A DNA stretch of 33,877 nucleotides from Nitrospirota bacterium (GTDB taxonomy: Bacteria > Nitrospirota > UBA9217): contig JAJXTW010000005.1 in the NCBI GenBank assembly GCA_021783455.1, positions 1 to 33,877 of the forward strand. Reading direction: 5' to 3'. A program made the position numbers and the translations under genes. A model generated the notes under the pieces. That model was not told the origin of the DNA, ran no database searches, and worked only from the letters and a program-made list of their open reading frames with translations. The number at the start of each line of letters is the position of its first letter. The stretch's first letter is position 1. Shown here one piece after another: positions 1-33,877 of the stretch.

Positions 1-177
1 CTGGTCGGCATATGCATATAACTGAGCGTCATGGGTTTCTGTCTCGATTTGCTGAAACTGCTTGATTGCAGTCCATGAAATAGCAAGGCAGATGCCAGAA
101 TATTCCGGAATATTGATGCGTGGATAATCAATGAGATAGTCAAGAAGCAGGGTAAGGAACGGCTTGAACAAGATCAT
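1..177 (-). CDS. possible partial hypothetical ORF running off the window edge
   Basis: Reading the minus strand from an ATG at 177 gives 59 codons without a stop to the window edge. The product begins MILFKPFLTLLLDYLIDY and has a hydrophobic first third. I recognise no family. No convincing ribosome binding site precedes the ATG: the upstream bases are part of a 14-bp-period direct repeat (TCATTTTGAA at 174-183 and 188-197). Base composition is lower in GC than in the neighbouring kinase genes. It could be the start of a real downstream gene or a chance open frame. The other frames in 1-240 are closed. Confidence 0.3.
   Translation of the reverse strand, partial: MILFKPFLTLLLDYLIDYPRINIPEYSGICLAISWTAIKQFQQIETETHDAQLYAYADQ
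99..114. repeat. perfect 16-bp palindrome
   Basis: AATATTCCGGAATATT is fully self-complementary, with 8-bp arms and no spacer. It lies inside the low-confidence open frame at 1-177. It resembles a dimeric regulator operator, but no promoter was found beside it and the binding protein is unknown. Confidence 0.5.
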
Positions 178-248
178 TTTGAACGGTTCATTTTGAATGT
201 GCGATTATTTTGGATGTAAAGCATGGGGGAGTGAATGAAGGGGAACGC

Positions 249-357
249 GGGGACTGAAAGGCGACGCGGTGATCCGTAAGCCTGGGGAGAAGTAGAAGAA
301 GGACTGAGCACCGAGCAACTGGACTACTCATACTTCAGCACTTGTCCCTCAGTCCCC
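249..357. repeat. heptamer-phased intergenic element with inverted ends
   Basis: GGGGACTGA at 249-257 is the exact reverse complement of TCAGTCCCC at 349-357. From about 302 to 364 the sequence advances in degenerate 7-nt steps (GACTGAG, CACCGAG, CAACTGG and so on). It fills the spacer downstream of the sigma-54 activator gene. There is no T-run, so it is not a standard terminator. It belongs to the dispersed class described in the findings. Confidence 0.5.
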
Positions 358-367
358 GGTTCATGCC

Positions 368-1729
368 TCAATCCGAGCTTTTCAGCTTGCGTTTGAGCGT
401 GGACAGGGAGATGCCGAGGGCTTTGGCGGTCTGCGTGTAATTGCCGGAACATCTGCCCAGAACGAATTGGATGTGGCGCATCTCTACTTCGTCGAGGGGC
501 AGGATGGGCGCCCCCGGTTCGGCGTTTTCCGCTGCAAGAGCCGCGAGCGCCGTTTTCCGGGTCGTCTGGCCAAGCAGTTCCGAGGGCCTGAATTCGCTGC
601 CGCGCTGGAGCAGGTATGCCCGTTCGAGAATATTCTTCAGCTCCCGGACGTTGCCGGGCCAGTCGTAGCGCGCCAGGTTGTCGAGCTCGGCGTCCGACAG
701 CTCGACCTCGTGTCCGTCGGCGAGCGCTTTGAGCAAATGCCTGCAGAGCATCGGGATGTCGGAACGGCGCTCCCGGAGCGGCGGGATGTGCATCCGGATG
801 ACGCTCAGGCGGTAGTAGAGGTCCTTTCGGAAGGTCTGACCCAGAAAATCCTCGAGATTTATGCCGGTTGCCGCGATGATCCGGACGTTAACGGGGCGGA
901 CCGACTCGCTGCCGAGCCTTCTGAGGTTTTTCTCTTCGATGGCGGACAGGAGCTTTGCCTGCAAATGAATGGGCATTTCTCCGATTTCGTCGAGAAAAAG
1001 GGTCCCGCCTTCGGCCATTTCAAACAAGCCTTTTCGCGCGGCCGCGGCGCCGGTAAAGGCGCCTTTCTCGTACCCGAAGAGTTCCGCTTCGATGAGGTTC
1101 TCGGGCAGCGACGCGCAGTTGATGCTGATGAACGGCGCCTTGAGCGCGCGGCCCTTGTAATGGATCGCTTTTGCCACGAGGGTCTTTCCCGCGCCGGTCT
1201 CGCCGGTAATGAGCACCGGCGAATCGGTGGTGGCGGCCAGGTCCACCATCTTCATGGTTTCCGCGAGGCCTTCCCCGCCGATGACGACGGTCTGCTCGCT
1301 TTCCCGGGTGCGCTGGTAATCCTGGATCTGCTCCACGTTTTCCAGCTCCAGGGTGCGGAAGGCCTGGCGCACGGCGAGGCTCAGCTCTTCCAGGTCGTAG
1401 GGCTTCGACAGATAATCGGAGGCGCCGGACCGGATCGCCTTCACGGCGTTTTCGAAGCTGGGAAACGCGGTGGAGAAGATGATCTTGGCCTGGTCGTTGC
1501 TCTTCAGGATGGCGGCGCAGAGCGTGTGCCCCTCGGCGTCGGGGAGCTGCTGGTCCAGAAGCACGACGTCGATCTTTCTCTGTTGACAGGCGGCGAGTCC
1601 GTCCATCGCGCTGTTGGCGACCATCACCTCCACGGCGTCGCTGGACAGGTAGTCCCGGACGGTGTTCGCAAATACCCTGTCGTCGTCGATGACAAGAAAC
1701 GTTTTCTTCATGGGATTACCGTTGGCCAT
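368..1729 (-). CDS. NtrC-family sigma-54-dependent response regulator
   Basis: This cytoplasmic transcription activator has 453 residues. An N-terminal receiver (about 8-125) carries the acidic pocket DDD at 15-17 and the phospho-acceptor D59. A central AAA+ sigma-54 activation domain (about 150-380) has Walker A GETGAGKT at 176-183, the sigma-54 contact loop GAFTGA and Walker B GGTLFLDE. A C-terminal Fis-type helix-turn-helix ends the protein (TQTAKALGISLSTLKRKL). The ATG at 1729 is chosen because GGAGG lies about 7 nt upstream. A second ATG at 1711 is possible but lacks that spacing. The gene overlaps the 3' end of the upstream receiver-kinase gene by 14 bp, so the two are probably translationally coupled, and that kinase is its likely phosphodonor. 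Its target promoters are unknown. The sigma-54-like site at 21688-21705 is one candidate in this window. Confidence 0.95.
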   Translation of the reverse strand: MANGNPMKKTFLVIDDDRVFANTVRDYLSSDAVEVMVANSAMDGLAACQQRKIDVVLLDQQLPDAEGHTLCAAILKSNDQAKIIFSTAFPSFENAVKAIRSGASDYLSKPYDLEELSLAVRQAFRTLELENVEQIQDYQRTRESEQTVVIGGEGLAETMKMVDLAATTDSPVLITGETGAGKTLVAKAIHYKGRALKAPFISINCASLPENLIEAELFGYEKGAFTGAAAARKGLFEMAEGGTLFLDEIGEMPIHLQAKLLSAIEEKNLRRLGSESVRPVNVRIIAATGINLEDFLGQTFRKDLYYRLSVIRMHIPPLRERRSDIPMLCRHLLKALADGHEVELSDAELDNLARYDWPGNVRELKNILERAYLLQRGSEFRPSELLGQTTRKTALAALAAENAEPGAPILPLDEVEMRHIQFVLGRCSGNYTQTAKALGISLSTLKRKLKSSD

Positions 1730-4700
1730 GCTTTCCCTCCGGAAGCGAAATGATTACTCGGGTCCACTCGTCCTTCCTGCTCTCCACCTCGATCGTGCCG
1801 TTCATTCTGACAAGCATTTTCCTGACGATCACAAGTCCGAGTCCGGTGCCCTTTGCTTTGGTCGTGTAAAAGGGCTTGAACAGGTCCTTCATTCTGTCCT
1901 CGGGGATCCCGCATCCATTGTCATCCACCTCGATTCGGACCGTGCCTCCTGACTTGAACACGCCCAGGGTCACCGTCGGGTTTTCCCGTCCGTTCACCGC
2001 ATCCGAAGCGTTTGTCAGGAGGTTCAACAGCACCTGCTGGAGCGCGCGGGGGTCGGCGTACACGCTTTCTGCGCGCGGGTCCAGCAGGAAATCGAGCACG
2101 ATTTTTTTTCTCGAAAAATCTTCCCTGACGAGCGGCAGGAACTGCTCCATGAACGACGCAACGCGCAGGTCCTGCGGCTCCTGGGTCTCGTACATATTGT
2201 AGGATTTGAGAGAGTTCAGCAAAAATTCTATTCGCGCTATCTGGCCGATGATCCGGTCGATATAGTCCGTGACGGCTTCCGGGGACAGCGAGGGCAACTT
2301 GGCCTTGAGGAGGCCCAGGATCATGTTGATGGAGTTGATGGGATTGCCGATCTCGTGCCGCACGCCGGAAAAGATGTAGCCGATGCCGTCCATGGTCGAG
2401 ACCGACTCGGCGATCGATTCCAGTCTCAGCTTTTCCGTCACGTCCCGTTTGAGAGAAACATAATTCATGATTTCTCCGGACGGCCCCCGCACCGGGGAGT
2501 AGGTGCAGTCTTCGTAGTACAGCGTCCCGTCCTTCTTCTTGTTGATCAGCTGTCCGCGCCAGACGCCGTCGCGCGCGAGCGTTTCCCTGAGCTTCCGGTA
2601 GAACTCTTCGTCGTGCTTGCCGCTGTCGAGGAGGTGGAGCGTCCTGCCCAATGCCTCTTCTTTTGCATACCCGGTAATCTGTTCGAATGCGGAGTTGACG
2701 TATTCAATTTTTCCGGACGCGGGATCGGTGATGACGACCGCCTCGGCCGTGGATTCCAGGGCGGACACGAGGCGCATCTGCTCATCTTCAATATTGAACC
2801 GGTACAGCGCCTCGCCGATAATGAGCGCTATGCGCTCCAGGAACTCGACCACGCCCGGGGGGAACATGCCCTCACGCAGGTCGGCGAGATGGATTGCGCC
2901 GAGGACCTTTTTGCGGTAGCGGATGGGGACCACTGCGAGAGACCGGTAGCCGCTCCGCTGGCAGGCCCCGCGGAACTGCTTCCGCTTTTCCTCGGTCAGT
3001 GCGGAGAGGAATGCCACCGAGTCGTTGTAATAGAGCGAACCGTCGGGGGTCCGGGAGGAGGCGTCCACGGCATCCAGTTGGCCCGCTACGACGCGGATGC
3101 AGGCGCAGCGGTCCCGGGAAAGCGAGAGCGCGTGTTCCGACTGGACAAAGTCGTCGTCAAATCCCTCGCAGGCCACATAAGGGATGTTTCCATTGCGGTC
3201 CGCAATGCGCACGCCCACGCTGCTGCAGCGGCTCCAGGAACGAATGATCTCGATGGCCGAGTCAAGATACACTTTCCGGGAGTAGGTCTGCGTGAACAGT
3301 TTCAGGAGGTTGTTCGTGACCGTGGTGCGGCGCTCGGCTTCCCGGAGTTCGGTGATGTCGCGGGCCGCTGCGAAGATACCCTTGACGTTCCCGGCTTCGT
3401 CGCGGTAGATGGACGCGTTGTACAGGACGGGCATCGCCCGGCCGTCGCGATGCCGCATTTCGAGGGCGTAGTCCATAACTTTGCCCTCGCGGAACGCCTG
3501 GAGGTAGCCGGACCGGGCCTTCGCGGGTTCGGTGAAGTACTCCGAAAAATCAGTGTTGATCAACTCCTCGCGAAGCAGGCCCGTGGCCCTTTCGGTGGCG
3601 GCGTTCGTGTCGGTAATCTTTCCGTCGGGGCTGATGGTGACGAGCGGGTCGAGGCTGGCCTCGATCAGGCTCCGGTTGTAGGACAGTGCCCGCCGGAGCT
3701 CGGCCTCTGCGTGTATGCGCGCGCTGATATCGATGAGCGTGAAGACCAGGCCGCTCACCCGGCCGCCGGTTTCCTTGACAGGAAGCACGTTCCAGTCCCA
3801 GTAGGACGTTGTTCGTTCCGGATGGATTGAAAAATCGAGGGGCCGCTCATAGGCCTCAAAAGGCTCGCCGGTTTCCACCACCTGCCGGAAAAACCGTTCG
3901 TTCTCTGCATGGGGATAGAGCGCAAAATGGTTCCTTCCCACGTAGAACTCGGGAAGATGATTGTCCGCCTCGGCGTAGGCCCGGTTCACGCGGATATAGT
4001 TGAAGTCCCTGTCCATATAGGCCACGAGCATGTGAGTGGTGGAGAAAAACCGCTCCAGGAGTTCGGTGGTTTTTTGCAGGTTGGTGAAATTCTTGCGAAG
4101 CTCGTCTTCAACGCTGAACCGGAAGACCGCTTCGCCGACGATGTACGCCAGCTGCTCAAGGAACAACACGGTCTTTTGGGGAAGCACTCCTTCCCGCTCA
4201 TCGGCAAGATGGATGGCCCCGACCGGAGTTTCGCGGTGGCGGATCGGGATCACGCCGAGCGACGTGAAACCGTATTTCATACACACGCCGCGGTAGTGCC
4301 CCCGGTCTTCCGGGGCCACCTGGTCCATAAACTTCGCTGTGTTTCCGGAGAAGAAGGAGCCGCTGGGCGTCATGGCGTACAGATCGGACGGCCCCGGCGC
4401 TCCCTCAACGATGCGAGTGCAGATGCAGGGGGTGTCCAGCGACAGAGGACCTTCCAGTTCCAGGAACGCGTCATTGTACCCCTTGCACGACTCGAAGGGG
4501 GCGCTTCCTCCGGGGTCCACGATCCGGATGCCGACATGGCGGATGCCGCTCCATTCCCGGATCAGGCCGCACGCAGCGTCGAGATATTCCTTGCGGGAAA
4601 ACTTCTGTGTAAACAGTTTGAGCAGCGCGTTGGTGACTCTGGTTCGTTCCTCGGCCTCTTTTCTCCGCTGTTCGTTGGCCAGCGAGTCGATGGCATAGGA

Positions 4701-5945
4701 CACATCGTCCGCGAGCGACGACAGGAGCCCGATTTCTTCGTTCGTGAAGGACCGGGGCTGGTCCCCGTACACGGTGAAACCGCCGATGACCTCCTTGCCG
4801 GAGCGGAGGGGGAAGGCCGCGGAGGTGCGGAAGCCGTGGCTGAGAGCTTTATCGCGCCAGGGACGCATGATGGGGTCCTGCGCGACGTCGCTGCAGATCC
4901 GGTATTTCCCCTCGAAAACCGCCCTGCCCGTGGGCCCTTTCCCCTCCGGGACGTCGGCTGCGATGACATTGATCTTCTTCAGGTACCCGCCGGCGTCGCC
5001 GAAGCTCGCTGCGGGCATGACCCGCTTCGAGCCGGGGTCGGTGATGCCGATCCATGCCATCTTGAACAAACCTTCTTCCACGGTGATGCGGCAAATCTCT
5101 TCGTACAGGTTTTGGGTGTCGTTGATCCGGACGATGGCCTCGTTCACCTTGCTGAGAACGGAATACAGGCGGTTCAGACGGGCGATCTGTTCCTCCGACT
5201 GTTTGCGGTCGGTGATGTCGTGGAAGTAAACGGCGAGGCCGTCCTCGGTAGGATAGGCGCGGGCCTCGACCCAGACGCCCAGCAGGGGAGAGACGGCATC
5301 GAAGTGGACCGGGACCTGTTCCCGCGCCGCCCTGCGGTATTGCCGCTCGAATATGGTGCCGGCTGCATTCGGCACGACGTCCCACAGGCTGTTTCCAAGC
5401 AGTTCCGCCCTGCTTTTTTGCCAGAGTCTGGCAGCTTCCGCGTTCACGTAGGAAAACCGCCATTCGCGGTCGAGGGTGAAAAACCCTTCGTTCATTTTTT
5501 CCAGCGTTTCGAAGAGCCTCTGCCTCGACTGCCTGAGTTGGTCTTCCACCAGGCTCCGCTTGCGGCGCTCGCCCGCTTCTTTTAGCTCGCGCTCCACGGC
5601 GGGAACGAGCCTGGCAAGGTTGCCCTTGATGATATAATCGTGGGCCCCGGCCTTCATCGCGGCGACTGCGATGTCCTCGCCGATGTTGCCCGAAACGATA
5701 ATGAACGGCAGGTCCAGTCCGCTCATCTGGAGGACCTTAAGGGCCGCGATGCCGCTGAACTTGGGCATCATGTAGTCGGAAATGACGAGGTCCCACTCCT
5801 GCTGCTTGAGCGCAGCCTTCATGGCTTCGGCAGTCTCGACGCGTTCATGCACGGTCTCGTAGCCGGCCCTCCGCAGTTCGCGGATCAGCAGGATGCCGTC
5901 GTCATCGGAATCCTCGACGATGAGTATGTGAAGGAGTTTAGCCAT
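1716..5945 (-). CDS. giant receiver-PAS-GAF sensor histidine kinase
   Basis: This is a soluble 1409-residue kinase with no transmembrane segment. An N-terminal receiver (1-125, phospho-acceptor D57) is followed by PAS (about 145-250), GAF (260-425), GAF (440-625), PAS (635-755), PAS (755-865), GAF (875-1060), PAS (1060-1180), an H-box with H1197 in RHEIGNPINS, and a C-terminal HATPase with an N-box (NLLTNASDAV) and G-boxes (DNGCGIP, GTGLGL). The second and third GAF domains are paralogous and share four cysteines: C487, C507, C509, C555 and C926, C947, C949, C995. The N-terminal receiver could take phosphate from the upstream kinase and make this a relay node. It sits between the Rcp1-like receiver and the sigma-54 regulator, overlapping the latter. 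The boundaries are my estimates. The signal sensed is unknown. Confidence 0.93.
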   Translation of the reverse strand: MAKLLHILIVEDSDDDGILLIRELRRAGYETVHERVETAEAMKAALKQQEWDLVISDYMMPKFSGIAALKVLQMSGLDLPFIIVSGNIGEDIAVAAMKAGAHDYIIKGNLARLVPAVERELKEAGERRKRSLVEDQLRQSRQRLFETLEKMNEGFFTLDREWRFSYVNAEAARLWQKSRAELLGNSLWDVVPNAAGTIFERQYRRAAREQVPVHFDAVSPLLGVWVEARAYPTEDGLAVYFHDITDRKQSEEQIARLNRLYSVLSKVNEAIVRINDTQNLYEEICRITVEEGLFKMAWIGITDPGSKRVMPAASFGDAGGYLKKINVIAADVPEGKGPTGRAVFEGKYRICSDVAQDPIMRPWRDKALSHGFRTSAAFPLRSGKEVIGGFTVYGDQPRSFTNEEIGLLSSLADDVSYAIDSLANEQRRKEAEERTRVTNALLKLFTQKFSRKEYLDAACGLIREWSGIRHVGIRIVDPGGSAPFESCKGYNDAFLELEGPLSLDTPCICTRIVEGAPGPSDLYAMTPSGSFFSGNTAKFMDQVAPEDRGHYRGVCMKYGFTSLGVIPIRHRETPVGAIHLADEREGVLPQKTVLFLEQLAYIVGEAVFRFSVEDELRKNFTNLQKTTELLERFFSTTHMLVAYMDRDFNYIRVNRAYAEADNHLPEFYVGRNHFALYPHAENERFFRQVVETGEPFEAYERPLDFSIHPERTTSYWDWNVLPVKETGGRVSGLVFTLIDISARIHAEAELRRALSYNRSLIEASLDPLVTISPDGKITDTNAATERATGLLREELINTDFSEYFTEPAKARSGYLQAFREGKVMDYALEMRHRDGRAMPVLYNASIYRDEAGNVKGIFAAARDITELREAERRTTVTNNLLKLFTQTYSRKVYLDSAIEIIRSWSRCSSVGVRIADRNGNIPYVACEGFDDDFVQSEHALSLSRDRCACIRVVAGQLDAVDASSRTPDGSLYYNDSVAFLSALTEEKRKQFRGACQRSGYRSLAVVPIRYRKKVLGAIHLADLREGMFPPGVVEFLERIALIIGEALYRFNIEDEQMRLVSALESTAEAVVITDPASGKIEYVNSAFEQITGYAKEEALGRTLHLLDSGKHDEEFYRKLRETLARDGVWRGQLINKKKDGTLYYEDCTYSPVRGPSGEIMNYVSLKRDVTEKLRLESIAESVSTMDGIGYIFSGVRHEIGNPINSINMILGLLKAKLPSLSPEAVTDYIDRIIGQIARIEFLLNSLKSYNMYETQEPQDLRVASFMEQFLPLVREDFSRKKIVLDFLLDPRAESVYADPRALQQVLLNLLTNASDAVNGRENPTVTLGVFKSGGTVRIEVDDNGCGIPEDRMKDLFKPFYTTKAKGTGLGLVIVRKMLVRMNGTIEVESRKDEWTRVIISLPEGKHGQR

Positions 5946-5962
5946 AGGGAGAAGAAAATGAG

Positions 5963-6022
5963 CAGCTCATCGCTCGTAGTAAAATCCTTTGCTATGAACT
6001 ACGAACTACCAGCGACGAGCTG
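5963..6022. repeat. intergenic hairpin with heptamer-phased right arm
   Basis: CAGCTCATCGCTCGTAGT at 5963-5980 pairs with ACTACCAGCGACGAGCTG at 6005-6022 with two mismatches. The right side steps in 7-nt units (ATGAACT, ACGAACT, ACCAGCG, ACGAGCT). It lies between the Rcp1-like receiver gene and the giant kinase gene, inside what looks like one operon. An mRNA stability or processing role is therefore as plausible as termination. No U-run follows on the minus strand. Confidence 0.6.
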
Positions 6023-6030
6023 ATTTTACG

Positions 6031-6462
6031 TCACGGCGCTTCATTCAATACGAGCCAGTACAACCCCAGCTGGCGCACGGCCTCCGCGAACTGGTTGAAG
6101 TCCACGGGTTTTCTGATGTAGCTGTTCGCGCCCAGCTTGTAGCTCTCGACCCGGTCACGGTCCTCGCTCGACGTCGTGAGCACCACGACGGGAAGGAGCT
6201 TTGTCCGTTCGTCTCCGCGTATGCGATGGAGCACTTCGAGCCCGTCCATCCTGGGCATCTTGAGGTCCAGCAGGATGACCTGGGGCAATATGTTGGTGTC
6301 GCGGCCGGCGTACTTGCCGGTCCCGGAAAGGTAATCCAAAGCCTCGACGCCGTCCTGGGCCACGACCACTTCGTTCAGGATGTTGCTTTTCTTGAGGGCC
6401 CGGAGCGTAAGCTGCACGTCGTCGGGGTTGTCCTCGGCTAAAAGAATGATTTTGGTTTTCAT
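6031..6462 (-). CDS. single-domain response regulator, Rcp1/CheY-like
   Basis: This stand-alone receiver has 143 residues and no output domain. The acidic pair E10/D11, the phospho-acceptor D66 in [11 protein letters not shown], the conserved T in VVVLTTSSE and the K in IRKPVDF are all present. The [16 protein letters not shown] and SYIRKPVDF signatures are typical of Rcp1-type regulators that partner phytochrome-like kinases, and the kinase directly upstream has that type of H-box. The start at 6462 is set by AGGAGG about 6 nt upstream. An in-frame extension to 6489 has no such site. It probably shuttles phosphate from the upstream membrane kinase toward the downstream receiver-kinase. This order is inferred from gene arrangement. 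Confidence 0.93.
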
Positions 6463-6481
6463 GAAGCCTCCTGAAAAATAG

Positions 6482-6509
6482 AGTTCCAAGTCCCGGGTTT
6501 CAAGTTTCT
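6482..6509. repeat. short heptamer-phased tract
   Basis: Four 7-nt units (AGTTCCA, AGTCCCG, GGTTTCA, AGTTTCT) span the stop codon of the membrane kinase and the spacer before the receiver gene. The centre CCCGGG makes it partly self-complementary. This is a small member of the dispersed class. Confidence 0.4.
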
Positions 6510-9500
6510 ACCCCAGCGTAAAATACACCGTCGTTCCCTTATCCACCTCGGCCTCAATCCAGACCTGCCCGCCGTGGCGGTTGATGATGCGCTTGATCGT
6601 GGCCAAGCCGATGCCGGTGCCGGGAAATTCCTCAGTTTTGTGCAGGCGCTGAAAGGGACTGAACAGTTTGCCGGCATAGTTCATGTCGAACCCCACGCCG
6701 TTGTCCTTTACGAAGAATACCCTGGCATGATCCCTCTGCGTAACACCGAATTCTATCACAGTCCTCGGCGTTTTTTCACTAAATTTCCACGCGTTCGAAA
6801 AAATGTTTTCAAGCGCCACGGCCAGGAGCCGTGCGTCGCCGTAGACCGTCAGGTTTTCTGCAATGGCGAATGCGGCAGCGCGGTCCGGGGACCGATTCAC
6901 CAGGTTGTCGGCGATCGTGCGCGCTATTTTGCTCAGGTCCACCTGTTCCTGATTCATTTCGCTGCGTGTCACGCGGGACAGTTTCAGCAAGTCGTCGATC
7001 AAATGCCCCATCCGCATGGTGGCGCTCCGGATGCGCGCAAGGTAGTCTTCGCCCTGGTCGTCCAGTTTGCCGGCATAGTCCTCAAGAAGAGCGAGGCTGA
7101 ACCCGTCGATGCTTCTGAGCGGAGACCTCAGATCGTGGGACACGGAGTACGCAAAGGCTTCCAGCTCCTTGTTTGCGGCTTCGAGCTCGGCCGTGCGTTC
7201 GACCACGCGCGTTTCGAGCTGCCTGTTTAGGGTGCGGATTTCCTCTTCCGCCTTTTTCCGTTCCGTGACATCCCGGGCCGCGGCGAATACGCCGAGGGCG
7301 TTGCCCGCCATGTCGCGGTACACAGCGGCATTGTAAAGTACCGGAGTGAGGTGACCATCCACACGCCGGATCTCAAGAGCATAGTCCATAACCGAGCCTT
7401 CCTGGAAAACACGTTGATATCCCGCTTTGGCCTTCTCCGGTTCCGTAAAGTAATCGGAAAAATCCGTGCCTACCAGCTCTGTGCGGGAGCATCCGGTCGC
7501 CTTCTCCGTACCGGCGTTTACGTCAGTGATCTTGCCGTTCGCGTCGATGGTCACCAGGGGGTCGAGACTCGCCTCAAGCAGGCTCCGGTTGTAGGCGTTC
7601 GCCAGTTTTAATTTTTCCTCGGCTTGCCTGCGCTCCACGATTTTCCAGACTGAGTCCATCAGGAGCGTCATCTGGCTGACGTCCCGGTCCGTGTATTCGG
7701 CGGGCCTGTTGGCAAAGCCCACGACCGCAACGATGCGTCCTTCGCTGAAAACCGGCACGCTGAAAAAACGAAACAACGGAGCGTGCCCTTCGGGGTAGCC
7801 TTTCTTTAAAGGGTGAGGAGCGGAAAAATCATTTACGATAATGGGCTTGCGCTGCCGTACCACTTCGCCCCAGATGCCGGTTTTTTCAAGATGGTAATTG
7901 GTCTGCGGGTCAGCCACGGTGCATTCGGCCATGACATCCTTTGACCATGCATGAAGGACAAACTCCCGTGAATCCTCATGATAGAAATAGAGATAGCCGA
8001 ATTTACTGCCGGTCAGCGCAATCGCCTCATGAAGCGCAAGATCCAGCAGGTCCCCTAATGATGCCGCGGCGTACTGTGAAATTTTTACGATGCTGTTTTT
8101 GCGTACTTCGTCCAGCCTGGTGATCTCCTCCGCGCGCTTGCGCTCGGTGATATCGCGGGCGGCGGCAAAGACACCGATGACGTTTCCGGACTCGTCGCGA
8201 TAGAGCGACGCATTGTACAGGACGGAGGTAAAATGGCCGTCCTTGTGCTTGATTTCAAGCGGGTAGTCTTTGACCGAACTTTCCCGGAACGCCTGCTGGT
8301 ATCCGGCGCGCGCTTTGTGCGGCTCCGTAAAATAATCGGAAAAGTCCGTCCCGATCAGTTCTTCCCGGGAGCGCCCGGTGACGGCCTGCGTGGCAATGTT
8401 TACGTCCGTGATCTTGCCCGTCGCGTCGATGGTCACCAGCGGATCGAGGCTCGCCTCAATGAGGCTCCGGTTGTAGGCGTTCGCCAGCCGAAGGGCTTCC
8501 GTCTGCTTGCGCTCGGTAACGTCCCGGAAGGCCCCGAGCACCTTCACGGTGCGGCCATCTTTGCGCACGACCTTTCCAACTGCTTCCACCCAGATCATCC
8601 GGCCCTTGGCCGTGATCAGTTGCAACTCCAGCAAAAATTCTTTCCCCTGTCCAATGGCCTCCGTGACCGCGGCGCTGATGACCGGTACGCTCTCCGGCGC
8701 GTAGAAAGCAATGGCTGATTCAACGGTCGGGGTGTACTCGGACGGCGACGTTTCGTGGATCCGGTAGGTTTCGTCCGTCCAATAGAGGGTGTTTTCCACC
8801 GGGTCCAGTTCCCATCCTCCGACGCGGGCTATTGACTGAGTCTCCTCGAGAAGAGTGGCGATTCGCCTTAACTCTTCTTCCACCTTCGTGCGCTCATCGA
8901 TCTCTTTTTCAAGAGAGACATAGGACCCGTGCAATTTTGCGGTCATGGCATTGAACGCTTCCGAAAGCACGGCAAACTCGTCGTCGCCGGTGACATCGAT
9001 CCGGTGGCCGAGGTTTCCTTCTCCGATGACCAAGGCGCCGTTCGTGAGCCTTTTGATGCGATCGGTTATCGTCCTGACCAGGGTCCATGAATTGATGATA
9101 GCTGCCGAGGTTAAGACTACAAGCACGCAAAGGATGCCCCAGCCGGACATCCTGAGGGACAATAACAATCGCCTGCTCGCCGATTCCTGCAACCGGTGCG
9201 CATCCAATATTGCATTCTGTCTTCTCATGGTCAGTTGGCTGTTCAGTCTGTCTTCTATCTCCTGCGAGAGTACGGGGTCCGGCCGCGGCTTTTCCCTGTT
9301 CTCCACGATGCTTGAAAAAAGTTTCCCGATCGACGCCTGATCTTTGGCCATCCTGTCCAGAACTGTTCTGTCCTCACCATCCCTGAATATTCCCGAAGCG
9401 GACTTCAGCAGCAGGCCGATCTGCTCATGTTTGGCAAACCATTGCACTCGCGCCCTTTCGTTCGTAGACAGCATATAATCGTTTCTAAATTCGCTCCGTT

Positions 9501-9651
9501 GATATACGCTGCCGACCAGTTCGTCGGCGATATTCGATGCCTCGACCGCGTTGAGGACGCGATACGTCGCCGTCGCCAGCATGACGATAATGATGACAGC
9601 CGCTATTACTGAAGCCACAACGTTTATTTGCAGTCTTTTCTTGATTTGCAT
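6508..9651 (-). CDS. membrane sensor histidine kinase, HAMP-PAS-PAS-GAF-PAS
   Basis: This inner-membrane kinase has 1047 residues. TM1 (about 8-30) and TM2 (about 170-192) flank a roughly 140-residue periplasmic, mostly helical sensor region. Then come HAMP (about 195-250), PAS (about 275-385), PAS (385-505), GAF (515-685), PAS (690-805), a coiled coil, HisKA with H839 in VSHDLRSPLRS, and HATPase (NAWKFS, DNGVGFD, GTGIGL). The H-box is of the phytochrome-like type that pairs with Rcp1-like receivers, and one follows 45 nt downstream. The second and third PAS domains are close copies of each other and of one PAS in the giant kinase. GGGG upstream of the ATG serves as ribosome binding site. Only 15 nt separate it from the substrate-binding protein gene upstream, which may supply the periplasmic signal. 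Confidence 0.95.
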   Translation of the reverse strand: MQIKKRLQINVVASVIAAVIIIVMLATATYRVLNAVEASNIADELVGSVYQRSEFRNDYMLSTNERARVQWFAKHEQIGLLLKSASGIFRDGEDRTVLDRMAKDQASIGKLFSSIVENREKPRPDPVLSQEIEDRLNSQLTMRRQNAILDAHRLQESASRRLLLSLRMSGWGILCVLVVLTSAAIINSWTLVRTITDRIKRLTNGALVIGEGNLGHRIDVTGDDEFAVLSEAFNAMTAKLHGSYVSLEKEIDERTKVEEELRRIATLLEETQSIARVGGWELDPVENTLYWTDETYRIHETSPSEYTPTVESAIAFYAPESVPVISAAVTEAIGQGKEFLLELQLITAKGRMIWVEAVGKVVRKDGRTVKVLGAFRDVTERKQTEALRLANAYNRSLIEASLDPLVTIDATGKITDVNIATQAVTGRSREELIGTDFSDYFTEPHKARAGYQQAFRESSVKDYPLEIKHKDGHFTSVLYNASLYRDESGNVIGVFAAARDITERKRAEEITRLDEVRKNSIVKISQYAAASLGDLLDLALHEAIALTGSKFGYLYFYHEDSREFVLHAWSKDVMAECTVADPQTNYHLEKTGIWGEVVRQRKPIIVNDFSAPHPLKKGYPEGHAPLFRFFSVPVFSEGRIVAVVGFANRPAEYTDRDVSQMTLLMDSVWKIVERRQAEEKLKLANAYNRSLLEASLDPLVTIDANGKITDVNAGTEKATGCSRTELVGTDFSDYFTEPEKAKAGYQRVFQEGSVMDYALEIRRVDGHLTPVLYNAAVYRDMAGNALGVFAAARDVTERKKAEEEIRTLNRQLETRVVERTAELEAANKELEAFAYSVSHDLRSPLRSIDGFSLALLEDYAGKLDDQGEDYLARIRSATMRMGHLIDDLLKLSRVTRSEMNQEQVDLSKIARTIADNLVNRSPDRAAAFAIAENLTVYGDARLLAVALENIFSNAWKFSEKTPRTVIEFGVTQRDHARVFFVKDNGVGFDMNYAGKLFSPFQRLHKTEEFPGTGIGLATIKRIINRHGGQVWIEAEVDKGTTVYFTLG

Positions 9652-9666
9652 ACGTCCCCTTGCGCG

Positions 9667-10710
9667 CTAGCGCAAAATCCTTACCGCTTTCGGTTTTACG
9701 GACGCCAGCCCGTCGAAGTAAATGTAATCGAGGTAATTGGGAACCTTCGCGCCGGCAGTCAGCCCGTCCTTTACCGCCCACCGCGATTCATCTTCCATGG
9801 CGAGCAGGAGCGACTGGTCCAGCGTCACGCTGAACGTATTGTCATTCCACATGCTGCCGATTGACGCCATATCCATCCCGCTGCGCGCCGCAATGATTTT
9901 TTGAGCTTCAGCGGGATTTTGCCGTGCGAATTTTTCCGCCTTGACAAGCGCACGGACCATTTTATTTACCCTGCCGGCGTTCTTGTGCAGGTATTCCCGG
10001 TTCGCAACAACGTTGAAGGTTTGCGTGTAGATATCGGCGTCGTAAAATACCGTTCCCTTGTTACCCAGTGCCTTCAGCAATTGGACGGCATTGGGGTTCC
10101 ACGATGAGACGGCGTCAACGTCGCCGTTTGCCAGAGCGTTCTGCATGGCCTCCGGCGCAAGGTTGACAACCTTCATATCCTTCCTTGAAATTCCGTGGGA
10201 GACCAGGAAAGCGTCCATGAAAAATTCTCCGATGGTCCCGAGCGTCGCGCCTATCTTTTTGCCCTTCAGGTCGGACGGGGCAAGAATGCCCTTGTCCTTT
10301 CTGGCAATAATGGCATTATTCTTATTGGAAGTCTGGATCGTGGCGATGAGGGATACTGTCTTTCCTCTCATGACCGCAAGGATGAACGGTGTTTCGCCGA
10401 CAGTCGCAATATCCGCCTTCCCTTCCAGCAGCGCCTCGAATGCGAGTTTCCCGTACGTGTAAACCCGTGGAGTCACGTCCAGCCCTTCCTCCAGGAAATA
10501 ACCGCGCTTCTGTGCGATGTCAATGAGCACCGAATACGGAGGCGTCGAATAGGCAATCGTGATCTTCTCGGGCAAGGCTGGGGACTTTTGGTCCGACCGG
10601 GTGCACGCGGAGAAAGAGCCGATGCTTGCAAGGACGGCCAGAAAAGCCGCAGTCGCCGCAACAGGATGGCGTTTTCGGGATTGGATTTTGTTTCCCTTTG
10701 TCATTTTCAT
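9667..10710 (-). CDS. NMT1/THI5-like (SsuA/TauA-type) substrate-binding lipoprotein
   Basis: This 347-residue product has a basic N-terminus, a hydrophobic stretch and a lipobox-like SFSAC, so it is probably a lipidated periplasmic protein. The mature part shows the type-2 periplasmic binding fold of the SsuA/TauA/ThiY group: KITIAYSTPPYSVLIDIAQKRGYF, GKADIATVGETPF, LKGKKIGATLGTIGEFFMDAFL and DVDAVSSWNPNA. Relatives bind sulfonates, nitrate, pyrimidines or other small anions. The ligand cannot be read here. No ABC permease or ATPase of this importer class is nearby; the gene leads straight into a membrane histidine kinase 15 nt downstream. A role as signal input rather than uptake is therefore favoured. 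AGGGAG precedes two close ATGs (10710 and 10704), and either could be the start. Confidence 0.9.
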   Translation of the reverse strand: MKMTKGNKIQSRKRHPVAATAAFLAVLASIGSFSACTRSDQKSPALPEKITIAYSTPPYSVLIDIAQKRGYFLEEGLDVTPRVYTYGKLAFEALLEGKADIATVGETPFILAVMRGKTVSLIATIQTSNKNNAIIARKDKGILAPSDLKGKKIGATLGTIGEFFMDAFLVSHGISRKDMKVVNLAPEAMQNALANGDVDAVSSWNPNAVQLLKALGNKGTVFYDADIYTQTFNVVANREYLHKNAGRVNKMVRALVKAEKFARQNPAEAQKIIAARSGMDMASIGSMWNDNTFSVTLDQSLLLAMEDESRWAVKDGLTAGAKVPNYLDYIYFDGLASVKPKAVRILR

Positions 10711-10727
10711 GCTCCCTGTTCGTTATG

Positions 10728-10784
10728 GTTGCAGGCTTCAGCCTGAAACAGGAGGACCGGCGCCGAGGTGTGAGCAGATGCTCA
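10728..10784. repeat. REP-like palindromes before the binding-protein gene
   Basis: GTTGCAGGCT (10728-10737) and AGCCTGAAAC (10740-10749) form a 10-bp stem with one mismatch around a 2-nt loop. A second small palindrome, TGAGCA-GA-TGCTCA, lies at 10771-10784 and overlaps the stop of the truncated kinase. The compact GC stem resembles REP-type intergenic elements. No other copy is visible in the window. Confidence 0.45.
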
Positions 10785-11624
10785 GTTCCCTGATTTTGCC
10801 TTACCGTTGCATATTTTCAGAGGCAGACATGCTTCCAGCCCTTTTAGAATGCATGGATATCTTGAAATCAGTATCGAACAGGAGTGCACGAAAAATGAAT
10901 TCCTGCTGTCAGCCCCATGGATCGAATAGAGCTCGAAGTGGTATCGCTCTAAAAGCGCTTCCAGCATGTCTGCCAGGTCGTCGATGAGGCGTGTCATCTT
11001 CTCGGAACTGTTTCGTATGCGGGTCAGATAGTCCTTGCCCTGATCATCCAGCTTTTCCGCGTAGTCCTCCATCATGATCCTGGAGAACCCGGACATGCTG
11101 CGAAGCGGCGCGCGCAGATCGTGGGAAATGGAATAGTTGAAGGCTTCGAGCTCTTTATTGAGCGCCTCAAGCTCCGGGTTCCGCGCGGCCATGTCTTCGC
11201 TCATTTTGAGGTTCCGGAAGAGAAGGCTGGAAGGCTCAACGATGCCGGTGATGGCAAGGGCGCGATAGATGAGCACCATGGAGGCAAGCAGGAAGAAGTG
11301 GCCGATCATGTTGGCAAGGCCGAAGACGCTCACATACTCGGTGAAGGCACGTTCCGAAGCGATGGAGGCGGCTATCGCTCCCGCCATCATGCCGAATACG
11401 GCGCCGTCGAAGGATCGGCGGTTCGCTATCAGAAGGCCGAGACCGGCGACGAAGATGAGCGCGATGACATATTCGCTGTTGATCTTGAATGGGGTCAACC
11501 CCGGGCCTTCGACGACGAGGTAACTGGAGAGGCTGCTGGCGTAGAGGCCGGATATGATCAGGATGCCTAGCAGAGTCGGGAGGGCGTAGCGCGGAAAATG
11601 GGACTGTACAAGAAATCGGCTCAT
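10782..11624 (-). pseudogene. MASE3-HisKA kinase fragment lacking both ends
   Basis: The open frame encodes 280 residues. Residues 1-130 match only the C-terminal half of a MASE3 membrane sensor (VEGPGLTPFKINSEY, FTEYVSVFGLANMIGH, IYRALAITG, SLLFRNLK) with three to four TM helices. A HisKA dimerisation domain follows, with H168 in ISHDLRAPLRS, very like that of the 1047-residue kinase. Homology stops after RLIDDLA. The remaining ~65 residues look like read-through of non-coding DNA, and no HATPase exists. The first half of MASE3 is also absent upstream, where 11631-11679 is repeat. The ATG at 11624 has no clear ribosome binding site. This is most likely a decayed kinase. A functional phosphate-accepting membrane dimeriser is the alternative, and an intact promoter precedes it. 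Confidence 0.65.
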
Positions 11625-11630
11625 TATATG

Positions 11631-11679
11631 GTTTGAAGTTTCAAGTCTGAGTCTCGAATCTGAAGTCTCAGGTCTCAAG
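11631..11679. repeat. heptamer tandem tract, seven units
   Basis: Seven degenerate 7-nt units run in direct repeat (GTTTGAA, GTTTCAA, GTCTGAG, TCTCGAA, TCTGAAG, TCTCAGG, TCTCAAG). The tract lies immediately upstream of the truncated kinase and would be in its 5' leader. It is a clear example of the dispersed class. Confidence 0.7.
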
Positions 11680-11797
11680 ACAAATTGCCGCAAGTCGACT
11701 GCGAACCAAAACTGTTTCGTGAAATAAAAACCGCCTCTTTTTTACGTGGTGTGTAATCTTGATCGGAATAATCGGCGAGCAAGTTGGTATTGTGACA

Positions 11798-11826
11798 ATT
11801 ATAGTATTATCGGAAGGGAAAGTAAA
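11798..11826 (-). promoter_or_regulatory. sigma-70-type promoter for the signalling island
   Basis: On the minus strand TTTACT (11826-11821), a 17-nt spacer and a perfect TATAAT (11803-11798) are seen. Transcription would start near 11791 and read through the heptamer tract into the kinase fragment at 11624 and possibly the whole two-component cluster. The AT-rich spacer 11694-11861 holds no gene. Confidence 0.6.
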
Positions 11827-11861
11827 CAATTCCAGCAATTTTTTGTGGCAATTGTTATTTG

Positions 11862-12608
11862 TTATCGGAAGCCGGGATCCGGGACGAATGTTATATCGAG
11901 TGCTGACTTGAAGCCGCTGACAAGGGCATTTTTTACTTCCTCGATCGCTGCAGTTCTGCCGAGTTCCTGCCCGATGCTGGTAATGCAACCCGACGACCCT
12001 GCGCCGCGAATGACCTCGGCCTCAAGCGTCGGATCGTAGCTGATCAGGATCGACCCGTGCTGGAGGAAGGCGCCGGAGAGCCTGCGCTGCGCGCTGCCGA
12101 TGATTTTTTTCCCGTTTACGACGAGTTCGTACCACGACGGAGAGGAGAAACAGGAGGGGTTATCATCCGTCTTGTCGACGAGCCCGGCGTGACGATTGCC
12201 GCGAGAAACCATCTCCGCCGGCATGCCGAGGTTCCTGAGCCCGGCCAGAAGTCCTGTTGCAATAATTTTGTATGTGCCGAGTACGGAAGGAGGGAAGAGG
12301 GGGTTATCTATCGGACTGACGATGCAGTAGGTGAGTTCGTCACGATGGAGCACGGCGCGTCCGCCGGTCACGCGGCGCACGATATCGAAACCGAGCCGTT
12401 TGCAGGCATCGGCGTTCACTGCTTCCCCGATTTTCTGGAATCTGCCGAGAGATACAGCAGGAGGGCTCCACGCATAGAAGCGCAGCACGGGTGTCTGTTC
12501 TCCCGCCTGCGCCCGAGCGAGCAATTCTTCATCAACAGCCATGTTGTAGGCGGCGAGGTTTGGGCCGGAATCGATGAAATGCCAGTTATGCGTATAAGGA
12601 AGGCTCAT
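11862..12608 (-). CDS. lipoate-protein ligase A family protein
   Basis: This 248-residue cytoplasmic enzyme belongs to the BPL/LplA fold. It would ligate lipoate (or octanoate) to the lipoyl domains of 2-oxoacid dehydrogenases or the glycine cleavage H protein. Diagnostic motifs are RRVTGGRAVLH at 78-88, which binds the lipoyl-AMP, and NGKKIIGSAQRR with the candidate catalytic K168. It lacks the C-terminal accessory domain of E. coli LplA, so it is of the short type, which may need a partner or act as octanoyltransferase (LipM-like). It overlaps the end of the upstream acyltransferase gene by 23 bp, suggesting co-translation. The exact substrate form (LplA or LipM) cannot be decided from sequence alone. 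Confidence 0.88.
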   Translation of the reverse strand: MSLPYTHNWHFIDSGPNLAAYNMAVDEELLARAQAGEQTPVLRFYAWSPPAVSLGRFQKIGEAVNADACKRLGFDIVRRVTGGRAVLHRDELTYCIVSPIDNPLFPPSVLGTYKIIATGLLAGLRNLGMPAEMVSRGNRHAGLVDKTDDNPSCFSSPSWYELVVNGKKIIGSAQRRLSGAFLQHGSILISYDPTLEAEVIRGAGSSGCITSIGQELGRTAAIEEVKNALVSGFKSALDITFVPDPGFR

Positions 12609-13500
12609 TATTCGGACGAGTTTTGAAGCGACGGCAGGACCACATGTACTGATCGGGCATTTCGCGGACCCATTTTTCTATTTCCTCGTTCATGCGCCGC
12701 GCGTCGGCAACAGGGTCCTGGGTGGGAAAATTGTCGAAGGGCGGGTACAGGCGCACCTCGTAGCCGCGCCCGCGGGGCAGGATGCGGGTGATGCAGGGGA
12801 TGACCGCTGCGTTCGTCGTTTCCGCTATGCGGGAGAGCGCGGTCACCGTTGCTGCAGGGATGCCGAAGAAGGGAACGAAGACGCTCGAACGCTCGCCCAT
12901 GTCCTGGTCGGGCAGGTAATAGAAGGGACGGCCCTCCCGGATATTGCGGATGAGGGACTTCAGGCTGGCCAGGCGATCAACGAGGATGGCGCCGAACCGT
13001 GTCCGTCGTTGAAAACAGTATTCGAGGAGAGGTTCGCGGGCCTTGCGGTACATGGTGACATAGGGCCGTTCCGCGGACAAGCGCACGCCCCCCATGTCCA
13101 GACCGATGAAGTGCGGCGCCATCAGAATGACGTTCTTGCCGCCGGCATAAGCATTTTCGAGGTGGTGCTGGTCTTTTATGGCGATAAACCGTTCAACTCG
13201 CCATCGAGGCGCGAACCAGGTGACGCCGAGGCTCAGGATGGAATAGCCGCACAACCGGAAGTGCCTCTTGACCAGCAGACGGCGGTCAGCCTGGATTTTG
13301 TCAGGGAAGCACAATTCGATGTTTCTTTCGGCAAAGCGACGTGACGGTGAGGGGAACCACGCAAAGAAGGAACCAAGGCCGGCGCCCAGGATCCAGAGGG
13401 CGCGGGCCGGCAAACAGCACGTGAGAAGCATGAGCGCAAGGATCGGCCAGGCGTACCAATAACGGGGGCGAAGGAGCGTTTTGAGAGAGACGTTGGTCAT
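12586..13500 (-). CDS. lipid A lauroyl/myristoyl acyltransferase (LpxL/HtrB family)
   Basis: This 304-residue inner-membrane protein has one N-terminal hydrophobic segment (about 18-40) and the acyltransferase catalytic motif H130-x4-D135 (APHFIGLDMGG). It also has the family landmarks FPSPSRRFAERNIELCFPD, YYLPDQDMG and PDQYMWSCRRFKTRP. It would add a secondary acyl chain to Kdo-lipid A at the cytoplasmic face of the inner membrane and implies an LPS-bearing outer membrane. The start at ATG 13500 is chosen over an in-frame GTG at 13539. Neither has a strong ribosome binding site, and the family usually starts just before the hydrophobic segment. It overlaps the lipoate ligase gene downstream. 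Confidence 0.92.
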   Translation of the reverse strand: MTNVSLKTLLRPRYWYAWPILALMLLTCCLPARALWILGAGLGSFFAWFPSPSRRFAERNIELCFPDKIQADRRLLVKRHFRLCGYSILSLGVTWFAPRWRVERFIAIKDQHHLENAYAGGKNVILMAPHFIGLDMGGVRLSAERPYVTMYRKAREPLLEYCFQRRTRFGAILVDRLASLKSLIRNIREGRPFYYLPDQDMGERSSVFVPFFGIPAATVTALSRIAETTNAAVIPCITRILPRGRGYEVRLYPPFDNFPTQDPVADARRMNEEIEKWVREMPDQYMWSCRRFKTRPNNEPSLYA

Positions 13501-13516
13501 AAAATTATTACTAATA

Positions 13517-13580
13517 AAAAGTTTTGCCGCAGTGGGCACGGAGATCGCAGAGGTTGCAATAAACGCGGCAGAAAACTTTT
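13517..13580. repeat. intergenic inverted repeat upstream of the acyltransferase
   Basis: AAAAGTTTTGCCGC at 13517-13530 is nearly complementary to GCGGCAGAAAACTTTT at 13565-13580. The loop holds a loosely periodic GGGCACGGAGATCGCAGAGG stretch resembling the 8-nt element at 18538-18605. It lies between the terminator of the zinc-ribbon gene and the acyltransferase start. Confidence 0.5.
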
Positions 13581-13585
13581 TTCAC

Positions 13586-13621
13586 AAAAAAGCCTGAGAA
13601 TCGCATGATCCTCAGGCTTTT
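13586..13621 (-). terminator. rho-independent terminator, possibly bidirectional
   Basis: AAGCCTGAG (13590-13598) and CTCAGGCTT (13611-13619) form a perfect 9-bp stem with a 12-nt loop. On the minus strand a run of six U follows; on the plus strand four. It ends the transcript of the FmdB-like gene at 13661. Confidence 0.85.
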
Positions 13622-13660
13622 CAATATTCTTGTCCGCTCACGGCGGACCGTTTAGGTGCC

Positions 13661-13858
13661 TCAGCCGCCGCCCCAGGAATGTCCGCTGGTGCTGCAGACG
13701 GAGCCTTCGCCGCCAAACGACGAAAACTTGGAGAGGAGCTTTTTGGCTTTCTTTTCGCTGCAATAGGGGCAGACCGTGTCTTCAGCCTTGGCGTTCATTG
13801 ACTGCAGGAGCACGAAGTCCTTGCCGCAGGCCTCGCACTGATATTCGTAAAATGGCAT
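13661..13858 (-). CDS. FmdB-family zinc ribbon protein
   Basis: This small 65-residue protein has a CxxC...CxxC zinc ribbon (C8, C11, C30, C33) and the family start MPFYEYQCEACG. The C-terminus is Gly/Ser-rich, including a further Cys at about 55. Members are named after a putative regulator of formamidase/amidase operons, but most have no proven role. AAGGAG sits 8 nt before the ATG. It stands alone between a near-consensus promoter (13938-13966) and a terminator (13586-13621), so it is a strongly expressed monocistronic gene. Confidence 0.92.
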   Translation of the reverse strand: MPFYEYQCEACGKDFVLLQSMNAKAEDTVCPYCSEKKAKKLLSKFSSFGGEGSVCSTSGHSWGGG

Positions 13859-13937
13859 TGCACAACTCCTTTCAAAATCAAAACGATAACGGTGAAACTA
13901 GCATTTGCAGCGCTCGCGTGCGCCGAAAACGTACAAT

Positions 13938-13966
13938 ATAATACTCATGGGACAGAAACCTGTCAA
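13938..13966 (-). promoter_or_regulatory. near-consensus sigma-70 promoter for the zinc-ribbon gene
   Basis: On the minus strand a perfect TTGACA (13966-13961), a 17-nt spacer and TATTAT (13943-13938) are present. Transcription would begin near 13931, leaving a leader of about 70 nt. This is one of the best sigma-70 matches in the window. Confidence 0.8.
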
Positions 13967-13979
13967 GGCAAAAATCTTG

Positions 13980-14408
13980 TTATTTGCACGAGAACGGCGC
14001 TTTACGGTCTTTTGCCGCAAATCTCGCATAGTGGGGTGACGTAAAGATGTCCATCAGCATGTGCCTGCTTATCACCCCCACATATTTTTTGTCCTTCACG
14101 ACCAGGACGATGGAACAGCAACTCTTGAGCAGCAGATTGATGAGTTCCTTTGTCGGGGTGTCGGCATCGGCGACGATAGGCGCCGGCACCATGATCGCTG
14201 AGGCCGGAATGCAGTCCAGGTCCCGTTCCTCCCGGATCGCGTCCAGAATGGCGTTTTCCGATACAACACCCAGGATCTCCCGGGCGTCGTCCACAACCGG
14301 CATCGCGGCAAGTCCCGATGAAATGATCTTCATCGTCACCTCCCGGGCCGTGGTGTCCGGTCCGACACTGATTTTCTCCCTCATGATATGCCAAGCACTG
14401 ATCCCCAT
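13980..14408 (-). CDS. CBS-domain pair protein
   Basis: This 142-residue cytoplasmic protein is made of two CBS domains (about 8-65 and 75-130) and little else. Each shows the usual pattern: AWHIMREKISVGPDTTAREV...MPVVDDAREILGVVSE, then IMVPAPIVADADTPTKELI...VVKDKKYVGVISRH. Bateman modules of this kind bind adenine nucleotides and regulate a partner protein. No partner is fused or obvious next door. GGGGG lies about 7 nt before the ATG. The C-terminus is short and basic. The role stays unspecified. Confidence 0.9.
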   Translation of the reverse strand: MGISAWHIMREKISVGPDTTAREVTMKIISSGLAAMPVVDDAREILGVVSENAILDAIREERDLDCIPASAIMVPAPIVADADTPTKELINLLLKSCCSIVLVVKDKKYVGVISRHMLMDIFTSPHYARFAAKDRKAPFSCK

Positions 14409-14432
14409 GGTAATCCCCCTTCTTCGTTAAGC

Positions 14433-14513
14433 GGGGCAAGGGACAAACAGCAGGGAACAATGAAAAGCTCTGTGTCTCTTCCCTGACCCGTGCCCCATGC
14501 TCCCCGTTCCCTG
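14433..14513. repeat. heptamer-phased intergenic element, both arms
   Basis: The left arm is GGGGCAA, GGGACAA, ACAGCAG, GGAACAA (14433-14460). The right arm is TTCCCTG, ACCCGTG, CCCCATG, CTCCCCG, TTCCCTG (14479-14513). AGCAGGGAAC (14449-14458) and GTTCCCTGCT (14506-14515) are exact reverse complements. It fills the gap between the CBS and crotonase genes. Confidence 0.7.
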
Positions 14514-14518
14514 CTTTT

Positions 14519-15259
14519 TTACCGTCTCTCCCACTGGTGCGTATCGGGATTGAACGCCTCGCTGAAGGCCGTGACTTCCTCCTTCAGCCCCGTTTCATAT
14601 CCCTCATTCAGGCCGAAGTTCACGAGCATCTTGATCGACCGGAGTGAAGAAAGGCTGTTGCTCCCGATCCTGATCGCGAGGCGGTTCGCTTCCTCCTCGA
14701 GCTGGTCGGCTGGTACGATCTCGTTGATCAGGCCGATCCTGAGCGCTTCCTCAGCATACACCGTCCGTCCCGTAAAAAGAAGCTCTTTTGCGCGGCCCAC
14801 GCCCACGGTCTTGTACAGCCTCTGTGATGAACCGAAGATCGGCGGCACGCCGAACTGTGCTTCGGGAAACGAAAAGACCGCGTCCGAAGCCGCGATCCTG
14901 ATGTCCGCGGCAAGTGCGAGCCCGAGGCCCGCGCCTGTTGTCTCTCCCTTGACCGCGGCGATCACCGGGACCGGGAGGTTTTCGATGTTCCGGAGGAGGT
15001 GATAGCCCACGTCGGCGAAATGGCCCGCTTCGTCCTTCGACATTTTAACGAATCCGGCATAGTCCATGCCTGCCGAGAAGTTCCTGCCCTTTGCGGCAAG
15101 CACGACAACGCGGAGTTCGGCCTGGGACGCGAGAATTTCGCTCACGATCTTGTTGAGTTGCGACAGCACCTCTTTGCTCAGATGATTATCGGGGTGATTA
15201 TCGATGGTGACGGTGCTGATCCAATCTTTGTATTCAATGCCGACTGATGCGGTGGACAT
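14519..15259 (-). CDS. enoyl-CoA hydratase/isomerase (crotonase) family protein
   Basis: This 246-residue protein has a crotonase fold. The oxyanion-hole loops are visible as GRNFSAGMDYAGF and VKGETTGAGLGLALAADIRI, followed by the PEAQFGVPP segment. The first catalytic glutamate of classical enoyl-CoA hydratase, in the GGG(C)E position, is replaced here by Gly (GAGLGLALAAD). The second glutamate (FPEAQFG) is kept. Simple water addition to enoyl-CoA is therefore uncertain; isomerase, decarboxylase or hydrolase-type chemistry on an acyl-CoA is possible. GAGGAGG lies 8 nt before the ATG. No beta-oxidation partner genes are adjacent. Confidence 0.88.
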   Translation of the reverse strand: MSTASVGIEYKDWISTVTIDNHPDNHLSKEVLSQLNKIVSEILASQAELRVVVLAAKGRNFSAGMDYAGFVKMSKDEAGHFADVGYHLLRNIENLPVPVIAAVKGETTGAGLGLALAADIRIAASDAVFSFPEAQFGVPPIFGSSQRLYKTVGVGRAKELLFTGRTVYAEEALRIGLINEIVPADQLEEEANRLAIRIGSNSLSSLRSIKMLVNFGLNEGYETGLKEEVTAFSEAFNPDTHQWERR

Positions 15260-15276
15260 GTTGAACCTCCTCGTTT

Positions 15277-15353
15277 GAATCGGAGAATCGGAGAAACGGG
15301 GAGACGGGGAAATGCTTTTTCACCGGTTCTCCCCCTCTCCGATTCCCCGTCTC
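15277..15353. repeat. octamer-phased intergenic element with inverted arms
   Basis: The left arm is GAATCGGA, GAATCGGA, GAAACGGG, GAGACGGG. The right arm steps TCTCCCCC, TCTCCGAT, TCCCCGTC. GAGACGGGGA (15301-15310) pairs perfectly with TCCCCGTCTC (15344-15353), and GAATCGGAG (15277-15285) is the reverse complement of CTCCGATTC (15337-15345). It lies between the RND permease and crotonase genes. Confidence 0.7.
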
Positions 15354-15360
15354 ATATCCG

Positions 15361-18300
15361 CTATGCATTCTCCCAGTTTCTCTTCTCTACCATATAGTAG
15401 AACAGGGGGACCACCACCAGCGTCAGGGCCGTGGACGCCAGCATCCCGAAGATGAGCGCCAGGGCCAGGCCCGACCAGACCGGGTCTGCCACGATAACGG
15501 CTGAGCCCAGAATGGCGGCCGCTGCCGTAAGCACGATGGGCCGGGTCCGGATGGCGCCTGCCTCGATCAGGGCCTGTTCGAGCGGCATGCCTTCCTGTTT
15601 CTTGTCCAGGATGAATTCGAGCAGGACGATCGAGTTCCTGACCACGATCCCGGCCAGGGCGATCACGCCGATCATCGAGGTCGCGCTGAAATACACGCCG
15701 GTCACGGCAAAGCCCGGCATGATGCCGATCATCGAGAGCGGGATCGACGCCATGATGACGAGCGGGATCGTGAAGGACCGGAACCGGCCGACGAGCAGAA
15801 GATAGATCGCGATCAAAGCGACGCCCATGGCAGCGCCCAGGTCGCGGAACACATCAAGCGTCAGCTTCATTTCTCCATCCCACTTGACAGTATAACCCTT
15901 GGGCAGCGGATGTTTCCAGAGATGCTTCATCATGTCGATCACTGCATAGACCTGGCTGCGGTCGCCCATTTCTCCGTAGACATAGGTCACGGGCTGAAGA
16001 TTCTTGTGATAAACGGCCCGGTCCATCTCCGCGGGCACGATCTTGACGAGCGACGAGAGCGGAACCTGGCTGCCTTGCTGACTGGTAAGGTAGATTTTGT
16101 CCATGTCCGAAAGGCCGCTCCGGTCCCCTTTGGGCAGGCGCAGCATGATGGCGACAGGGGTCCTGGCTTCGGGCCGGTGCAGCGTGGAGATCGCCATGCC
16201 GGCCACGGAAAGCCGGAGGGTCTGGACGACCTGCTCCGTTGAAACGCCCATGAGCGCCGCTTTTTCCTTGTCCACGATCAGCTGGTACTTGTCCTGTTTC
16301 TCCTTCACGCTGTCGTCGATGTCCACGACCTGGTCCGTCTTTGCAAAGAGCGCTTTCATGTCTCCGGCGATCTCGCGTTGTTTCGCATAGTCCGGGCCGT
16401 AGATCTCCGCTACGACGGTGGCGCGCACCGGAGGGCCCGGCGGGTCTTCGACGAGCTTGATGTTCGCGCCGTATTCCTGCGCGAGCCTTGCGATATCCGG
16501 CCGGATCTTGAGCACGATCTTCTCGCTTGAGATGGACCGCTCTTTCTTATCGATGAGGTTCACCCGGATGTCCGCGAAGTGGCTTGCTTCCCTGAATGCG
16601 CCGCCGCGCAAAAGGCCGTTAAAGTCCATGACCGATCCGGTGCCGACAAAGGTCTCGTAATCCTTTACCTCGGGGATGCGCCGGATGTAGTCGCCCACGG
16701 CGCGCGCGACCCGGTCCGTGTTCTCGATCACCGTACCCACCGGCATGTCGATGGTCACGAGGAACGTGTTCTTGTTCGCCTTGGGCAGCATGCGGAACTT
16801 CACCCACTGGAACAGGGGGAAGCTCATGGTGATAATAAAGGCCGTCATGATGATTGCAAGAAAGGCCCTCCGTTTAGCCGGGTTTTGCAGCAGCGGCTCA
16901 AGGACTTTTTTATACATGCGGTAAATCTTCGTCTCCTCAAGAGAGGGAGCCGCCTCATGGTGGTCCGATTTCATCAGCCGGTAGCTCGCCCAGGGCGTCA
17001 CGATAAAGGCGACAAAAAGCGACGTGATCATCGCAACCGGCACGTTAAAAGGTATCGGCTTCATGTAGGAGCCCATCATGCCCGTCACAAAGGCCATGGG
17101 AATGAAGGCCAGCACCACGGTGATGGTCGCCAGGATCGTGGGCATGCCGATCTCGTTCACGGCGAGGATGGCGCCCTGCAGCCGTGAGTGCTGCTGGAGC
17201 TTATAGTGGCGGTGAATATTTTCGACCACCACGATCGCGTCGTCGACCAGAAGGCCGAGCGACAGGATCAATGCAAAGAGCGTGATCCGGTTGATGGTCT
17301 GGCCTGCCAGCATTCCCACGGCAAGAGTGATAAAGAGCGTGAGCGGGATGGCCAGCGCCACGATGGCGGCCTCACGCCAACCCAGGGTAAAGTACAGCAG
17401 GACGATGACGACGAGGATAGATACGATCAGGTGGAACACCAGCTCGTTCACCGCATCGTTCGCGGTTTTCCCGTCGTTCCGGGTGACGGTCACGGTAATG
17501 CCTGACGGGATCTCCGTCTTTTTCAGTTCATCGAGCTTCTTAAGGATCTGGTCCGAGATCTTTACGGCATTCAGTTTCTGGCGTTTTGCCAATGCAACGG
17601 TCACGGCCGGAAGTTCGCCGCCAAAATGGTCCGCACCTGCAACGACACCATGATTGCCGAGATTATTGGTAAAGGCGATGCGGGTAAGCTTCACCGTTTC
17701 TTCAAACCCGTCGGTCACGTCGGCCACGTCGCCGAGATACACGGGCTTGTTGTTCGCAACTCCCACCACGGCGTTTTTCACGTCCTCGGCTTTTTCAAAG
17801 AACCCGCCGGTTTCGAGAACGAGCTTCTTGCTGCCCTGTTCGAGGTCGCCGGAGATGAGGTTCGCATTCGACATGTTGATGGCGCCCGCGATCTGAAGCG
17901 GCGAGAGTCCGTAGCCGGCGATGCGGAGGGGGTCGAGGGTCACCCGCACCTGGCGGCTCCTGCCGCCGATGATCGCGGTGTTGCCCACGCCGGGAACTTT
18001 TCGGAGTTCGTCGAGCACGTGGTCGGCAACGACCTTAAGCTGCGCGTCATCGTAATTCGTGCCCGGTGCGCCCGAGAGCGTGATAGCCACGATCGGCACA
18101 TCATCGACATCGATGGGCTTCACCAGCGGCTGGGACGCGCCGGGAGGAGCAAAGTCCATATTGGACATGATCTTGTCGTACAGCTTCACCATGGACCGTT
18201 CTTTATCCTGGCCCACGTAAAACTTGACCGTGACCACGGACATCGAGTTCATCGAAACGGAGTACACGTCCTCGACGCCCGGGATCTCCCAGAGCTTTGC

Positions 18301-18519
18301 CTCGAGCGGTTTGGACACGAGCTCCTCGACTTCCTTGGCCGAGGCGCCGGGCATCATGACCATCACGTTCGCAGCAGGCACCACGATCTGCGGGTTCTCT
18401 TCCCGGGGGGTGAACCAGAGGGCGAAGAGCCCCAGGAGCGCCGTGGCTGCCATGAGCAGCACGGTGAGTTGTGAGTTGATGAAGTATTGAGTGATTTTAC
18501 CGCTGATGTTAAGTTTCAT
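15361..18519 (-). CDS. RND efflux transporter permease (AcrB/MdtB-type)
   Basis: This 1052-residue inner-membrane proton antiporter has the length and layout of the AcrB superfamily: TM1 near 15-35, a large periplasmic loop, a block of TM helices from about 340 to 560, a second large loop and a C-terminal TM block. LLVDDAIVVVENIHRH keeps the paired Asp of the proton relay in TM4, and GGxSRQVRVTLDP, PxxxATITVVLAFIPMAFV and IGVIALAGIVVRNSIVLLEF are family landmarks. It lacks the methionine clusters expected of a CusA-type metal pump that I could recognise, so the substrate is open. It is last in the operon rhodanese-TolC-adaptor-permease and would form the tripartite pump with the two preceding products. 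Confidence 0.95.
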   Translation of the reverse strand: MKLNISGKITQYFINSQLTVLLMAATALLGLFALWFTPREENPQIVVPAANVMVMMPGASAKEVEELVSKPLEAKLWEIPGVEDVYSVSMNSMSVVTVKFYVGQDKERSMVKLYDKIMSNMDFAPPGASQPLVKPIDVDDVPIVAITLSGAPGTNYDDAQLKVVADHVLDELRKVPGVGNTAIIGGRSRQVRVTLDPLRIAGYGLSPLQIAGAINMSNANLISGDLEQGSKKLVLETGGFFEKAEDVKNAVVGVANNKPVYLGDVADVTDGFEETVKLTRIAFTNNLGNHGVVAGADHFGGELPAVTVALAKRQKLNAVKISDQILKKLDELKKTEIPSGITVTVTRNDGKTANDAVNELVFHLIVSILVVIVLLYFTLGWREAAIVALAIPLTLFITLAVGMLAGQTINRITLFALILSLGLLVDDAIVVVENIHRHYKLQQHSRLQGAILAVNEIGMPTILATITVVLAFIPMAFVTGMMGSYMKPIPFNVPVAMITSLFVAFIVTPWASYRLMKSDHHEAAPSLEETKIYRMYKKVLEPLLQNPAKRRAFLAIIMTAFIITMSFPLFQWVKFRMLPKANKNTFLVTIDMPVGTVIENTDRVARAVGDYIRRIPEVKDYETFVGTGSVMDFNGLLRGGAFREASHFADIRVNLIDKKERSISSEKIVLKIRPDIARLAQEYGANIKLVEDPPGPPVRATVVAEIYGPDYAKQREIAGDMKALFAKTDQVVDIDDSVKEKQDKYQLIVDKEKAALMGVSTEQVVQTLRLSVAGMAISTLHRPEARTPVAIMLRLPKGDRSGLSDMDKIYLTSQQGSQVPLSSLVKIVPAEMDRAVYHKNLQPVTYVYGEMGDRSQVYAVIDMMKHLWKHPLPKGYTVKWDGEMKLTLDVFRDLGAAMGVALIAIYLLLVGRFRSFTIPLVIMASIPLSMIGIMPGFAVTGVYFSATSMIGVIALAGIVVRNSIVLLEFILDKKQEGMPLEQALIEAGAIRTRPIVLTAAAAILGSAVIVADPVWSGLALALIFGMLASTALTLVVVPLFYYMVEKRNWENA

Positions 18520-18537
18520 AAAAATTATCCTAAGTCT

Positions 18538-18605
18538 GCCACGGAGTCACGGAGACACGGAGAAAAGCTAAAAAAAAATCTTCCGTGTCTCTGAGACTCT
18601 GTGGC
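18538..18605. repeat. octamer-phased element between pump genes
   Basis: CACGGAGT, CACGGAGA, CACGGAGA run in tandem. The other arm is TTCCGTGT, CTCTGAGA, CTCTGTGG. GAGACACGGA (18552-18561) and TCCGTGTCTC (18582-18591) are perfect complements. It lies inside the efflux operon between the adaptor and permease genes. Confidence 0.7.
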
Positions 18606-18613
18606 TGATGATT

Positions 18614-19708
18614 TCAGTTCAGGTTTTGCGCAACAATGACTTTCCTGCCGTCGATGCCGGCAGCCTGCTTGCTCACGATCACCTTGTCGCCGGCTTTTAA
18701 GCCCGTCACCGCTTCGACGGCATCGCCCTGCTCTTCGCCGAGTTGGACCATCTGGAACACGGCGTTCCCGTCAGCGGACACGATGTAGACGCCCGAAAGT
18801 CCGGACAGGGTGACGACGGCAGAACGGGGGACGAGGATCGCGTCACGCTTGCCTGCGGTGAAAAGGGCCTTGCCGTACATACCGGTGATCAACCCCTTGT
18901 TGACCGGGATGTCGATCTTGACCACGAAGGAGTGGGTCCGCATATCGGCTGCGGGGACCACCTGCGCTATCCGGGCATCGATGTCTTTGCCGGGCATGGC
19001 GTCAATCCTGACCGTGACTCGCTTGCCCGGTTCCACGAACCGGAGGTCCTGTTCCCTCACCGTCACTTCGAGCCGGAGGTTCTTGTTGTCTTCGATCTTC
19101 AGGGCCGGCTGGCCCGGCAGCGCCATCTCCCCAAGGTTGATTTTTTTCTCCATGATCTGGCCGGTGATCGGCGCGGTGATGACAGTGTAGCTTTCCATGG
19201 CCTTTGCAGCGTTCAGGCCTGCTTTTGCTGATTCGAGGCCGAGGGTTGCCTGGTCCATCTCCATCTGCGTGGCCGCCTGCTCGTCAAAGAGGCTTTTGAT
19301 CCGGTCATACTGGAGTTTTGCGTTGTTATACGCGGCCTGGGCCTGGTACGCTTGCGCGGCGATCTCGCCGCTCTCTATTTTAAGAAGCAGTTTGCCCTTG
19401 GTCACCTGATCCCCCTCGTTCACGGTGAGGGCCACCACCTTGCCCATGACCTTGCTTGAGAGCACCGAGGTATTTTTTGAATTGAGCGTCCCGGCAACCG
19501 ATATGACAGCATCGATGCTCCTGGGTTCGATCGTAACAGCAGAGACCTGGACCGGAACTTCAGCCTTCGGAACGGCGGCGTAACTGTTCTCTTTGCCGAA
19601 GGTCATGTACCCGATGCCGAGTATTGCCAGTGTAAAGGCAAGGGATGCGCTGTATATGGTTTTCTTGTTCATATTCTTTATTTTTTCTAGTATGCTTTTG
19701 CTGTTCAT
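18614..19708 (-). CDS. RND periplasmic adaptor (membrane fusion protein)
   Basis: This 364-residue protein has an N-terminal membrane anchor (about 17-36, SASLAFTLAILGIGYMTFG). Next come a lipoyl/barrel-sandwich hybrid half (VAGTLNSKNTSVLSSKVMGKVVALTVNEGDQVTKGKLLLKIES), an alpha-helical hairpin rich in Ala/Gln (AAQAYQAQAAYNNAKLQYDRIKSL), the second lipoyl half, and beta-barrel/MP domains. It bridges the inner-membrane permease and the TolC channel. The start at 19708 is fixed by AAGGAG about 7 nt upstream. A longer in-frame start at 19744 lacks this. It sits between tolC-like and permease genes, each spacer holding a phased repeat. Confidence 0.94.
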   Translation of the reverse strand: MNSKSILEKIKNMNKKTIYSASLAFTLAILGIGYMTFGKENSYAAVPKAEVPVQVSAVTIEPRSIDAVISVAGTLNSKNTSVLSSKVMGKVVALTVNEGDQVTKGKLLLKIESGEIAAQAYQAQAAYNNAKLQYDRIKSLFDEQAATQMEMDQATLGLESAKAGLNAAKAMESYTVITAPITGQIMEKKINLGEMALPGQPALKIEDNKNLRLEVTVREQDLRFVEPGKRVTVRIDAMPGKDIDARIAQVVPAADMRTHSFVVKIDIPVNKGLITGMYGKALFTAGKRDAILVPRSAVVTLSGLSGVYIVSADGNAVFQMVQLGEEQGDAVEAVTGLKAGDKVIVSKQAAGIDGRKVIVAQNLN

Positions 19709-19730
19709 GATGATCTCCTTAATAATCATA

Positions 19731-19813
19731 GGGTCATGGGTCACGTGTCAAGGTAGGGAGCCATAACCGCGAGCCGTTCTATGGTTGTACTCTGTACCCG
19801 GCACTTTGTATTA
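19731..19813. repeat. heptamer-phased element between adaptor and TolC-like genes
   Basis: GGGTCAT, GGGTCAC, GTGTCAA, GGTAGGG (19731-19758) are followed at 19786-19813 by TGTACTC, TGTACCC, GGCACTT, TGTATTA. Complementarity between the arms is only partial. It lies within the efflux operon. Confidence 0.55.
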
Positions 19814-19818
19814 CTGTT

Positions 19819-21177
19819 TTACAATGTTCCCACTGCCAGCTTCAATTCCGCCTGGGCGATGTTGTTGTCGTAAAGGGCCTGGAGCGCGTTCGTCCTCGCT
19901 CGGATGAGAGAACTCTCGGCGCCGAGCACGTCGACAAAGGTCGTCATGCCCGTTTCGTACCGTTTCTGCACGATCCGCAGACCTTCTTCGGCTTCCTGCA
20001 CCGAGGAGGCAGATGCCGCTATCCGGTCGAGGGACGCTGTCACGTTGTAGTATGCCTGCCTGACCTGGAGCTGGACCGCAGATTTTTGCTGGTCTTCCAT
20101 GGATCTCATCCTTGTGCTTGTTGCGAGCGCTTCCTTTACTTTCGACCGGGTGACGAGCCCGTCGAAGAGGTTCCACTGGACCATTGCCATCACGGCCCAG
20201 CTTTTTGCATCGTCTCCCGCGGGCTTGTCGCTGTTCCAGTCCACCTGGCCCATGACGTTCAGGCTCGGGAGATAATCGGCGCGCGCCATGGACACGGATT
20301 TGTCGGCGTTCTTCCGGTTCATTTCCATGGACAAAAGGTCCGGCCGTTTGGACGACGCCTCGTCGAGCATGGCGTTCAGGTCTGTTTTCATGTCCTGCGT
20401 CGTAAGCGCTCCGGACACGTCATACTCGGCGCCCTGCGGAACGCCCATGGCAAAATTGAGCGCCGCTGTCGAGAGTTTCACGCCGTTCTCGGCGCGTGTC
20501 AGCATTTCCTTCACTTCGGCCAGCTGCACCTTCGCCCGGAGCAGGTCCGACTGGAGCACTGCGCCCGCCTTGTACCGGGCCTCGGCGAGTTTCACGTTCG
20601 CTTCGCTCGTTTCAAGCGACTGGAGCGCAACCTGGTTGTATTCCCTGGCAAGCAGCAGCCCGTAGTAGGCCTTGATCACGTTGTAGATTGTTTCCTGCTT
20701 TGCCCGTTCGCGGTCCTGGAGAGACGCCTCCTTTGCGAGCTTTGCCTGGCTCCTGCCGATGTATTCCTTGCCCCCGTTAAATATCGGTTGCGTGACCGAG
20801 AGCCTCGTGTTGTAGTTCGAGACGGTCTCGGGATTATTTATGACCGCGGGGTTGAAATCAGCCGGCGTAATGATCTCCTGGTTCAGCTTTGTCCCGAGCG
20901 CCATAAGCGGGTTGTCGGTCCTGCTCCAGGTCTCGGAGACCGCTACTTTGGGCAGAAAACCCGATTTTGACCTGAGGATACCCGCGTCGGCGGCCTCGAT
21001 CTGCGCATCTGCCGCCTTGAGGCCGGGATTATTGTCCAGCGCCGTGCTGATTGCCTGCTCAAGCGTCAGCGGTTCCGCGGCGTAGCTGTAGTCAGCCACG
21101 AGGAACGTCAGCGCCAGGACAAGAATAAGGTAACAGCCGTATACCGTGATTTTGCATTTCACGGATTTTGTTTTCAT
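19819..21177 (-). CDS. TolC-family outer-membrane efflux channel
   Basis: This 452-residue product has a signal peptide cleaved probably after DYSYA (about residue 33), followed by two OEP repeats. TLEQAISTALDNNPGLKAADAQIEAADAGILRSKSGFLPKVAV and the second-half MARADYLPSLNVMGQVDW are typical alpha/beta barrel landmarks, and long heptad-rich helices follow each. It would form the trimeric outer-membrane exit duct for the adaptor and RND permease encoded next. The ATG at 21177 is chosen because it gives the signal peptide. It lies only 5 nt after the rhodanese stop with a weak ribosome binding site, so translational coupling to rhodanese is likely. Upstream in-frame codons read through the rhodanese gene and are not real. 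Confidence 0.94.
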   Translation of the reverse strand: MKTKSVKCKITVYGCYLILVLALTFLVADYSYAAEPLTLEQAISTALDNNPGLKAADAQIEAADAGILRSKSGFLPKVAVSETWSRTDNPLMALGTKLNQEIITPADFNPAVINNPETVSNYNTRLSVTQPIFNGGKEYIGRSQAKLAKEASLQDRERAKQETIYNVIKAYYGLLLAREYNQVALQSLETSEANVKLAEARYKAGAVLQSDLLRAKVQLAEVKEMLTRAENGVKLSTAALNFAMGVPQGAEYDVSGALTTQDMKTDLNAMLDEASSKRPDLLSMEMNRKNADKSVSMARADYLPSLNVMGQVDWNSDKPAGDDAKSWAVMAMVQWNLFDGLVTRSKVKEALATSTRMRSMEDQQKSAVQLQVRQAYYNVTASLDRIAASASSVQEAEEGLRIVQKRYETGMTTFVDVLGAESSLIRARTNALQALYDNNIAQAELKLAVGTL

Positions 21178-21182
21178 GTGTG

Positions 21183-21518
21183 CTAGGCTTTCGCCAGAGA
21201 AGCAGTTCGTGCCATATTCCATAATACGATCCCGCCTTCGAGATTTTTTACCTTGTACCCCATGCGCGAAAGATGTGAGCAGGCATAGGCGCTTCTGTTT
21301 CCGACCTTGCAGTAGACCACGATCTCCTTGTTCTTGGGAAGCTCCTCCATGCGGTAGCCGAGTTCCTGGAGCGGGAGCAGATAGGAGCCTTTGATGGCCT
21401 GCGCAGCATGCTCCTGGGGAGTGCGTACATCGAGCAGGAGAAAATCCTCTCCGGTAGTCATTTTTTGGTGCAGTTCTTCGGGCCCGATGTTCTTGCATCC
21501 ATTCGTGTTGAAAAACAT
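21183..21518 (-). CDS. rhodanese-like sulfurtransferase
   Basis: This single-domain rhodanese has 111 residues and no signal peptide, so it is cytoplasmic. The active-site loop is C70-KVGNRS, and the N-terminal DVRTPQEHAAQAIKGSYLLP and C-terminal LEGGIVLWN motifs are intact. It would carry a persulfide on C70. AAGGAGG lies 9 nt before the ATG. It is the first gene of the operon that continues with TolC, adaptor and RND permease, 5 nt before the TolC-like start. That link between a sulfurtransferase and an efflux pump is unusual. It may act in sulfur or oxyanion detoxification, or the association may be regulatory only. Confidence 0.92.
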   Translation of the reverse strand: MFFNTNGCKNIGPEELHQKMTTGEDFLLLDVRTPQEHAAQAIKGSYLLPLQELGYRMEELPKNKEIVVYCKVGNRSAYACSHLSRMGYKVKNLEGGIVLWNMARTASLAKA

Positions 21519-21599
21519 GTTGCTGTCCTCCTTACTTTCCCCTGGTCATCCCCCGGCCTCTTGAAACATTGTCATGCTTTGCAGTTTGTAAAGAAGCTC

Positions 21600-21670
21600 G
21601 AACAATGGACACTGCCAGGGGTATTCCTTCGGGGTAGGAAGGAGAGGGGGATTGACAGTGCCCATTGTTC
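21600..21670 (-). promoter_or_regulatory. long leader hairpin upstream of the rhodanese-efflux operon
   Basis: GAACAATGGACACTGCCA (21600-21617) and TGACAGTGCCCATTGTTC (21653-21670) form an 18-bp stem with two mismatches around a 35-nt loop. With the sigma-54-type promoter at 21688-21705, the stem would lie at the very 5' end of the mRNA, about 80 nt before the rhodanese start. No U-run follows, so stabilising or regulating the leader is likelier than termination. Confidence 0.6.
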
Positions 21671-21687
21671 ATGCTTTGCTCTTCATA

Positions 21688-21705
21688 TTACAATGTCCGT
21701 GCCAA
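21688..21705 (-). promoter_or_regulatory. sigma-54-type (-24/-12) promoter for the rhodanese-efflux operon
   Basis: The minus strand reads TTGGCACGGACATTGTAA. Known consensus for sigma-54 promoters is TTGGCACG-N4-TTGCA. The -24 half is perfect and the spacing correct; the -12 half has TTGTA instead of TTGCA. Two sigma-54 activators are encoded in this window. The start site would be near 21679. Confidence 0.6.
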
Positions 21706-21775
21706 AACAAAATATGTTGTTTTTACAGCATGTTATTATATGCGCTGATTGCCGCGGAGATTTAAGCGGAAAATT

Positions 21776-21882
21776 TTGTCGAATGGGACAACGGGCCAAT
21801 TATGACCAACCTGTTGATTTGGTTTGTTTTATGACAATCGACATATTTGTCCCCTTGATCATGTTTTACCGGATTGTTTGTC
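21776..21882. promoter_or_regulatory. cluster of TTGTC/GACAA half-sites, possible enhancer
   Basis: Five half-sites occur in 107 bp: TTGTC-N6-GACAA (21776-21791), GACAA-N9-TTGTC (21833-21851) and a further TTGTC (21878-21882). TTGTCGAA occurs twice. The cluster is about 70-190 bp upstream of the sigma-54-type promoter, the usual place for enhancer-binding protein sites, in an AT-rich spacer that encodes nothing recognisable. Confidence 0.4.
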
Positions 21883-21947
21883 GAAATAAGCAGTTAACAT
21901 CCGCGCCCCCTATGTTTGCGGAATAAATTTTCGGCGAGATTTTATTC

Positions 21948-21976
21948 TTGAACCGGCCCCTGCTTTGTGTTAAATT
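21948..21976 (+). promoter_or_regulatory. sigma-70-type promoter for the TPR protein gene
   Basis: TTGAAC (21948-21953), a 17-nt spacer and TAAATT (21971-21976) are seen 28 nt before the ATG at 22004. The -10 lies inside the palindrome at 21966-21983, so a protein bound there would block the promoter. Confidence 0.5.
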
Positions 21977-21983
21977 TGACACA
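21966..21983. promoter_or_regulatory. 18-bp palindromic operator-like site
   Basis: TGTGTTAAATTTGACACA is symmetric except for one base pair, with TGTGT/ACACA arms and an AAATTT core. It overlaps the -10 of the plus-strand promoter. This is the expected layout for repression. The regulator is not known. Confidence 0.5.
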
Positions 21984-22003
21984 GTTTTTTCGGGGAGAAG
22001 AGG

Positions 22004-22564
22004 ATGAGAAAAAGACTACTGTCTCTCACGCTGTTTGCTGCCATTGGTCTTTCGATTGCCTATGCGGAACAGCCTGCTTCCCAAGAGTACACCCGGGCGA
22101 ACAAGTTGTTCTCCCAATCGAGATATTCCGAAGCACTTCCCCTCTATCAACGATTATCGAGCACCCACACCAGTAACGTACCGTCCGGCACTCTCTCTCA
22201 GCGGATCGGAGACTGTTTTTTTCAACTCGGGAACTATCAGAACGCGATCGATGCATACCGTTCCGCTTTAAAGAACCAAAAACGCGCTGAACAGGCTGCG
22301 ACCCAGTACTGGATCGGGTTCAGTACCTTTCTGCTCGGCAACGATGCCGAGGCTGCGGCGGAATTTCTGAAAATCCCGGAACGCTATCCGGAATCGGGCA
22401 TGTGGGTCAGCACGGCATACTACTGGGCCGGGAGAGCCTGCGAGCGCATGGGTAAAAAAGAATTGGCAGCTGCCGACTATCGCAAGGCCGGAGGAAAAGG
22501 AACGTCGTTACAGGAGCGCTTTGCGCTGAAGAAGGCGGAAACGGCAAAAAAAGAGGCCAGGTGA
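22004..22564 (+). CDS. periplasmic tetratricopeptide-repeat protein
   Basis: This 186-residue product has a Sec signal peptide (MRKRLLSLTLFAAIGLSIAYA, about 1-21). The rest is built of TPR-like helical pairs: EYTRANKLFSQSRYSEALPLYQRL, LSQRIGDCFFQLGNYQNAIDAYRSAL, QAATQYWIGFSTFLLGNDAEAAAEF and AYYWAGRACERMGKKELAAADYRKA. This pattern resembles the C-terminal TPR of CpoB/YbgF and the BamD-type outer-membrane assembly proteins, but there is no lipobox and no Tol genes are adjacent. It is probably a periplasmic scaffold. It is the first plus-strand gene, with its own promoter and operator-like site, and is followed by recN. Confidence 0.85.
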   Translation: MRKRLLSLTLFAAIGLSIAYAEQPASQEYTRANKLFSQSRYSEALPLYQRLSSTHTSNVPSGTLSQRIGDCFFQLGNYQNAIDAYRSALKNQKRAEQAATQYWIGFSTFLLGNDAEAAAEFLKIPERYPESGMWVSTAYYWAGRACERMGKKELAAADYRKAGGKGTSLQERFALKKAETAKKEAR

Positions 22565-22569
22565 AAAAA

Positions 22570-22629
22570 GGGGACAGGATCCAGTAGGCAGGGTCCAGGA
22601 AAGCGTGTCCCTGAACCCTGTCCCCCGGA
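22570..22629. repeat. heptamer-phased intergenic hairpin before recN
   Basis: GGGGACA, GGATCCA, GTAGGCA, GGGTCCA lead into GTGTCCC, TGAACCC, TGTCCCC. GGGGACAGG (22570-22578) and CCTGTCCCC (22617-22625) are exact complements. It occupies almost all of the spacer between the TPR gene and recN. Confidence 0.7.
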
Positions 22630-22644
22630 CCCGGAAGTTTGGTC

Positions 22645-24345
22645 ATGTTAAAAGAACTGAATATAAAAAATTTCGCCATCATCGATCAACTCCGCGTAGA
22701 GTTTGCCCCGGGGCTGAACGTGTTCACCGGCGAGACCGGTGCGGGCAAGTCCATCGTAGTCGACGCCCTGAACCTCGCGCTGGGCGAGCGCGCGAGCGCC
22801 GACCTCATCCGCACCGGATGCCAGGAAGCGGTCGTGGAGGCCGCCTTCGAACTGAACGGCAGGGGCACGAAGGAGATCATGACCCTCCTCTCTGACCAGG
22901 GAATCGAAGCGATTTCCGGAGAAGACCTGATCGTACGCCGGGTCCTGTCCGCGTCGGGCAAGAACAAGGTGTATATCAACGGGAGCCTGGCGAATCTCAC
23001 GACGCTGTCGGCCCTTGGCGCGAATCTTGCGGACATCCACGGCCAGCATGAACATCAGTCCCTTCTTGCCCTCGATCGCCAGATGGACATGCTCGACTCC
23101 TTTGGCGGGCTCGAAAGTATCCGGGAGGCGGTTTCGCAGTCCTATCACCGCCTGCTGGATATAAGAAAGGAACTGGCCGCGCTCGAAACAGGGGAGCGGG
23201 ACCGGGCCCAGCGGGAAGACATGCTCCGGTTCCAGAAGAACGAGATCGAGGCCGCAATGCTCAAGCCCGGCGAGGACGCCGAGCTTGCGAACGAGCAGAA
23301 AGTATTGGCCAATTCGGAGAAGCTGGCGGGTCTCGCCGCCATGGTGGATGAGACCTTGTACGCGGCGGACGCTTCCGTGCTTTCGAATCTGAAAAAGGCG
23401 GTCAACAGCCTGCGGGAAATCGCGGAAATCGACAACAGGCTGTCGGGTCCCGCCCAGCTGTGCGAGTCGGGCCGCGCGCAGATCGAGGAAGCCGCGCGGG
23501 AAGTATCTTCCTACCGGGAGAGCGTGGAGTTTGATCCCAAGCGCCTGGAGGAGCTCGGCGACCGGCTCGACCTCATCCAGAAACTGAAGAAAAAATACGG
23601 CGGCACGATCGGAGAAATCATCCAATTCGGCGCAGAGGCGACGGCCGACCTCGAGCGGATGGAGCGGAGCACCGAGGAGATCGAGCGCCTGAAATCGGAA
23701 ATACAAGCGATCAAGTTCGGGCTGACCGATAAAGCGGAGGAACTGACGAAAAAGCGCGGCGCGGCGGCGCGGGACCTCGAAAAGAAAGTCGAAGCGGAGC
23801 TCGGCCACCTCGGCATGAAGAAGACCGTATTTTCCGTAAAGATCACCCAGGAGCCCGGAGGCGACACGCTTGACGGCCATAAGCTCGGTCCACGCGGCGC
23901 GGACCGCGTGGAATTCCTCATATCGCCGAACCCGGGGGAGGAGCCGAAGCCGCTTGCGAAAACAGCTTCCGGCGGGGAACTCTCTCGCATCATGCTGGCG
24001 CTCAAGACTATTCTTATCGAGGGGGATGAAATCCCCACGCTCGTGTTCGACGAAGTCGATGCGGGCATCGGGGGCGCGGTGGCCGAGGAAGTCGGAAAGA
24101 AGCTCAAACGAATAGCGGCAAAACACCAGGTCTTCTGCATCACCCATTTGCCGCAGATCGCGAGTATGGCCACGAGCCACTACGGCGTGGCAAAATCGAT
24201 AAAGAAGGACCGGACGAGCACCGAGGTGCGGTTGCTCGACGCACAAGAGCGCGTGGACGAGATCGCCCGCATGCTCGGCGGAAAGACCATTACGGATGCG
24301 ACCATCAAACACGCGGAAGAGATGATAGGGCGGGGAAGCGCTTAG
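22645..24345 (+). CDS. recN: DNA repair protein RecN
   Basis: This 566-residue SMC-like ATPase acts in recombinational repair of double-strand breaks. Walker A is GETGAGKS at 29-36. The long central coiled coil runs from about 150 to 370, with the typical hinge-proximal LRFQKNEIEAA motif. The C-terminal half holds the signature ASGGELSRIMLALK (S442) and Walker B with D469/E470 (TLVFDEVDAGIGG), and it ends in CITHLPQIASMA. Length and order fit the family. The start is ATG 22645; an in-frame TTG six bases upstream is less likely. No LexA box was recognised upstream. Confidence 0.97.
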   Translation: MLKELNIKNFAIIDQLRVEFAPGLNVFTGETGAGKSIVVDALNLALGERASADLIRTGCQEAVVEAAFELNGRGTKEIMTLLSDQGIEAISGEDLIVRRVLSASGKNKVYINGSLANLTTLSALGANLADIHGQHEHQSLLALDRQMDMLDSFGGLESIREAVSQSYHRLLDIRKELAALETGERDRAQREDMLRFQKNEIEAAMLKPGEDAELANEQKVLANSEKLAGLAAMVDETLYAADASVLSNLKKAVNSLREIAEIDNRLSGPAQLCESGRAQIEEAAREVSSYRESVEFDPKRLEELGDRLDLIQKLKKKYGGTIGEIIQFGAEATADLERMERSTEEIERLKSEIQAIKFGLTDKAEELTKKRGAAARDLEKKVEAELGHLGMKKTVFSVKITQEPGGDTLDGHKLGPRGADRVEFLISPNPGEEPKPLAKTASGGELSRIMLALKTILIEGDEIPTLVFDEVDAGIGGAVAEEVGKKLKRIAAKHQVFCITHLPQIASMATSHYGVAKSIKKDRTSTEVRLLDAQERVDEIARMLGGKTITDATIKHAEEMIGRGSA

Positions 24346-24419
24346 GGCAAAGGGCAGAGGGCAGAGGGTGAAAAGCGGCCCGCGGCCCATAGTTTTCTCT
24401 ATGCGCCATGCCCTATGCT
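24345..24419. repeat. heptamer-phased intergenic element after recN
   Basis: GGGCAAA, GGGCAGA, GGGCAGA, GGGTGAA start at the last base of the recN stop codon. The other end is TCTATGC, GCCATGC, CCTATGC. The two arms are roughly complementary (GGGCA against TGCCC). It fills the gap to the ferredoxin gene. Confidence 0.65.
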
Positions 24420-24434
24420 CAGAATGAGGTGTAA

Positions 24435-24641
24435 ATGGGCAAGGTTGTCATCGACATAGAATATTGCAAAGGGTGCGAGCTCTGCACCACGGCGTGCGTG
24501 AAGAAGCTCCTGAAGATCGGCACGCAATTCAACAAGAACGGGTACTACGCGGTGGAATACTGCGGCGAAGAAGGCGCCTGCACGGGTTGCGCCTTGTGCG
24601 CCATGATGTGTCCCGATGTGGCGATCGAGGTGTGGAAGTAA
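24435..24641 (+). CDS. 2x[4Fe-4S] ferredoxin, KorD/VorD-like subunit
   Basis: This small protein has 68 residues and two cluster motifs: C11-KGCELCTTAC and a second CTGCALCAMMCP. The spacing matches the delta subunit of 2-oxoacid:ferredoxin oxidoreductases, which passes electrons from the catalytic core to external ferredoxin. AGGTG lies just before the ATG. It precedes the alpha subunit gene by about 100 nt, the standard delta-alpha order. The beta and gamma genes that normally follow are absent here. Confidence 0.92.
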   Translation: MGKVVIDIEYCKGCELCTTACVKKLLKIGTQFNKNGYYAVEYCGEEGACTGCALCAMMCPDVAIEVWK

Positions 24642-24649
24642 GAAACGCC

Positions 24650-24723
24650 GATGCAGGATGCATGACAGCGGCAACGTGTATCCTGCGTCATGAATCATAA
24701 TTCCGGATGCGGAATCGCATCCG
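24650..24723. repeat. heptamer-phased element ending in a perfect hairpin
   Basis: GATGCAG, GATGCAT, GACAGCG are followed by GTATCCT, GCGTCAT, GAATCAT, AATTCCG, GATGCGG. CGGATGC (24704-24710) and GCATCCG (24717-24723) form a perfect 7-bp stem with a 6-nt loop, ending 17 nt before the alpha subunit ATG. It could influence translation of that gene. Confidence 0.6.
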
Positions 24724-24740
24724 TTCGAGAAGAGGAAGAA

Positions 24741-25832
24741 ATGCCCAAGGTACTTATCACCGGGAATGAAGCCCTTGCCGAAGCGGCGGTCCGGGCCGGC
24801 TGCAGGCGCTATTTTGGCTATCCCATTACCCCGCAGAACGAGATCCCGGAATTCATGGCCAGGCGTCTGCCGGAGATCGGCGGAACGTTCATCCAGGCCG
24901 AGAGCGAGCTTGCGTCCATTAATATGGTGTACGGCGCCGCCGCCGTCGGTGAACGCGCGATGACGTCGTCATCGAGCCCCGGCATCAGCCTTATGCAGGA
25001 AGCGCTCTCGTTCATGGCCGCGTCGGAGCTTCCCGCAGTTATCGTGAACATGCAGCGAGGCGGCCCCGGGCTCGGCAATATTTCTCCTTCCCAGGCCGAT
25101 TACTTCCAGGCGGTCAAGGGCGGGGGGCACGGCGACTACAAACTGCTTGTCTACGCGCCCTCGACCATCCAGGAGATCGTGGATCTGACCGTGCTCGCCT
25201 TCGACAAGGCCGATGAGTACCGCAATCCCGTCATGATCCTGGGGGACGGGGTGCTGGGCCAGATGATGGAGCCCGTGGAATTGCCGGACATTACGCCGAA
25301 GACAGTCGGCAAGCCGTGGGCGTTAACGGGAGCAAAGGGCAGGCCCGGCAAGGTCATCCGCTCGCTCTTCATGCTGCCCGGAGAAGACGGTGCTCTGGAA
25401 CGGCAGAACTATAAAATGAAGGCCAAGTACGACCGCATGTGCGAGCATGAGGTGTTGTGTGAGATGGTGCAGACCGACGATGCCGAGATCGTCCTCGTGG
25501 CTTTCGGCACCTCCGCCCGCATTGCCAAGACCGCGGTTCACCTCGCACGCGTGGAAGGGATCAAGGCCGGCCTCATTCGTCCGATCACGCTCTTCCCGTT
25601 TCCGGAGAAGATCATTGCGGAGATCGCCGGGCGTGCGGAACGCTTCCTCGTGGTGGAGATGAACCTGGGGCAGATGGTCGAGGATGTGCGGCTGGCGGTG
25701 AACGGCAAGGCGCCGGTCGCGTTCTACGGAAGACCGGGAGGCGCGGTGCTTGCGGTCGATGACATCCTGAGCGCGATCCACAATTGCGTGCACGGTAAAG
25801 AGCCGGAAAAGATATATACGGGTTCCGAGTGA
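24741..25832 (+). CDS. 2-oxoacid:ferredoxin oxidoreductase alpha subunit (KorA/VorB)
   Basis: This 363-residue subunit of a CoA-acylating 2-oxoacid (2-oxoglutarate or branched-chain) ferredoxin oxidoreductase starts [28 protein letters not shown]. It continues with [39 protein letters not shown] and [21 protein letters not shown], the TPP-pyrimidine-side domain, and then the transketolase C-like domain ([28 protein letters not shown]). ATG 24741 is favoured, after GAGGAAG and matching family starts. The enzyme needs a beta subunit that binds the TPP diphosphate, usually encoded directly downstream. Here cysteine synthase begins 22 nt later, so the partner must be elsewhere or is lost. VorB and KorA cannot be told apart from this subunit alone. 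Confidence 0.9.
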
Positions 25833-25854
25833 TGTTGTTCGGGAAAGGACTGTC

Positions 25855-26790
25855 ATGGCCGCGATAAAGACCGTACTGGATCTGATCGGGAACACGCCGA
25901 TGGTAAAGCTCCACCGGCTCACGGGTGAAGAAAGCGCCGAGGTCTGGGCGAAGCTCGAAGGATTTAATCCGGGCGGGAGCGTGAAAGACCGGCCTGCCCT
26001 CGCCATGATCGAAGACGCCGAAAAAAAGGGAAAGCTCAAAAAGGGCATGACGATCGTGGAGCCCACGAGCGGCAACACCGGCATCGGCCTCGCCATGGTT
26101 GCGGCGGTCAAAGGGTACCCGATCATCCTGACCATGCCTGAATCGATGAGCCTGGAGCGACGCAAACTGCTGCAGGCCTATGGCGCCGAGCTGGTGCTTA
26201 CGCCTGCTGCGCAGGGAATGAAAGGCGCCCTTGCCAAGGCCGACGAGATCCTCGCCTCGGGCAGGACCTATTTCAAGCCGGACCAGTTCGGAAACCCCGC
26301 GAACCCGCAGGTGCACCGCAGGACCACGGCCAAAGAAATCCTGAAGCAGCTGGGCGCAAAAAAAATCGACGCCTTTGTTGCCGGTATCGGCACCGGCGGC
26401 ACCATTACCGGCGTGGGCGAGGTCTTGAAGAAAAAATTCAAGAACATAAAAATATTTGCCATCGAGCCGGCCGCCTCGCCGATCTTGTCCGGAGGACAGC
26501 CCGGACCCCATACCATCCAGGGGATCGGCCCGAATTTTGTGCCCGCGATCCTGAATACGAAAATATACAATGAGGTCATAACGGTCGCGAACGAGGACGC
26601 CGCAGAGACCGCCCGGCGGCTTGCCCGTGAAGAGGGGCTGCTCGTCGGCATTTCGTCCGGCGCGGCCTGCTGGGCAGCGCTCCAGGTTGCGGCGAGGCTC
26701 GGAAAAGGCAAACGGATCGTAACGGTTTTTCCCGATGTGGGAGAGCGCTACTTGACCACGGGGCTGTTCGATGTGAAGAGCGGAGCATGA
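25855..26790 (+). CDS. cysK: cysteine synthase (O-acetylserine sulfhydrylase)
   Basis: This 311-residue PLP enzyme makes cysteine from O-acetylserine and sulfide. K44 in NPGGSVKDR forms the Schiff base. TSGNTG at 71-76 binds the substrate carboxylate, GIGTGGT at 178-184 holds the PLP phosphate, and GISSGA is the C-terminal loop. Length is standard. AAAGGA precedes the ATG. It follows the alpha subunit gene by 22 nt and overlaps the next gene by 4 nt (ATGA), so it is part of one transcript with a Yip1-family protein and, further on, cysteine desulfurase. The CysK and CysM types are not fully separable, but the motifs favour CysK. Confidence 0.95.
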
Positions 26791-27374
26791 AGGCGCTCGT
26801 AAGCCGCGTGCGGAACCTCCTGCTTCGTCCGGGAGCCGAGTGGCAACTGATCAGGAATGAACCCTCCCTGAACATTCTTTTCGGCTATGTCGGCATCCTC
26901 GCGGTGATCCCGCCCGCAGCAGCCCTCCTCGGGAGGGTCCTTTTTCACGGCAACATTCCGGACAGCGCCCTCTCATCGTCCTTCGGTTATCTGGTGTTCA
27001 CGAATGCGCTCTGGTATGTGATGTACGTCGTGAATGTCGTCATCACCGGCGCGATTATTGCCGCAGTCCTTGTAACCGTCGAATCGCGGTGGAGCGGTCT
27101 TACCGGATTGAAGCTGGCCGCCTATTCATTCACCCCGCTCTTTGCCGCGGGGGTTCTCGCGGTGATTCCGCATTTGGCCTGGTCCGTACCGCTGGCGATC
27201 GGCTACGGCGTCTATCTCCTGTACCTCGGCATCAGGGCGCTCACGCCGGCAACGAGGACAGGGGCGATAGGATATACCGTTGCATCGTTTCTGGCCGCGG
27301 CTGTCATTGTGGGTGTCATGAACCTGTTCGAGTATTATTTCGAATCGCTTGTGGTGAAACAGCTTTTCCTCTGA
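26787..27374 (+). CDS. Yip1-family polytopic membrane protein
   Basis: This 195-residue protein has about five hydrophobic helices (around 30-50, 70-97, 108-130, 133-152, 163-182). The N-terminus, [20 protein letters not shown], is the typical bacterial start of the Yip1 domain (PF04893-type), whose role in bacteria is unknown. The start codon overlaps the cysK stop (ATGA), implying translational coupling. The following cysteine desulfurase gene starts 67 nt later. Being sandwiched between two cysteine-metabolism genes suggests a link to sulfur handling at the membrane. This is only context. Confidence 0.85.
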
Positions 27375-27441
27375 GTCTTCCGGAGAGCGGCGATGCGGCA
27401 GAATTATGTCATTCGACGGTATTTGGCCAGCGAGGAGATAC

Positions 27442-28566
27442 ATGAACCCCATCTATCTCGACTATAACGCAAGCACTCCCGTGGCTTCGCAGGTGTTGGA
27501 CGAACTCCTGCCCTATCTCCGAAACAAATTCGGCAACCCGTCGAGCGGCCACAGCTTCGGCGTCGCCTGCAGGGCAGGGATCGAACAGGCCAGGGAACGG
27601 GTTGCGGGTTTGCTCGGGTGCAAAGAGTCGGAGATCATCTTCACGAGCGGCGCGACCGAATCGAACAACATGGTGATCAAGGGGATTGCCAAGGCTGCGG
27701 GCAAGGGGAAACACTTTATTACCTCCCGGATCGAGCATCCCGCGGTCCTGGAACCGTGCCGGCATCTGGAGCGTTTCGGCTACTCCGTGACCTACCTTCC
27801 GGTGGATCAATTCGGAATGGTGGATCCCGCGGACCTTGAAAAGGCGATCACGTCCGATACGGCGCTCGTCACGATCATGCATTCCAATAACGAGGTCGGG
27901 ACGATTCAGAACATCGCAGAGCTTGCCCGGATCGCATCTGCCAGGAATGTGCTCTTTCACAGCGATGCTGCGCAGAGCGTGGGCAAGGTGAGGGTACGGG
28001 TGGACGAACTCGGTGTGGACTTTTTGACCGTCGCAGGCCATAAGTTCTATGCCCCGAAGGGAATCGGCGCGCTGTATATCAGGAACGGACGGAAGCTTCT
28101 GCCGCTCCTGCACGGAGCGGGGCACGAGCGGGGTTTAAGGCCGGGCACTGAGAACGCAGCCTTTATCGTCGGCCTCGGCGCTGCATGCATGGTTGCCGCT
28201 CCGATACTTGAAAACGAAGGCCCCCGTCAGATGAAGCTAGGAAAGAGACTGTTCGAGGGATTGCAAAAGGCAAGATTGAAAGTGCACCTGAACGGCCATC
28301 CGGAGAAAAAACTCCCGAACACCTGGAACATCAGCTTCGAAGGGTTCACCGCAATGGACGTGATGGATGCCCTCGGCAGAGAAATCGCGGTTTCCCCCGG
28401 CGCTGCGTGCCACGGCGACCTTGTTGAACCGTCTCATGTGCTGTCGGCCATGGGTGCGGACCTGTCGCTTGCACGGGGCGCGATACGATTCAGCCTCGGC
28501 AGGGAGACGACGGAGGCGGAGATTGACAGGGTGATTGAGCAACTCAGGAAAGGTCTGAAAAAGTAG
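27442..28566 (+). CDS. cysteine desulfurase, NifS/IscS class
   Basis: This 374-residue PLP enzyme moves sulfur from cysteine to a protein persulfide for Fe-S clusters or other thio-cofactors. K201 in the TVAGHKFYAPKG motif forms the PLP aldimine, and DAAQSVGKV binds the cofactor ring. The mobile active-site cysteine is C323 in SPGAACHGDLVEPSHVL. The Cys context is IscS/NifS-like and not the SufS RxGHHC type. The ATG at 27442 follows GGAG and gives the family start MNPIYLDYNAST; an upstream in-frame start is rejected. No iscU, iscA or suf genes follow, so it may serve several acceptors, perhaps including the rhodanese encoded elsewhere in the window. Confidence 0.93.
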   Translation: MNPIYLDYNASTPVASQVLDELLPYLRNKFGNPSSGHSFGVACRAGIEQARERVAGLLGCKESEIIFTSGATESNNMVIKGIAKAAGKGKHFITSRIEHPAVLEPCRHLERFGYSVTYLPVDQFGMVDPADLEKAITSDTALVTIMHSNNEVGTIQNIAELARIASARNVLFHSDAAQSVGKVRVRVDELGVDFLTVAGHKFYAPKGIGALYIRNGRKLLPLLHGAGHERGLRPGTENAAFIVGLGAACMVAAPILENEGPRQMKLGKRLFEGLQKARLKVHLNGHPEKKLPNTWNISFEGFTAMDVMDALGREIAVSPGAACHGDLVEPSHVLSAMGADLSLARGAIRFSLGRETTEAEIDRVIEQLRKGLKK

Positions 28567-28609
28567 TGCGGAATTCGGAACGAGGAATTGCGCATGGCGG
28601 AAAAGGAAT

Positions 28610-29995
28610 ATGTCCGGCGAAACCATACTCATAGTTGATGATGAAGAAAGCGTCAGGAAGAGCCTTGCCGATGTCATGAAGGACGAGGGCTACGAGGTCG
28701 TGACCGCGTCTTCGGGCAGGGAGGGAATCGATGTGCTTGCCGAGACGCAGCCGTCGCTTGCGTTGCTCGATATCGCCATGCCCGGGATGGACGGCATCGA
28801 GACGCTGCGCAGGATCAGGGAACTCCGGCCCGACCTTCCGGTTATCATGGTCTCGGGTCACGGGACCATCGAGACCGCGGTCAAGACCACGAAGATGGGG
28901 GCCTACGATTTCATCGTAAAGCCGCCTGAACTGCAGCACCTTACGCTCGTAGTGAAACACGGGATCGAGGAAACGCGGCTGCGCGAGGAAAATGCTTCCC
29001 TCAAGCTGAGCATTGAGCGGCGGTATGAGATCGTGGGTGAGAGCGATAAAATAAAGACGCTCAAGCAGCAGATCGGCCTTGCCGGTCCGACGAACGGCTG
29101 GGTGCTGATCCACGGGGAAAGCGGAACCGGGAAGGAGCTTGTTGCCCGCGCTATTCACCGTGCGAGCAGGCGCGCGAACGGGCCTTTTGTGGAGGTTAAC
29201 TGCGCCGCGATCCCGCAGGAGCTTATCGAAAGCGAGCTTTTCGGCCACGAGAGGGGATCCTTTACAGGCGCCACGGGCATGAAGCGCGGGAAGTTCGAAC
29301 TTGCCCACGGCGGGACCATCTTTCTCGACGAGATTGCCGATATGAGCCTTGCGACGCAGGCCAAAGTGCTGCGCGTGCTCGAAGGCCAGGAGTTCCAGCG
29401 CGTGGGAGGCGCCAAGACGCTGAAGGCCGACGTGCGCGTGATCGCGGCATCGAACAAACATCTCGTTGACGAAATCAAACGGGGCACGTTTCGCGAAGAC
29501 CTCTACTACCGCTTGAACGTCATTCCCCTCGACGTGCCGCCCCTTCGCGATCGGCCTGACGACATCCCGCGCCTGGTGCGCCACTTTCTGCAGGAGTTCT
29601 CCGCCGAATACGGCCAGAAGACGAAAACCATGGACGAGGATGCCCTTGCGCTTTTCGTCCGGTATCCCTGGCCGGGAAACGTGCGCGAGCTCCGAAACAT
29701 TATCGAGCGGCTGATGATCATGGTGCCCCGGCCCGCGCTCACGGCGAGCGACGTGCCGCCGCCCATCAGCAACCCGCCCTCGGAGGAGATACTCCGGGAG
29801 GGGCCCGCGATTGCTCCCGTGCGGACCCACGCGGCGACATTAAAAGACGCCCGCGCCGAGTTTGAGCGTGAGTTTATCGCGTATAAGCTCAAGGAGTTCG
29901 GCGGCAACGTGAGCAGGACCGCCGACGCCATCGGCGTGGAGCGCAGCAACCTGCACCGTAAAATCAAGGCGCTGGGAATTGAAGCCGAGGATTGA
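28610..29995 (+). CDS. NtrC-family sigma-54-dependent response regulator, orphan
   Basis: This 461-residue protein begins with a receiver (about 5-120; DDEE at 10-13, phospho-acceptor D54, K in IVKPPE). The AAA+ domain has Walker A GESGTGKE at 169-176. Its sigma-54 contact loop is GSFTGA from 216, where most members have GAFTGA; Walker B is GGTIFLDE. A Fis-type HTH ends the protein (NVSRTADAIGVERSNLHRKIKALGI). The receiver plus HTH resemble NtrX-type regulators more than the first regulator in this window. AAGGA precedes the ATG. No histidine kinase is adjacent; it is followed by an ABC-2 exporter whose ATPase start lies 25 nt after the stop. It may regulate that exporter or genes elsewhere. 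Confidence 0.94.
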   Translation: MSGETILIVDDEESVRKSLADVMKDEGYEVVTASSGREGIDVLAETQPSLALLDIAMPGMDGIETLRRIRELRPDLPVIMVSGHGTIETAVKTTKMGAYDFIVKPPELQHLTLVVKHGIEETRLREENASLKLSIERRYEIVGESDKIKTLKQQIGLAGPTNGWVLIHGESGTGKELVARAIHRASRRANGPFVEVNCAAIPQELIESELFGHERGSFTGATGMKRGKFELAHGGTIFLDEIADMSLATQAKVLRVLEGQEFQRVGGAKTLKADVRVIAASNKHLVDEIKRGTFREDLYYRLNVIPLDVPPLRDRPDDIPRLVRHFLQEFSAEYGQKTKTMDEDALALFVRYPWPGNVRELRNIIERLMIMVPRPALTASDVPPPISNPPSEEILREGPAIAPVRTHAATLKDARAEFEREFIAYKLKEFGGNVSRTADAIGVERSNLHRKIKALGIEAED

Positions 29996-30020
29996 AATAA
30001 AGCAGGTTCTCTATTCACGC

Positions 30021-30860
30021 ATGATCACGACCAGCAATCTCACGAAATATTTCGGCGCCTTGGGTGCTGTGCAGTCCGTCAGTTTCAGTGTGGGCAAAGG
30101 CGAGGTCTTCGGCCTTCTCGGCCCGAACGGCGCCGGCAAGACCACGACGATTCGCATGCTGACAACGCTCCTTGCTCCTTCCTCGGGCTCCGCCTCGGTG
30201 GGCGGTTACGACGTTATCGCCGACCCGCTGGGCGTCAAACGCTCCATCGGCGTGGTGCCGCAGACGCTGAACCTCGATATCGACCTCACCTGCGCAGAAA
30301 ATCTCGAATATCACGGCAGGCTCCAGAGGATGAAGCGGGAAGATCGTACTTCACGCATCGAAGAGCTGTTGCATTTTGTCGGCCTCCGGGAAAAAAAGGA
30401 CATGCCGGTCGAACATCTTTCCGGCGGAATGCGCCGGAGGCTTTTGATCGCCCGGGGGCTCATGCACCGTCCGGCCGTTGTGTTCATGGACGAACCCACC
30501 GTGGGGCTTGACCCGCAGGCACGGCGGATGATCTGGGGACTGGTCGAATCGCTCAAGCGGAACGGCATCACGATCCTGATTACGACTCACTATATAGAAG
30601 AGGCGGACGCGCTCTGCGACCGGGTGGCCATCATGCGGACGGGGAAGATCATCGCTCTCGACAGGCCTGTTGAACTCAAGAAGAGCGTGGGACAATTCGC
30701 CGTCGAATGTCTCGGACGCTATGATGTGCCGCGGCAGTTCTTCCCGGCGAGGGCAGAAGCGATCGAAGCGGGCCGCGACCTGTGCACCGATGTTGTGGTC
30801 CGTGATGTAACGCTTGAGGACGTGTTTATCAGCCTTACGGGGGAGAGGATAGAGGGGTGA
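30021..30860 (+). CDS. ABC-2 exporter ATPase subunit
   Basis: This 279-residue nucleotide-binding protein has Walker A GPNGAGKT at 34-41, Q-loop VVPQTL, signature LSGGMRRRL from 133, Walker B with D157/E158 (VVFMDEPTVGLDP) and H190 in ITTHYIEEADAL. This is the DrrA/CcmA-like group that drives ABC-2 exporters of drugs, lipids, polysaccharides or peptides. ATG 30021 is chosen over a TTG in frame at 29979 that would overlap the regulator gene. Its ribosome binding site is weak. The permease follows after a 126-nt spacer filled by a heptamer repeat. Confidence 0.93.
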   Translation: MITTSNLTKYFGALGAVQSVSFSVGKGEVFGLLGPNGAGKTTTIRMLTTLLAPSSGSASVGGYDVIADPLGVKRSIGVVPQTLNLDIDLTCAENLEYHGRLQRMKREDRTSRIEELLHFVGLREKKDMPVEHLSGGMRRRLLIARGLMHRPAVVFMDEPTVGLDPQARRMIWGLVESLKRNGITILITTHYIEEADALCDRVAIMRTGKIIALDRPVELKKSVGQFAVECLGRYDVPRQFFPARAEAIEAGRDLCTDVVVRDVTLEDVFISLTGERIEG

Positions 30861-30869
30861 GTAAAAACA

Positions 30870-30976
30870 GGAGTCAGGAGACAGGAGTCAGAAGACAGAA
30901 GTCAGAAGACAGACGACAGAAGACAGGAAACAGAATAAGATTGGGATCTTTCTCCTGATTTCCGGCTCCTGTATTC
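30870..30976. repeat. nine-unit heptamer tandem tract with a complementary arm
   Basis: This is the clearest member of the dispersed class. Nine 7-nt units from 30870 to 30932 alternate between GGAGTCA-like and GAAGACA-like forms, all purine-rich. A shorter arm at 30952-30976 (CTCCTG twice, 7-nt stepped) is complementary to CAGGAG. It separates the two genes of an ABC exporter. Confidence 0.8.
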
Positions 30977-30986
30977 TACGCATACT

Positions 30987-31718
30987 ATGAATTTCTATCC
31001 CATATTCTGGAAAGAGATGCTGCTCATCCGCAAGAAGCCCTGGCGGTTCCTCGCGTCGAGCATGGTCATGCCGGTCCTGTACTTTGTAACCTTCGGCTGG
31101 GGCCTCGGCCGCGGCATGAACGTTGGGGGCGGCAGGTACCTTGACTTCGTTCTGCCGGGAATCCTCGCGCTGTCCGCCATGAACAACAGCTTCGGCCCGG
31201 TTTCGACGTCGCTCAATATCAGCAAGCTGTACACAAAAACGATCGAAGAAGTGCTTGTGTCGCCGGTCAGTCACTGGGACATCGCGCTCGGCAGGACGCT
31301 CACGGGGCTCGCGCGCGGGCTGTTCTCGGCCCTCACGCTCCTGGTCGTCGGCTTCGCCTCGGGAGTACACCTGCACCTGTCCTTCTCTTTTCTCGCCGTC
31401 CTCGGACTCACGGCATTTTGCTTCGGCGCCGCGGGCGTGGCAGCGGCGATGGTCGCCCGTTCCCACGAGGACATGGCGAACTTTAACAGCTTCTTCATTG
31501 TTCCCATGTCGTTCCTGGCGGGAACATTTTTTTCTCCCGACCGCATGCCGGAGCCGTTCAAGAGTTTGATACTGGTCTACCCGCTTACGCATGCGAGCCT
31601 CGTGCTTCGCGCTCTTGCTGCCGGCAGCGGTCCGTCCCTCAGCTCAGTGCTTGTGCTCACGGCGTACTCGTTGTTTTTCTTTTACCTTGCAGGCATGATG
31701 GTGAAGAAAGCAGCGTAA
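30987..31718 (+). CDS. ABC-2 type exporter permease
   Basis: This 243-residue integral membrane protein has six predicted helices. The ABC2_membrane landmarks are a basic amphipathic start (FWKEMLLIRKKPWRFLASSMVMPVLYFVTFG), LPGILALSAMNNSFG, EEVLVSPVSHWDIALGRTLTG, and the conserved late segment FNSFFIVPMSFLAGTFFSPDRMPEPFKSLILVYPLTHASLVLR, which I cite in parts. It pairs with the ATPase upstream. No substrate can be inferred. The ATG lacks a good ribosome binding site and lies right after the repeat tract. Confidence 0.92.
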   Translation: MNFYPIFWKEMLLIRKKPWRFLASSMVMPVLYFVTFGWGLGRGMNVGGGRYLDFVLPGILALSAMNNSFGPVSTSLNISKLYTKTIEEVLVSPVSHWDIALGRTLTGLARGLFSALTLLVVGFASGVHLHLSFSFLAVLGLTAFCFGAAGVAAAMVARSHEDMANFNSFFIVPMSFLAGTFFSPDRMPEPFKSLILVYPLTHASLVLRALAAGSGPSLSSVLVLTAYSLFFFYLAGMMVKKAA

Positions 31719-31842
31719 ACTCGTGTCCCTGCCTGCTGTCTGAACTCATTCGATAGATGCAAAAATTCTGCTGCCACGAGCCCGCCAGAGCGCCTGGACC
31801 CGCTCTTTTCCCTTGAAACGGCGGCCTCTTCCCCGTTTTTGG

Positions 31843-31871
31843 TTGACTTTTCGGGGCAGTGAGGCTAATAT
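31843..31871 (+). promoter_or_regulatory. sigma-70-type promoter for the GH57 gene
   Basis: TTGACT (31843-31848), a 17-nt spacer and TAATAT (31866-31871) lie about 50 nt before the ATG at 31922. The rest of the 203-nt spacer holds no gene. A weak stem AAACGG/CCGTTT followed by T (31816-31840) may end the exporter transcript. Confidence 0.75.
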
Positions 31872-31921
31872 CTAAATCTGTCTGTATTATCAGCGAAAAG
31901 TCAAAAAAACAGGTTCCCCTG

Positions 31922-33877
31922 ATGCCGAAAGTACAATTTATCTTTGCCATCCATAATCACCAGCCCGTGGGAAACTTTGAGTTTGTCGCCGAGGATGCAT
32001 ACCAGAAGTCTTATCTGCCGTTCATTAAGACGCTCGATCGCCACCGGTCCCTCAAGATCACGCTGCACTATACGGGCATTCTCTATCGTTTCTTTGAACA
32101 GAAACACCCGGAATTTATCGACATGCTGAAGTGCCTGGTGAAGGACGGCAGGGCGGAAATCCTCTCGGGCGGGTTTTACGAGCCGATCCTGGCCGTTCTT
32201 CCTGACGTGGACAAGGTCGGACAGATCCGCGCGCTGTCCGATTTCATCCACGATCAACTCGGCTACGATGCGCGGGGGATGTGGCTTGCAGAGCGGGTCT
32301 GGGAGCCCCATCTTCCGAAGTACATTGCCGAGGCAGGCATCGACCATGTTGTGGTCGACGATTTTCATTTCAAGATGGCCGGCCTGCACGACGACGAACT
32401 GGACGGCTACTACCTGACGGAAGAGCAGGACGGCCTTCTTCGCATCTTTCCGGGAAGCGAAAAGCTCAGGTACCTGATCCCCTTTCACCGGCCCGAGGAA
32501 TCGATCGAATTTCTTTCCTGTTTCCGCTCGACGGAACGGAACCGTCTTGCGGTCATGGCGGACGACGGCGAGAAGTTCGGCGTCTGGCCCGAGACCTACC
32601 GTACGGTCTACGAAGAAGGATGGCTCGAACGGTTCTTCACGCTTCTCGAACAGAACAGCGAGTGGCTTGAGACGACGACTTTTGCCGAATATCTCGCAAA
32701 AGAGCCGCCGCGGGGAAGGATCTATCTGCCGACCGCTTCATATATGGAAATGGGAGAATGGGCGCTCCCGACGCGCGCCATGAAAGAGTATGACGACGCC
32801 CTGGCAAAGGTAAAAAATTCGCCCGAGCTCGCCGGTCTCAGGCCCTTTCTCAAAGGCGGGATCTGGAGAAATTTTCTTGCCAAGTACTCTGAGAGCAACC
32901 ACATGCACAAGCGCATGATGATGGTGAGCAGGAAAGTACGCGCCGCCCTCGAAGTGCTGAACGGGAAGGGCGCGAAGAAGAACGCCGAGGCATCGCGGAT
33001 GCTCGATCATCTCTACCAGTCGCAATGCAACGACGCGTACTGGCACGGAGTATTCGGCGGGCTGTATCTCCCGCACCTGAGGTCGGCTGTTTACGAGCAG
33101 GTGATCAAGGCCGAATATATGGCCGATGCTGCACTGCATCGGCAGGGGCAAGGGGCCGGGGCCAGGGGTCAAGGAAAAAAAAACCAGGCGGCCTGGCTGG
33201 AGATCGAGCTGGGGGATTTTGACCAGGACGGGAGCGAGGAACTCATGATTAATTCCGAACTCCTGAACCTGTTCATCGATCCGAAGGAAGGCGGCAGAAT
33301 ATCGGAACTCGACTGGAAGCCCCGCGCGTTCAATCTGATGAACACGCTTACGCGCAGACGCGAGGAGTACCACGACAAGATTCTGCAGGCGGTCACGGAC
33401 AAGGCTTCCGCAGCGCCGGCCGGGGGGGCGACGACCATTCACGAACGGGTGGCCATGAAAGAGGAAGGTCTCCAGTATCATCTGCTCTATGACTGGTACA
33501 CGCGCGGCTCCCTGCTCGATCATTTCCTGGGGTCGGGAGTTGACCTCGTCGGCTTCATGCGGTCCGAATACTACGAGGCCGGGGATTTCGTCCTCGGCGC
33601 CTATGACGTCAAGCACAAAAGACCGGGCAGCGCCGTCGTCCTGCTCGAACGTACGGGGCAGGTTGCGGGGCTCGGCGTCCGGCTCAGGAAGGAAATCTCC
33701 CTCACCAAGTCCGCATCGGAGTTTTCCGTGAAATACGAGATTATGAACCTGAGCAATGAAGAACTGAATACGTCCTTCGGAAGCGAGTTCAATTTTTCGC
33801 TCCTCGCCGGAAACGCCCATGACCGGTACTACGATATCCCCGGCCACACGCTCGACAAGCGGAACCTGGCATCCCTC
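31922..33877 (+). CDS. GH57 4-alpha-glucanotransferase/alpha-amylase, 3' truncated by window
   Basis: 652 codons are present and the frame is still open at the window edge. The GH57 catalytic (beta/alpha)7 barrel begins with HNHQP. E124 in WLAERVWEP is the nucleophile, and D214 in MADDGEKFG is the acid/base, at nearly the same numbers as the characterised Thermococcus litoralis enzyme (E123, D214). The all-helical DUF1925-like middle (about 280-400) and the DUF1926-like beta domain (from about 420) follow. It would transfer or cleave alpha-1,4-glucans in glycogen metabolism; no signal peptide is seen. Between the two latter domains lies a Gly/Gln/Arg-rich linker encoded by a heptamer tract and nine A residues. 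No other glycogen gene is in view. Confidence 0.94.
   Translation, partial: MPKVQFIFAIHNHQPVGNFEFVAEDAYQKSYLPFIKTLDRHRSLKITLHYTGILYRFFEQKHPEFIDMLKCLVKDGRAEILSGGFYEPILAVLPDVDKVGQIRALSDFIHDQLGYDARGMWLAERVWEPHLPKYIAEAGIDHVVVDDFHFKMAGLHDDELDGYYLTEEQDGLLRIFPGSEKLRYLIPFHRPEESIEFLSCFRSTERNRLAVMADDGEKFGVWPETYRTVYEEGWLERFFTLLEQNSEWLETTTFAEYLAKEPPRGRIYLPTASYMEMGEWALPTRAMKEYDDALAKVKNSPELAGLRPFLKGGIWRNFLAKYSESNHMHKRMMMVSRKVRAALEVLNGKGAKKNAEASRMLDHLYQSQCNDAYWHGVFGGLYLPHLRSAVYEQVIKAEYMADAALHRQGQGAGARGQGKKNQAAWLEIELGDFDQDGSEELMINSELLNLFIDPKEGGRISELDWKPRAFNLMNTLTRRREEYHDKILQAVTDKASAAPAGGATTIHERVAMKEEGLQYHLLYDWYTRGSLLDHFLGSGVDLVGFMRSEYYEAGDFVLGAYDVKHKRPGSAVVLLERTGQVAGLGVRLRKEISLTKSASEFSVKYEIMNLSNEELNTSFGSEFNFSLLAGNAHDRYYDIPGHTLDKRNLASL
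33143..33183 (+). repeat. in-frame heptamer tract plus A9 inside the GH57 gene
   Basis: About four and a half 7-nt units of the form AGGGGCA/AGGGGCC/GGGGCCA/GGGGTCA run from 33145 to 33174 and are followed by nine A (33175-33183). They encode residues about 408-421 (QGQGAGARGQGKKN) at a domain boundary. The build matches the intergenic elements but here it is translated. Confidence 0.7.

Follow-up and report, generated by a model that had tools for sequence, protein, structure and literature searches.

A conserved sigma-54-type promoter with candidate enhancer sites and a structured leader RNA ahead of a rhodanese and RND pump operon in Nitrospirota

HAE-1-type RND pumps are usually placed under local repressors or sigma-70 two-component systems. 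The stretch of DNA analysed here (33,877 nt of contig JAJXTW010000005.1 of a UBA9217-lineage Nitrospirota bacterium, called the window below) carries an RND operon that begins with a sulfurtransferase and lies behind a sequence resembling a sigma-54 promoter. This arrangement raises the question of whether the operon is under enhancer-dependent control, and which activator and substrate would belong to it. The features of the locus are collected in Table 1. The window's own genome was assessed by pattern counts and its relatives by footprinting of upstream regions, which were aligned from 12 genomes of 7 genera.

Table 1. Positions of the features discussed, in window coordinates unless a locus is named
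Feature	Position	Strand	Basis or remarks
Sigma-54 -24/-12 promoter TTGGCACGGACATTGTAA	21688..21705	-	exact match; TGGC-N7-TTG in 12/12 genomes with assembled locus
Proximal enhancer site, TCGACAAAATTTTCCG on the minus strand	21767..21782	.	proximal TCGACA position; matrix score 19.7
Distal enhancer site, GGGACAAATATGTCGA on the minus strand	21838..21853	.	kept in 12 genomes; matrix score 21.3
Structured leader RNA, ~90 nt	21588..21677	-	folding, pair counts, G-U/A-C asymmetry, covariance-model search
Leader outer stem arms	21676-21653 + 21617-21594	-	folding
Leader inner hairpin	about 21643-21625	-	folding
Single-domain rhodanese (sulfurtransferase), 111 aa, active-site loop CKVGNRS	21183..21518	-	PF00581
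TolC-family outer-membrane channel	19819..21177	-	PF02321, TIGR01844
RND periplasmic adaptor	18614..19744	-	TIGR01730 above cut-off
RND permease, hydrophobe/drug (HAE-1-like), VDDAIVVVEN	15361..18519	-	PF00873
Crotonase/enoyl-CoA hydratase-family protein	14519..15259	-	PF00378; same place in eight relatives
CBS-domain protein, probable last operon gene	13980..14408	-	PF00571; after crotonase in some relatives
Sigma-54 activator response regulator	368-1729	-	sigma-54 domain
Sigma-54 activator response regulator, NtrX-like	28610-29995	+	sigma-54 domain
Small exported LFDT... protein ORFs in relatives	L238:13691-14152, L240:10284-10826, L241:8731-9228		similar in G005, G006

The initial annotation described an operon that starts with a sulfurtransferase and continues as a tripartite pump, and both the domain matches and the conserved gene order bear this out. 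Eight relatives keep the order rhodanese-TolC-adaptor-RND-crotonase, and in some the CBS gene comes next. The rhodanese scores above the PF00581 cut-off and carries the CxxGxR loop as CKVGNR, in which Cys70, Gly73 and Arg75 are invariant. Its orthologues reach 57-68% identity in six further genera of the family, and those in two more members of its own genus are 96-97% identical; the genomes that hold them are Nitrospirae/Nitrospirota MAGs, isolate UBA9217 among them. The TolC reading frame as listed (19819-21498) overlaps the rhodanese, and the TolC start is likely the ATG at 21177, 5 nt past the rhodanese stop. Where enoyl-CoA hydratase carries its first catalytic glutamate (GGGCEL), the crotonase-family protein reads GAGLGL, so it may be no hydratase.

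The permease belongs to the HAE-1 type, being an AcrB-like protein with adaptor and TolC partners and the paired Asp residues of the fourth membrane helix, and its GLLVDDAIVVVEN motif is that of hydrophobe/drug-type RND pumps. Its nearest solved structures are MexK, MdtB and CmeB, with which it shares the permease fold, the fourth-helix VDD motif and the adaptor and TolC partners. It falls far below the NCBIfam multidrug subfamilies (523 bits against a cut-off of 1250), and it also lies below the cut-off for heavy-metal pumps of the CusA/CzcA kind (TIGR00914, 338 bits against 701). The motif, the kinship with MexK, MdtB and CmeB and the metal-pump score below cut-off together argue for an organic substrate rather than a metal or an oxyanion. 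The proposal that the operon exports an oxyanion or other inorganic toxicant is therefore not supported.

The promoter element occurs once in the window without mismatch, with the rhodanese start codon 170 nt downstream. Set beside the consensus YTGGCACG-N4-TTGCW, its sequence TTGGCACG-GACA-TTGTA departs only in a T for C at -12, a base that is A or C in some relatives. The GG-N10-GT spacing is correct for sigma-54 and invariant in the 12 genomes, and the genome encodes its own rpoN (PF04552, E = 4.7e-61 in a profile search). Transcription would start at about 21678. The perfect -24 half, correct spacing and near-match -12 that had been read from this site are confirmed at the level of the sequence. 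The string as such proves little, as the pattern TGGCAC-N5-TTG has 13 sites in the 2.8 Mb of the genome against 21 for a reversed control pattern, a density that would put about 0.16 sites in a stretch as long as the window. The bare promoter string is thus weak evidence and not beyond chance; conservation is what exceeds chance.

In the upstream alignment, TGGC-N7-TTG stands at exact spacing in all 12 genomes while the flanking bases have diverged. One relative (G007) has lost the CAC and gained the -12 C (TGGCTTAAACATTGC). No rhodanese orthologue was found in G002 and G004, where the contigs break beside or inside the RND gene, so both loci were left out of the conservation judgement, and the promoter is accordingly kept wherever the locus is assembled. 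A combined enhancer and promoter pattern is found at the rhodanese operon in 11 of the 14 family genomes, compared with 3 matches in total for the reversed control; G007 escapes it because TGGCTT stands where the pattern requires TGGCAY. Matches of this pattern at L167, L178 and L180 were considered as extra regulon members and rejected, as they look like chance. Conservation of the -24/-12 bases in relatives, which the initial annotation had named as a check on its promoter, thus holds for the core and extends to the enhancers and the gene order.

The nearly complete genome G012 (97%) keeps promoter, enhancers and leader and has no RND permease orthologue; its locus passes from the rhodanese to CBS, the TolC, adaptor and RND genes being absent there. 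This arrangement makes the rhodanese rather than the pump seem the promoter's fixed partner, as far as gene content tells. The G012 locus itself (L234, contig C50, about 3500-7600) runs from promoter and leader through the rhodanese to CBS, LpxL and LplA genes.

Two palindromic sites with the consensus GACAAAATTGTCGA are conserved upstream of the promoter in 12 of 12 genomes, as predicted binding sites of an upstream activator. In every one of them 79-82 bp separate the proximal TCGACA from the -24 GG, and the distal GACAnnnnTGTCGA lies 140, 148-150 or 163-164 bp upstream. These are the two top matrix sites of the window, followed by a next best score of 15.3; since this locus itself contributed to the matrix, the scores express consistency and not independent proof. 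The strict pattern GACARNATTGTCGA has 11 matches in the 14 genomes, 9 at rhodanese/DsrE promoters and 2 elsewhere. Strict-pattern matches at L200 and L204 were weighed as further regulon members and look like chance. The pattern TCGACA-N5-GTC proved too loose as an enhancer search, and an IHF site shared between the two enhancers was discarded, since its consensus match is confined to the window's own genus. Conservation of the -24/-12 bases, of the two activator sites with their almost constant spacing and of the gene order together lends strong support to the suggested enhancer-dependent control of the operon.

A second target was found in G009 and G011, which carry the same enhancer pair and -24/-12 element ahead of a DsrE-family gene (PF02635). 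Three other DsrE orthologues are without the enhancer pair, so this evidence is supporting and not family-wide. Judged by the DsrE co-target, the regulon may deal with sulfur that is protein-bound or reactive. Of the sulfur-linked toxicant that had been envisaged, the link to sulfur is strengthened somewhat by this target in two genera, and the toxicant part is unsupported.

The best-conserved intergenic block outside the window's own genus, as seen in a DNA search, runs from the promoter into a leader RNA. In the upstream alignment the -12 base and the start of the leader stem are 18-21 nt apart, which puts the stem no more than about 10 nt from the predicted transcription start. The outer stem has 18 pairs, with 98.9% of cells paired, and folding across relatives usually gives an inner hairpin, and the loops are C-rich. 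Of the 12 loci, 11 have the leader; the exception is G006, which keeps the promoter, so the leader is not essential everywhere. Classical covariation, with both partners of a pair changed, is modest: it is seen at 2 pairs of the stem (3 cells), a pair count that 122 of 500 shuffles reach. The strongest argument is strand asymmetry: the stem cells contain 25 G-U over 9 pairs and 0 A-C on the transcribed strand (sign test over 9 pairs, p = 0.002, phylogeny ignored). This asymmetry indicates that the transcribed RNA, and not a palindrome in the DNA, is under selection. Searched with a covariance model, 11 of the 14 family genomes show the leader in a single place, which is the rhodanese locus each time, and outside those loci 396 genomes of the phylum give one weak match (36.8 bits, in G145). 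No Rfam family reaches its gathering threshold in the window, where only generic hairpins appear below threshold. The leader is a previously uncatalogued RNA and the most novel element of the locus, and it was missed by the initial annotation.

Several functions of the leader were considered. A leader peptide from the ATG in the 5' stem was rejected, as from genus to genus this short frame stands in varying phase to the 3' arm and to the rhodanese ATG, so that conservation falls on the helix and not on a peptide. The idea that the leader sequesters the ribosome-binding site was rejected too: the genera disagree in their predicted pairing, no common switch emerges, and a switch at translation is disfavoured by the variable distance from hairpin to start codon. 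Attenuation or a separate small RNA is possible, given the U-rich tail that some genera have. We tentatively suggest, as a conjecture that may well fail, that the leader represents a regulatory RNA of a new class, produced only upon sigma-54 firing, an attenuator or small RNA with C-rich loops that is co-conserved with a sulfur-linked rhodanese/DsrE/RND-pump regulon exporting a thiolated organic compound.

Two other readings of these elements have to be weighed. The -24/-12 resemblance could be fortuitous and the operon driven from a sigma-70 promoter with a local repressor on the palindromes, as the lack of genome-wide enrichment of the promoter pattern would allow. This is very improbable: the core is invariant at exact spacing where its neighbours have diverged, the palindromes at about 80 and 150 bp upstream are placed as is typical of activators and do not overlap the start, and a scan of the promoter region gave no good sigma-70 match, and none above chance, near the predicted start. 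The inverted repeat of the leader could likewise be a DNA operator or the remnant of a mobile element rather than a functional RNA. It is indeed a palindrome at the DNA level with a strongly conserved sequence, yet its standard non-Watson-Crick cells are exclusively of the G-U kind on the transcribed strand, and the covariance model scores 104 bits on the sense strand against 38 on the opposite one. A mobile repeat is further contradicted by a single copy per genome, always at the rhodanese locus, and we regard either origin as decidedly unlikely.

The identity of the activator is a separate matter. The window encodes two candidates, as had been stated, both response regulators with sigma-54 domains, one with a GAFTGA and the other with a GSFTGA loop. 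The NtrX-like protein could regulate the rhodanese operon, since it has orthologues at 72-80% identity in most relatives and bears the GSFTGA/GAFTGA loop, and the enhancer sites contain CAA-N2-TTG, presumably compatible with reported NtrX sites. This assignment is doubtful, as no above-threshold orthologue exists in G001 (96% complete) and G013 (85%), which keep the enhancer sites, as its gene is not beside the operon in any relative whose locus was examined, and as no strong matching site lies near it. The other activator has no orthologue in G010 (100% complete) or G006 (97%), where the sites are likewise kept. A matrix scan of the window found no strong enhancer-like site at either activator gene, and a motif search for GAFTGA-like loops found no activator beside the operon in the relatives whose locus was examined. 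The notion that sensing runs through the window's phosphorelay is not supported, as neither activator fully co-occurs with the sites and neither gene bears a strong one. The window also holds a MASE3 sensor kinase reading frame (10782-11693, minus strand) with a HisKA domain and no ATPase domain match, which may be truncated.

On its other side, the promoter region adjoins a divergent pair of TPR and SMC-like genes (22004-24345, plus strand) with its own palindromic promoter TTGTGTTAAATTTGACACA at 21964-21983. Promoters of this type are conserved ahead of orthologous TPR-SMC pairs elsewhere in G004, G005, G006 and G013, and the pair also occurs in G002. The TPR gene was rejected as part of the rhodanese system; it forms a unit apart, has a conserved promoter of its own and adjoins the operon only in the genus of the window. 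Several relatives have a different small exported protein divergent from the operon (LFDT..., TPR-like where scanned). The neighbour therefore changes and the promoter region stays.

Taken together, the locus very probably has a genuine sigma-54-dependent, enhancer-activated promoter that drives a rhodanese/TolC/adaptor/drug-type RND/crotonase operon, with CBS in some genomes, behind a leader RNA. The two TTGTCGA palindromes, placed about 80 and 140-164 bp upstream, are probably bound by an AAA+ activator of the Fis type, which would open the promoter upon a signal. A single transcript would then begin within about 10 nt of the ~90-nt hairpin leader and carry the rhodanese, TolC, adaptor, permease and crotonase genes and, in some genomes, that of the CBS protein. 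For the leader, the likeliest role is to adjust expression as an RNA, through 5'-end protection, attenuation or release of a short RNA, and the pump may remove an organic, possibly thiolated, compound.

Parts of this arrangement are found in known systems. The phage-shock operon pspABCDE is controlled by sigma-54 and PspF, and its rhodanese PspE is expressed from an enhancer-dependent promoter, as here; it differs in having no pump and other enhancer sites, and PspE models score far below their cut-off on the rhodanese of the window (38.8 bits against 102). In Pseudomonas putida, the RND-type efflux operon PP2810-13 is CbrB/sigma-N-dependent, so that sigma-54 control of an RND-type pump already has a published precedent (PMC6296734). 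As described in the available part of that report, it resembles the present locus in its tripartite pump operon, sigma-54 promoter and upstream activator sites, and differs in its activator sites and unrelated phylum; that part mentions neither a rhodanese lead gene nor a conserved leader hairpin. RND, efflux and rhodanese are unmentioned in the sigma-54 regulome paper of D. vulgaris (PMC4641369), as are RND, rhodanese and Nitrospirota in a 2025 cross-phylum sigma-54 survey (PMC12316311). UBA9217-class Nitrospirota are described as mainly sulfate reducers of the subsurface (PMC11033732, PMC10203281). The genomes studied here probably belong to that class, judging from the isolate name UBA9217 among the orthologues, so a sulfur-linked stress response would be ecologically sensible in them.

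RND pumps are usually discussed as repressor-controlled, and the operon described here is a conserved, very probably enhancer-dependent case from a deep uncultured branch of its phylum. It places a pump and a sulfurtransferase behind one promoter, with candidate activator sites mapped and an uncatalogued structured leader. The concrete sites, the RNA and the two-gene sulfur-linked regulon offer a route to the activator and to the exported compound.
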